Shown here: piece after piece, positions 1-42,325 of the stretch
How the letters are laid out: every line of letters starts with the position of its first letter
How positions within the stretch are numbered: the first letter of the stretch is position 1
Virus record (IMG/VR): IMGVR_UViG_3300045241_000231
Coordinates: 1-42,325 of that record
Source: a virus
Reading direction: 5' to 3' (one strand)
Length of the DNA: 42,325 nucleotides
Program-made: the position numbers and the translations under genes
Notes under the pieces: model-generated
Told to the model about the DNA's origin: nothing
Database searches by the model: none
What the model saw: only the letters and a program-made list of their open reading frames with translations

Positions 1-149
1 CTCTTCGCGGCGTAGGCTTGCTTGGGGGAGCTAGGGGGAAGAGGGGGAGATGAAAGAGGGGGTTGGCGTTGGGTGCTCTCGGGCCCACTTCTCCGCGTGG
101 TGCTCCAGCCGCATCGCTTCCCAGGGAGTCGCCTCGAAGTCCTCGTCGC
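1..149. repeat. Left copy of the terminal direct repeat
   Basis: Bases 1-149 recur at 42135-42325. Bases 1-30 match 42135-42164 with one substitution (t at 23, c at 42157). Bases 31-149 match 42207-42325 exactly. The right copy carries 42 extra bases (42165-42206) that are absent here. This shows the contig wraps round. It is either a circularly permuted genome opened by the assembler or a true direct terminal repeat; the mismatch and indel argue against a plain k-mer overlap. Confidence 0.9.
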
Positions 150-252
150 AGATCACGCAGTGGCCCACCCAGACGGCGCTCTCGGCAGCCCAAGTCCAAT
201 AGGAGGCGTTGTGCTCGTGGCTCTTCCGGGTCTCTTCTCGCGGGATCTTCAT
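31..252 (-). CDS. Small Zn-finger-like protein (73 aa), function unknown
   Basis: Product of 73 residues with a CVIC pair at residues 32-35 and histidines at 51, 52 and 60, a plausible C2H2-type zinc site, followed by a Pro/Ser-rich tail. I do not recognise a named family. The start overlaps the stop of the upstream 63-aa gene as ATGA, so the two are probably translated together. The gene lies in the terminal repeat, so its 3' part recurs at 42207-42325 with the same stop. Small zinc-binding proteins are common in phage accessory arms; any DNA-binding role is inference. Confidence 0.7.
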   Translation of the reverse strand: MKIPREETRKSHEHNASYWTWAAESAVWVGHCVICDEDFEATPWEAMRLEHHAEKWAREHPTPTPSFISPSSP

Positions 253-440
253 GAGGCCCCTCGCCTGATTTTCCGGACCTCAGCCGGCGGCACGCCGAGC
301 TCCTTCGACACCCAGAACGTCGACCAGCCGTCCGCGAGAGCAGCCCGGACGGCGTCCGTCTTGCCCATCCAGTGGCGGACCTGGTCACCCTTGGCGAGAG
401 CCGCCAGGGCTATCCGCCCACGGTCTAAGTTTCTCGGCAT
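249..440 (-). CDS. Small helix-turn-helix protein (63 aa)
   Basis: The start was chosen at 440 because GGAGG lies six bases upstream of the ATG; a longer frame to 527 has no such site. Residues ~37-60 (WSTFWVSKELGVPPAEVRKI) look like a helix-turn-helix that probably binds DNA. It is first in a two-gene minus operon and faces the plus-strand packaging operon across a ~600-base control region, so it may regulate the divergent promoters. That role is inferred from position. The fold call rests on pattern only. Confidence 0.7.
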   Translation of the reverse strand: MPRNLDRGRIALAALAKGDQVRHWMGKTDAVRAALADGWSTFWVSKELGVPPAEVRKIRRGAS

Positions 441-900
441 GGTTTCCTCCCGGCCGGCGGTGCCCCGCCTGCCCCTCGCCGCGCTCGGGGGAGGAGCCCT
501 CAAGAGATCCGCCGGTCTGGAGAACATGCGGCGGCAAGTTTCTCCGGAACGTCCCCGCCGTCGACCTCGGGCTTCGAAGCCGGCCAGCCCGACCCCAGCT
601 CTCGGCAGATCACTTGAAGGCTCGCTCGCCGCCCACCTGGCAACGCCCCGAGCCTTGAGCCGGTGCGCTGGAGAGGAGACTGTGCGGCGGGCGGTGGCGC
701 GCTTACCCTACTGCTCGGCCGGTTCCCGCACCAGCGGCCGGGTCGCCTCCTCGCCCAATCTCCACTTCAGAGCACCGACTTACCCGCCTCGTCCTTTGGC
801 CCTGTCGTCCCCCGTTCACTGGAAGAGCCCGGGCTTGCTCTCGGTCCCCCAGGGCGCCGCGGCGGGCGGGGTCCCTGGCGGGTGCTTGTCTCATCGGCCG
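441..900. other. Gene-free divergent region, left part
   Basis: No open frame here has a ribosome-binding site and a plausible protein. The GC-rich sequence gives long random frames on both strands. I saw no clear TTGAC/TANNNT promoter pair for the minus operon that starts at 440. Confidence 0.5.
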
Positions 901-966
901 TCCGGCGGTAGGGATTCGAACCCCCAACCTTCCACTCGGGATGCTCTTCCGTTGGAGCTACGCCGG
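901..966 (-). tRNA. tRNA-like sequence, short and degenerate
   Basis: Read on the minus strand it has a 6-bp acceptor stem (CCGGCG at 966-961 with CGCCGG at 907-902), a D arm with a perfect 4-bp stem (GCTC at 958-955 with GAGC at 946-943), and a canonical T-loop GGTTCGAATCC. The segment between D and T arms is about 6 nt shorter than in a normal tRNA and I cannot fold a standard 5-bp anticodon stem. The seventh acceptor pair is mismatched and no CCA is encoded. It is a decayed tRNA or a tRNA-like element; I assign no anticodon. Confidence 0.55.
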
Positions 967-1009
967 TCCAGCCGCTTCTTTATCTTCCCGCCGATCCGCC
1001 CGGCTGTCT

Positions 1010-1053
1010 ACCCTTATCTCGATTCCGGAATAAGGGTCCGGCCGTGGTAGACT
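1010..1053 (+). promoter_or_regulatory. Inverted repeat plus -10 TAGACT; candidate leaderless promoter
   Basis: ACCCTTAT (1010-1017) and ATAAGGGT (1030-1037) form an 8-bp inverted repeat whose spacer overlaps the palindrome ATTCCGGAAT (1022-1031). Eleven bases on is TAGACT (1048-1053), a good TANNNT -10 box. Exactly six bases then separate it from the ATG at 1060, the geometry of leaderless transcripts. I see no -35 box. The inverted repeat lies where an operator would cover the upstream promoter. Confidence 0.5.
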
Positions 1054-1059
1054 GCCTGT

Positions 1060-1392
1060 ATGGCCCGCTACTCCATCTCCCGGCTGTTCTCCCTCCTGGA
1101 GACCATCCTCGCCAACCAAGAGAAAGAGAGGTCCCTCATGAGCGCGCTTTCCGACGCCGTCAAGTCCCTCACCGCCGCGAACGTCGCCGAGCACGAGGAG
1201 GTGCAGCTCGTGCTCAAGGCGGTCCAGGAGTTCCCCTCGAAGCTTCAGACCGCCATCGACCAGGCCGTCGCGAACGGTGCGAGCGTTGACGACCTCGTTG
1301 GCATTAAGGTCGTCGTCGATCAGCAGGCCGCCGACGCGAAGGCCATGGCCGACGCCCTCGCCGCGCCCGCGCCGACGACCCCAACCGCGTAG
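1060..1392 (+). CDS. Alpha-helical protein (110 aa), unknown; possibly leaderless
   Basis: Acidic, helix-forming protein rich in Ala, Val and Lys with a Pro/Thr/Ala tail (APAPTTPTA), resembling small coiled-coil proteins common near phage head genes; no family is assigned. The ATG at 1060 has no Shine-Dalgarno but lies six bases after a TAGACT -10 box. An internal ATG at 1138 follows GAGAGG and could be the ribosomal start of an 84-aa form (MSALSDAVKS...). Third-position GC is high from 1060, which favours the long form. A hairpin at 1404-1427 follows, so this may be a single-gene transcript. Confidence 0.7.
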   Translation: MARYSISRLFSLLETILANQEKERSLMSALSDAVKSLTAANVAEHEEVQLVLKAVQEFPSKLQTAIDQAVANGASVDDLVGIKVVVDQQAADAKAMADALAAPAPTTPTA

Positions 1393-1403
1393 CTCCTCGC
1401 CCT

Positions 1404-1427
1404 CGGTGCCTTCCGGAGGAGGCACCG
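1404..1427 (+). terminator. Hairpin after the 110-aa gene
   Basis: CGGTGCCT (1404-1411) pairs perfectly with AGGCACCG (1420-1427) around an 8-base loop, 12 bases after the stop codon. No T-tract follows, so it may be a weak terminator or an RNA-stabilising hairpin. Confidence 0.5.
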
Positions 1428-1483
1428 CCTGTCCGGTTCCGGGAATCCCCTCTTGACTTCCGCCGCCGGCCGAGCGCATCCTG

Positions 1484-2032
1484 GTGTCCATGGCTCCTCC
1501 GGCCTCGCTGGAATACCGCTTCGAAGGCGATCCTGCGCGCCAGCTGCTCATCTTCCGGGCGGTCGGCGCGCCGCACGTCCTGCGCGCCCGGATCTTCCAG
1601 GGCCCCTACTCGCGGGAGATCTGGCAGGCGCTCATGTCGCTCAACAACGCGCAGAACCGTCCTTCCCGCCCCGTTGACGCCTTCCTGCCCAAGAGCTTCG
1701 AGCACACCGACAACACCGGAGAGAACCGCCGCAAGATGGTGCTTCAGCCGCTCGGCTCCGGCCGGACGGTCCTCGAATTCGACCAGCAGGTACCGGCGTC
1801 GCTACCGGCGGCCATCCAAACCGCGCTCGCCGAGGTGCGGCCGCTTCCCGATCCGCGGGTGCCGGCCGCAGCCGCGGCAGCCCTACCAGGAGATCCCGAC
1901 CATGAAGAGCATTCAGGGGAACGACAGCGTCTTTCCGTCCGCACCGAAAGACAACCCCGCCCGCGGAAGCGTGGGCGACGTCGGAAGCCTGCCAAAAGCG
2001 TCAAGCTCCAGCATCCTCAGCAGCGTGAGTAA
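1484..2032 (+). CDS. Unknown protein (about 180 aa) ahead of terminase
   Basis: The GTG at 1484 or the ATG at 1490 may start it; neither has a Shine-Dalgarno. TTGACT (1453-1458) lies upstream of a poor -10 (CATCCT). The first ~120 residues look protein-like, with a compact mixed beta/alpha pattern. The last ~45 residues are Arg/Lys/Pro-rich and overlap a second well-initiated frame at 1902, where codon use favours the other frame. The true end may therefore differ, or a frameshift may join the two. No family recognised. It lies in the packaging operon. Confidence 0.5.
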   Translation: MSMAPPASLEYRFEGDPARQLLIFRAVGAPHVLRARIFQGPYSREIWQALMSLNNAQNRPSRPVDAFLPKSFEHTDNTGENRRKMVLQPLGSGRTVLEFDQQVPASLPAAIQTALAEVRPLPDPRVPAAAAAALPGDPDHEEHSGERQRLSVRTERQPRPRKRGRRRKPAKSVKLQHPQQRE

Positions 2033-2045
2033 GGGCGGCAAGTAG
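1902..2045 (+). CDS. Small Ser/Gly-rich protein (47 aa)
   Basis: The ATG follows AGGAG at good spacing. The product is 47 residues, rich in Ser, Lys and Gly with a repetitive SSSSILSSVSKGGK tail. It overlaps the 3' part of the preceding frame by 131 bases. Third codon positions are strongly GC-rich in this frame and less so in the other, so this frame is likely the translated one. Function unknown. The next gene starts 11 bases downstream behind its own AGGAG. Confidence 0.55.
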   Translation: MKSIQGNDSVFPSAPKDNPARGSVGDVGSLPKASSSSILSSVSKGGK

Positions 2046-2056
2046 GAGCGACGACC

Positions 2057-2815
2057 ATGGCGCCCATGCAGAAGTTTCAGACGAAGCCTGCTGCTCGACC
2101 CGCTCAACAGCCGGGCGCCATGCTCCAGCGCGCCCGAGGACTCGCGGTCGGTGGTGCTCAGCCGCGAGCTCTACCGACGAAGCCGATGGCGGCCCCCGGT
2201 GGCGAGCCAGACGCGGACGAGGCTCCGATGGTCTCGGTCGCCGGGCATGCGCCGGTCTTCAACGCGCCCGGGCAGCAGCTCGGGACACTCGGGCCTGGCG
2301 GGCCAGGTCCGCAGAACCTCCAGCCCCCTCCCTCCCCGCCGATCTTTGCCGGCGGCCAGCAGCCAGGCATGCCGCCGAGCATCCCGTTCCCGACCATGGA
2401 CGGCGCCCCTGGCGCCATGCCGCCGCCGGGGGCCGGCCCGGACATCCGCCCCACCGGTCAACACCCGCTCAACCCCGCGGCCGGCGCGCCGGACGGTCTC
2501 CCTCCTGGCATGCAGCTTCCGCCGCAGCTCCAGCAGGCGGTCCAGGCCGGCCGCATAGACCCTCAGCAGGCGTTCGACCGAGCGATGCAGAACCGCGCGG
2601 GCTTCCGCCAGCAGGTGATGGCACAGCAGCAGCCGCCGCCCCAGCAGAACATCCGGAACCTTTCCGACATCTACCGGCGGGGCCTCGCTACGCCGGCCAT
2701 CTCGTGGTCGAAGCCCCTCCCTTCAGGTGATGCTGGCGGCATGGCAACGCTGTCCGGCGCCGCGGCGAGCGGCGGGATCATTCCGCCGGGCGCTGGCGGC
2801 GGTTACAGGTACTAG
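2057..2815 (+). CDS. Pro/Gly/Gln-rich protein (252 aa), unknown
   Basis: The ATG follows AGGAG. The protein is low-complexity: long Pro-, Gly- and Ala-rich tracts with a Gln-rich middle (QLPPQLQQAVQAG and QQQPPPQQN), ending in a Gly-rich GAGGGYRY tail. No domain is visible; most of it is probably disordered. It lies directly before the small terminase. Pro/Gln-rich proteins at this place may be minor virion or packaging accessory proteins, but that is a guess from context. Confidence 0.65.
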   Translation: MAPMQKFQTKPAARPAQQPGAMLQRARGLAVGGAQPRALPTKPMAAPGGEPDADEAPMVSVAGHAPVFNAPGQQLGTLGPGGPGPQNLQPPPSPPIFAGGQQPGMPPSIPFPTMDGAPGAMPPPGAGPDIRPTGQHPLNPAAGAPDGLPPGMQLPPQLQQAVQAGRIDPQQAFDRAMQNRAGFRQQVMAQQQPPPQQNIRNLSDIYRRGLATPAISWSKPLPSGDAGGMATLSGAAASGGIIPPGAGGGYRY

Positions 2816-2817
2816 CC

Positions 2818-3576
2818 TTGCCCCCGATCTGCCCCCAGGCCAGGAAGTACCTCGACTTCCTGGCCGCGCACCCGCACCTCACTCGGATCGAAGCCGAGAA
2901 GGCGATCGGCTCAGGGAAGGGCGCGGCCGAGCGCTGGTCGAAGACCTACGGCGCCGAGTTTCGCAGCGAGGAAGCCACTATCCGCGCCCGCTGGAAGGTG
3001 GCGGAAGCGAAGCGCAAACACGCCGCCAAGCTGATCGCGGAGGGTAAGCTGCCGGCGCCGGGCCAGCCGCGGCCGGAGACCGACTCGCTCGATCCTCGCC
3101 TAGCCGTCTTCCTGGAGCACTACGCGGCGCTCGGCAATCGGACGAAGGCGCTCCAGCGTTGCCGCGAGGAAGGCGTCTCCCTCCAGCTCGAGGACGTCCA
3201 GCTCGCCTCGCGGACGGACCCCGTCTTTCACGAGCGCTACGCCGCGCTGTTCGAGCGCGTGCTCGTGGAGATCGAAGACAGCCAGATCGACAAGGGTCGC
3301 GAGGGGAAGACGCAATCCGCGCTCGCCGTGCTCAAGGCCCACAAGCCCCAGAAGTACGGCAACCGCATGAAGATCACCGTCGAGGGCGGGCTGCAACTCT
3401 CGGTCGGAGACCGCGCGGATGTCGAGGCGAAGAAGGCCGGCGCCGTGCGGAAGTGGCGCCAGCGGGCCGCTGCCAGCGCGGCCGCGCTCCCCGGCGCGCG
3501 CCAGGCGGAGGACATCATCGACGGGCAGCTGGTCGAACAGCTTACCGACGTCGTAGCTAGAGAGGGCGTTAACTGA
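2818..3576 (+). CDS. terS: Terminase small subunit (probable)
   Basis: The likely start is the TTG two bases after the preceding stop. Residues ~1-50 hold a helix-turn-helix-like DNA-binding region; the middle is helical and Lys/Arg/Glu-rich; near residue 180 an HKPQKYGNRMKITVEGG segment resembles the end of the oligomerisation core in many small terminases. It would recognise phage DNA and load the large subunit. The gene lies 85 bases before the large-subunit ATG, and its TGA stop overlaps the ATG of a 29-codon frame (TGATG). Confidence 0.75.
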   Translation: MPPICPQARKYLDFLAAHPHLTRIEAEKAIGSGKGAAERWSKTYGAEFRSEEATIRARWKVAEAKRKHAAKLIAEGKLPAPGQPRPETDSLDPRLAVFLEHYAALGNRTKALQRCREEGVSLQLEDVQLASRTDPVFHERYAALFERVLVEIEDSQIDKGREGKTQSALAVLKAHKPQKYGNRMKITVEGGLQLSVGDRADVEAKKAGAVRKWRQRAAASAAALPGARQAEDIIDGQLVEQLTDVVAREGVN

Positions 3577-3665
3577 TGGGCCGCGCTGCTGCTTTTTGGG
3601 ACCGCTGCTTGTGGTGGCTGGAGGAGCTGCTCTTCATCGAACACCCGCCAGGGATCAAGAGATGA
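3576..3665 (+). CDS. 29-aa mini-ORF bridging terS and terL
   Basis: ATG at 3576 overlaps the TGA of the small terminase, and the frame ends in a TGA (3663-3665) that overlaps the ATG at 3662 of the large terminase (ATGA). The peptide is MGRAAAFWDRCLWWLEELLF followed by IEHPPGIKR, amphipathic and Trp/Leu-rich. It may be a real micro-protein or, more simply, a translational-coupling device passing ribosomes between the terminase genes. No Shine-Dalgarno precedes its ATG. Confidence 0.45.
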   Translation: MGRAAAFWDRCLWWLEELLFIEHPPGIKR

Positions 3666-5392
3666 CGTGGTCCCTCCCCGCCTCGCCGCACCACCGGCTC
3701 TATTCGGAGCTGGAGGCCGAGCTCGACTACCTCGCGGACGCTGACCCGCGCGAGTCCATGCTGCTCTTCCGCGCGGTGGCGGAGACCGACCTCTGGTTCT
3801 TCCAGAAATACGTCTGCTCGCTCGGCTCGTTCCGGATCAAGGACCGCGCGCATCCCCGCTTCGGCGGTCTCTACGTGGATGAGCCCTGGTTCTTCGAGCG
3901 CATGCGGGAGGTGCAAGAGGTTCTTGAGACCCGCCAGAATCGCGTCTGGTTCAAGTGGTTTCGATTCTCGTTCAAGACGACCGCCATCGCGAAGAACGGC
4001 TCTCTCTGGATTCTCGCGCGCGACGAGATGGAAACCATTGCGATCTTCACCCACAAAGTGCAGCAGGTGGGCGAATCGATGGGCGGCGATCTCCTCGACG
4101 AGATCAAGAACAATACGATCCTTCAGGATCACTGGCCGCAGTACCGCAAACTGAAGGAGGCGAGCGACACCCGGATCACACTGGACCGCCCCTCCGGCCC
4201 AAAGGAGCCCTCAATCTCCGTCCTTCCCGTGCTCGGCTCCGCGACGTCTGGTCACTACACGCGGATCTTCAACGACGACGTGACAAACGACGTCATCATT
4301 GAGTCGAAGCAGCTCATCCGCAAGGTGGACCGCCAGCTTAACCGCCAGGAGCCGCTCCGGCACGACGATACGCCGGTGGTCTTCCTGGGCACCGTGTGGG
4401 GCGGCACCGATCCGATGGTGACGCGGGAGCGCGAGTGGTACTTCGAGCGAATCTCCCACCAGCCGGCCTTCCTCGCCGGCAACGTGCCGCAGCTCCGCTC
4501 GAAAGAATTCTTCCTCGACAAGAAAAAGGGCATTCGAGACGACTTCGAGTGGAACGCGCAGTACATGCTCCGGATCGTCTCGCGCGGCGGCCGGTACTTC
4601 CGGGACGACTGGCGCCGGTTCTACCGCTACACCCCGCAGCAGATCGCCGTAGCCATGGGTTCCTCGGTCGGAATCGTGATCGATCCGGCCGGCGGCGAGG
4701 AAGACAGCGACTTTTTCACGATTCGTGTAGCATGCTTCGGTTTCGACCGCAACGTCTACAACCTGGACTTCTGGCGGGAGCGCGAGTTGGGCGAGACGGA
4801 CGTGGAGGATATCCTTTTCGGCACAGTCTCGACGGCCGACGTTGACAACTGGAAGCCGCGGGATGGATTGATCCCCCGCTGGCAGAACACCGATCGGCAC
4901 CTGGTGGTGTGGGTGGAAGAATTTGGCGCGTCCGCGTGGTTGAAGAACTTCCGCCGGGAGGCGAAGCTGCGCAAGGTGGACGTCACCTTCCGGGAGCTGC
5001 CGAAGCTCAACCGCTCGAAGCCCTCGCGCATCCGGTTTCTCCAGGGGCCCTACCGAGACGGCCGAATCTTCGACCCGGTGCCGGTTTCCATGGGCGGCCC
5101 CGGCTTTGGCCATGGCTCGAAGGACGACAGCCGCGACACGCTCGACCAGTACTTCGAGGACGAATACTCGCTTTGGAGCCTGGCCGAAGACAACACCGCC
5201 TACGGCACCGTCAACGATGACGGTCTCGATCCCCTCGCGTGGCTCTTTCAGCCGGAGGTGGTCGAGCGGCTCGCGTGGCCGTTCATCCCGGGCGGCGGCG
5301 CGCCGGGCCTCGGCTGGCCCCATTCCAACGACTTGACCGGCAGCACCTCCGACGGCGTGTTGCCGTCGCAGGCTTCGTGGATGGCGTATTAG
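3662..5392 (+). CDS. terL: Terminase large subunit (ATPase-nuclease)
   Basis: Motor that pumps DNA into the prohead. The ATG at 3662 gives 576 residues, usual for the family; an upstream TTG at 3596 would add 22 residues that overlap the mini-ORF in another frame. Visible parts: a degenerate P-loop region with WFRFSFKTTAIAKNG (residues ~99-113), Walker B RIFNDDV (~201-207), a coupling-type FLGTVWGG (~241-248), and an RNase-H-like nuclease starting VIDPAGG (Asp ~341) with acidic WVEEFGA (~417-423). It is followed by a Zn-ribbon gene and the portal gene, a normal packaging order. Confidence 0.92.
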   Translation: MTWSLPASPHHRLYSELEAELDYLADADPRESMLLFRAVAETDLWFFQKYVCSLGSFRIKDRAHPRFGGLYVDEPWFFERMREVQEVLETRQNRVWFKWFRFSFKTTAIAKNGSLWILARDEMETIAIFTHKVQQVGESMGGDLLDEIKNNTILQDHWPQYRKLKEASDTRITLDRPSGPKEPSISVLPVLGSATSGHYTRIFNDDVTNDVIIESKQLIRKVDRQLNRQEPLRHDDTPVVFLGTVWGGTDPMVTREREWYFERISHQPAFLAGNVPQLRSKEFFLDKKKGIRDDFEWNAQYMLRIVSRGGRYFRDDWRRFYRYTPQQIAVAMGSSVGIVIDPAGGEEDSDFFTIRVACFGFDRNVYNLDFWRERELGETDVEDILFGTVSTADVDNWKPRDGLIPRWQNTDRHLVVWVEEFGASAWLKNFRREAKLRKVDVTFRELPKLNRSKPSRIRFLQGPYRDGRIFDPVPVSMGGPGFGHGSKDDSRDTLDQYFEDEYSLWSLAEDNTAYGTVNDDGLDPLAWLFQPEVVERLAWPFIPGGGAPGLGWPHSNDLTGSTSDGVLPSQASWMAY

Positions 5393-5393
5393 C

Positions 5394-5558
5394 ATGTTTA
5401 TTCGCCAACCGGTCGAAGAATACGGCGTCCACTATTACGTCGCCTGCTCGAACGGCGACTGCGGTTGGAAAGGTGAGCTATTCGAGTGCGTTCACCTGAA
5501 GCATTCTCCTGAGCTTCCTCTTTGCCCGGAGTGCTATGAGCCGGTGGAGGAAGAGTAG
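5394..5558 (+). CDS. Zn-ribbon mini-protein (54 aa)
   Basis: The ATG lies one base after the terminase stop; 54 codons end at a TAG that overlaps the GTG of the portal gene. Four cysteines in two pairs (CSNGDC near residues 18-23 and CPEC near 44-47) form a rubredoxin-like zinc ribbon, with acidic ends. Its place between large terminase and portal suggests it is made in step with packaging proteins and may act at the motor or as a small regulator; that is inferred. It has no strong ribosome-binding site of its own. Confidence 0.75.
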   Translation: MFIRQPVEEYGVHYYVACSNGDCGWKGELFECVHLKHSPELPLCPECYEPVEEE

Positions 5559-7720
5559 TGGAAACCGTCGGTGTCACCCCCAACGAGCAGCCGCAATTCG
5601 GCGAGATCTTCGATGATAAGAAGCTGCTCGATTATTTCTGGCGGAAGTGGAAGGCCGCGGACGCCCACGCGTCGCCGGTTCTGAAAGAGGCCAAACTCCT
5701 CTACGCGATGTACGCCGCGCAGGCTATGCTTGAGCGTGACACCAACTACATCAAAGAGACGTTCCGCCTGCCGATCGAGTTGCCGATCGCCAAGGGGGTG
5801 ATCGACACCGTCGCCGGCATCGCCATGGCGCAGGGGCTTGAGCCCGCCTGGAAAGGGGTAGACCAGGAGGGGATGAGCGGCGAGGTGGACGCCGACTGGC
5901 TTACCCAGGTGGTGAAAAACTGCCGCTCCCGTTGCATGGCTTTCGGCGAGGAGCGGGAGGCGTTCTTCGATAAGCTGATCTCCGGCTACGGCTTCACGGA
6001 CAATCTGCTGGACCTTACCCGCGTGCCGATCCGCCCGCGCACCGAACACGTCGAGATCGACGAGGTGCGGTGGGACCCGGACGCGCGAAAGCCCAACCTT
6101 GAGGACTCCACCTTCTGGATTCGCTTCAAGGATTGGAACCTGGAAGAGGCGCAAGCCCGATGGTCGGCGAAGGCCGAAGAGCTGAAGCTCGCCATTTCTT
6201 CGGGTACCGTCCAGTCGTTCACTCCCACCACCTCCGGCACCTCGCGCTTCTCTCGCTCGACGAACCCGGCGAACAAGGTCCGCGTCTTCGACTTCCAGTA
6301 CAGCCGGTGGCAGACCAAGGTGGTCTACTTCGACCCCGAGACCCAGCAGCGGGCGGACGTCGTAAAGAGCGAGTTCACGAAGAAGCAGGCCGACCTCGAA
6401 AACATTGCCAAGGCGCAGATGACCGCCTACGCCGGCCAGGTCCAGCAAGCGCAGGCCGCCGGACTCCAGGAGCCGGAGCCTCCCCAGGTGGCACCGCGGA
6501 TCACCGAGTTCTGGGAGTACCAGAGCCCCGTCTGGTACCGCGCTTACGTGGTGGGCAACTCGAAGGAGAGCAAGGGGCTCGTCCTCTCGCACGAGGCGAT
6601 CTCCGTGAACGAGCCCACGCTCAAGTGCGATACGGGTTTTGCCTGGAAGGACCCAGAGGCCGGCACGACGCGGTTTTTCGGCCTGATGCGCGTGGTCGCC
6701 GACGCTCAGCTCTACCTCAACCGGGCGATGTCTGAATGGCTGGAGATCATGGCGCGCGGCGTCAAGGGTGGCGGCTTCATTCCCAAGGGCGCCCTGGGCA
6801 ATATGAAAACCGTCGACGAGTTCCTGAAGGACGCCGCCAAGCCGGGCTTCTGGCACGTGGTGGAGGACGGCTACGAGGGGCGCATTCAGTTCAACCCCAC
6901 CCAAGCCGTGCCCGCGGGCTTCCGCGAGATCTTCCAAATGATGATCGAGATGTTCGGCCGGCTGACGGGCGTCACCGAGTGGCTCCAGGGCACCGGCACT
7001 GCGGACCGCGCCAACGTCCTCGTGAGCAACATGCAGGAGCAGGGCCAACAGATGCTCGCCCCGATTTTCTCGCCCCACAAGATGCAGATCACGAACAACG
7101 GCAAGATCATGGCCGCCATCGCGCTCCGCCACCTGCCCGCGCGGGAGCTCGACCGTATCCTCGGCCCGCAGCAGGTGGAAGGCGTCACCCACGAGAAGGA
7201 CCCCCAGACCGGTCAGCTCATGCCGGTCATGAGCGACCAGGTGGGACCGGACGGCCAGCCGGTGCCGGTTACGCCGGGTCTGCTGCTCAAGGACGCCGAC
7301 CTGCTGGAATACGACGTCGTGGTAGACGTCGCCGTCGCCACGCCAACGCAGCGCGCCGTTGCCTCGCAGTGGTGGAGCGACCAGGGCACCCTCGCGACGT
7401 TCCTCCAGAACGGCGCCCCCCCGAAGATCATCCTTCCCGAGGTGGTGGAGATCTCGCCGATGCCGGGCGTCCGCGCGAAGAAGATGGCCGACGCGCTCCG
7501 CGCCTACTTTGAGCAGCAGGAGCAGCAACAGACCGACCAGGGCATTATCGACGCCATGAACATCAAGGTGCAGACCGACCCGAACGGCGCGATGCAGCTC
7601 CTCCAGCAAATCGCGCAGGAGGTCCAGAGACAGATTTCTGGTACGGGCGGGCAACAACCCGCAGGTGGACAGCAACCCCCGGCCCAGAGCAGCGGCCAGG
7701 CGCAGGGAGCGCCGGCCTGA
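5558..7720 (+). CDS. Portal protein, P22 gp1-like
   Basis: Dodecameric head-vertex ring through which DNA passes. At 720 residues it matches the P22 portal (about 725). The GTG start overlaps the preceding TAG by one base. An N-terminal helical segment (LLDYFWRKWKAAD) is followed by a stretch typical of the P22 type, where EIDEVRWDPDARKPNLEDS sits before a charged FKDWNLEEA helix near residues 165-195. The C-terminus is Gln/Gly/Ala-rich (long QQEQQQ and GGQQPAGGQQ tracts), as in portals with a barrel tail. It lies after terL and before the scaffold candidate. Confidence 0.9.
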   Translation: METVGVTPNEQPQFGEIFDDKKLLDYFWRKWKAADAHASPVLKEAKLLYAMYAAQAMLERDTNYIKETFRLPIELPIAKGVIDTVAGIAMAQGLEPAWKGVDQEGMSGEVDADWLTQVVKNCRSRCMAFGEEREAFFDKLISGYGFTDNLLDLTRVPIRPRTEHVEIDEVRWDPDARKPNLEDSTFWIRFKDWNLEEAQARWSAKAEELKLAISSGTVQSFTPTTSGTSRFSRSTNPANKVRVFDFQYSRWQTKVVYFDPETQQRADVVKSEFTKKQADLENIAKAQMTAYAGQVQQAQAAGLQEPEPPQVAPRITEFWEYQSPVWYRAYVVGNSKESKGLVLSHEAISVNEPTLKCDTGFAWKDPEAGTTRFFGLMRVVADAQLYLNRAMSEWLEIMARGVKGGGFIPKGALGNMKTVDEFLKDAAKPGFWHVVEDGYEGRIQFNPTQAVPAGFREIFQMMIEMFGRLTGVTEWLQGTGTADRANVLVSNMQEQGQQMLAPIFSPHKMQITNNGKIMAAIALRHLPARELDRILGPQQVEGVTHEKDPQTGQLMPVMSDQVGPDGQPVPVTPGLLLKDADLLEYDVVVDVAVATPTQRAVASQWWSDQGTLATFLQNGAPPKIILPEVVEISPMPGVRAKKMADALRAYFEQQEQQQTDQGIIDAMNIKVQTDPNGAMQLLQQIAQEVQRQISGTGGQQPAGGQQPPAQSSGQAQGAPA

Positions 7721-7736
7721 CCCGAGGAGGTTTCAC

Positions 7737-8027
7737 GTGGGACAATGCGCTGAGACGGAAAATATTACCTCCGTGGACGGTTTCGACGTCCCCCGCCGTG
7801 TCATCCGGCGCCCCTTCCTGGGCGAGCTGAGGGACATCGTCGAATATGACCTCTCTCTCACTCGCGAACGGGTGAAGGCGCTGTACCCCTCTGAAGGCAT
7901 CTGGGGGTTGGCGAAGAAGCTGGCCGCTGGCACCGCCGGGCCCTGCCGATTCATTTTTCCTGTTTCCGACGAAGAGATTGAGAGGCAAGAGGAGCGCGCC
8001 TTTAAGCGGGCGCAGGAGAAGAGCTGA
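7737..8027 (+). CDS. Unknown protein (96 aa) between portal and scaffold
   Basis: The GTG at 7737 follows GAGGAGG, which fixes the start; longer frames run back into the portal gene. The protein is basic to mixed charge, with VRRPFLGELRDIVEYDL in the first half and a C-terminal charged helix (EEIERQEERAFKRAQEKS). No domain recognised. The stop TGA overlaps the ATG of the next gene (TGATG). A head-assembly accessory role is inferred from position only. Confidence 0.7.
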   Translation: MGQCAETENITSVDGFDVPRRVIRRPFLGELRDIVEYDLSLTRERVKALYPSEGIWGLAKKLAAGTAGPCRFIFPVSDEEIERQEERAFKRAQEKS

Positions 8028-9130
8028 TGGAACCGTTCGCCGCCACACCCGCGCCAGAGTCCACCCCGGCCCCCGACCCCCAGGAGCAGCACGCCGCTCA
8101 GCTTCTCGAACGGGCGATCGAACGCTCGGAGCCGTCCCAGCCACCAGGCGCCGGCCGGCCGGAGCCCGCAGCGCCACCGGGCCCTCCCGCCGCCCAGACG
8201 CCCATCCCACCGCCGCCCCGGCCCCCGGCCGCGCCCCTGTTCGACCATCCGGCGAGCCGCGGCTTCATGTCCCGGGTGCAGGAAAGGGAGGCCAGGCGGG
8301 CTCAGGAAGCCCTCGCCGCCCGGGTGGAGGTCACAGCCCGGCTCCTGGAGCAACAGGGCCAGCCGCCGGCGCCGGCGCCCGAGGAGCCCGACTTCGACCA
8401 GGACCCGAAGACCTGGTACCAGCAGGAGATGCAGCGGCAGCTGCAGGTGGCCGTTGCGCCCCTGGTCGACTACGTGCGGCGCCAAAGCGAGAGCGAGCAG
8501 CAGTACGCCTCTCGCGTCCAGCAAGAGGAGCAGCGGGCCGCCTGGGGGCAGGCGATGGGCGAGGAGATGGACCACGCCCGCCACCTCTACGCGGCCACTC
8601 CGGAGGGCGAGCTTTTTGACCAGAGGTTCGACTTCTTCATCAACGACCTCACCGTGCCCGGCCTGGTCAGCACCGGCATGACGCCTGCCGAGGCCCAGAA
8701 TTTCGCCTCGGTTGGAATCATGGCCTGGACCGACTACGCCAGCCGGAAGGGAATCAACCCTGCCATCTTCATCGACACATTGATCCGGCACCAGATCGGC
8801 GCGACGGTCCAGATGCTCGCCGACGCCGGCTACGTGGTCTCCGGGCAGCCCCAGGACCAGCAGGGAGGCAACGGCAACGGTCACCGCCGGCAGACCCCCG
8901 CGAGCCCGGAGATCGCCGCCCTGCGCGAAACGGCTGCTGGCGCCGGCTCCGTCGCCGGGGTGATGCGGCAGACCACCGGCGGCCGGTCCGGGAGCGGCAT
9001 CCACGCTGTTATGGCCGACCCCTCGGTGGAGAACATCCGCGCGTGGGCCAACGACGAATTTGGGGGGGACACGAAAAAGGCCACGGCGGCGCTCCGGCGG
9101 GCGGTGGCTTCCGCGAGCGCCACCCGGTAG
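8027..9130 (+). CDS. Scaffolding-type protein (367 aa, probable)
   Basis: Built like a phage scaffold: a disordered Pro/Ala-rich first ~75 residues, a long helical Gln/Glu/Arg-rich coiled region (~80-200), a compact middle (VPGLVSTGMTPAEAQNF), and a basic helical end (TKKATAALRRAVASASATR) suited to binding capsid protein. It lies after the portal and before the capsid gene, as expected, although an antisense gene island now separates it from the capsid. Scaffolds are poorly conserved, so the call rests on composition and order. Coupled to the upstream gene by TGATG. Confidence 0.65.
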   Translation: MEPFAATPAPESTPAPDPQEQHAAQLLERAIERSEPSQPPGAGRPEPAAPPGPPAAQTPIPPPPRPPAAPLFDHPASRGFMSRVQEREARRAQEALAARVEVTARLLEQQGQPPAPAPEEPDFDQDPKTWYQQEMQRQLQVAVAPLVDYVRRQSESEQQYASRVQQEEQRAAWGQAMGEEMDHARHLYAATPEGELFDQRFDFFINDLTVPGLVSTGMTPAEAQNFASVGIMAWTDYASRKGINPAIFIDTLIRHQIGATVQMLADAGYVVSGQPQDQQGGNGNGHRRQTPASPEIAALRETAAGAGSVAGVMRQTTGGRSGSGIHAVMADPSVENIRAWANDEFGGDTKKATAALRRAVASASATR

Positions 9131-9155
9131 AGAGGGGGCAGGCACGCCTCCTGCA

Positions 9156-9374
9156 TTACTTTCCGGCATGGCTACCATGCTCATCCCCGTGCTCCTGATC
9201 GTCGTCGGCGTGCTGATCTACGCCCTCGCCACCAATCCTAAGGTCGCGGAGATCGGCCGGCTGATGTGCGCGGCCGGGTTCTTCGCCATCGCGTTCACCT
9301 TCGCGGGGAAGGGCGTAACGCTCCCGTAGACGGCGCCAGTAGTCGTATTCGTAGAGCATCCCCATCAGGATCAC
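9156..9374 (-). CDS. Possible last gene of the minus island (72 aa), antisense overlap
   Basis: GTG at 9374 overlaps the TGA of the upstream minus gene (GTGA). The first ~25 residues (MILMGMLYEYDYWRRLRERY) look like real protein. The rest is low-complexity, His/Asp/Gly-rich, and lies antisense to the membrane-protein gene at 9168-9329. Either the two genes truly overlap tail to tail, or only the N-terminal part was once coding. The coupling at the start is the best support. Confidence 0.4.
   Translation of the reverse strand: MILMGMLYEYDYWRRLRERYALPREGERDGEEPGRAHQPADLRDLRIGGEGVDQHADDDQEHGDEHGSHAGK
9168..9329 (+). CDS. Small two-helix membrane protein (53 aa)
   Basis: ATG at 9168 gives 53 residues with two hydrophobic segments: MLIPVLLIVVGVLIYALA (~4-21) and an AAGFFAIAFTFAG stretch (~35-47), joined by NPKVAEIGRLM. 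No Shine-Dalgarno is obvious, though GGCAGG lies 25 bases upstream. It may be a holin-like or other small inner-membrane protein; I cannot tell which. The 3' part overlaps an antisense frame of the minus-strand cluster (9156-9374). Confidence 0.6.
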   Translation: MATMLIPVLLIVVGVLIYALATNPKVAEIGRLMCAAGFFAIAFTFAGKGVTLP

Positions 9375-9754
9375 CGCGCACCTCCCCGCAGGATTTTCTC
9401 CAACATTCCGATCTCGATCCAGTAACCCGGCTCCTTTGCCCTTGCCAACAGCTTCTCCAACTCCGGCCACGCATCGCACCGTCGCTGCACTTCGTCCAGC
9501 TCTTCTAGGGTTAGATCTGCGATCCCATTGCTGGTATCGAAGTAGGCAAGCTTCCCGTAGTTGCGGGAGGTCTTCACCACCGTCAACGGGCAAGGAAGGT
9601 CGATCTTGACCGGCTCCTCCGGGTCCCAGACCGCCCCGGCGGCCTCGGCGGCTTCTCTCCGAATGCTCCGGTAGTGATCCATGCTGAGCGTGTGGCTGTA
9701 TGGGCCGCTTCGCCACATCGCCTCGCTCCGCCAGTCGAATTCTGACAGCTTCAT
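9371..9754 (-). CDS. Unknown protein (127 aa), minus island
   Basis: The start at 9754 is set by the ATGA overlap with the upstream gene and by GGGAGG a few bases before the ATG. An acidic, soluble-looking protein with KLSEFDWRSEAMWRSG at the N-terminus and helical C-terminal half (LEELDEVQRRCDAWPELEKL). No family recognised. Fifth gene of a tightly coupled minus cluster lying within the plus-strand structural region. Confidence 0.65.
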   Translation of the reverse strand: MKLSEFDWRSEAMWRSGPYSHTLSMDHYRSIRREAAEAAGAVWDPEEPVKIDLPCPLTVVKTSRNYGKLAYFDTSNGIADLTLEELDEVQRRCDAWPELEKLLARAKEPGYWIEIGMLEKILRGGAR

Positions 9755-10044
9755 CTCTGGCCTCCCTTCGTCTTCTTGGTCAACAGATCCGCCAACGACC
9801 TCCCGGGCTGGAGCTGCGTTGGGCTGGCGATCGGCTGGCACTCCGTCGTTGCGGCAGGCTCCAGCCCTCCCGGCCCCGTGCAGACGAGGCACGCGTTCTG
9901 CCGGCCGTCCCAGGTGAGCCGGTGCCGGCCGAACTCCTCAATCGGCTTGACCACCACGCCGTGGAGCGCGAAGTGCGGGACCTCCCGCTTGCCGTAGTCG
10001 CGGCCGGCGGTGTACTTCTCGACGGCATGCTGGGTGGCGATCAT
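9751..10044 (-). CDS. Unknown protein (97 aa), minus island
   Basis: The ATG at 10044 overlaps the previous TGA (ATGA), and its own stop overlaps the next ATG. The protein has a basic first half (MIATQHAVEKYTAGRDYGKR), three cysteines (ACLVC and TTEC) that could be part of a metal site, and a basic tail (LADLLTKKTKGGQR). No family recognised. Confidence 0.65.
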   Translation of the reverse strand: MIATQHAVEKYTAGRDYGKREVPHFALHGVVVKPIEEFGRHRLTWDGRQNACLVCTGPGGLEPAATTECQPIASPTQLQPGRSLADLLTKKTKGGQR

Positions 10045-10328
10045 GGCTCCAACCTCTTCATCCACGAGGACGGCGCTTCGATCATCGGCATTTTCGACCA
10101 CTCGCGGGGCTTCCTGTGGTGCCAGTCGGTCAACTCCCGGTATAGGTCGTCCACAACCATTCGCCGGACCTGGGCCGGCGCGTCGCTGAGCATGTAGGGC
10201 TGGAGCAGGATCTCGTTGGAGGCCTCGACACCTTCGGAAAACTCCGTGATTTTCACCCGGACCCCTCTTTCAGAAGCGACGATCTCCGCCGAGAACGAGA
10301 ACACTTTTCGCTCCTCGGAATTTGGCAT
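10041..10328 (-). CDS. Unknown protein (95 aa), minus island
   Basis: The ATG at 10328 overlaps the upstream TGA (TGATG). The predicted protein begins with a beta-rich part (KVFSFSAEIVASERGVRVKI) and ends in a helical part with VRRMVVDDLYRELTDWHH. No family recognised. Coupled at both ends. Confidence 0.65.
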   Translation of the reverse strand: MPNSEERKVFSFSAEIVASERGVRVKITEFSEGVEASNEILLQPYMLSDAPAQVRRMVVDDLYRELTDWHHRKPREWSKMPMIEAPSSWMKRLEP

Positions 10329-10537
10329 CACCCATCTCCTTTGATCCGCCGAACCGCCAGCGCCGCCGTCAGAAAGTCCGGCGCCGTCGCTCGAATGTTG
10401 GGGTAGTCGCGCAAGCTCACCTCGCAGCCGCGCTCCTCCCCGAAGGTGTCGAATTCGATCCGCGCCATCATCGTCTCTAGCCAGTCGAGCACTTCCTTGA
10501 GCGGGCAGAAAACCTCCTGCTGGTGTAGGTGGCTCAT
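10328..10537 (-). CDS. Unknown protein (69 aa), minus island
   Basis: It starts within the last bases of the upstream gene (4-nt overlap) and ends in TGATG with the next. Short helical protein with LKEVLDWLETMMARIEF in the first half and a C-terminal FLTAALAVRRIKGDG helix. No domain recognised. Confidence 0.6.
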   Translation of the reverse strand: MSHLHQQEVFCPLKEVLDWLETMMARIEFDTFGEERGCEVSLRDYPNIRATAPDFLTAALAVRRIKGDG

Positions 10538-10899
10538 GGCTGCCCCTCCCGGATCTTGCGGGCCAATTCGACGGGGCAGCGGGGGTCGTGGACGTCAACG
10601 GCCAGCGACTGAAGATATCCCTCAGTGACCGTCTCATACCGCCCCGAGGTCACCGGCCGCATGCCCTCGCGCACCTTGCCGAATTCGTTCAAACAAAGAC
10701 ACCCCGCCGCCCCCACTTTCGCGGCGGCGGACTCCCGGGCGGCAGGCGCGGCGTTCACTTGTCGCATCACCTCGCAAACAAGAACGGCGGCCACGCTCCC
10801 CGGCGGGAAGCTCCAAGAGAATTCTCCGTCGCAGCCGGTGGTGATTTCCGCCAGCTCGCCGTCTTCCGTCGTCCATCTGTGCTCCGTGATCTGCATCAC
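10534..10899 (-). CDS. Unknown protein (121 aa), minus island
   Basis: Starts at a GTG (10899) that overlaps the upstream TGA, or at the ATG three bases on. The middle contains FSWSFPPGSVAAVLVCEVM and a pair of cysteines (GCLCLNEFG). Soluble, mixed charge, no family recognised. Second gene of the cluster. Confidence 0.6.
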   Translation of the reverse strand: MMQITEHRWTTEDGELAEITTGCDGEFSWSFPPGSVAAVLVCEVMRQVNAAPAARESAAAKVGAAGCLCLNEFGKVREGMRPVTSGRYETVTEGYLQSLAVDVHDPRCPVELARKIREGQP

Positions 10900-11252
10900 C
10901 GGCTTCCCTTCGAGAGCTCGTCCGCCTGGAGAAGGGCTTCTCGGGTCTCGGCTTCGATCGCTCGAAGCGCGTCTATTCGCTGGAGGAAGTTGCCTCGGTA
11001 GGTTGGCGCTCCTTCGACTTCTTCGCCGAGCCGCGCTACGGCCATTGCGAGCGTCGCTTCACGGCACTTCACGGCGAGATCCAGGTCTTTCACGATCCGG
11101 CCCCAGGCATCCGCATCCCCAGAGACATCGTGCCCACCGGATGCGGATGAGAGGAGCTTGTAGCCGGCGGTTTCGGGGTCGCCGACCTCTACGACGGACA
11201 GCACGTAGTCGTCTTCCGGGTACGTCAGAATGATCGTCTCGGGGTCGCTCAC
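10896..11252 (-). CDS. Unknown acidic protein (118 aa), first gene of the minus island
   Basis: The GTG at 11252 (MSDPETIILTYPEDDY) follows GGGAGG by eight bases and is preferred over an in-frame start at 11300 with no such site. Acidic, with a beta-rich first half and a helical second half (FLQRIDALRAIEAETREALL). No family recognised. It opens the island and faces the capsid gene across 736 bases of untranslated sequence. Confidence 0.65.
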   Translation of the reverse strand: MSDPETIILTYPEDDYVLSVVEVGDPETAGYKLLSSASGGHDVSGDADAWGRIVKDLDLAVKCREATLAMAVARLGEEVEGAPTYRGNFLQRIDALRAIEAETREALLQADELSKGSR

Positions 11253-11321
11253 TTGCCGGCCTCCCTTCGGTAAGTTGTTTCTATTCTCCGCTACCACCAC
11301 CCTCCCCCTCAGACTGGATAC

Positions 11322-11353
11322 GGTAGGGTGCTGGCGCCCAGAGCTACCCTACC
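11322..11353. promoter_or_regulatory. Strong composite hairpin / operator candidate
   Basis: GGTAGGGT (11322-11329) pairs perfectly with ACCCTACC (11346-11353); inside, CTGG/CCAG closes a three-base loop CGC. It lies ~70 bases upstream of the minus-island start and ~470 upstream of the capsid promoter. It could be an operator, an attenuator in the minus leader, or a terminator. The half-site ACCCTA resembles ACCCTT of the inverted repeat at 1010-1037. Confidence 0.45.
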
Positions 11354-11648
11354 CCCAGCCGAGGCAAGAGGGTGAGGCCCTGGGAGATGGACTGGCCTAC
11401 GTATAGGTTCCGTCAGCCGTTCATCTAGCCCCCCGGAGCTGCGGCGAGCCCTCCGGGTCAGCAGCACCTTTGCCGGGATCGCCCCCGGCTCCCGCGCCCC
11501 GTCTGCCTTTCGCTCTGGGGCTGCTCCTGCGCGGGACCCCCACGGTCGGAGCTTTGGGCTCTCGGCTGGGCCGCCGTGCGTCTCACACCGACCCCAGCCG
11601 GGCCACGCGGCACCTTCAAATTTTTGAACTAGACGGGAGGAAGACGAG

Positions 11649-11783
11649 ATGATACACTTCGGCCCGCCCGTTCTTTTTTTCCCGGGGAGTCGGCCGCGAA
11701 ACTGGCTCTCCGGGACCTCTCAATCCTCCTCCCGCCGGAAACCGAAGTCAACCCCCCCGCAACGAATTCCCGAGATCTCGTAG
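11649..11783 (+). CDS. Candidate 44-aa ORF in the capsid leader
   Basis: ATG preceded by GGGAGG at nine bases. The product (MIHFGPPVLFFPGSRPRNWL...) is basic and resembles no family I know. Codon use is less GC-biased at third positions than neighbouring genes. It could be a leader peptide or chance. Confidence 0.25.
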   Translation: MIHFGPPVLFFPGSRPRNWLSGTSQSSSRRKPKSTPPQRIPEIS

Positions 11784-11801
11784 AATTCGCCCGGTTACCG
11801 C

Positions 11802-11831
11802 TTGACAGCCCCGGCGAAGATCCCGTACCCT
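11802..11831 (+). promoter_or_regulatory. Sigma70-like promoter for the capsid operon
   Basis: TTGACA (11802-11807), 18 bases, then TACCCT (11826-11831). The -35 is consensus; the -10 fits TANNNT. The predicted transcript starts near 11838 and runs ~150 bases before the capsid ATG. It matches the TTGAC/TANNNT form of promoters at 38101-38129 and 42124-42152. Confidence 0.55.
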
Positions 11832-11988
11832 CTTCGTCAGAAGTCCGGCCATAGGCCGAGGTGGAGACCGGCCCCCCGCTTATAGAGGGGACCGAGGGCT
11901 CCGGGCCCCCTTCAAGAGGTCCGAACGGTAGCAGCGGCCCCGCGCCGAGCGGGACACACGTTCAACCTCTTCACGGAGGGCCTCGCCG

Positions 11989-13125
11989 ATGGCAGGCCAG
12001 TCGATTCCCTACAGCAGCTCCCTGGCACAACAGATGTACCGGAGCGGTCTCATCCTGGAGACCGAACGGACTGTCCGCGCCTTCGCGTTCGCGGGCACCG
12101 AGCCCAACAACGCGATCGTGATGGAAGACAAGCCCGGCTCCGGCCGCGGCAACAACATCAAGATCCGGTTCCGCCCGACGAACCACAACCGGATTCCCCA
12201 GCCCCGCGGCGTGAACATCCTCGGGACCGAGGACACCCGCCCCACCCTGGAAGACGACATCTCCATCCGCTACTTCGTTATGGCGACGGGCGCGGTGGAG
12301 AACGTCACCGACCAGATGGAGGTCGACTTCGAGCTGATCGGCAACGAGCAGATCGGCATGGCGAAGGAGGCCGGCGAGATCTTCGAGCGGTCGGTGATGA
12401 ACCAGGCCTGCGGCTACACGCCGGTCAACGACACCACCACCTACCCCGATTACGCCTGGAGCGGCGGCAACATCGTCACCGAGCCAGACAGCTCCCATTG
12501 GTACTACTGCCCCGACAACAACGGGGCCAACGCTGACGAGGCGGCCGTCGCGGCCGACCCCAATTCCATCCTCACCAACCGGGTAGTGGACGAGGTGACC
12601 AAGCGCATGCGGTCCCTCGACTACATCACCTATCCGATCGCCCCGGCGGCGGTGGGCTTCGTCCCGGGCGGGGAGGCCTACATCTGCATGGCGAGCGGCG
12701 ACGGCATGCAGCAGGTCCGCTCGAACAGCAGCGACTCCGACGTCTACGACCTGAGCAAGGCCGCCATCCAGGGCGGTCTCCCCCCGCAGCTCTCGAACCT
12801 GGTCACCGGCGAGGGATTCTTCATCGGCAAGACGCTCTACGTCGAGAGCGACTTCTGTACCTTCGGAACCACCGGCACGGCCGGCAGCACCGCCACTGCC
12901 TCCCGCCGCGGCAACTGCAAGCGGGCCGTCCTCTTCGGCGCCCGTGGTCTGCACCTGGTGTGGGGCGAGTCCTTCACCGGCGGCAACCATCTCGGCTACA
13001 AGGAAATGCTCGTCTACCGGCGCCTCGGCATGATGACGGACACCGTGTGGGGCTGTAAGGCCGTTATCGTGAACGGCCAGCGGTGGGGCACCTTCGTCAT
13101 TTCCCACTACTCCCCGGTGGCGTAA
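11989..13125 (+). CDS. Major capsid protein, N4-gp56 type
   Basis: Forms the head shell (HK97 fold in this family). The 378-residue length suits the N4-gp56 family. The N-terminal region (SLAQQMYRSGLILETERTVR) precedes a conserved arm and E-loop-like region (GRGNNIKIRFRP) and FELIGNEQIGMAKEAGEIFE; near the C-terminus, MLVYRRLGMMTDTVWGCKAV, with VNGQRWGTFVISHY after it, matches the family's last beta strands. GGAGG lies eight bases upstream of the ATG. First gene of the plus operon after the long leader, followed after 13 bases by a probable decoration protein. Confidence 0.88.
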   Translation: MAGQSIPYSSSLAQQMYRSGLILETERTVRAFAFAGTEPNNAIVMEDKPGSGRGNNIKIRFRPTNHNRIPQPRGVNILGTEDTRPTLEDDISIRYFVMATGAVENVTDQMEVDFELIGNEQIGMAKEAGEIFERSVMNQACGYTPVNDTTTYPDYAWSGGNIVTEPDSSHWYYCPDNNGANADEAAVAADPNSILTNRVVDEVTKRMRSLDYITYPIAPAAVGFVPGGEAYICMASGDGMQQVRSNSSDSDVYDLSKAAIQGGLPPQLSNLVTGEGFFIGKTLYVESDFCTFGTTGTAGSTATASRRGNCKRAVLFGARGLHLVWGESFTGGNHLGYKEMLVYRRLGMMTDTVWGCKAVIVNGQRWGTFVISHYSPVA

Positions 13126-13138
13126 AAAGGAGACACCC

Positions 13139-13621
13139 ATGGCAGCCGGAACTGTCTACTCCAGCCTCTTCTCCACCTCGGGCGTCCCCACCACCGGGCG
13201 CCCTTTCACGCCGCCTGTGGGCCTGGCCGGAGATTCCATCTCCTTCACCGTCCCCGCTACCAGCCTGGACGACGCTGGCGACTTCGTCGGCCTCCTCGCG
13301 GTCCCCGTCGGCAAGACGCTGCTGGCGACCGGCGAGACTTGGGCGGACCTCGACACCGGGGGTGGCGCGCTCTCGGTCAAGCTGGTGCTCAGGACCACGG
13401 ACAAGAACGGCGTCACCACCGATGACCTGGTCGTGGACCGCACCACGGCCCTTGCGGCCGCTCAGGCGACGGTGCTCTGGACCACCGCCCCGCTGATGAC
13501 CAACTCCTACATTCGACGGAACAGCAGCGCCAACGACTTCGCCGTTCTGGGGTACCTGGTGGCGACCCCTGCTTCAACGCCCGCCCCGGGCGTGGTGACG
13601 CTGACCGCCCTCTGGCGGTAA
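13139..13621 (+). CDS. Probable head decoration or minor head protein (160 aa)
   Basis: AAAAAGGAG precedes the ATG. Beta-rich, Thr/Ser/Ala/Val-rich protein with few charges, ending LGYLVATPASTPAPG then VVTLTALWR. It lies directly after the capsid gene, where decoration proteins often occur. No family recognised, so the role rests on position and composition. Confidence 0.6.
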   Translation: MAAGTVYSSLFSTSGVPTTGRPFTPPVGLAGDSISFTVPATSLDDAGDFVGLLAVPVGKTLLATGETWADLDTGGGALSVKLVLRTTDKNGVTTDDLVVDRTTALAAAQATVLWTTAPLMTNSYIRRNSSANDFAVLGYLVATPASTPAPGVVTLTALWR

Positions 13622-13630
13622 GGAGAACGG

Positions 13631-14347
13631 GTGAAGGTCTCGGAGTTCATCGCCAACGTGTACGCGGAGGTGGTCTCGAAGCACAGCGAGACCCTCACCC
13701 AACTCCGGCGCATCATGGTCCGGCAGCTCAAGGAGCTTTCCTCGCAGCCGTTCCTCCAGATGGAGGCGGAGGCCAGCTTCCAGACTCAATCGGGCCGCAA
13801 CACGTACGGCCCGCAGGACGCCGGCTTCCCGGGCGACATCCTCGCCCTGGAGCGGCTCTACTACGTCAGCGGCAGCCAGCGCGTGGAGGTCGAAGGGCCG
13901 CGGCCCATGCGGGACATCCGCTTCCATTGGGCCTCGGTGGCGACCTCCGCGCAGTATCCCCTCTTCTGGGGCTGGAGCGCCAGCCAGCTCTACATCGCGC
14001 CGCCCAGCACCACTACGATCACCCTGTACATGGACTTCACCCGCGACGCCACCCGCGACGTCACCACCGGCACGCTGATCTCCGAGACGTCCGCCGACGA
14101 GAGCAACCCCTGGTTTGACCGGGCGGAGCTCGTCCTGCGGTACGCCGTCCTCGGGGAATACTTCAGTCAGCCCCGATGGGCGGACGACGCGGCGGCCCAG
14201 CGCTGCATCGGCATGCGGAACATGCACCTCGACACCCTGAAGACGGAATTCCTCCGCCGCAAGGGCGCCGGGGGCCAGGCCACGATGATCCTCGGCGAGA
14301 TCGGCCGCGAGCCGAAGCGCCCCTACCTGTTCCTCGGAGGGCTCTGA
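13631..14347 (+). CDS. Head-to-tail adaptor (probable), 238 aa
   Basis: The GTG at 13631 follows AAGGAG. The helical N-terminus (EFIANVYAEVVSKHSETL and LRRIMVRQLKEL) and the LFWGWSASQLYIAPP region recall podovirus adaptor proteins that sit under the portal ring (P22 gp4 role). A C-terminal helix holds MRNMHLDTLKTEFLRRKGAG. It lies between the head genes and the tail/fibre genes, as an adaptor should. The stop overlaps the next ATG (TGATG). Confidence 0.65.
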   Translation: MKVSEFIANVYAEVVSKHSETLTQLRRIMVRQLKELSSQPFLQMEAEASFQTQSGRNTYGPQDAGFPGDILALERLYYVSGSQRVEVEGPRPMRDIRFHWASVATSAQYPLFWGWSASQLYIAPPSTTTITLYMDFTRDATRDVTTGTLISETSADESNPWFDRAELVLRYAVLGEYFSQPRWADDAAAQRCIGMRNMHLDTLKTEFLRRKGAGGQATMILGEIGREPKRPYLFLGGL

Positions 14348-14676
14348 TGCCTGTTTCTACCGTCGTTACCCGGGACTCCATCAGGAACACCCCGCCTCTA
14401 GCCACCTACGTCGACAACATCGTCCTGGCAGGGGTAGCGAAGACCGTCACCGTGCCGGCCGGAGCTTCGCGCGTCATCATCGGCACCACCGCCACCCCGT
14501 TCTATCTGCGGGTGGGCGGGACGGCGGCCGCACCCGGGGCAGACGTCACGGACGGCACCGGCTCGGCGATCAATCCGTCCGACCGCCTGGTGACCGGCGG
14601 ATCCACGTTCTCTCTCTTCGCCGCCGCCGCCATCATCTCCCTGGAGTGGCACGTCTACTCCCTGGTGAACGGATGA
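14347..14676 (+). CDS. Beta-rich structural protein (109 aa)
   Basis: ATG overlaps the adaptor stop by one base, and its own TGA overlaps the next ATG (ATGA). Small Thr/Val/Ala/Gly-rich beta protein with alternating hydrophobics (KTVTVPAGASRVIIGTTATP) and a Gly-rich loop (GGTAAAPGADVTDGTG). Likely a minor virion or surface protein; no family recognised. Confidence 0.65.
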   Translation: MPVSTVVTRDSIRNTPPLATYVDNIVLAGVAKTVTVPAGASRVIIGTTATPFYLRVGGTAAAPGADVTDGTGSAINPSDRLVTGGSTFSLFAAAAIISLEWHVYSLVNG

Positions 14677-15503
14677 GCGGAGGCGGCCCCATCGGCCGGC
14701 TGTCGTTTCCCCCGAACGGGGCGGCGGGCGGGACCGGGGACATCGTAGGTCCCGGCTCGGCCACAGATAACGCCCTGGCGCGGTACGACGGCACGACCGG
14801 CAAGCTTCTCCAGAGCGGTGCCCTCCTGGAATCCGACGCGGGGATGTTGCAGTTTGGGGGTACCTCTGCGTCGCAGCCAGCACTACGCGACAGCTCCGGG
14901 GATCTGGCAGTGCGCCTTGCGGACGACAGTGGATACGCCGGAATAGTCTCCCGTCTCTTCGCATGCATCGGCGCCGGCTACAAGAGCAAGCTGGACGACT
15001 CGGCGAGCGGCATCGTGCTTGCCTCCAACGGGAGCTTGATCGGGGCGAGCGTCCCCTCTCTGGGGGGTGTCACGACCGGCGACGTGGCAATGGTCCGCGA
15101 CAGCGCCGGCGCCTGGCGCGATACGAACGGGAGCTCGGGGATCGGCGCTCGCTATTGCTCTCGGCCGATCGAGGCGAACACCGCCGGCGCGGGCTCGCCG
15201 AACCTCCTGCTGGCGACGGAAGCGCGGAAGCTTCTCACTAACGAGGGCGCGGGGGCAGAGAACTACCACACACTGCCCCCGAGCGCCCCGGTCGGATACG
15301 AGCAGTGGTTCGCCTGCCAAAGCACGAACGGAATCCGCGTGGTCGCCCAGGCCGGCGAGACCATTTCTCTGGGACCAACTCTCTCCTCGTCCGCCGGTGG
15401 ATACGTTCGGAGCACAGTCGTCGAGTCGCTTATCGGCTTGGTGAAGATCAACGCTACGAAATACGTGTGCCTATCGCTCGTTGGCACCTGGACGGCGGCC
15501 TGA
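14673..15503 (+). CDS. Fibre-like structural protein (276 aa)
   Basis: Begins MSGGGPIGRLSFPPNG. Residues ~28-50 hold GPGSATDNALARYDGTTGKL, a motif common in phage tail-fibre and spike proteins (S-x-T-D-N-A-x-x-R-F/Y-D-G-T-T-G-K). The rest is Ser/Gly/Ala-rich with DSSGDLAVRLAD repeats, typical of trimeric shafts. Coupled by ATGA to the preceding gene. Probable host-contact or surface fibre; the motif supports fibre architecture but not the receptor. Confidence 0.65.
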   Translation: MSGGGPIGRLSFPPNGAAGGTGDIVGPGSATDNALARYDGTTGKLLQSGALLESDAGMLQFGGTSASQPALRDSSGDLAVRLADDSGYAGIVSRLFACIGAGYKSKLDDSASGIVLASNGSLIGASVPSLGGVTTGDVAMVRDSAGAWRDTNGSSGIGARYCSRPIEANTAGAGSPNLLLATEARKLLTNEGAGAENYHTLPPSAPVGYEQWFACQSTNGIRVVAQAGETISLGPTLSSSAGGYVRSTVVESLIGLVKINATKYVCLSLVGTWTAA

Positions 15504-15504
15504 T

Positions 15505-15891
15505 ATGCCGGGAACGGTACAGGGCGAAAGCTCCGGAGGTCTCACGACCGGCTCCGGCCAGACCGTGGGCACGGCGACGACGGCGCTCCTCTCGCTCCCC
15601 GGGCCCGCCACCGGGATCGCCTGCCGTATTGAGGGCTCGGCCACCGGCTACGACGCCACGAACGGCGCCGCCGTCTCCCTGTCGAAAGTCGCGCTGGTGC
15701 GGAACGCCTCCGGCACTGTGGCGCTCGCCGGCTCTGTTCTGGATGTCGTTGCGGCTCTCGGCGACGTCGCCCTCACCGGCGCCTCGGCCACCTTTGCGGT
15801 GTCCGGCTCGAACGTGGAGTTCCGCGTAACCGGCGTCCTCACGAAGACCATCAACTGGACCGCCTCCGTCCGCTTCCACCCGACTTTATGA
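15505..15891 (+). CDS. Beta-rich virion protein (128 aa)
   Basis: ATG one base after the fibre stop. Strongly alternating Thr/Val/Ala/Gly pattern with few charges (ALAGSVLDVVAALGDVALTG), ending VLTKTINWTASVRFHP. Looks like a small beta-sandwich head or tail-surface protein. No family recognised. Confidence 0.6.
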   Translation: MPGTVQGESSGGLTTGSGQTVGTATTALLSLPGPATGIACRIEGSATGYDATNGAAVSLSKVALVRNASGTVALAGSVLDVVAALGDVALTGASATFAVSGSNVEFRVTGVLTKTINWTASVRFHPTL

Positions 15892-15902
15892 AGGGGGAGT
15901 CC

Positions 15903-16145
15903 ATGGCCAACAAAGTCATCACCTACACCCAGGTCCCCATCATCCAGGAGAACGTCCGGGAGATTCACCTCGTGGCGCTCAACCCCGGCGCGACGGTCTT
16001 CCAGCTCACCGCGGTCTATGAGATCAAGGACTCGCTGGGCGGCCTGCGGGGCACCGGCACCTTCTCCCAGCAGGTAGCGACTGCCCCCGATCCTACCCAG
16101 CTCAACGCGATCCTCGCGGCGGCCAACGCGGCGCAAGGGACGTAA
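15903..16145 (+). CDS. Small virion-type protein (80 aa)
   Basis: The ATG at 15903 sits behind GGGGGAG; an in-frame ATG at 15888 lacks a site. The protein is beta-rich first (ITYTQVPIIQENVREIHLVA), with Pro/Ala/Gln-rich end (APDPTQLNAILAAANAAQG). No family recognised. Between the fibre-like genes and a small membrane protein. Confidence 0.6.
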   Translation: MANKVITYTQVPIIQENVREIHLVALNPGATVFQLTAVYEIKDSLGGLRGTGTFSQQVATAPDPTQLNAILAAANAAQGT

Positions 16146-16155
16146 CGGGTGAGCC

Positions 16156-16437
16156 GTGAGCCGAACCGTCGAGCGCATCATCGACCTGGTCGCGACGACG
16201 ATCCTTCTAGCCTTCGCGTGGCTGCTGCGCGACGGCCAGCCCGGGCTCGCGGGCGCCGTCGTCATGGCGTCGGTGAGCTTCTGGCTGAACAAGAACGCGC
16301 AGAGCCCCGACAGCCTCGCGCACCACGAGGCGGCCGATGCTTCTACCGCGCAGGCAGCTCGGACGGTCGAAGCCGCTACGGCTGCGGCGGAAGTGCTCAA
16401 GACGGCCCGCGACGTCGCCGCGGAGCCCCACAAATGA
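16156..16437 (+). CDS. Small membrane protein (93 aa), holin candidate
   Basis: Starts at GTG 16156, 10 bases after the previous stop, behind a weak GTGAG. Two hydrophobic segments, IIDLVATTILLAFAWLL (~8-24) and GLAGAVVMASVSFWL (~30-44), a Lys/Asn turn, then a helical Ala-rich cytoplasmic or periplasmic tail (AAARTVEAATAAAEVLK-like). Holins and related small proteins have this form, but there is no motif to prove it, and the lysin gene lies far downstream at 27095. Confidence 0.5.
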   Translation: MSRTVERIIDLVATTILLAFAWLLRDGQPGLAGAVVMASVSFWLNKNAQSPDSLAHHEAADASTAQAARTVEAATAAAEVLKTARDVAAEPHK

Positions 16438-16468
16438 CCTCACCGGCCCCAATCTCCCCGGTGGTCCA

Positions 16469-16507
16469 GGCGCCCGGTCGATCGCTCGCCGGGCGCCCGC
16501 CCTTTTT
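16469..16507 (+). terminator. Intrinsic terminator inside the structural operon
   Basis: GGCGCCCGG (16469-16477) and CCGGGCGCC (16489-16497) form a perfect 9-bp stem with an 11-base loop, followed by TTTTT at 16503-16507. This is the strongest factor-independent terminator in the plus operon. It lies between the membrane-protein gene and the next gene and should lower downstream transcription. Confidence 0.8.
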
Positions 16508-16520
16508 GCGAGGAGCGTAG

Positions 16521-16892
16521 ATGGCGAACGAGATCACGATCACCGCTGAGCTCCGAGTTGCCAAGGGCGGCGCGATGGACGGCCTGCGCTTCGGCCCCGG
16601 CGTTTTCACCTTCACCGGCTCGCGGCTGATCCACGGCGCGCAGAGCATCGGCTTCGCGGCCGAGGAGGCTCTCCAGCTCGGCGAGGTGACAGCCGGCGGG
16701 TGGATCTTCCTGCGGAACCTTGACGCCACCAATTTCGTGAGCATGCGGGGAGCTACTGGGCAAACGCCTCTCGTGAAGATGGGACCCGGCCAGCCTGCCG
16801 GGCCGTTCGTCCTCCACCCGAGCGCAACGGCGCCAACCCTCCAGGCAAACGTCGCCGCGTGCACGGTCGAGTATCTGGTGCTGGAGGCATAG
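16521..16892 (+). CDS. Beta-rich virion protein (123 aa)
   Basis: ATG behind GAGGAG. Alternating hydrophobic pattern (EITITAELRVAKGG), a Gly-rich middle (LRFGPGVFTFTGSRLIHG), and a conserved-looking LRNLDATNFVSMRGATG. Resembles small beta-sandwich virion proteins; function unknown. Its end lies two bases before the GTG of the tail-hub gene. Confidence 0.6.
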   Translation: MANEITITAELRVAKGGAMDGLRFGPGVFTFTGSRLIHGAQSIGFAAEEALQLGEVTAGGWIFLRNLDATNFVSMRGATGQTPLVKMGPGQPAGPFVLHPSATAPTLQANVAACTVEYLVLEA

Positions 16893-16894
16893 CC

Positions 16895-18481
16895 GTGGCG
16901 CCGATCTGGATTCCCTTCGGAGCCTATTCGCCCGGCGGTTCCGACTTCGGACAGGGCCTCGCGGAGGCCCTGAACGTTCTGCCGCTCTTTGGGAACTATC
17001 ATCCCTTGCGAGGTCTCACCGGCTCGGTGGCGGTAACCGACATCCCCGCGACGGGCGCCTACTGCCACGTGTACCCGGTGAATCCCGGCCTCGCCACCTA
17101 CTCGGGCGACGGCGCGACGATCTTCATGGGGACGAAAACCAAGCTCTACGAATCTACTACTACCGCTTTCAACGATCTGTCTCGCGGCGCGGGATACGGC
17201 GCGGCCCTTGCCGCTCGGCCTGCCGGTTGGCGCTTCGCCTCGTTCGGAAACGACGTCTGGGCGACAAACGTTGTTGATCCAATCCAGCGCCGGACCAATA
17301 ATACCGGAGCCTTTGCGGACGGCGTAGCCTCCACGCTCAAGCCTGTTGCCCGCTTCCTGGCGCCTGTCCGAGAATTTATGATCGCCGTCGACCCGTACGA
17401 CACTTTCTACTGGTCAGACGAGAACGACGCGACTTGGTACGATGATCGCACTGGGACGCGCCCGGCTTCCGCAGCTGGAAGCAAGCCCGTCCGCTCTCGC
17501 CCGGGGCAGATCACGGGATTTACGGGCGGAAATTACGGCATTTTCTACAAGCGGCGTTCGATCTTCGTTTTGCAGTTTACGGGCGGCGATGACATCTGGC
17601 GGTTGGACGAGCTTTCCAATAACACCGGCGTCGCCCTCCCGGGCTCACTTGTCCAGGGGCGGGCTGCGGACTTCTTCTTCGGCGGCGACGGCTTCTATAC
17701 GAGAGAGGGCCAAACTCCGCCCGTTAAAATCAGCACGTCTGCTATTGATCAGCTCATGATCGATGCGGGTCGATTCTCCGGCAAGGGCTTCGCGCACGGA
17801 TCAATCAATACTCTCGCCCAGGAAGACGACCTCATGCACGGTTTCGAGGACGGACGAACCGGCCTCGTCTTCTGGTTTTACCAGACCTCGGCCTCGGGCT
17901 CGACCACGCCTCTAAACCACGGGCTGGTCTACAACCCGGCAGATGGCGCCTGGACGCGGCTGGACGGGACGGACCTCTCGTTCGACATCGCGCGCGGAGT
18001 ATCGATTCCTGATTCGTCAGTCGCGGCGACGACCGACGATATGCTCTCGACGGTAATATTTCAAACCAAGGGGACCGACACGGTCCGCTTGACTTTCTCG
18101 GCGGCAAACCTCGCGGGAACGGTCAGGACGCTTCGCCGGAATGACACTTCAAGCGCGAAGCTTCGTGTAAAGAACCCCATTCCAGTGTTTACGGTTCCCG
18201 ATAGTGACGCGCTTACGCCAACCGTAACGCCGACGCCGATTCCTAACGCGGCGGTCACGATCAGGATGGCGAACGACCCCCACTTCAGGGTAGTCACCGA
18301 CGCGGACGGAGGACAGATTTCTCCGCGCTCGGAGGTGTATGCGCAGGCCGACGCTTCGGAGCTGGGCGGCGTCTACCCGAACGTTCTGGAGGGGTACTGG
18401 TACGACGCGCAGGTGGACATGCCGGCGGCGTCGAGCTGGCACGCCTTGGAGGGCCTATGGTTGGATGTCGAACCGAAGTAG
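16895..18481 (+). CDS. Tail hub / DNA-stabilisation-like protein (528 aa)
   Basis: GTG at 16895 gives VAPIWIPFGAYSPGGSDF. The protein is beta-rich throughout with repeated aromatic-Gly blades (AFADGVASTLKPVARF; DTFYWSDENDATWYD; FTGGNYGIFYKRRSIFVLQF), a pattern typical of the beta-propeller-like tail-hub proteins of podoviruses (P22 gp10 role, plugging and stabilising packaged DNA). No transmembrane segment. It ends at a perfect palindrome. The hub assignment is inferred from length, position and blade pattern. Confidence 0.6.
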   Translation: MAPIWIPFGAYSPGGSDFGQGLAEALNVLPLFGNYHPLRGLTGSVAVTDIPATGAYCHVYPVNPGLATYSGDGATIFMGTKTKLYESTTTAFNDLSRGAGYGAALAARPAGWRFASFGNDVWATNVVDPIQRRTNNTGAFADGVASTLKPVARFLAPVREFMIAVDPYDTFYWSDENDATWYDDRTGTRPASAAGSKPVRSRPGQITGFTGGNYGIFYKRRSIFVLQFTGGDDIWRLDELSNNTGVALPGSLVQGRAADFFFGGDGFYTREGQTPPVKISTSAIDQLMIDAGRFSGKGFAHGSINTLAQEDDLMHGFEDGRTGLVFWFYQTSASGSTTPLNHGLVYNPADGAWTRLDGTDLSFDIARGVSIPDSSVAATTDDMLSTVIFQTKGTDTVRLTFSAANLAGTVRTLRRNDTSSAKLRVKNPIPVFTVPDSDALTPTVTPTPIPNAAVTIRMANDPHFRVVTDADGGQISPRSEVYAQADASELGGVYPNVLEGYWYDAQVDMPAASSWHALEGLWLDVEPK

Positions 18482-18502
18482 GGCCCGGCCTAGGCCGGGC
18501 CC
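18481..18502. terminator. 22-bp palindromic terminator between convergent genes
   Basis: GGGCCCGGCC, TA, GGCCGGGCCC is a perfect palindrome starting on the last base of the hub stop codon. It separates convergent genes (plus hub gene, minus 18511-18888). No T-tract on either strand, so termination is likely but may need help. Confidence 0.7.
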
Positions 18503-18510
18503 CGGAACCT

Positions 18511-18888
18511 CTACGGGCAGGAAGAGCCAGCAGCGTCCACGACGATCTTTCGGATGTAGGGAATGAATCCGGGAGAGCACTGCACGATCTGTTCACGAAC
18601 GCAACTCGGAAGCACGACATCCTCGCAAGGCACGCCTTTCTTCGCGGCGTCGGCCGAGCACTCGATAATCTTGCAATCCCCGGGCTCGGTGTCGCAGGTT
18701 GCAGGGTTGGCGCCCAACCCGGACGCCAGGAGCGTCAGGGAGGTGACCACGGTCGGGCCAGGAAGCAGCACAGAGGTCCGGGCAACAATAGTTCCCGGTT
18801 GCCAGCTGTAGATGCAGCCGGCCGTTTGGGCGCGCACAGCTTGCGCGGCGAGCAGAAGTGTTACCAGAAGGGCAGCCTTCTTTCGCAT
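18511..18888 (-). CDS. Exported cysteine-rich protein (125 aa), moron candidate
   Basis: A signal peptide is clear: basic MRKK, hydrophobic AALLVTLLLAAQAV and cleavage after AQA/RAQ-type residues (~19-23). The mature part has eight cysteines, in CDTEPGDCKIIEC and GVPCEDVVLPSC clusters, so disulphides are likely outside the cytoplasm. GAGGG lies upstream of the ATG. It is the only minus gene here, flanked by a palindromic terminator and a divergent plus gene, the usual form of a moron. Function unknown; surface exclusion or host modification are possible. Confidence 0.7.
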   Translation of the reverse strand: MRKKAALLVTLLLAAQAVRAQTAGCIYSWQPGTIVARTSVLLPGPTVVTSLTLLASGLGANPATCDTEPGDCKIIECSADAAKKGVPCEDVVLPSCVREQIVQCSPGFIPYIRKIVVDAAGSSCP

Positions 18889-18965
18889 TGCAGGACCCTC
18901 TTGAATCGGAAAAGAGGCCGGAGAATGCCGGCACTCTCTACAGTAGACACCATCGGGAGGAAAAT

Positions 18966-19529
18966 GTGAAGGGCATCCACCCTTTCCCGAAATCGGACGC
19001 GGAGGAGCGGGAGAATTGGCGCGTCTTTTCCGACATCAGCGACGAGCTGTACTTCAAGCCGACGTTCTATGCGGGCGACGGGGCGTGCAGCCAGGGCGCC
19101 GCCTTTGTCTCGAACGTTCTGCCCGGCGACTCCACCGTGGAATTTCCGGCGGCAGCCGGCCTCATCCCGACCTGGCGGACCGAGTGCCGGCGGCGCGCCC
19201 GCTGGCGCAATGCGCGGGTGCGGATCACGATCACCTACTCGGCGATCGTCGGTGGAGTCAATCCCTTTGTCCTCGGGCTGCGGACTCGCGAGCACCAGGC
19301 CGGCGACGTCCTCGCGACCGCGAACATCCTGGCAGTCCGACTCGTGATCCCGGGGCCGGCAGTCGCGCAAACCGAGATGGAGGCCGTCTACGTCTCCCCG
19401 GCGGTGGCGATCAACGGCGCCAAGCCGAACCTCACGTTTGCGTTTTTCCGCGACAAGACCGACGCGGCCGACACCAACGCGAACAGCCTCCACGTCCTCA
19501 GCGTGGAGTGGGAGGTGATCCCGCTGTGA
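18966..19529 (+). CDS. Virion-type protein (187 aa), unknown
   Basis: The GTG at 18966 follows GGGAGG; an ATG two bases earlier hits a stop at once. Early region DAEERENWRVFSDISDELYF is charged; the rest is beta-rich with two cysteines and a proline-rich middle. Resembles head or tail surface proteins in composition; no family recognised. Its stop overlaps the GTG of the acetyltransferase gene. Confidence 0.6.
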   Translation: MKGIHPFPKSDAEERENWRVFSDISDELYFKPTFYAGDGACSQGAAFVSNVLPGDSTVEFPAAAGLIPTWRTECRRRARWRNARVRITITYSAIVGGVNPFVLGLRTREHQAGDVLATANILAVRLVIPGPAVAQTEMEAVYVSPAVAINGAKPNLTFAFFRDKTDAADTNANSLHVLSVEWEVIPL

Positions 19530-19987
19530 AGATGCTCCTCGCGGTCAACCCATTCGACCACTGGCCGATGTTTCTGGACGGCCTGAGGGGGCTTCTGGCG
19601 TCGAGCGACGGCAAGGTCCATGGCGCGCAAATGCCCCTCCGTCAGGCTGAGGCGGCCTACCGCGCCGGGCTCGCGCAGGGGCGTTTCCAGATGGGGCTCT
19701 TCTTCGACGACGGCGGGGAGCTGCTCGGCTTCAACATCTTGTCGAAGGCGGACGGCTGGCTGGAGGGCGGGCTCCTCTACATCCGGCCGGAGCGCCGCGG
19801 CAAGGGCCTCGGCCGCGCCACGAACGCCCCCGTCTTGGAGCTCGCCCGGGCAAAGGGGCTGCGCGGACTCCGGTTTCTCTCCACCCGGGATCTCTGGACG
19901 GGCTTCGACCGGGTCCCTCACCTCATCCAGGCGGACGGCACGCCGGTCTACGCCTTTTCAAAGGAGGTCGTTCCATGCCCTGGATAG
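19526..19987 (+). CDS. GNAT-family N-acetyltransferase (153 aa)
   Basis: The core motif is LLYIRPERRGKGLGRA (about residues 82-97), the R/Q-x-x-G-x-G/A acetyl-CoA loop of GNAT enzymes, preceded by a beta strand (GELLGFNILS) and followed by helix LELARAKGLRGLRFLSTRD. The N-terminus is a helix-rich substrate arm. It would transfer an acetyl group to an unknown amine. The GTG start overlaps the upstream stop; its end overlaps the internal-virion gene. Acetyltransferases beside internal-virion genes occur in other podoviruses. A virion or host target is possible. Confidence 0.75.
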   Translation: MKMLLAVNPFDHWPMFLDGLRGLLASSDGKVHGAQMPLRQAEAAYRAGLAQGRFQMGLFFDDGGELLGFNILSKADGWLEGGLLYIRPERRGKGLGRATNAPVLELARAKGLRGLRFLSTRDLWTGFDRVPHLIQADGTPVYAFSKEVVPCPG

Positions 19988-21540
19988 CACCAGTTGCCGG
20001 AGCAGTTATTGGAGCCGTGGGGTCCTACGTGGCCGCCAACAAGGCCAACCAGGGAAACCGCAACGCCGGCAAGGTGGACCTCACCACCACGAACCACAGC
20101 GACCCGCGCTCGGAGCCCTACCGCAATTACGGCGCCTCAACGGCGCAGAGCCTTCTCCAGGGGAACCTTTCGGCGCCCGGGTACAACGCCGGTGGCGGCG
20201 GATCGGCGAGGCCTGGCGGCGGAGGGCGGCGGAATCGCGGGGGTGGCGGCGGGGCCTCCGCGCCGGGTTTCAACGGCCAGAGCACCCAGACCGCCCAGGC
20301 CATCGCCGACGCGCAGCGGGTGGCGGCCGGCATGGAACACGGCCCGGTGACCACCGCAGCGCAGGGCTATGCCGCCGACACGCTGAACGGGATCGACCGC
20401 AACAGCTACCGCGGCGAGTCGGCCGACATGCTGCGGGGGCTCGACGATCCGGACCTCCAGCGCTACAAGGACATGCTTTTCAACTCGGACACCGGGCTCG
20501 GCGGGGGAGGGGGCGGTGGCGGCTACAGCGGCGCGACTTCCTGGGTCAACCCCAACACCGGCCGCGCGGTGTCGACCGGCGGCGGTGGCGACTACCAGAG
20601 CGCAGGGGACCCTACCGGCTCCGTGGCTGCCATCAAGTCGATTCTGGCCGGCGAGGACGCCCCCGGCGTGGCCGCCATGCGTGCCTCCATCAAGCACAGC
20701 GCCGACGACGCCTACAACGACCAGCTCCGCCAGCGTCGCCTCGAGGCGTCGGGCTCGAATATGTACGGCGGCTCCGGCCAGATGGCGGACGAAGCCTTCG
20801 CCACCGGGCGGTACGGCCAGGGTCTCGCCGACGCGTACGCCCAGCAAGCGTATGGGCTATACGGAAACGCCCTGGGCCTCGGCACGCAGTACGACATGAA
20901 CCTCAACGACAACGCCACCTCCCAGCGAAATGCCTCGTTGTCCGCCAGCGCGTCGGGTGCCGCGGCCGCGGCCGCACTCGCCCAGCAGGGCCAGCTCGCC
21001 CGCCTCAACGCCCTCGGCAACGCGGTAGGGATGGGCGTCCAACAGGGGCAGTTCCGAACCTCGGGCATGGGCTCCCTGGCGGAGGGCTTCAGCGCTGATC
21101 TGCGGGCCGCTGCGGGCGACGCCGGCACCACGAACGCGCTAGGGCAGCAGGGCTACCTCTCGGCTGGCGGACTCTCGCTCGGCAGCGACCAGGCGCGGAA
21201 CTCCTACATCTCCGCCCAGAACCAGCTCCGCGCCGCCCAGATCTCCGGGGGAAACCAACGGGCCGCCCTCAACTTTGACATCTACCGGTATAACCGGGAG
21301 GCGCCGATGTCGGACCTGGCCCGCTACTCGGATATCATCAACAGCATGTACGGCGGCTACGGCGCGGGTTCGCAGACCACCCAGGGCTGGGACCTCCGGA
21401 ATCAGTCCCCGGCCTACGTCTCGCCGGGCGGCCAGGCCATCGCCGGCGGTGTGGCCGGCTACCAGCTCGGGAACCAGATCTACAACACCTACCAGGGCGG
21501 CGGGGGCGGCGCTCCGATGGGGACCCACGGGGGAGGGTAG
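19975..21540 (+). CDS. Internal virion / ejection protein A (521 aa), Gly-rich
   Basis: Begins with a hydrophobic segment (WIAPVAGAVIGAVGSYVAA) followed by a Gly-rich disordered stretch (~70-100, ~165-195). A long helical Ala/Gln-rich part (GSVAAIKSILAGEDAPGVAAM, and QQGQLARLNALGNAVGMG) follows. This form, membrane-active N-terminus then Gly-rich linkers, is typical of podovirus ejection proteins that exit the head and help DNA cross the envelope. It overlaps the acetyltransferase end by 13 bases. Family not named. Confidence 0.65.
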   Translation: MPWIAPVAGAVIGAVGSYVAANKANQGNRNAGKVDLTTTNHSDPRSEPYRNYGASTAQSLLQGNLSAPGYNAGGGGSARPGGGGRRNRGGGGGASAPGFNGQSTQTAQAIADAQRVAAGMEHGPVTTAAQGYAADTLNGIDRNSYRGESADMLRGLDDPDLQRYKDMLFNSDTGLGGGGGGGGYSGATSWVNPNTGRAVSTGGGGDYQSAGDPTGSVAAIKSILAGEDAPGVAAMRASIKHSADDAYNDQLRQRRLEASGSNMYGGSGQMADEAFATGRYGQGLADAYAQQAYGLYGNALGLGTQYDMNLNDNATSQRNASLSASASGAAAAAALAQQGQLARLNALGNAVGMGVQQGQFRTSGMGSLAEGFSADLRAAAGDAGTTNALGQQGYLSAGGLSLGSDQARNSYISAQNQLRAAQISGGNQRAALNFDIYRYNREAPMSDLARYSDIINSMYGGYGAGSQTTQGWDLRNQSPAYVSPGGQAIAGGVAGYQLGNQIYNTYQGGGGGAPMGTHGGG

Positions 21541-21543
21541 ACG

Positions 21544-23031
21544 ATGGCCGCGCCGCCGTTCTTCCTTCAGGACCCCTACCTCCAGGGCCAGGGCTTCTAC
21601 AACGCACCGCAGCTCTCCCTGGGGGATCTCTACCAGGACCCGGGGCAGGGGCCGGACTTCCCCGCTATGCCGTCGCACGTCGACGCCCTGGGGCAGCTCT
21701 CGGAGGAGGACAGGAAGCGCATCCGCCGGCAGGCCATCCTCCAGGCCGCCCTCGCCTTCGCGGCGCCCCACGGCCGGGTTGGCGAGGCGCTGGCCGGCGC
21801 CGCGGCCGGCTCCCAGGCGGCCGAGCAGCAAGCCCTCGACTCCGCCAACCGCGACGCCGACCACACCTACCAGCTCTCCCGGCAGCGGTTCGAGGATCAA
21901 CGGCGGCTCGCGGCCGACACCGCGCAGCAGGCACAGGAGAAGCTCGCCGCCCAGAATCGGCTCTCCTCCTACCAGAAGATCGTCCAGATGGATCCGCAGC
22001 TCGCCGCCGAGGCGGAGGGGGCCGCCCGCTCCGGCGACGACAAGCGGTTGCAGGCCCTTCTCCAGGCGATCCCCGAGCGCCAGGCGGAGCGGGGCATGGG
22101 GTACGACCCCAACGACCCCTTCGTGAAGGAGCGCGTGCAGGCGGGGCTCTCGGCCGAGGCCGACGCCCGAAAGCGCAAGGCGGTGCTGGAGGGCTTGCCC
22201 GAAGAGCTGAAGATCAAGAATCAGGCGGAACTGGAGATGCTTCCCCAGAAGCTCGCTGCGCAGCGGGAGAGCGCCGTCCAGGAGCGCGCCACCCTGGCGG
22301 CTCGCGGCCTGCTGTGGGACCCGAAGTCCGGGCGTGATCCGAGCACGCCGCGGTGGGAGCCGAAGACCCACGTCGTTGACGGCCGCCTCCAGATGATCGA
22401 CATGAACCAGATCGATCCCGCCACCGGGAAGCCGAGGATGGTGGACCTGGGGCCGGTTCACAACGGCGGCAAACCGATCTACCGCACGATCACAAACAGC
22501 ATGGGCCAGAAGGAGACCTGGGTCTCCGAGATGGACCCCGAGACGGGCCAGTACGGTCCCCTCCAGCCTGCGCCGATGAAGGACACTCGGCCGAACGGGG
22601 GGGCGCCGCCGCCCTCCCCGCCCGGCCCCCTCAGTCGGGCCGCCGCCGGCGCGAAGAGCTGGCTCGGGAGCTTCCTGGGGACGGACAAGACCGCGCACCC
22701 CACGCCGCCGGCACCGAAGTCCAGCGGCGCTCCGGCCGCTCCGGCGAATCCCTCGCCGATGGTCGAGCAGCCGGGAGGGGCCCCCGTCGCCGGCCGCGGG
22801 CAGGGCCCGGCAACCGGCAAGTCGCCGCTGCGGGGGAAGGCCGCTGCGGCGGCCCCCTCGCCCGTCTCCGGCACCGTCGACCAGGCCGAGGCCGCCACCC
22901 GCCAGATCGAGCAGCAGACGGGCCAACTCCCGCCCCAGGTGCGCGCTGTCCTGAAGCAGCGGCTCGCGGCTGGCGCGGACCCCCAGCAGGAGCTCCAGCA
23001 CCTTCTCGCCGCCCGGCCCGGGGGACAGTAG
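21544..23031 (+). CDS. Internal virion protein B (495 aa), coiled coil
   Basis: Mostly helical, with heptad-like runs in EEDRKRIRRQAILQAALAF and from ~95 to 250 (DADHTYQLSRQRFEDQRRLA, KLAAQNRLSSYQK), a central charged region, and a Pro/Ala-rich C-terminal linker (~345-440). It ends with a Gln-rich helix. Second of three large genes of the ejection module. No enzyme motif visible. The start lies three bases after the preceding stop. Confidence 0.65.
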   Translation: MAAPPFFLQDPYLQGQGFYNAPQLSLGDLYQDPGQGPDFPAMPSHVDALGQLSEEDRKRIRRQAILQAALAFAAPHGRVGEALAGAAAGSQAAEQQALDSANRDADHTYQLSRQRFEDQRRLAADTAQQAQEKLAAQNRLSSYQKIVQMDPQLAAEAEGAARSGDDKRLQALLQAIPERQAERGMGYDPNDPFVKERVQAGLSAEADARKRKAVLEGLPEELKIKNQAELEMLPQKLAAQRESAVQERATLAARGLLWDPKSGRDPSTPRWEPKTHVVDGRLQMIDMNQIDPATGKPRMVDLGPVHNGGKPIYRTITNSMGQKETWVSEMDPETGQYGPLQPAPMKDTRPNGGAPPPSPPGPLSRAAAGAKSWLGSFLGTDKTAHPTPPAPKSSGAPAAPANPSPMVEQPGGAPVAGRGQGPATGKSPLRGKAAAAAPSPVSGTVDQAEAATRQIEQQTGQLPPQVRAVLKQRLAAGADPQQELQHLLAARPGGQ

Positions 23032-26000
23032 GTGGCGAACCCCTACGACGGGCTCTTCGGAGACGTCACCGGCGGGGCTGAGTCGTCAGCTCCGACCAAC
23101 CCCTACGCGGGCCTCTGGGTCGATCCAGAGGAGGCCCGCAGGCGAAAGCGCGCCGAGCTCGCAGCGGCATGGGGAGCTGCCGCGCACGGGCAGAGCGAGG
23201 GTCTTGGCCGCGTCCCCGTGCCGGACACCTCTCTCTCGGCCGTCGCCACCGAGGCGGTGGGCATGGCCGGCGCCTCCCTGGCGGAGAACGCGGCCAGCGT
23301 GCCGCAGCAGGCCGAGCAAGTCCTCGCTTTGCCCGGGAACGCTCTGCGCCGCCGCGCGGGCCTCACGTCGCAACGCCTGGCGACAGAGGGTGGCGCATAC
23401 GGGCAGTTCAAGGGCGCCGTTGACCAGGTCTACGCCGGCCAGCTCGAGCGGCTCGCTGTGGCCTCGCAGGACCTCCCGGGACCTCTGGCCGCCAGCGTCT
23501 ACCTGGGGGCGGAGATGGCGGGCCAGGCGGCAGAGCCCACGACGCTCGCGGCCGGCGGCATTCTCCGGACACCACGCGGTGGCGAGAGGCTGCCGCTCAA
23601 CGCCGCCGCGGAGACCGGCTGGACGCCGCGAGCAGAGCCGGCCATGCCCCCCGAGGAGGTAGCCTATCTCGCCCGGCGCGCGGAGGCTCTGCGGTCTACG
23701 CCCGGCGCCTCCGAGGTGCCACTGCGGCCCGGGGCCGTCGCGGACGCCATGCAGCCCGAGCAGAGCATCCTCCAGGTAGGCGAGCACCCGGACGACCTTT
23801 CGCAGGCCGTGGCGCTGGGCCTGCGCGCCCGCCCCCAGGAGGCGGCCAACGCCGCCGAGCTCTCGCGGCTAAGCCTCGACATCCACCCGGAGACCTCGGT
23901 CCCATTTCAAGAAAGTGGACTGCAGGTCAGTCGAGGGGCTCCGGAAAGTTTTGGTCCTCGCGTCGGCGCTGTAGAAAATGTTGAGCCGCGCCCCGGGGAG
24001 GCTGGCTTCGTGCGCAACCCTTGGGCGCCACGGAGCGACCTCTACCGGCAGACCTACCAGATCCGGCACGACTTCGTCACCGACCAGGCCGCGGCCGTGC
24101 GCGAGTCGGCCGTCCGCTCGAGCGCTCTCCAGGCGGCGATCCCGTCGAAGGCCGTGCGCGAGGACATGACGGCGGTTTTCCACGGCACCGGCAACCCTCT
24201 CGTGAAGGGGGATACCGCCGACGTTGCCGCCGCCCGCCTGGCGGCCAGCCCGCACGCCGCCGAAGCGCAGGCCGCGATCGACGCCTGGCGCCAGCGGAGC
24301 GACGAGCTGTTCCAGATGGCGAAGGATTCGGGCGCGGACGAGCTGGGGTACTTCAAGGACTATTTGCACATGGTGTACGAGCCGCCGGCCGGCGAGAAGG
24401 CGATCCGCGGCAGCTCCTTCAGCGAAGGCCCGACGACCTCCGTCATGCGCGAGCGGCACTTCGAAAACCCGGCTCAGGCGATGGCGATGGGGTACACCCC
24501 ACGGTCGCTCGACTTCTCGGTCCTCATGCACGAGACAGAGCGCGCCCACGCCCACACCCGGGCGATCCTCGGGCTCATGGACGACATCGGCGAAGTCAAC
24601 GACCTCGCCGCCCAGCGCGCCCTCCGTTTCGGGCCAATGCGGCCCGAGGACATGCCACCTTCCCCGATCGTGCGCGCCGCGGTCAACCCGGACCCCAAGG
24701 CCTACGTGCGAGTGGAAGGCTTCCCGATCCTGGACCGTGCCGCCCCCGGCCGGGTGGACCCCGAGGCCGTCCAGATGGCGAAGAAGCTTCAGGCCGAGGC
24801 CGGGCAGGCCAATCGAGCCGTGGCCGCCCAGCGCTTCCAGCCGGCGCTCCCGGGCCTGGAAGATCTCGGTCCGCGCCCCGTCGAGGCGCCCGGCATTCCG
24901 GAGACGCCGCCGAACATCTACGTGCACCGCGACCTCTGGCGCAACCTCCAGCCCGTCCTGGAGCACGATGACCCCAATGCTCTCGACAAGGCCCTCTCCG
25001 TCGTCAAGCGGATCAACTTCCTGGGGAGCCTCTTCCACGGCGCCTCGCTTACCGAGGCGGCCATGGACACCCTCGGGCCGATACGCGGCCTGAAGGAGGG
25101 GGCGAAGCGGGGCTTTGGGATCCCAGGCATCTCCCAGGTCGCGGCCCGGCTCGGCGGCGGGAAGGTGGCGGAAGACGCCGTTCAGGAGGCGATCCGCGCC
25201 GGCGTGAACGTCGAGCCCCCCCGCCTGGACATGATGAAGGGGACCTTCGAGGGGCTGCTGAACCAGTGGGAAGGCTCACTCCGGACGGGCGGCGGCTCGC
25301 CGCTGGCCCCCCGGAACGTTCTGGCGAAGACGCTCTCCGCCTTCCGCGGCACCGCGGCGATGTACGACGAGGCCCTCTGGAAGAACTACCACGCCCCCCT
25401 CAAGGTCACTGCCTACCACGTCCTGCTCGACCGGGTGCGCACCAACCCCTCCCGCGCCGTGGCGCGCGCGCTGGAGACCGGCGCCCTTTCCCAGGAGGAG
25501 CTCGCCCAGAGCGTAGCCCGCCACGTCAACAGCGCGTTCGGCGGGCAGAATTGGGAGCTTCTCCAAAACGACCTCCTCTCGAACCCCAAGGCCGTCCGGT
25601 GGGCGCGTCGCGTGATGCTCTCCCCGGATTGGAACTATTCCGCGATCGACACGGGGCTCTCCCCGCTCTCCGCCGATCCTGTCCGGCGGCAGCTCGGCGC
25701 CACCTACTACAAGAACGCGGTCAAGCTGCTGGTGGGGTGGAACGCGCTCAACTACGCGCTTTCCGGGCACGCCATGTGGAACAACGAGACGGGCCACAAG
25801 TGGGACCTGGAGACAGGCATGCACGATGACAAGGGCCGGAAGCTGTTCTACCAGGTGAGCAAGCACGCCGGGGAGACGCCGGACTTCTTACTCGGCAGGG
25901 ACCGGCCCGGCGAGAACAGCCTGCCGGTGGTTGGCAGCGTCCCCAACTTCATGCTCCGCAAGGCCAACAGCCCGCTCGTGGGCGCCTACACGGCAATGTC

Positions 26001-26436
26001 CGGCACCTCGCCGACCGGCTTCCCCGGCGTCCTGGAGCGAGCGCGGGACGAGGCGGACCGCCAGGCCCGGCCGCTCTCCGGCGCGGAGGTCAGCGCAGCG
26101 CGCCTGCGGGATCTCACCAGCGGCGTACTCCCCTTCGTCGCGCAGGAGCCCGAGTCGATGGCCCGCAAGATGATGATCCCCTTCGTCGAGAAAAAGGGCA
26201 TGTCGCTCCACGACGGGCGCATCCTCTTCGCGGAGGCCCTCCGGCGGAACGATGACCGCGGCGTGCAGCAGATCCGGCAGTGGCTCGTCGACAACGGCTA
26301 CGACGGCGAGGCCATCAACCGGGCGCTCTCCGGGGCGTACAGCGGCATCCGCGCCGAGCAGAAGGCCAACGGGCCGGCGGCCCCGCCCCCAGGTCCCCCG
26401 CAGCCGACCAACCCCTACGCGGGGCTTTGGAGGTAG
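23032..26436 (+). CDS. Large internal virion protein C (1134 aa)
   Basis: GTG at 23032 gives MANPYDGLFGDVTGG. Motifs NPYDGLF (3-9) and TNPYAGLW (22-29) stand at the N-terminus and TNPYAGLW recurs at the very end (1126-1133); such terminal NPY/NPF motifs occur in big phage virion proteins. The middle is helical with Arg/Glu-rich stretches; a helical region FLGSLFHGASLTEAAMDTLG and a hydrophobic NAVKLLVGWNALNYALSG may contact membranes. No lytic transglycosylase signature is visible. Last and largest of the ejection set, as in T7-like and P22-like phages. Confidence 0.7.
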   Translation: MANPYDGLFGDVTGGAESSAPTNPYAGLWVDPEEARRRKRAELAAAWGAAAHGQSEGLGRVPVPDTSLSAVATEAVGMAGASLAENAASVPQQAEQVLALPGNALRRRAGLTSQRLATEGGAYGQFKGAVDQVYAGQLERLAVASQDLPGPLAASVYLGAEMAGQAAEPTTLAAGGILRTPRGGERLPLNAAAETGWTPRAEPAMPPEEVAYLARRAEALRSTPGASEVPLRPGAVADAMQPEQSILQVGEHPDDLSQAVALGLRARPQEAANAAELSRLSLDIHPETSVPFQESGLQVSRGAPESFGPRVGAVENVEPRPGEAGFVRNPWAPRSDLYRQTYQIRHDFVTDQAAAVRESAVRSSALQAAIPSKAVREDMTAVFHGTGNPLVKGDTADVAAARLAASPHAAEAQAAIDAWRQRSDELFQMAKDSGADELGYFKDYLHMVYEPPAGEKAIRGSSFSEGPTTSVMRERHFENPAQAMAMGYTPRSLDFSVLMHETERAHAHTRAILGLMDDIGEVNDLAAQRALRFGPMRPEDMPPSPIVRAAVNPDPKAYVRVEGFPILDRAAPGRVDPEAVQMAKKLQAEAGQANRAVAAQRFQPALPGLEDLGPRPVEAPGIPETPPNIYVHRDLWRNLQPVLEHDDPNALDKALSVVKRINFLGSLFHGASLTEAAMDTLGPIRGLKEGAKRGFGIPGISQVAARLGGGKVAEDAVQEAIRAGVNVEPPRLDMMKGTFEGLLNQWEGSLRTGGGSPLAPRNVLAKTLSAFRGTAAMYDEALWKNYHAPLKVTAYHVLLDRVRTNPSRAVARALETGALSQEELAQSVARHVNSAFGGQNWELLQNDLLSNPKAVRWARRVMLSPDWNYSAIDTGLSPLSADPVRRQLGATYYKNAVKLLVGWNALNYALSGHAMWNNETGHKWDLETGMHDDKGRKLFYQVSKHAGETPDFLLGRDRPGENSLPVVGSVPNFMLRKANSPLVGAYTAMSGTSPTGFPGVLERARDEADRQARPLSGAEVSAARLRDLTSGVLPFVAQEPESMARKMMIPFVEKKGMSLHDGRILFAEALRRNDDRGVQQIRQWLVDNGYDGEAINRALSGAYSGIRAEQKANGPAAPPPGPPQPTNPYAGLWR

Positions 26437-26445
26437 AATAGGGGC

Positions 26446-26880
26446 ATGGACGACGACGACATGGACGAAGTGACCGTCCGGAGACAGGCGGAGGCGGACC
26501 GGCCGTATTCCAGCGCTGAGATCGAGCGCGTCCTGGAAGCGGCTACTCCTCCCACCGAGGAGATGCGCGCGAGGGCGCAAGAGAGGTACGGGTGGGTTGA
26601 ATTCGGAAGGTCGCTCGAACGCGAGGAATCCCGCCGGGAGTCCGTGATCACCGCGGCGCAACTGGAGGGCCTCCGCGCGTCTCCGGTCCCCGACGCTCTC
26701 GCGGAAAGCATCGTGCGGGCGGAAGAGGCGATCGGCAAAATCATGGAGGTTGGCGCTGCCGTTGAGCGCGCTTGCATCCGGCAGTTGGTGCTCGACGAGT
26801 TGGACCGGCATGAGCGGAGCGGCCACGAAGAAGCCGCCTCGGTCTTCCGCGACTTCGTCGCTCTCCTGAAGGAGCGATGA
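26446..26880 (+). CDS. Helical acidic protein (144 aa)
   Basis: ATG at 26446, six bases after TAGAAT (26434-26439), so a leaderless transcript is possible, but the TAG is also the stop of the previous gene. The N-terminus is highly acidic (MDDDDMDEV); the rest is helical and charged, with RRESVITAAQLEGLRASPVP. No family recognised. Its end overlaps the next ATG by four bases. Confidence 0.55.
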   Translation: MDDDDMDEVTVRRQAEADRPYSSAEIERVLEAATPPTEEMRARAQERYGWVEFGRSLEREESRRESVITAAQLEGLRASPVPDALAESIVRAEEAIGKIMEVGAAVERACIRQLVLDELDRHERSGHEEAASVFRDFVALLKER

Positions 26881-27098
26881 GCGACGCGGCGAGAATCGCG
26901 GCCTTCCCGTCTTGCCCGGGGTCTGGCACGGAGATCAAGGCCGGCACCTCGTACATCTGCGGCATCTGCGGCGCCAGAGGGGGGGTGGAGAACGGAAAGG
27001 TCCCTGAGCACCTTGACCGCAGGGCCTTGGTAGAGGTCCCCGCAGTTGCGCAGGAGAGCCGCGTCCACTTCGTCGTTCAATGGGTGGACCCAAAATGA
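26877..27098 (+). CDS. Zn-ribbon-like protein (73 aa)
   Basis: ATGA-coupled to the preceding gene. It has Cys at residue 13 (SCPGSGTE) and a CGICG pair near 28-31, an incomplete zinc ribbon. The C-terminal half is Val/Pro/Asp-rich (FVVQWVDPK). The end overlaps the ATG of the lysin gene (ATGA), so the three genes are likely co-translated. Function unknown. Confidence 0.55.
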   Translation: MSDAARIAAFPSCPGSGTEIKAGTSYICGICGARGGVENGKVPEHLDRRALVEVPAVAQESRVHFVVQWVDPK

Positions 27099-27622
27099 AG
27101 ACGCCGGCGGAATGGGCCGCCCTTACCATCGTCACCGAGACGAATCAGCCGCACGAGATGCTGCCGATCGCCTGGGTGCTGCGCTACCGCGTCGCTTCCC
27201 CGCGCTTCCCGGACACCATGCAGGGCGTCGTTCTCCAGGAGAGGCAGTTCTCCGCCTGGAATCCCTGGACGCATGGGCGCTTCAAAGGGAAGTTTCCCCA
27301 GGAGGAGATCTGGCACGAGCTGTGGAAGACGCTCGATCAGCAGACCCAGGAGAAGCTCTACCCGGTGGCGCTCGACTGCGCGCTGAACGTGCTCGGCGGC
27401 GATCAGGGCTACTCGTCGCCGATCATCCCAGCAGGCCTGACGAACAGCAAACCAGCGCCGTCGTGGAGCGCGCCTTTCGGCCCTGAGGTCTGCTGGTACT
27501 ACTCGCCGGTGTCCATGGTCCCCGCGATGACCGCGCCGACGTGGGCGGCAACCGCGCGACGGACGTTCACGCCGTCCGGGATTGAACCTGCTCGCTTCGT
27601 CTTCTGCGAGGCGGTCGGGTAG
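27095..27622 (+). CDS. Endolysin, SleB/CwlJ-type cell-wall hydrolase (175 aa)
   Basis: The start at 27095 overlaps the previous TGA (ATGA). The pattern ALTIVTETNQPHEMLPIAWV then RYRVASPRFPDTMQGVVLQ, with ERQFSAWNP just after, is that of the SleB-type hydrolase domain (Hydrolase_2): catalytic Glu (~15), a conserved helix, R-x-R-V, PDT and the QFSxW motif. It would cut peptidoglycan at lysis. C-terminal residues are Pro/Ala/Thr-rich. It has no signal peptide, so it needs a holin. The i-spanin candidate at 28759 is nearby. Confidence 0.8.
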   Translation: MKTPAEWAALTIVTETNQPHEMLPIAWVLRYRVASPRFPDTMQGVVLQERQFSAWNPWTHGRFKGKFPQEEIWHELWKTLDQQTQEKLYPVALDCALNVLGGDQGYSSPIIPAGLTNSKPAPSWSAPFGPEVCWYYSPVSMVPAMTAPTWAATARRTFTPSGIEPARFVFCEAVG

Positions 27623-27661
27623 AGAAGAAGCTCCTCCCGCGCCCGGTAATTTCGCCCGGCG

Positions 27662-27678
27662 CGCATCCGCGAGATGCG
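27662..27678 (+). other. Hairpin before the Gly-rich fibre gene
   Basis: CGCATC (27662-27667) pairs with GATGCG (27673-27678) around CGCGA, 15 bases upstream of the fibre ATG at 27693. It may occlude or position the GGAG just after it. Small feature; function inferred. Confidence 0.35.
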
Positions 27679-27692
27679 GGTAGGAGTCGAGG

Positions 27693-28739
27693 ATGGTCAC
27701 CAATTTCCCGTTCCGGGTGCCGTACAAGGCCCGGAAAAAGCAGGACGTTCACGTCGGCCGGCTCACGCTGACCGATCCCACCACCAACGCCGGCAAGTCG
27801 TACATCGAAGACGACGGCTCCGGCAACGTCAAGCTGTTCAACTCGGCGGGCGCCGCTTCGGCGGCCACAACCGGCGCCCTCACCGCCCCCTCAGTGACCG
27901 GCGTCACCACCCTGGCCCTAGCCGGCGCCGCCGGCTCGACGAGCGCCGGACGGGCCGTGAGCCTCACGGGCGGGGCCGGCGATGGCGCCTTCAACGGAGG
28001 CGCGGTCTCGGTCGCGGGCGGGGCCTCGGGTGCTGGCGCTACGGGTGCGGGCGGGGCTGCTGCGGTCCTTGGCGGGGCTGCCACCTCCACGAACGGGGCA
28101 GGCGGTGCCGTAGCGATCACCGGCGGCACCGGGGCGGGCACAGGGAACGGCGGCGCCGTTTCGCTCGTAGGCGGTGCGGCCGGAGCTACCGGCGTCGGCG
28201 GCGCGGTGGCGATCACTGGCGGCGGCGCGACGGCGGGCAACGGTTCGGCCATCACCGTCACCGCAGGCAGCGGAGCGGGCGGCACGGCGTCAGGCGGGAA
28301 CATCAACCTGGTGCCCGGCGCGGCGGTGTCCACCGGGACCCCGGGCGAGGTCCAGGCGAACGGTAACTCGATTCTCTTCACCTCGCACTATAACCAGTAC
28401 CAGGCGACGATCCCCGCCGGCGGGACAAGCCTGACGCTGTTCCTCGCACCGCGGGCCTGTCGCGTAAAGGCGGTAACCGCGATCTGGTCGACGGCCTCCA
28501 GCTCGGGCACGGTGGACATCAAAAAGGACACCGGCACCACTGCGCCGGGGGGCGGTACGTCCGTCCTCACCGGCACGATCAACACGGCGACCACGGCCAA
28601 CACCGTAGCGAACGGAACGGTTTCCTCAACTGTCGCTACGATCACGCTGGCCGCGGGCGACCGGCTCTCGATCGTCTTCGGTGGCACCACGACTTCCCAG
28701 GCGGGACTCGTCGTGGCTATCGGCCTGACGCCGGCCTAA
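27693..28739 (+). CDS. Glycine-rich trimeric fibre-like protein (348 aa)
   Basis: N-terminal ~65 residues are basic then Ser/Thr-rich; residues ~75-205 are built of about eight to ten short beta units of the form GGAV-x-L/I-x-GG followed by Gly/Ala/Thr turns (GGAVSLTGGAGDG, GGAVAITGGTGAG). This repeat is typical of beta-helical or polyglycine-II tail-fibre shafts. The C-terminal ~130 residues (QYQATIPAGGTSLTLFLAP; SGTVDIKKDTG) are a beta-rich head. Unusual place, after the lysin; probable adhesin. Confidence 0.65.
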   Translation: MVTNFPFRVPYKARKKQDVHVGRLTLTDPTTNAGKSYIEDDGSGNVKLFNSAGAASAATTGALTAPSVTGVTTLALAGAAGSTSAGRAVSLTGGAGDGAFNGGAVSVAGGASGAGATGAGGAAAVLGGAATSTNGAGGAVAITGGTGAGTGNGGAVSLVGGAAGATGVGGAVAITGGGATAGNGSAITVTAGSGAGGTASGGNINLVPGAAVSTGTPGEVQANGNSILFTSHYNQYQATIPAGGTSLTLFLAPRACRVKAVTAIWSTASSSGTVDIKKDTGTTAPGGGTSVLTGTINTATTANTVANGTVSSTVATITLAAGDRLSIVFGGTTTSQAGLVVAIGLTPA

Positions 28740-28758
28740 AACGCGAGGTAAGACAGCA

Positions 28759-29076
28759 ATGACCGATCACCAGGAGGAGCGCTCTCCGTTTCCCGCGTGG
28801 CTCAAGGATCTCTGCTACTTCGGCGGCATCATCGTTACTCTCGTCGTCTTCGGCCTCACGCAACGGAGCGATCTGCGTTCGACGCGCGAGGAGCTTTCCC
28901 GCCTGACAGACGACGTGCGAGCCGTTAGGCAAAGCCTTCCTAATAAGGAAGTCTACGATATGAAGCTTTCGGAGTTGACGCAGCAGAACGCGCAGCTCCG
29001 GAATGATTTTGAAATCGAAAAGCTCCGGACGCAAAACCTCCGCGAGCATCTAATCAAGAAAGGCTGGGTAGAATAA
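28759..29076 (+). CDS. TM plus coiled-coil protein (105 aa), i-spanin candidate
   Basis: A single membrane segment (YFGGIIVTLVVFGL, ~20-33) follows a short charged N-terminus; residues ~36-100 are a heptad-rich coiled coil (RSTREELSRLTDDVRAVR, KLSELTQQNAQLRNDFEIEK). This is the layout of Rz-type inner-membrane spanins, which join the membranes at lysis in Gram-negative hosts. Partner o-spanin lipoprotein not seen. Alternative: a different envelope protein. Overlaps the next ATG by one base. Confidence 0.55.
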   Translation: MTDHQEERSPFPAWLKDLCYFGGIIVTLVVFGLTQRSDLRSTREELSRLTDDVRAVRQSLPNKEVYDMKLSELTQQNAQLRNDFEIEKLRTQNLREHLIKKGWVE

Positions 29077-29297
29077 TGCCGGACCCGAGAATCAACTGTG
29101 CCGCCGAAATTTGCTGCGATCCGCCCGCTGCCCTCCGGGCCGCCGCCGAGATCCTGTGCGACATCGGCGTTGCTGAGGACGACGCCCCGAAGATGGCCGC
29201 GAAGCTGAAAGAGATGGGAATCACCTTCACCAGCGTCGAGCTTGCGGGGGCAATCGCCGAAATCGCCGACCACCCCCACAAGAACACTGCGAGCTGA
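29076..29297 (+). CDS. Small protein (73 aa), last plus gene
   Basis: ATG overlaps the stop of the spanin candidate by one base. The N-terminus has four cysteines within the first 35 residues (INCAAEICCDPP and EILCD), then an amphipathic helical part (DAPKMAAKLKEMGITF). No lipobox, so it is not an evident o-spanin. Function unknown. It ends at a nested hairpin. Confidence 0.55.
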   Translation: MPDPRINCAAEICCDPPAALRAAAEILCDIGVAEDDAPKMAAKLKEMGITFTSVELAGAIAEIADHPHKNTAS

Positions 29298-29339
29298 CCG
29301 CTCAGGTTTCGGGAGCCAAGGACTCCCGGAGCTCAGCTC
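29291..29339. terminator. Nested hairpin at a convergent junction
   Basis: GAGCTGA (29291-29297) pairs with TCAGCTC (29333-29339), enclosing CGGGAG (29310-29315) with CTCCCG (29323-29328). It lies at the tail-to-tail junction of the plus (stop 29297) and minus (stop 29302) operons and overlaps the 3' end of both. Probable two-way transcription boundary. Confidence 0.6.
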
Positions 29340-29715
29340 GCCGGCGCGCCGCTATAATGGCGAGACCGTCCAGAAAGAACGACCGATCCGAGCGGGACAG
29401 GAAAGGCCAGCCCTCCGTCTCGCTCGGCGTCATGATCTCAGCTGCCCAGGCTGGTGGCGGAAGGTCCAGACCTCCCGGCGCCTTGCCGTTCCTCTTGGGC
29501 TCCTCGTAGAGCCCGGCGTAGTTGTTGGACATCGACCAGCGCACGGCGGCGGCGGAGCGCTCGGCTCCCATCTCGACCATGCGCTCGACCAGGGCCGCCA
29601 GTCCCTCGGCCGTCTTGTAGGACTGGCGGCGCTTCGCCTTGTAGGCCAGCCACGCGTCCACGGCCGGCCGGATGTCGTCGGGGATCTCGACCTCGAAGAG
29701 GCGGGGCTGTCTCAT
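29302..29715 (-). CDS. Unknown helical protein (137 aa)
   Basis: Contains AALVERMVEMGAERSAAAVR, followed by SMSNNYAGLYEEPKRNG, a pattern seen in phage proteins of the form S-x-x-N-x-W/Y-x-G-L-F/Y; those proteins have no assured role. A C-terminal helix includes SDRSFFLDGLAIIAARRR. ATGA-coupled to the gene before it. Last gene of the minus arm. Confidence 0.6.
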   Translation of the reverse strand: MRQPRLFEVEIPDDIRPAVDAWLAYKAKRRQSYKTAEGLAALVERMVEMGAERSAAAVRWSMSNNYAGLYEEPKRNGKAPGGLDLPPPAWAAEIMTPSETEGWPFLSRSDRSFFLDGLAIIAARRRAELRESLAPET

Positions 29716-30398
29716 GCGGCCGCCTTTGCTTTGGCGCCTTCAGCCGGCCAGACCCAGACCCATTTATTCCGCCCGCGGCGCCCGGACCGGGAGTCTGGCC
29801 CCGAGTGCGAGATCTCTGGAGAACGGCCCCACCCGTCGAAGCGATACGTTCCCCCGGTGTGCATGTCCGCATCCTGGTAGCTGATCGCGAACGGACAGCC
29901 CATCGCCGGAAAGACAAACTCCCGCCACAGCCGGATCGTCACGCGCGACAGCCCCGGCCGTACTGCGCAGAGGCGGGAGAGTTCGATCGTATTGCTCCTA
30001 TTGAGATGGGGCAGGCCGCCGCCAACAGCATCGCGGATCAGCGTGCTCGTGGTGACAACGGCTACCGGCCCCTCCTCGCGGTGAACGAGCGCATGGGCGA
30101 GATCTCTGCTCATCGGCCTCCTCAACGGCCCCATTCGATGCTCCCATAACACCAGGAGCCCGTTGGCAGTTACGAGGTCGATCCCGTCAAACCACAGAAG
30201 AGGAATCAAGGGCGTCTGACAACCCTCTCGCCTTATCGGGACCGGCGCCGGCAGCTTCCGGCCGCAGCCGGCGCGCCGTCCCTCGAAGCGCGAGACGTCC
30301 ATGCAGACGTCGCCGCGCGGGTCTGGCGCGCTGCGGGTCGTGTACCAGACGATCCCGCAGGCGCACAGCATCTCGTACATGGCCGGCTTGTTGCTCAC
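29712..30398 (-). CDS. Mom-like / GNAT-fold protein (228 aa), probable DNA modification
   Basis: The GTG start overlaps the upstream TGA (GTGA). The first ~48 residues hold C12, C14, C32 and C45, a possible Zn ribbon. Then TTSTLIRDAVGGGLP, an ELSRLCAVRPGLSRVTIRLW strand-helix, FVFPAMG, and SYQDADMHTGGTYRFDGW (~173-190) with a basic DSRSGRRGRNKWVWVWP end. This resembles the acyl-CoA core and the end motif 'D-x-x-H-x-G-x-x-Y-R-x-x-G-W' of Mom-type proteins, which modify adenine in phage Mu to resist restriction. I am fairly but not fully sure. Confidence 0.55.
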   Translation of the reverse strand: MSNKPAMYEMLCACGIVWYTTRSAPDPRGDVCMDVSRFEGRRAGCGRKLPAPVPIRREGCQTPLIPLLWFDGIDLVTANGLLVLWEHRMGPLRRPMSRDLAHALVHREEGPVAVVTTSTLIRDAVGGGLPHLNRSNTIELSRLCAVRPGLSRVTIRLWREFVFPAMGCPFAISYQDADMHTGGTYRFDGWGRSPEISHSGPDSRSGRRGRNKWVWVWPAEGAKAKAAA

Positions 30399-30904
30399 CG
30401 GCCGAAGTGCTCCCGAATGAAGGTCTCCATCTTCGGCGCCTCGGTTGGGTCCGCCAGAGCTTCGGTGAGGTTTCTTTCTCCGCCGTAGCCCAGCGGCTCG
30501 GCCCAGTTCACGAGGTCCTCCTGAGTGGGCTCCTGGATCACCTCTGTCTCGCCGAGCACCGCCTGGCGCTCGTCGCCGCGGAGCTGGCGCACCTGCACCA
30601 GCTCGCCCGTGTCGTCGCGCCGGAGGAAGGCGGAGTCGGCGCTGTAGAGCCAGGTGCAGGTCACCACCCGCTCCTCCACTCCGGTCTCCACCACCTCGCC
30701 CAGATGCACGGTGTCGGCGTGCGCAAGGTAGATGCCGGCCTTCTTCGCCTTCGAGGCCTCCTTCATCGTGCTCTCCCAGGCGGCGAACTCCTCGCGCATC
30801 TCCTCCTCGCGCGCGACGCTCTCCGCGAGCTCCTGGGCCTTGGCCGCCAGCTCCTCCTCGGTCAGCTTCACCGGGAGGTGCCGGGATTCAACGGTCGCTC
30901 TCAT
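30395..30904 (-). CDS. Unknown protein (169 aa), helical N-terminus
   Basis: GGAGAGGAG precedes the ATG. Residues ~15-55 form a charged coiled coil (EELAAKAQELAESVAREEEM); the middle is a beta-rich domain (VTCTWLYSADSAFLRRDD); the end is acidic and basic mixed. No family recognised. It overlaps its upstream neighbour by 17 bases and is GTGA-coupled to the Mom-like gene. Confidence 0.65.
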   Translation of the reverse strand: MRATVESRHLPVKLTEEELAAKAQELAESVAREEEMREEFAAWESTMKEASKAKKAGIYLAHADTVHLGEVVETGVEERVVTCTWLYSADSAFLRRDDTGELVQVRQLRGDERQAVLGETEVIQEPTQEDLVNWAEPLGYGGERNLTEALADPTEAPKMETFIREHFGR

Positions 30905-31109
30905 CTCCTCTCCCTTCTCCCGGGCACGCCGGGGCTGTGTAGAACCATGTTGCGCCGTCTGGACTCTCGTAGGTCGTTCTGAAGAACGGCCCGCGCGGGT
31001 CCGGCTCGCGCACCTTCAACAGACCGCACCGCTGGAAGGTCCGGACGTGGACCGGGAGCGCCTGCCAGGGCACCTCCCGCTCGCCCGTGATCTGCCAACG
31101 GTGCCTCAC
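30888..31109 (-). CDS. Small protein (73 aa), unknown
   Basis: Basic start (MRHRWQITGEREVPWQALPV), a beta-like middle and acidic end. Could be a winged-helix-like DNA-binding protein (FQRCGLLKVREPD), but this is weak. ATGA-coupled to the gene before it. Confidence 0.55.
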   Translation of the reverse strand: MRHRWQITGEREVPWQALPVHVRTFQRCGLLKVREPDPRGPFFRTTYESPDGATWFYTAPACPGEGRGDESDR

Positions 31110-31762
31110 TGCGCTCCCAACGCCTTCCGCACCATCTTCAGCAGCTCGATCAGCGCCGGCCGAACCGCGGGGAAGACCTGGTGCACCACGAAGCCGTAGA
31201 AAAGCTCGTCCACCCGCTTCTCGGGAGCGCTGAGGCTGGACGCCGCTGGCGGCTGGACAGGCGGCACTACCACAGGCGGGTGTGGTGGCGGGATGACCGG
31301 GGGCGCCGGCACTTCGGCCCCGGGCTCAAGGCCGGCGTTCATGGGAACGATCACCTTCCGGTTGAACGCCGAGAGCACCCGCCAATCCCAGACCTCCGTG
31401 GGATCATGGGAGAGGGGATCAAGTCCGAGCTTCTGCCAGGTCTCGGCGTTGGGCAGCGGGCGGGCTTCCTCGTCCCCGTAGCCGATCGCGGCGTGCTGCC
31501 GGTCGGGGACGGGGTTGCCAGGCGGCTCGATCGGGGTTCCGAAGCCCGGCCCGTACCGGTCGATCAGGGCCTGCACCACCGCGGCCCGGCCGGCTACCCG
31601 CTCGTCCGGGATCTGCACGGCGGGGTTGATGTGCCCGCCGACCACCTGCATGTAGCGGTAGACGCCGGAGATCTCGTACGTCCGCATGAACGGCGTCGCG
31701 ACGTCGCCGCACCCCGGGAACGAGAGGAACCGCTGGGCGGCCTCAAAAACCTTGTTGCTCAC
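31106..31762 (-). CDS. Pro-rich protein (218 aa), unknown
   Basis: GTG overlaps the upstream TGA. N-terminal globular part (AQRFLSFPGCGDVATPFMRT), then a long proline/valine linker (PAPPVIPPPHPPVVVPPVQP, ~150-172) and a hydrophobic helical tail. The linker suggests two domains. No family recognised. Confidence 0.6.
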   Translation of the reverse strand: MSNKVFEAAQRFLSFPGCGDVATPFMRTYEISGVYRYMQVVGGHINPAVQIPDERVAGRAAVVQALIDRYGPGFGTPIEPPGNPVPDRQHAAIGYGDEEARPLPNAETWQKLGLDPLSHDPTEVWDWRVLSAFNRKVIVPMNAGLEPGAEVPAPPVIPPPHPPVVVPPVQPPAASSLSAPEKRVDELFYGFVVHQVFPAVRPALIELLKMVRKALGAQ

Positions 31763-32538
31763 TTTCCACCGCCCAGCAGCAGAGGCAGCAACGTGAGGAG
31801 CAGCGTCTTCGAATCGAGCTTGCCGCCAGAGGTCAGCGTCGCGAGGATCGGCTGGAAGATGGCGACCTCCTCAGGCGGCAAGGTCGGCAGGAGGAGCTTG
31901 AGCAGGGAGATAGCCGCGCTTCGGCTGCTCGACTCAACCGGCCCCGGAAACGGCCCCACCTGCGGATCGACCACGGGCGGAAGCTGAGGGACCGGGGGCA
32001 CGCCAGCCGGCGCGCCAGGCCACTCGACCGCGTCGTCCTCCCACGAGAACGTGTAGCCGGTCGGCGGGCCGAGGTCCGCGCCGATGACAGGCTTCATTCC
32101 CAGGAAGAACTCGAGGTGCTGGCCGTTCGGCGCGACATCCGTGTCGCTAGTGGCCGCCTGCGCGCCGGCCGCGACCACCGCCTGATGGCCCGTGAAGGGG
32201 ACGGTCAAGGTCACGGGGAAGGTCCCCTGTGGCATGCCGCCCATGTGCTTCACCGGGTTCTTCGCCCGGTTGCCCCCGTAGCCACTGAATTCAGCAGTTA
32301 GAGTGCCGTTGCGGACCTTGAGCTCGCAGATTTCGCTCTCGCGCGGGAGCCGGCCCTCGGCCGGGAGGTTGGGATGCATGGCGCTGTTCAGCGTGCGCAG
32401 GTGACAGATGCGGACGTTGCCGGTCGGCGCGGCCGGCGGGGTCACGGTGAAGTTGACGATGAGCGCGGTGGCGCCGGGAGGGGGGATGAGCTCCAGCCTG
32501 ACGATGGGCTGGGCGGCGGAAATCGTTACGGAAGGCAT
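31759..32538 (-). CDS. Two-domain protein (259 aa), beta-rich with Leu-rich tail
   Basis: The ATG at 32538 overlaps the TGA of the next gene upstream (TGATG). The first ~155 residues are beta-rich (IVRLELIPPPGATALIVNFT), then a proline-rich linker, then a Leu-rich helical end that includes ISLLKLLLPTLPPEEVAIF and TLLLTLLPLLLGGGK. The Leu-rich ends of this gene and the next (31106) suggest the two proteins bind each other or a membrane; inferred. No family recognised. Confidence 0.6.
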   Translation of the reverse strand: MPSVTISAAQPIVRLELIPPPGATALIVNFTVTPPAAPTGNVRICHLRTLNSAMHPNLPAEGRLPRESEICELKVRNGTLTAEFSGYGGNRAKNPVKHMGGMPQGTFPVTLTVPFTGHQAVVAAGAQAATSDTDVAPNGQHLEFFLGMKPVIGADLGPPTGYTFSWEDDAVEWPGAPAGVPPVPQLPPVVDPQVGPFPGPVESSSRSAAISLLKLLLPTLPPEEVAIFQPILATLTSGGKLDSKTLLLTLLPLLLGGGK

Positions 32539-32762
32539 CAGTGGGCTCTCTTTCTCGCGGCCGGCTTCGGCTGCGGAGTCGGAAGGGACGGGAAGTCCAA
32601 AACAGCGAGGGTTTCCTTTACGCCTCCGGGCGTGTTGCCGTCCACTGCTTCGGAGAGCGTTTCGATCAGGGCGCCGAGGGTGGAAAGATCGTTGTGGTCG
32701 TCGACCTCCATCCACCCGTCTACGTTCGCCGTGTCGCTTCTGAGGTGAAAGCTAATTCTCAC
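32538..32762 (-). CDS. Small protein (74 aa), unknown
   Basis: Starts MRISFHLRSDTANVDGWMEV; the end is Pro/Lys/Arg-rich. Mixed beta/alpha; no domain recognised. Its TGA overlaps the next ATG by one base. It starts 12 bases after the previous stop, behind GGGAGAG. Confidence 0.6.
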   Translation of the reverse strand: MRISFHLRSDTANVDGWMEVDDHNDLSTLGALIETLSEAVDGNTPGGVKETLAVLDFPSLPTPQPKPAARKRAH

Positions 32763-32773
32763 GTTCTCTCCCT

Positions 32774-33328
32774 TCAGTTGACGCTCGCGGGATCGTCCCC
32801 GAGCGCGGATTGCAGACTCGCGCGGACGGACGCCACGAGCGGCGCCACCTCCGCGATGTTTCCGGTCAGGTCGAGAAGGAACAGCGCATGGATGGCGTCG
32901 GCGAGGTCCTTCTGGCCGGCGCGACGAGCGGCGAGCTGCGCGTTCGTGAGGGCCTCGTAGACTGAGGAAAGCGCGAGCGGGTCATCCCCCTCCGCCGGAC
33001 AGGTCGAGCAGGTGACGCTCGGCCCGAGCGGCAGACCGCACCCGCAGCCCGGACAGCGCCGGCCAGGAGCTGGATCGTGGCGCGCTGGGCGCCCCACTGA
33101 GCCCCGATCTCCCCGCCGGAGGATGTCCCGCAGCCACGTACCCGCTCTGCGCAGCCAGGAGCGGCTCCGGCGGGCCGCGCGAGCCTTTCTGGCGGCCTTC
33201 CTCTCCCGCAACTCGCCAGCGATGCAGACCAGGGCGCGCGGGTCGGTCAGGTCGTGGCAGCCCTCCCAGCGCTTCCCCGGCACGGCGGGATCGCTGAGGA
33301 GCACGCCCCTGGCGCGGGAGCCGATCAC
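32774..33328 (-). CDS. Zn-ribbon protein with basic helix (184 aa)
   Basis: GTG at 33328 overlaps the upstream stop. Residues ~40-75 are Arg-rich (ERKAARKARAARRSRSWLRR). A zinc ribbon follows: CPGCGCG and CSTC near residues 92-110. The C-terminal half is helical and Ala-rich. Probably binds nucleic acid; no family recognised. Confidence 0.65.
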   Translation of the reverse strand: MIGSRARGVLLSDPAVPGKRWEGCHDLTDPRALVCIAGELRERKAARKARAARRSRSWLRRAGTWLRDILRRGDRGSVGRPARHDPAPGRRCPGCGCGLPLGPSVTCSTCPAEGDDPLALSSVYEALTNAQLAARRAGQKDLADAIHALFLLDLTGNIAEVAPLVASVRASLQSALGDDPASVN

Positions 33329-33747
33329 TTCGGCCCCTTCGCCAGTTCGGCAAGAAATTCCCCCAGTTGAGCTTCAAGCGCATGGAGGCGGTTGGCGGTA
33401 ATCGGGACCGAGAGATGGAGTTGGACGTCTCGGCCGAACCTTTCCGCGGTCTCCCGGAGCCCGGGGTAGGCGTCGGCGCGTCGGCAAAGCGCGGTCCCTT
33501 CTGCGACGTCGAGATAACGCCATCGCCCGTCTACCTCGCCGAGCAAGCGGGGAACAGGAGCATTGCCGCTCTCGGGCAAGCGGAACGCCGTTTTGCCCGG
33601 CAGCTTCATCGGCTCCGGGGCAAACTCCAGGCCGGCCTCGCGGGCCACTTCAGCGGCGAGATGAGCGGCGCTCTCGGTGGGAGACCGGTTGACCAGCTTT
33701 TCGAGTAGCTTCACGCGGAACTGCTCCTCCGTCATCTTGCTCTGCAT
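33325..33747 (-). CDS. Unknown protein (140 aa) next to the Sak4-like gene
   Basis: The ATG at 33747 overlaps the stop of the Sak4-like gene (TGATG). Starts MQSKMTEEQFRVKLLEKLVN; mixed alpha/beta; a C-terminal helix (LEAQLGEFLAELAKG). No family recognised. Coupling to the ATPase suggests a recombination accessory role, inferred. Confidence 0.6.
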   Translation of the reverse strand: MQSKMTEEQFRVKLLEKLVNRSPTESAAHLAAEVAREAGLEFAPEPMKLPGKTAFRLPESGNAPVPRLLGEVDGRWRYLDVAEGTALCRRADAYPGLRETAERFGRDVQLHLSVPITANRLHALEAQLGEFLAELAKGPK

Positions 33748-34790
33748 CACGCCTCCTCGTCTCCCGGCTGCCGCCCGTTCTTGAGCGCGGCCAGCCCGTC
33801 GATGTTCTTCCTCAGCGCCGCCAGCCCGATCGCAAGTTGCTCGGGCGGCAGCGCGGCGATTTCCTTCCACACCCGCGAGCCGAAAGCGGACTGCAGTTCG
33901 TCTTTGGCCCGTTCCTGGCCGTTCAGCGGCTTCAGAGCCGCGAGGATCTCCTTCCGTAGCTCGGCGGCGCGGATGGCCGACTCGGGATCGGCCGGCGGCG
34001 GGGCCTGCGCGGGCTTCCCGGTGGGACTGGCGACATCACCGCGCGCCCACTTCGCCAACGCCTCCCCCAGGTTCTCATCCAGAACCGCGCCTGCCTTCAG
34101 CATCTCGCGGAATTGCACTGGCACCTTCACCATGGCCCGCTCGCCGATCTCCTCGGGGACAAGCGCGGGCACACCGTTCGACGCAGGGGGCAGAAAGAGA
34201 TTCATCGTCATCTCATAGGTGAACTCGTCCGAAACAATCGGCTGGTAGCCGAGCGGTACCGGTTCCTTCCCTTTCACGAGCTTGAGCTTTTCCTTCGCCC
34301 GGAAGCAGAAAATAAAGTTGCAGTTGATTTGCAAAAGAGTATTGATGAGGCGCCGCAGCTCGGCTTTCGGCTTCACCCAGGCCAGCATCTTGATCCGCTC
34401 GCGCTTCGCGTAGTCGTTCCCCGCGAGCCGGTCCAGCTCCGCCTCGTGCATCTCCAGCACGCCGCCCTGTCCCTCCCAGACATGCGAGCCCGAGTCCACG
34501 ATGATTTGCCCGGCCCCTTGCTTTGCGCAGTGCTCAATAGCGGCGAGGTAGTCGAGCGGCCCGAACGGCGCGAGGAAGGGAACATGCCGAAACTTGAAGA
34601 GATCGGCGTAATGCAGCGCCCGGTTCGCCTCGGTGTCGATGAAGAACGTCGGCTTGCCGGTGACGCGCTCCATGCCGGTCGCGAGGCGGTCGGCGGTGTA
34701 GGTCTTCCCTGAACCTGATGGACCAAACAATCCCAAAAGCACGGGGACAGCTTTCCGCACGGCCGGAACGTCCTCAAACTTGCGAGGCAT
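33747..34790 (-). CDS. Sak4-like RecA-type ATPase (347 aa)
   Basis: Walker A is GPSGSGKT (23-30); Walker B is IIVDSGSHVW (~96-105), with a conserved FFIDTEANRA strand before it and the catalytic WVKPKAELRRLINTL helix after. This suits the Sak4/AAA_24 (RecA-like) recombinases that phages use for single-strand annealing or strand exchange. The C-terminal ~90 residues are Ala/Lys-rich, beyond the ATPase core. It lies near the RecE-like exonuclease, a common pairing. Start at 34790; the HNH gene ends 16 bases inside it. Confidence 0.8.
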   Translation of the reverse strand: MPRKFEDVPAVRKAVPVLLGLFGPSGSGKTYTADRLATGMERVTGKPTFFIDTEANRALHYADLFKFRHVPFLAPFGPLDYLAAIEHCAKQGAGQIIVDSGSHVWEGQGGVLEMHEAELDRLAGNDYAKRERIKMLAWVKPKAELRRLINTLLQINCNFIFCFRAKEKLKLVKGKEPVPLGYQPIVSDEFTYEMTMNLFLPPASNGVPALVPEEIGERAMVKVPVQFREMLKAGAVLDENLGEALAKWARGDVASPTGKPAQAPPPADPESAIRAAELRKEILAALKPLNGQERAKDELQSAFGSRVWKEIAALPPEQLAIGLAALRKNIDGLAALKNGRQPGDEEA

Positions 34791-35361
34791 AGTACATCTC
34801 CTTCGCCTCGCTGGCGATTGCTGCCGCTTCGGCTACGGTATCGAAGGTACCCAGGTAGTAACGCTTGCCGCGGAGACTAATGTTCGCCATCCACCGCGCG
34901 TGATTCCGCGCCACCCCAAACGGCATCTTGCCTTTCCGCCCGCGCGCGCGGCGGGCCATGTCCTCGCGGTTCTCTGCGTCGGTCCCCGGCCGGAGATGGT
35001 CGATGTTGCAGCAGGCCGGGTTATCGCAGGAATGCAAAAGAAACGGTTTCCCCGGCGGGTAGTCTCGTCCGGCAAGCTCCCAAGCCAAGCGGTGCGCGGG
35101 GACAAGCCGCCGCGTCCCGTCGTCGCGGCTACCGACGCCGAGCTGCCCATATCCGCCCGACTTCGTGAGGTGGCCGGTAAACTCTATGCACCCTGTGGCC
35201 GGGTTGAGCTGAAGCCGCTCCTCAAGCCTTTCCCGGTCGGTCTTCTTCCTGCGCCCGTGACCTCGATAGTAGGACAGCTCGTCGCCCTTCGCATATCCGC
35301 GGTCCGGGCGGTCGGTGGCGGCCCGCGGCGCTTCCCTTCCGCATCCGCAGCGGCACTTCAC
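34774..35361 (-). CDS. HNH homing-type endonuclease with AP2-like tail (195 aa)
   Basis: An N-terminal cysteine knuckle (CRCGCGRE) precedes the HNH domain: H90 in LVPAHRLAWELAG, then PFLLHSCDNPACCNIDHLRP (~106-125) with conserved His/Asn/His and two cysteines. The C-terminus (NHARWMANISLRGKRYYLGT; ~153-172) is AP2-like, a DNA-binding domain often joined to HNH in homing enzymes. It sits between two genes of the recombination module, so it is probably a mobile insertion. It overlaps the Sak4 start by 17 bases. Confidence 0.8.
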   Translation of the reverse strand: MKCRCGCGREAPRAATDRPDRGYAKGDELSYYRGHGRRKKTDRERLEERLQLNPATGCIEFTGHLTKSGGYGQLGVGSRDDGTRRLVPAHRLAWELAGRDYPPGKPFLLHSCDNPACCNIDHLRPGTDAENREDMARRARGRKGKMPFGVARNHARWMANISLRGKRYYLGTFDTVAEAAAIASEAKEMYYASQV

Positions 35362-35618
35362 GGCTCAACCTCCACGCCCGCGGCCTGTAGCTCGTTGAAG
35401 AGCAGCGAGCGGATGTCCTGCGCGTCACGCCCGAGCGGCGCATCGGTGTCCGCGTCGCCGTCCTCCTCGATCGCCGCTTGCAGCCGTGCAAGAGCCGTAA
35501 GATACGGCAGCAGGTCAATCGCCCACCCGGGCTTGTCGTCGCCCTCGGCCGAGCGAACGAAAACCCTTTTCTCGAAGCCGTCGAGCACGATTCGGACATC
35601 GTTTGGATCAATCGCCAT
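35358..35618 (-). CDS. Acidic small protein (86 aa)
   Basis: The ATG at 35618 follows GGGAGGA. MAIDPNDVRIVLDGFEKRVF begins a beta-rich first part, then an acidic helical end (EEDGDADTDAPLG). No family recognised. It lies between the exonuclease and the HNH gene, overlapping the exonuclease 3' end by 11 bases. Confidence 0.6.
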   Translation of the reverse strand: MAIDPNDVRIVLDGFEKRVFVRSAEGDDKPGWAIDLLPYLTALARLQAAIEEDGDADTDAPLGRDAQDIRSLLFNELQAAGVEVEP

Positions 35619-36522
35619 TGCTGTCCTCCTCCCGCATCTCGTCAAGGTCCCGCTGGGCCGCCCACGGGGCCAACTGCGCGAACGCTACTCCCGGCCCCGG
35701 CCACACTCCTGAAGCCATGCACGAGGCCCACCCACGCACCGCCCGCTCCCAGAGGCGCTCGCCGTGGTCGCGGAGTCCCTGCGTGACCACCACGGGGACG
35801 ACCGCATACGGCGGCTCGATCTCGACACGCAGGAAGACGAACGTACTGCGGCCGGCCACCTCAGGGTGGACCGCCTCCAGGCCGCGCAGGTAGCACGCCG
35901 CCTGCATCGCGCCCGAATCTTCTTCCGAGTTGAGCCCTCGGATGAACTTCGCGCCGTTGGCGTACCCTTTCGTCACGCACTTCAGATCAGCCAGCAGCCC
36001 ACAGGTTGGAAAGTACAGATCCCAACGCGCCCGACAACGGACGGTTCCCTCGCACCAAAGTGACAGAAGCTCCCGGCCGGCGTCCCACCACCGCGGCCAC
36101 CCGGCGCCAACCTGCGCGACGGCCGCGCAGATCCGGGGCCGCAGGATCTCCGCCGTTCGGCACGCCACCTCGTAGTCCTCCGCGATCACAGGGCTCTTCC
36201 CGGCCGCCCACGCCTCATCCCGGATCTCGCGAGCCCGCGCCGTTTTGAAGTCCTGGTACTGCGCGGGCAGCACGACCAGCTCTTCCTCGCCCTCCCCGAG
36301 GACCACCGCGTGATGAAGCGAGCCGGCGTCCAGGATCTTCGACGCCTTCGCCTTGACGCTGCCGGGGAGGCGCGGGTGCTCGGCCGCCGCGTGCATCGGC
36401 GAGGCGGTGATCAGGGTGTGTCCGATGGTCCGCGAGAGCGTGGGCACGCCGCCGAAATCGTCGGCAAAATACGTCCGCGCAGGGACCCCTTCGAGGATGG
36501 TGGGCTCACTCGGCCAGTCCAC
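35608..36522 (-). CDS. RecE-like PD-(D/E)XK exonuclease (304 aa)
   Basis: Nuclease motifs are in order: D168 in RARWDLYF, then D179-L-K181 in LLADLKCV (the D-x-K core), and Q207...Y211 (QAACY), the RecB-type QxxxY motif. An early acidic/His region (SLHHAVVLGEGEE) fits the family's first motif. It should chew double-stranded ends to make single strands for the Sak4-type ATPase. The PDDEXK-like exonuclease of phages is usually this long. Overlaps the upstream gene by 17 bases. Confidence 0.75.
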   Translation of the reverse strand: MDWPSEPTILEGVPARTYFADDFGGVPTLSRTIGHTLITASPMHAAAEHPRLPGSVKAKASKILDAGSLHHAVVLGEGEEELVVLPAQYQDFKTARAREIRDEAWAAGKSPVIAEDYEVACRTAEILRPRICAAVAQVGAGWPRWWDAGRELLSLWCEGTVRCRARWDLYFPTCGLLADLKCVTKGYANGAKFIRGLNSEEDSGAMQAACYLRGLEAVHPEVAGRSTFVFLRVEIEPPYAVVPVVVTQGLRDHGERLWERAVRGWASCMASGVWPGPGVAFAQLAPWAAQRDLDEMREEDSNGD

Positions 36523-36820
36523 CGTGCGCCTCCACTACTCCGTCCACAACCGCCGCCGGGACATACCCGTAAACCGTCTCGGTGGGATTCTCGGGGTCCT
36601 CTGCGAATGGCAGCAGCCGCTCGTCTGCCTGCGTGGGAAAGCCCACTTCGACAGCCGTGTAGGACTCCTCCGGGAAGTCAGCGCGAGGCGAGCAGTAGTG
36701 AAAGGCGGATGCCTGCACGCTCATGTCGAAACCGTCTTTGCAAGCGAGAGGAGGAGTCAGAAGCATTCCGCCTCGGCTTTCCCGCTTCTCCTCGAAGTAT
36801 GTGTTGACTGAAAAGCTCAT
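36506..36820 (-). CDS. Unknown protein (104 aa)
   Basis: Starts MSFSVNTYFEEKRESRGGML; no domain recognised; several aromatic residues and a proline-rich middle (FAEDPENPTETVYGYVP). GTGA/ATGA type coupling to the RHH gene. Function unknown. Confidence 0.6.
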   Translation of the reverse strand: MSFSVNTYFEEKRESRGGMLLTPPLACKDGFDMSVQASAFHYCSPRADFPEESYTAVEVGFPTQADERLLPFAEDPENPTETVYGYVPAAVVDGVVEAHGGLAE

Positions 36821-37131
36821 CTCTCTCCCTTCTTACCGTCGAGCACTCGCCGCAAGACTCGCAACTCCGCGAGAGCCTCGCCGACGTGCTCCAATCCGAG
36901 TTCGTTCACTTCCCGCTCAAGTTTCTGGGCTTCCCTCAACACCTGATCCATGACGAGGTTCTGAGGAAGGCCAGTGCGCTCCGAAACCCGCTCAAGCCAG
37001 ACTTTAGCCTGCCTGGAGATGACCACCTTCACCTGCGGGGCTTCCTCCTGCCGGCGCTTCGTCCGAGGACGCGAGCGCGGGTTCGGCGCCATCCTTGCCC
37101 GGCGCGGCTTGTTCGGTTCGAGGTTGCTCAC
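36817..37131 (-). CDS. Ribbon-helix-helix-type regulator (104 aa)
   Basis: After a basic, Arg/Lys-rich N-terminal arm (~1-32) comes a beta strand and two helices: VKVVISRQAKVWLERVSERT then NLVMDQVLREAQKLE (~34-70), the ribbon-helix-helix layout of CopG/Arc-type DNA-binding proteins. It would bind operators as a dimer. GTG start; coupled to both neighbours by 4-nt overlap. A probable regulator of the minus arm. Confidence 0.65.
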   Translation of the reverse strand: MSNLEPNKPRRARMAPNPRSRPRTKRRQEEAPQVKVVISRQAKVWLERVSERTGLPQNLVMDQVLREAQKLEREVNELGLEHVGEALAELRVLRRVLDGKKGER

Positions 37132-37355
37132 CGCCCGTTCCTGTCTTTCCAGGAGGCAAGTCTCTCGGGCGAGCGGTCCACCGGGACCTCTACCTCTTCA
37201 GTAAGGGTGTAAGTCGCCACCTCAAGCCTGTGGACATAGGGATGACCGTCTGCGTAGAAGGGTATTCCTAGCCTCTCGCCCACCTCGCCGCTGTAGAGCG
37301 GCATCCCGTCTTCGCGAAAGGCGCGAAACCGTTGCACGGTTTTTGGAAAGCTCAT
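37128..37355 (-). CDS. Small protein (75 aa), unknown
   Basis: ATG at 37355 overlaps the upstream stop (ATGA). Contains FRAFREDGMPLYSGEVGERL and beta-rich stretches (HRLEVATYTLTEEVEVPV). No family recognised. Confidence 0.6.
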   Translation of the reverse strand: MSFPKTVQRFRAFREDGMPLYSGEVGERLGIPFYADGHPYVHRLEVATYTLTEEVEVPVDRSPERLASWKDRNGR

Positions 37356-37711
37356 CGTCCCTCCCCGCTGCTGCACAGGTGACAGCTCGCCACCGGCACC
37401 TCGTGGCGCGCGTGGTTGGTCCAGTGGGCGTCCTTGAAGTAGAACGTGGGCGCTCGCCGATATTCACGGAGCGCGTCCGGTGTGCCGAAAAGGAGCGGGG
37501 TAATGTTACCGTCTGCGGAGTGCTTCGTTAGGGTGAACAAGAACGGCGGGCCGATCTCCTGCGCCGCGACCCGGCGGCGGATCTCGGCATCCAGCGCTTC
37601 GGCTTCCGTCTCGGCGCCCAGCTTCGGCATGTAGCGGGTGTAGCGGGCCGCGCGCTCCTGGGCAGCGGCGCACTCCTCGTGCAGCTCGGTCAACCGGAAT
37701 TTCTCGTACAT
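37352..37711 (-). CDS. Unknown protein (119 aa)
   Basis: Helical N-terminus (MYEKFRLTELHEECAAAQER), a long coiled stretch, and a C-terminal region with CHLC near the end (VASCHLCSSG), a single cysteine pair. Its start lies three bases after the frameshifted gene's stop. No family recognised. Confidence 0.6.
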   Translation of the reverse strand: MYEKFRLTELHEECAAAQERAARYTRYMPKLGAETEAEALDAEIRRRVAAQEIGPPFLFTLTKHSADGNITPLLFGTPDALREYRRAPTFYFKDAHWTNHARHEVPVASCHLCSSGEGR

Positions 37712-37714
37712 CGC

Positions 37715-38079
37715 TCAACCCACCACTTTCTTGATAAACGGGACCTCGCCGCGCTCTTTCCGCTCCTCGGCGGTCCGCTTCGCGGCGCGGCTGCGCGACT
37801 TGTCGGTGAGCGTCTGGCGCTGGCGGGCGATCAGGTTGGCGACCTTCGCAGGGATCGCGATTCGGATGGTCCCGGTGCGATCGACACGCTCCAGAAATAT
37901 CGTGTCCCCCTGCTCGTTCTGGCGGATGGTCTGGACGATCCACGTCTCGGTATATTGCCGAGCAGCGGCGTAGTCACCCGCACCGTGCTCGGCTTCGTGC
38001 TTACGACATCCGGCAGCCCGTCAAGCGCCCCGAGGAGTCGATCGTAGGCGTCCGGCATCAAGCCGCTGTCCTCGCTCAT
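37715..38079 (-). pseudogene. Unknown phage protein (about 120 aa if intact), frameshifted
   Basis: The ATG at 38079 follows GGAGGTGA. The frame runs MSEDSGLMPDAYDRLLGALD... to TTPLLGN, then shifts; the continuation TETWIVQTIRQNEQGDTIFL, RVDRTGTIRIAIPAKVANLI, RQRQTLTDKSRSRAAKRTAE lies in another frame without its own start. Removing one AT from the TATA at 37951-37954 restores a 120-residue protein ending at 37715. The two halves resemble one family of phage proteins known to me by pattern only (V-Q-T-x-R and R-Q-R near the end), of unknown role. Either read error or real decay. Confidence 0.65.
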
Positions 38080-38100
38080 GGGTTTCACCTCCAGCCCAGG

Positions 38101-38129
38101 AGCCTACTACAGGCCTACGCCGTAGTCAA
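38101..38129 (-). promoter_or_regulatory. Sigma70-like promoter inside the minus arm
   Basis: On the minus strand TTGACT (38129-38124), 17 bases, TAGGCT (38106-38101). The -10 ends 22 bases before the ATG at 38079. Both boxes match the plus-strand promoter at 42124-42152. It overlaps the 3' end of the gene at 38126-38392 and should serve the genes from 38079 onward. Confidence 0.65.
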
Positions 38130-38392
38130 GCCCCTCTTTGAGAGAAAAGTTGCCCTTGGCTCTCGTCCTCGACGTAGTCGATGAAGGGCACCTCGTCAAT
38201 CCGGTAACGGCTCCCCCAATGAGGGTAGAAGTAATCGGGTCCGGTAAATTCCGGGGCGCCGGCCGCGCGGTGAGCTTGTTGGTCCTCTTCCTCGATCGCG
38301 CGAAGGCGCTCCAGTGCGTCTCGCCTCCCGCCGCGAACGGCCTCCTTCGCCCGGCCGGAATTGAGAGAGACGATCAAGTAGACGCAAGGCAT
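38126..38392 (-). CDS. Unknown protein (88 aa)
   Basis: The ATG at 38392 follows GAGGAA. The N-terminus MPCVYLIVSLNSGRAKEAVR is hydrophobic then charged; the C-terminal half holds FTGPDYFYPHWGSRYRIDEV. No family recognised. It overlaps the HNH gene 3' end by 19 bases. Confidence 0.6.
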   Translation of the reverse strand: MPCVYLIVSLNSGRAKEAVRGGRRDALERLRAIEEEDQQAHRAAGAPEFTGPDYFYPHWGSRYRIDEVPFIDYVEDESQGQLFSQRGA

Positions 38393-38742
38393 CGTTTCTT
38401 CCTCATCTCTCGAAGTCGCGTCGTCGCTTCGGCCGGCCCGAGCAAGAGCCCGCCGTAGTGGTGGGCGGATTCGTGGCAGTCCTTGCAGACGACATGGAGC
38501 TTGGAATCGTCCTCGCCGGCGAGCACCGCCTGCGAGTAGCTCTCGTGGTGGACCTGCGCACAGCCGGCGGCGCCACATCCGCAGCATGCGCGCCGGGCGG
38601 CCCGGAGAACGCGAGAACGGATCGCCTTCCAGAGAGGGCTTTCGAGGTAGGCTTGATACCCGTAGAAACCAAGGGCTCGCAACGCCCGGAGGCGCTGCCG
38701 GTACGCGCGCAGCGCCTCTCGGGACATGCGGGGCTTGGGCAT
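38374..38742 (-). CDS. HNH endonuclease (122 aa)
   Basis: YLESPLWKAIRSRVL leads into CCGCGAAGC and QVHHESYSQAVLAGEDDSKL, followed by HVVCKDCHESAHH: an HNH nuclease with two CxxC zinc knuckles, about the usual length of free-standing HNH phage enzymes. It may act as a homing endonuclease or at packaging; its place far from the terminase favours the former. Gap of six bases to the upstream gene. Confidence 0.8.
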   Translation of the reverse strand: MPKPRMSREALRAYRQRLRALRALGFYGYQAYLESPLWKAIRSRVLRAARRACCGCGAAGCAQVHHESYSQAVLAGEDDSKLHVVCKDCHESAHHYGGLLLGPAEATTRLREMRKKRCLAST

Positions 38743-38748
38743 GGCGGC

Positions 38749-38901
38749 TCAGAGGCGGCCGGCAATTCGCGCCGCGATTCGGTGGAGCCGGCCTTGGTCT
38801 TCGTCTGGAAACTCTTCGCAGAGGATCGTCCAGACGGGGTGCAGGCTCTTGTCCCTCGCCGCGAGTTTTTCGGGGTTTGGCGCGGTCGCGGTGTCAGCCA
38901 T
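38749..38901 (-). CDS. Small protein (50 aa), unknown
   Basis: ATG at 38901 follows GGGAGG. Product MADTATAPNPEKLAARDKSL..., a helical peptide with a Trp and ending in RIAARIAGRL. Overlaps the upstream gene end by eight bases. Function unknown. Confidence 0.55.
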   Translation of the reverse strand: MADTATAPNPEKLAARDKSLHPVWTILCEEFPDEDQGRLHRIAARIAGRL

Positions 38902-39202
38902 TGGAGCCTCCCCGCCGATCGTCGCCGGCGTCGGTCGCGCCGTGCTCCGGCGGCTCCGGGAAGATGATCGCTGCGGCAACTAGAGCGGCCTTCGCGGAGG
39001 CGGCGAGATCACCGCCGCTCTCGGCAGAGATCCGCAACAGGTCGGCGGCTAGGCTGGTGCGATACCGGTCCTGCTCGTCAACGATCATGTCTCTGGCGGA
39101 TGCCGGATTGCCTGGATATTGGCCCAAGCCCTGAGCTCCTCCGTACTGGTTGCCGGCCACCCGCGCCATCCGGCGCAGGAGCGCTCTTTCGTTCACTTCC
39201 AT
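38894..39202 (-). CDS. Helical protein (102 aa), unknown
   Basis: ATG after GGAGAG. Starts MEVNERALLRRMARVAGNQY; the middle is helical and Ala-rich; the end is acidic/Gly-rich (GATDAGDDRRGGSNG). No family recognised. It lies 12 bases after the HTH gene stop. Confidence 0.6.
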   Translation of the reverse strand: MEVNERALLRRMARVAGNQYGGAQGLGQYPGNPASARDMIVDEQDRYRTSLAADLLRISAESGGDLAASAKAALVAAAIIFPEPPEHGATDAGDDRRGGSNG

Positions 39203-39213
39203 AGCTCTCTCCT

Positions 39214-39445
39214 CTATAGAATCCCGAGCGCAGTAAGGTACGCCCGGGCTGTGTCCTCATCGAATTCCCGCAGCCTCCCGAGCTCCATCTCGGAAAGCCG
39301 CTGCTTCGGCACACCGATCTCCCGCGCCATCCTCGAAAGGGAGCGCGGACCCCAGGCGGCCTCGCGCTCGGCTCGCAAGAGCTCGCCGTTAATGTACTTC
39401 TGAGAGCACTCCCCGCAAGTCGGGCACCATCACGTACGGGCTCAT
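39214..39445 (-). pseudogene. Zn-knuckle plus Xre-type HTH regulator (about 76 aa if intact), frameshifted
   Basis: ATG at 39445 is ATGA-coupled to the gene before it, but reads MSPYVMVPDL... to a stop after 18 codons. Dropping one base near 39430 gives MSPYV-WCPTCGECSQKYINGELL then REREAAWGPRSLSRMAREIG and PKQRLSEMELGRLREFDEDT, a zinc knuckle followed by a lambda-repressor-type helix-turn-helix (~31-60), ending at 39214. No start exists in the second frame. A probable transcription regulator that is broken here or misread. Confidence 0.6.
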
Positions 39446-39762
39446 GGGGCGGCCGCCACGTAGGCCCCGCAGGTCGGGCACGGCTCTAATTGCATGTGGG
39501 ATAAACACGTGGCTCGGGGAACCAAAGCATCCTGCCGCACGGTCTCCTCGGAACCCTTTGCCGAGTTTTCGGCGTCGGCCACAGCCAGACCGCGAGGGAG
39601 ACCCATCAGCCGGGAGAAGGAGCGCCCGAGGTGCTTGGGGCCGAGCTTCAACGGACCGTGCTCCGCTGGCCCTGTGTTTGACCACATGAGCCCACGCCTA
39701 TGGCGTTTTCTAGCCTCTCGCTCCCGCTTCCCTGGGTTCTTCTTCCGGCGGATCTCGCTCAT
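39442..39762 (-). CDS. Basic protein with CxxC end (106 aa)
   Basis: The first ~25 residues are very basic (MSEIRRKKNPGKREREARKR). The end is EPCPTCGAYVAAAP, a CxxC pair. It opens the minus operon after the terminator at 39838-39870; TACAAT (minus) near 39820 may be its -10. No family recognised. DNA or RNA binding is possible. Confidence 0.6.
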   Translation of the reverse strand: MSEIRRKKNPGKREREARKRHRRGLMWSNTGPAEHGPLKLGPKHLGRSFSRLMGLPRGLAVADAENSAKGSEETVRQDALVPRATCLSHMQLEPCPTCGAYVAAAP

Positions 39763-39884
39763 GGTGGACTGTTACCTCGCTCGCCTACTCTGTCGGTTTC
39801 CCCGAGCCACGCCAAACATTGTACCTCAAAGTCCGGACAAAAGGGAAGCCCCGGCCCGGCCGGAGCTTCCTAAAGTTTACGGTC
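39763..39884 (-). other. Intergenic region with terminator and promoter-like box
   Basis: Holds the end of the exported-protein gene, the terminator at 39838-39870, the 12-base repeat TCCGGACAAAAG (39832-39843) and, on the minus strand, GGTACAATG ~50 bases before the ATG at 39762. The TACAAT matches a -10; no good -35 is seen. Confidence 0.45.
39838..39870 (-). terminator. Intrinsic terminator after the Cys-rich gene
   Basis: GGAAGC (39844-39849) pairs with GCTTCC (39865-39870) and CCGG with CCGG inside, with a single mismatch. On the minus strand TTTT follows at 39842-39839. It lies 15 bases past the stop of the exported Cys-rich gene, making that gene a separate unit. Confidence 0.65.
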
Positions 39885-40121
39885 TCAGCAGAACTCTTGA
39901 ACACGGCACAAACAATCGCTCTCTTCCGAATAACAATTGTCCATGCAAGTAGGTTGCCCCGGGGCCGGCGGACCTTGAAGATGGTCACAGAATCGAGAAC
40001 AGACTCTAAACTCGCAGTCGCAGTTGTCTATCCCGCAGTTAGCTGTAGCGGCAGACGGAGACCAGAGGAGGGCTGTCATGGTAAGAACGCCGGCGAGGCC
40101 CATCAGAATGAAGCGAGACAT
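39885..40121 (-). CDS. Exported cysteine-rich small protein (78 aa)
   Basis: Signal peptide with basic start and hydrophobic LMGLAGVLTMTALLW, cleavage near SAATA (~26). The mature ~50 residues hold ten cysteines: NCGIDNCDCEFRVCSRFC, then TCMDNCYSEESDCLCRVQEFC-like spacing, so it is probably a disulphide-rich secreted peptide. AAAGGA precedes the ATG. It stands alone before a terminator. Unrelated in sequence to the other exported protein (18511), though similar in design. Role unknown. Confidence 0.65.
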   Translation of the reverse strand: MSRFILMGLAGVLTMTALLWSPSAATANCGIDNCDCEFRVCSRFCDHLQGPPAPGQPTCMDNCYSEESDCLCRVQEFC

Positions 40122-40196
40122 AGAGAAATCCTTTCTCCAAATCCGGGCATAAGCGCCCGCGTCAGCCCCGGATCGCTCCGAGGCTGCCGTGGAGGC

Positions 40197-40562
40197 TCAT
40201 TCGTGCTCGGTGGCGACGCTGTACCCCGCTCTCCACCCTTCCGAGCACACATCCTCGTCCTGATTGCTCGCGTCGTCCTCGTGCCCCGGCCAGCGAGTGA
40301 AGTGGCCTGCGGCGTCAGTCCACACCCACTCGTCGAACGCGTCCGCCGTCTCGGGCAGCTGCGCGAAGGTGTCGCGCACCCAGGCGCCGCCCTTGGCGTG
40401 GTGGGCAGGTAGGCCCTCCACCTGGATGTCCACGCGGATGCTCTGGCGCACGTCGCGATGGTGCTGGCGCTGGAGCAGGCCCAGCGGCAGGACGGCGAGC
40501 ACGGCAACCCCCAGCGCAAAGCCGAGGAAGGCCGCGAGAGTGATCTGCTGGCGGCTAGACAT
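40197..40562 (-). CDS. Membrane-anchored protein (121 aa)
   Basis: ATG at 40562: a short basic start, then TLAAFLGFALGVAVLAVLPL as a single membrane helix (~8-27), then a charged, His-rich periplasmic or cytoplasmic part (LLQRQHHRDVRQSIRVDIQV; DAFDEWVWTDAAGHFTRWPG). No family recognised. It overlaps the gene before it by eight bases. Confidence 0.6.
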   Translation of the reverse strand: MSSRQQITLAAFLGFALGVAVLAVLPLGLLQRQHHRDVRQSIRVDIQVEGLPAHHAKGGAWVRDTFAQLPETADAFDEWVWTDAAGHFTRWPGHEDDASNQDEDVCSEGWRAGYSVATEHE

Positions 40563-40797
40563 GGGCGGCTCCGACCGAAACGACGAGCACCTTCTCTTCG
40601 CCCACCATCGCCTCCAATTCCTTGAGAGGATCGATCGGAAGCCAGCTCCCGGCAGGCATCGGTGAAATCGCGAGGCTTGAAGTGCCCAGCTTCGAGCAAT
40701 ACCCAATAAGCCATGCCTGGCATTGCGGGAGGCCGTCTGGAGGATTGAGGATCGCTGTCCAGGAATCACCCAAGCTCCTTTTTTCCTCGTGAACCAT
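40555..40797 (-). CDS. Small protein (80 aa), unknown
   Basis: ATG at 40797. Mixed sequence with two cysteines, ending LKELEAMVGEEKVLVVSVGA. The first ORF of a three-gene minus unit; the repeat TCCGGACAAAAG lies ~40 bases upstream. No Shine-Dalgarno is strong (GGAGCTCTGGA is 20 bases upstream). Moderate support only. Confidence 0.45.
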   Translation of the reverse strand: MVHEEKRSLGDSWTAILNPPDGLPQCQAWLIGYCSKLGTSSLAISPMPAGSWLPIDPLKELEAMVGEEKVLVVSVGAAHV

Positions 40798-40834
40798 TCA
40801 GCATTCCAGAGCTCCGGGTGAATGTCCAGAGGTT

Positions 40835-40846
40835 TCCGGACAAAAG
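40835..40846. repeat. 12-base repeat TCCGGACAAAAG, right copy
   Basis: Identical to 39832-39843. Both copies lie in upstream regions of minus genes. Just beyond, GACA-GTT-TGTC (40846-40856) is a short inverted repeat. Could be a protein-binding site or chance. Confidence 0.4.
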
Positions 40847-40957
40847 ACAGTTTGTCGGAGTGCGGCGGAAGTCAGCGAGAGGAGCCGAGCAGCCAGCGAA
40901 GGCGGTCCCAACGGGCGACACGCGGCAGGCGGAGACGACGGTGGAAGCGCTGGCGCG

Positions 40958-41413
40958 TCATGGCGTCTCCAGGAGGCGGGCGAAGTCGCGGAAGGCCCGT
41001 TGAGTGGCGTAGGGCGCGGTCCCGGGGCCGCGCTGGCCCTCCTCAATCTCGTTCGCCCACGTCAGCAGCTCCAGGCGGATGCGCTCCCGCTCGGCGGCGG
41101 CGCCCTCGGCGCGAAGGCTCTGGCGACGGAGCTCAGACTCGAACGAGGGCTCATGAGGCGGATAACGGCGCTGCGCTTCCTCCGGCGAGACCCGCTCCAG
41201 GGGTGCGAAGACCGGCGGCTGGTGCGGCTCGTGGTCGCTGGTGAGGCCGATCTTCGCCTGCTCGGGGTTCGGGGTGTAGGCGCCAACCGCGAGCGCTTCG
41301 TGGAGCTGCCCGTTGTGCTCATCGGCGTACCGGCAAGAGAGGCAATAGCTCTCCCGGGAAACACCGTGCTCTCGGCACTGGAGATACCCGTCAAAAGGGG
41401 ATTCGGTGCTCAT
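40958..41413 (-). CDS. Zn-ribbon protein (151 aa), first gene of the right arm
   Basis: Residues ~10-30, YLQCREHGVSRESYCLSCRY, hold a CxxxxxC...CxxC-type zinc site. The middle is acidic and Pro-rich; the C-terminal ~60 residues are a coiled coil (LRRQSLRAEGAAAERERIRL). GGTGGGGGC precedes the ATG. It is the most upstream minus gene and lies beside the gene-free control region. Function unknown. Confidence 0.65.
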   Translation of the reverse strand: MSTESPFDGYLQCREHGVSRESYCLSCRYADEHNGQLHEALAVGAYTPNPEQAKIGLTSDHEPHQPPVFAPLERVSPEEAQRRYPPHEPSFESELRRQSLRAEGAAAERERIRLELLTWANEIEEGQRGPGTAPYATQRAFRDFARLLETP

Positions 41414-42134
41414 GCCCCCACCCTACACCAGCCCGAGACGTCCTGCAAGAGCCAGAGGCGCCGCCAGCGGCCATGCACGGCATCAGACCCGCGAGAGAGT
41501 AGGCGGCACCAGCCGCCGGACCGGTCTCACCGGCGACCACCGGAGAGCGGCCGAGTTTGCACCAAAGGCCCGCGCAGCTTCACAAGCGACACGCCGCGCC
41601 ATTGTCGTCACCGTAGAGCCAGATACGACGCGTTTCGACGCGTTTCGCCCCTCTGTGGCCGCGGATGCTCTGGCGGCTGCCCTGACCGCCCTGACCGCCA
41701 TCCGTGCACGACAGGCGGTGTTGTAGAACTTGCCACTACGTCCTCTCGCGGGGACGCTTAACCTTCTGCGTATTACCGGCGCGGTTCCGAGAAAGTGCTG
41801 TAGGCTCAGTAGGTTACGCGGTGCTGGGCAGATTATGCACTCGTACAATCTCAACAGCAAGCGGTAGTGCAGCGTTTTCCACAGGCTCGCGGCCCGGCCT
41901 CACGAGTAGAAGTTGCAAGCCGGGGTTGCCCCGGCTACCACCGGGCCGGCGAGCTCGTGGGCGCCCGACCGGGGGGTGCGTCCTCCGAGGCCCCAGTGGC
42001 GGCGGCGGCGGCAACTACCTCCCCTCGATCGTGGTGACTCTGCTCGTCATCGCCCCCTGGGGAGGACAGTGTGGTTGCCGGGTGGTGGGCAGGGTGCGAG
42101 GTTCAGAGGCCCCGTCCGGGGTCTTGACGTGGCC
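41414..42134. other. Gene-free region; candidate origin/control segment
   Basis: Holds a hairpin GGCGGC-acca-GCCGCC (41502-41517), two tandem 10-base repeats GACGCGTTTC (41627-41646), two tandem 9-base repeats CCCTGACCG (41680-41697), TACAAT (41844-41849), TTTTCCACA (41875-41883; one base from the DnaA-box consensus), and a perfect hairpin AGCCGGGG-TTG-CCCCGGCT (41918-41936). No convincing gene on either strand. Confidence 0.55.
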
Positions 42135-42152
42135 CTCTTCGCGGCGTAGGCT
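42124..42152 (+). promoter_or_regulatory. Sigma70-like promoter at the terminal-repeat boundary
   Basis: TTGACG (42124-42129), 17 bases, TAGGCT (42147-42152). The same boxes and spacing occur at 38129-38101 (minus). On the plus strand it reads over the repeat, through the minus genes at 31-440 and toward the packaging operon at 1060, which would give an ~1.1-kb antisense leader. Its -10 lies inside the repeat; its -35 does not. Confidence 0.6.
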
Positions 42153-42325
42153 TGCTCGGGGGAGCGGGGGAGAGAGGGTGGGTGGGTGGGTGGTAGAGAG
42201 GGGGAGCTAGGGGGAAGAGGGGGAGATGAAAGAGGGGGTTGGCGTTGGGTGCTCTCGGGCCCACTTCTCCGCGTGGTGCTCCAGCCGCATCGCTTCCCAG
42301 GGAGTCGCCTCGAAGTCCTCGTCGC
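42135..42325. repeat. Right copy of the terminal repeat, with 42 extra bases
   Basis: Matches 1-149, apart from one substitution (42157) and 42 additional bases (42165-42206) bounded by the direct repeat GGGGGAG (42158-42164 and 42200-42206). Contains the G-quadruplex motif at 42176-42190. Confidence 0.9.
42176..42190 (+). other. Perfect G-quadruplex motif
   Basis: GGGTGGGTGGGTGGG: four GGG runs with single-T loops, the most stable parallel quadruplex class. It lies 23 bases after the TAGGCT box and inside the 42 bases missing from the left repeat copy. Confidence 0.75.

Follow-up and report, generated by a model that had tools for sequence, protein, structure and literature searches.

The island of small minus-strand genes that splits the putative scaffold gene from the major capsid gene of this phage is probably a moron-like, early-expressed and exchangeable accessory cassette. 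The stretch of DNA analyzed here, called the window below, comprises 42,325 bases and is a whole viral metagenome record (IMGVR_UViG_3300045241_000231). Six open reading frames (ORFs) on the minus strand span 9371–11252, and successive ORFs overlap by 4, 4, 1, 4 and 1 nt. Judged from sequence, the six ORFs are coding and joined by start/stop overlaps, their block is collinear with one at another locus of a related phage, and genes have been replaced at its junctions.

Late genes occupy the plus strand from about 1,060 to 29,300, and early genes occupy the minus strand from about 41,400 down to 29,300. The terminase, portal and capsid were identified through PHROGs. The single close relative that was found, G001 (IMGVR_UViG_3300035112_000036, 44.4 kb), was reached through a search with the cassette protein P0005 and is the only relative with the block. 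Allowing for different start points, its gene order agrees with that of the window along most of the length of the two genomes. The capsid proteins share 29–31% identity (31927–33117 in G001), and both phages encode homologues of an exonuclease VIII/RecE-like protein and of a Sak4-like ATPase. The product of 8027–9130 gave no family match, and we call it a scaffold by its position and its weak similarity to the product of 30543–31670 in G001 (24–25% identity). The phage belongs to a podovirus-like group. The features discussed below are listed in Table 1.

Table 1 Features of the scaffold-capsid region and related sites in the window.
Feature	Position	Strand	Remark
Second late promoter-like site, TTGACT-N18-CATCCT	1453..1482	+	Upstream of packaging operon
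Putative scaffold gene, left neighbour of cassette	8027..9130	+	Between portal and capsid
Terminator-like hairpin	9133..9154	+	Right part shared with G001 block upstream of 53-aa gene
Seventh ORF, doubtful	9156..9374	-	Start conserved; rest antisense to 53-aa gene
53-aa two-helix membrane protein gene, convergent with cassette	9168..9329	+	94% aa identity to G001 19155–19316
Junction J2, Shine-Dalgarno site and start codon	9369..9385	-	17/17 nt identical to G001 19858–19874
P0006, 127 aa, orphan	9371..9754	-	Codon score; no relatives
P0005, 97 aa, zinc-finger protein	9751..10044	-	74% identity to G001 19860–20327 (aligned residues)
P0004, 95 aa, orphan	10041..10328	-	Codon score; no relatives
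P0003, 69 aa, orphan	10328..10537	-	Codon score; no family match
P0002, 120 aa, orphan	10534..10896	-	Codon score; no relatives
Junction J1	10893..10926	-	33/34 nt (97%) identical to G001 20700–20733
P0001, 118 aa, first cassette gene, GTG start, GGGAGG upstream	10896..11252	-	Codon score; no relatives
Non-coding leader	11253..11801		No coding-quality ORF; expected site of cassette minus-strand promoter
Capsid promoter-like site, TTGACA-N18-TACCCT	11802..11831	+	Only occurrence in window
Major capsid gene, right neighbour	11989..13125	+	PHROG major head protein, E=7e-9

Because long ORFs commonly arise by chance at 67% G+C, we scored the ORFs using a codon model trained on the phage's own confident genes. 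The cassette ORFs scored 0.11–0.27 per codon, the own frame outscored the other five frames in each of the six, and every start (6/6) was preceded by a purine-rich Shine-Dalgarno (SD) site. As a control, 46 shadow ORFs of at least 60 aa within known genes averaged −28 in total score, with no more than 8–23 for the eight highest-scoring ones. On the basis of this control, we rejected wholly antisense noise as an explanation of the block. The codon score of the cassette resembled that of the early genes (p=0.83) and differed from that of the late genes (p=0.004). The G+C contents of the cassette (63.2%), early (66.4%) and late genes (67.6%) differed little. The early strand and the early-like codon score support the assignment of the cassette genes to the early type.

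The original prediction, made from the letters alone, had described six to seven minus-strand genes, each overlapped by 1–4 nt with the next, that split scaffold from capsid and face a long leader. The position between the two head genes and the leader (11253–11988) were confirmed, as were six of the genes, with overlaps of 1 or 4 nt, SD sites and coding scores. The seventh gene (9156–9374) is doubtful, as it is mostly antisense to a better-supported plus-strand gene at 9168–9329 that had been overlooked. The seventh ORF scored 0.11 per codon, and the plus frame scored better. Its first residues, MGMLYEY, are common to G001, and the frame diverges after a 1-nt indel.

The plus-strand gene encodes a 53-aa protein and scored 0.48 per codon. 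Nucleotide differences from the G001 copy number 3, 0 and 14 at codon positions 1, 2 and 3; therefore, 9168–9329 encodes a real plus-strand protein under constraint. The gene was also present in three further contigs, L004 (7989–8150), L024 (near 974) and L025 (near 6001), and is thus conserved across several otherwise unrelated phage contigs. Its 3′ end is overlapped or nearly touched by opposing minus-strand genes in three genomes: the window, G001 and L004. Some holins have two hydrophobic segments. The 53-aa protein also has two and is holin-like by size and shape only; we do not annotate it as a holin, as it gave no family match. The DNA shared with G001 begins near 9141, within the terminator-like hairpin upstream of this gene; three terminator-like sites were found in total, against 2.3 expected by chance.

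We compared the window block with its version in G001, which lies at a different locus (19128–21061), before the packaging genes. The scaffold and capsid genes of G001 adjoin, 257 bp apart with no genes between them. The G001 block begins with the 53-aa gene on the plus strand, followed on the minus strand by the start of the seventh ORF, a lysin, the homologue of P0005 and additional small genes, one of which gave weak Arc/NikA-like ribbon-helix-helix matches. P0001–P0004 and P0006 are absent from it, and the opposed orientation of the 53-aa gene and the minus-strand genes is the same in both blocks. Five collinear anchors connect the two versions, namely the 53-aa gene region, the seventh-ORF start, J2, P0005 and J1. 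The first of these (9141–9339, the 53-aa gene and the upstream hairpin region) is 87% identical over 199 nt.

J1 and J2 are ribosome-site/start junctions. The genes on either side of J1 are unrelated between the window and G001. J2 is the junction of P0005 and the lysin in G001, and its sequence occurs once in the window, where the lysin is absent and the ends are joined as GTGATC-CTGATGGGG, with the J2 sequence running directly into the start of the seventh ORF. Block genes are thus replaced at conserved start/stop junctions, and the two genomes provide a clear example of a start/stop junction that is preserved while both flanking genes have been replaced.

Core proteins of the window and G001 share 24–33% identity, and parts of the block reach 74–94%. 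Third-position identity reached 0.74 in the 53-aa gene and 0.69 in P0005, versus 0.44–0.49 for TerL, portal, scaffold and capsid. Because the identity of the block is far above that of the core, the block was probably exchanged horizontally between phages. Small-gene islands with 85–92% protein identity to G001 were also observed at 30395–30904, 32774–33097, 38374–38742 (HNH-like by PHROGs) and 15903–16145, pointing to apparently recent exchange of single small genes. Rad52-like phage recombinases recombine short, diverged homologies (PMC3945230); we infer a link between the Sak4-like ATPase and such recombination, and PMC3945230 itself does not mention Sak4.

The proteins themselves gave few clues to function. 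None of the six cassette proteins could be named from Pfam, PHROGs, NCBIfam or PADLOC, in agreement with the original prediction, which recognized no known family among them, and the family libraries revealed no nuclease domain in them. Searches for relatives of P0005 and P0006 in viral contigs and of P0006 in genome contigs returned only G001, via P0005. When P0001, P0002, P0004, P0005 and P0006 were compared with annotated phages, G001 remained the sole relative, again via P0005; P0003 was covered by the family libraries and the G001 comparison. PDB sequence searches found nothing credible. The AlphaFold models for P0005 and P0006 reached a mean pLDDT of only 40–41 and were left out of fold searches. 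Apart from P0005, whose G001 relative gave finger matches, the cassette proteins are orphans; the zinc finger of P0005 is the only recognizable domain in the cassette.

The G001 homologue of P0005 contains both pairs of a CxxC..CxxC finger and matched endonuclease VII (4e-6), HNH and Lar-like (4.8e-5) families, mainly across the zinc finger (PHROG 1035, 2340, 2633 and 5558). It shares this finger with endonuclease VII, HNH and Lar-like proteins and has no nuclease domain. P0005 of the window lacks the first CxxC pair and thus does not have the two pairs that characterize the endonuclease VII finger family. The loss fits a 27-nt in-frame deletion between the near-identical repeats GTCAAGCCG and GTGAAGCCG.

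The original prediction interpreted the island as an early anti-host or anti-defence cassette and the best candidate for an undescribed system. Such a dedicated operon, in which several proteins would jointly block defence or shut the host down early, seems unlikely to us, although it is the strongest of the alternatives. It would suit the early strand, the small coupled orphan genes and their variable content, and the P0005 relative in G001, which is intact, matches a Lar-like restriction-alleviation family, besides the endonuclease VII families. However, no anti-defence match was found in Pfam, PHROGs, NCBIfam or PADLOC. PADLOC, which covers defence and not counter-defence, gave no cassette match at E<=0.5, and no known toxin-antitoxin or defence-system model matched the cassette. 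Furthermore, the zinc-finger match is limited to the finger, of which the window copy lacks one CxxC pair, and P0005 is the only cassette protein shared with G001. With only P0005 in common and a lysin in the G001 block, the two gene sets do not form a conserved system, and such a difference in content speaks against a single co-adapted system of several proteins. The block is better described as a shuffled version of a G001 module that includes a lysin, which weakens the claim of an undescribed system. A separate, antisense, early-type cassette stands, and an anti-defence role for it is possible but unsupported by any PADLOC, Pfam or NCBIfam match. We assign a similarly low probability to a "plug-in" locus, at which orphans would be exchanged singly at J1 and J2 and at least one protein would be an undescribed early inhibitor of host function or defence. 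The five orphan proteins are reasonable, unranked candidates for phage accessory-function screens.

The lysin of the G001 block (Hydrolase_2, PF07486, 6e-9; 19414–19863, L007:4414–4863) raises the question of a displaced lysis module, of which the window copy would be a remnant whose lysin was lost or moved to 27095–27622. The lysin lies exactly at J2, the window J2 is fused directly to the seventh-ORF start, the 53-aa protein has the two hydrophobic segments of some holins, and a related lysin (35–41%) is encoded at 27095–27622. We nevertheless regard this explanation as improbable, more so than an anti-defence operon: the lysin could equally be an insertion in G001, nothing in five of the six window genes points to lysis, and the early strand would be an unusual place for lysis genes. 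The two Hydrolase_2 lysins are on opposite strands and in different places of their genomes.

We examined the scaffold-capsid gap in distant relatives, which were reached through the portal and in whose records some scaffold and capsid assignments are positional. The gap contains a minus-strand HNH endonuclease gene in Paracoccus KLEP18-1, an HNH endonuclease gene in Rhizobium RHph_Y1_10, a homing endonuclease gene in ctDrO704, and a CsrA-like gene in BcepIL02, PEp14 and Itty13. In Microcystis phage Mae-JY35, the gap is about 157 bp and gene-free. The premise that scaffold and capsid genes usually adjoin therefore applies to G001 and Mae-JY35 but not to several other relatives, which have at least one gene in the gap. 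Judged by these gene orders, insertions have arisen repeatedly between the scaffold and capsid genes. In Agrobacterium phage Atu_ph08 (NC_070876.1 12682–14365, L018), three minus-strand genes directly follow the scaffold region; the capsid gene was not located.

Homing endonucleases are known to cluster next to essential genes and at the boundaries of exchange (PMC10448857). The cassette shares with homing endonuclease insertions and HEG-islands (PMC10448857; KLEP18-1, RHph_Y1_10 and ctDrO704) the same gap, DNA far more alike than the remaining genomes, and the swapping of modules beside essential genes. In contrast to them, it has no nuclease gene, and the HNH genes of the window lie only elsewhere (34774 and 38374). 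The absence of a nuclease rules the cassette out as a homing endonuclease insertion, even though it sits where such insertions occur. On the early strand, 34774–35361 encodes a protein with HNH_3 and AP2 domains that is likely a free-standing homing endonuclease; no counterpart was found in G001.

The occupation of the same gap by homing/HNH endonucleases in relatives, and the endonuclease-associated finger of P0005 with its in-frame deletion, might also be read as signs that the cassette is decaying filler without selected function, a leftover of homing-endonuclease activity at the site. We give this reading little credence, as none of the six frames is disrupted, their SD sites and coding scores are good, and only 6 of 93 nt, four of them third positions, distinguish the N-terminal part of P0005 from its G001 counterpart. 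An assembly artefact, in which a chimeric contig placed an early-region fragment in the head operon, is very improbable: the contig is metagenomic without known ends and G001 has the block elsewhere, but no gene is broken at either edge, the capsid gene retains its leader with a conserved promoter-like site, relatives show natural insertions in the gap, and the window counterpart of the G001 block site (1392–1484) is uninterrupted and contains the other late promoter-like site, which indicates one coherent copy of the block.

The promoter-like site preceding the capsid gene lies 187 nt upstream of it in the window and 177 nt upstream in G001, with identical hexamers and spacing. The second late site, at 1453, corresponds to TTGACG-N18-TACCCT at 23892 in G001, likewise ahead of the packaging operon. 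A looser motif, TTGAC-N19-YANCCT, had two matches in the window against 0.05 expected by chance; because the sites themselves guided the choice of pattern, this value is only indicative. On the minus strand of the leader, no consensus promoter was found, and one weak candidate was detected at 11751. The fold of the capsid leader was no better than that of shuffled sequences (z=−0.83), and searches for Rfam families and tRNA found none. A hairpin near 11681–11716 was rejected as a terminator, as its T run precedes rather than follows it.

Under the preferred interpretation as a moron-like cassette, the polycistronic, translationally coupled, small early-type genes would form a loose block that moves between related phages and landed in the scaffold-capsid gap. 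Early transcription would run leftward from the cassette's own promoter, predicted within 11253–11801, and the products may be small, individually dispensable proteins that modify the host or the phage. Late in infection, the head genes to the left of the cassette would be read from the promoter near 1453 and the capsid gene from that at 11802, so that the antisense insertion would not silence the capsid. Leftward and rightward transcripts would converge across the 53-aa membrane gene. The idea that transcription from the cassette opposes the late operon holds geometrically for the region upstream of the cassette, but the capsid gene seemingly has its own promoter downstream. We propose that the antisense insertion is tolerable because the capsid promoter-like site sits downstream of the cassette; in this podovirus-like group, the gap takes insertions, even antisense and multi-gene ones, probably thanks to such a promoter.

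Definitions and criteria for morons and regions of genomic plasticity have been described (PMC4378225, PMC2920897). Like morons, the cassette is inserted between genes that adjoin in relatives (G001 and Mae-JY35) and consists of small orphan ORFs whose content varies from phage to phage. P0005 and the 53-aa gene are shared with G001 despite a core identity of 24–33%, as is expected of genes shared across phages. The cassette differs from the usual moron, a single gene, in its six coupled genes. It is also antisense to the head operon, no promoter of its own was found, and its G+C content is only slightly different. The lambda nin region is a chain of small genes with overlapping start and stop codons that is exchangeable among relatives. 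The cassette may be likened to it, and differs in genome position and strand relation.
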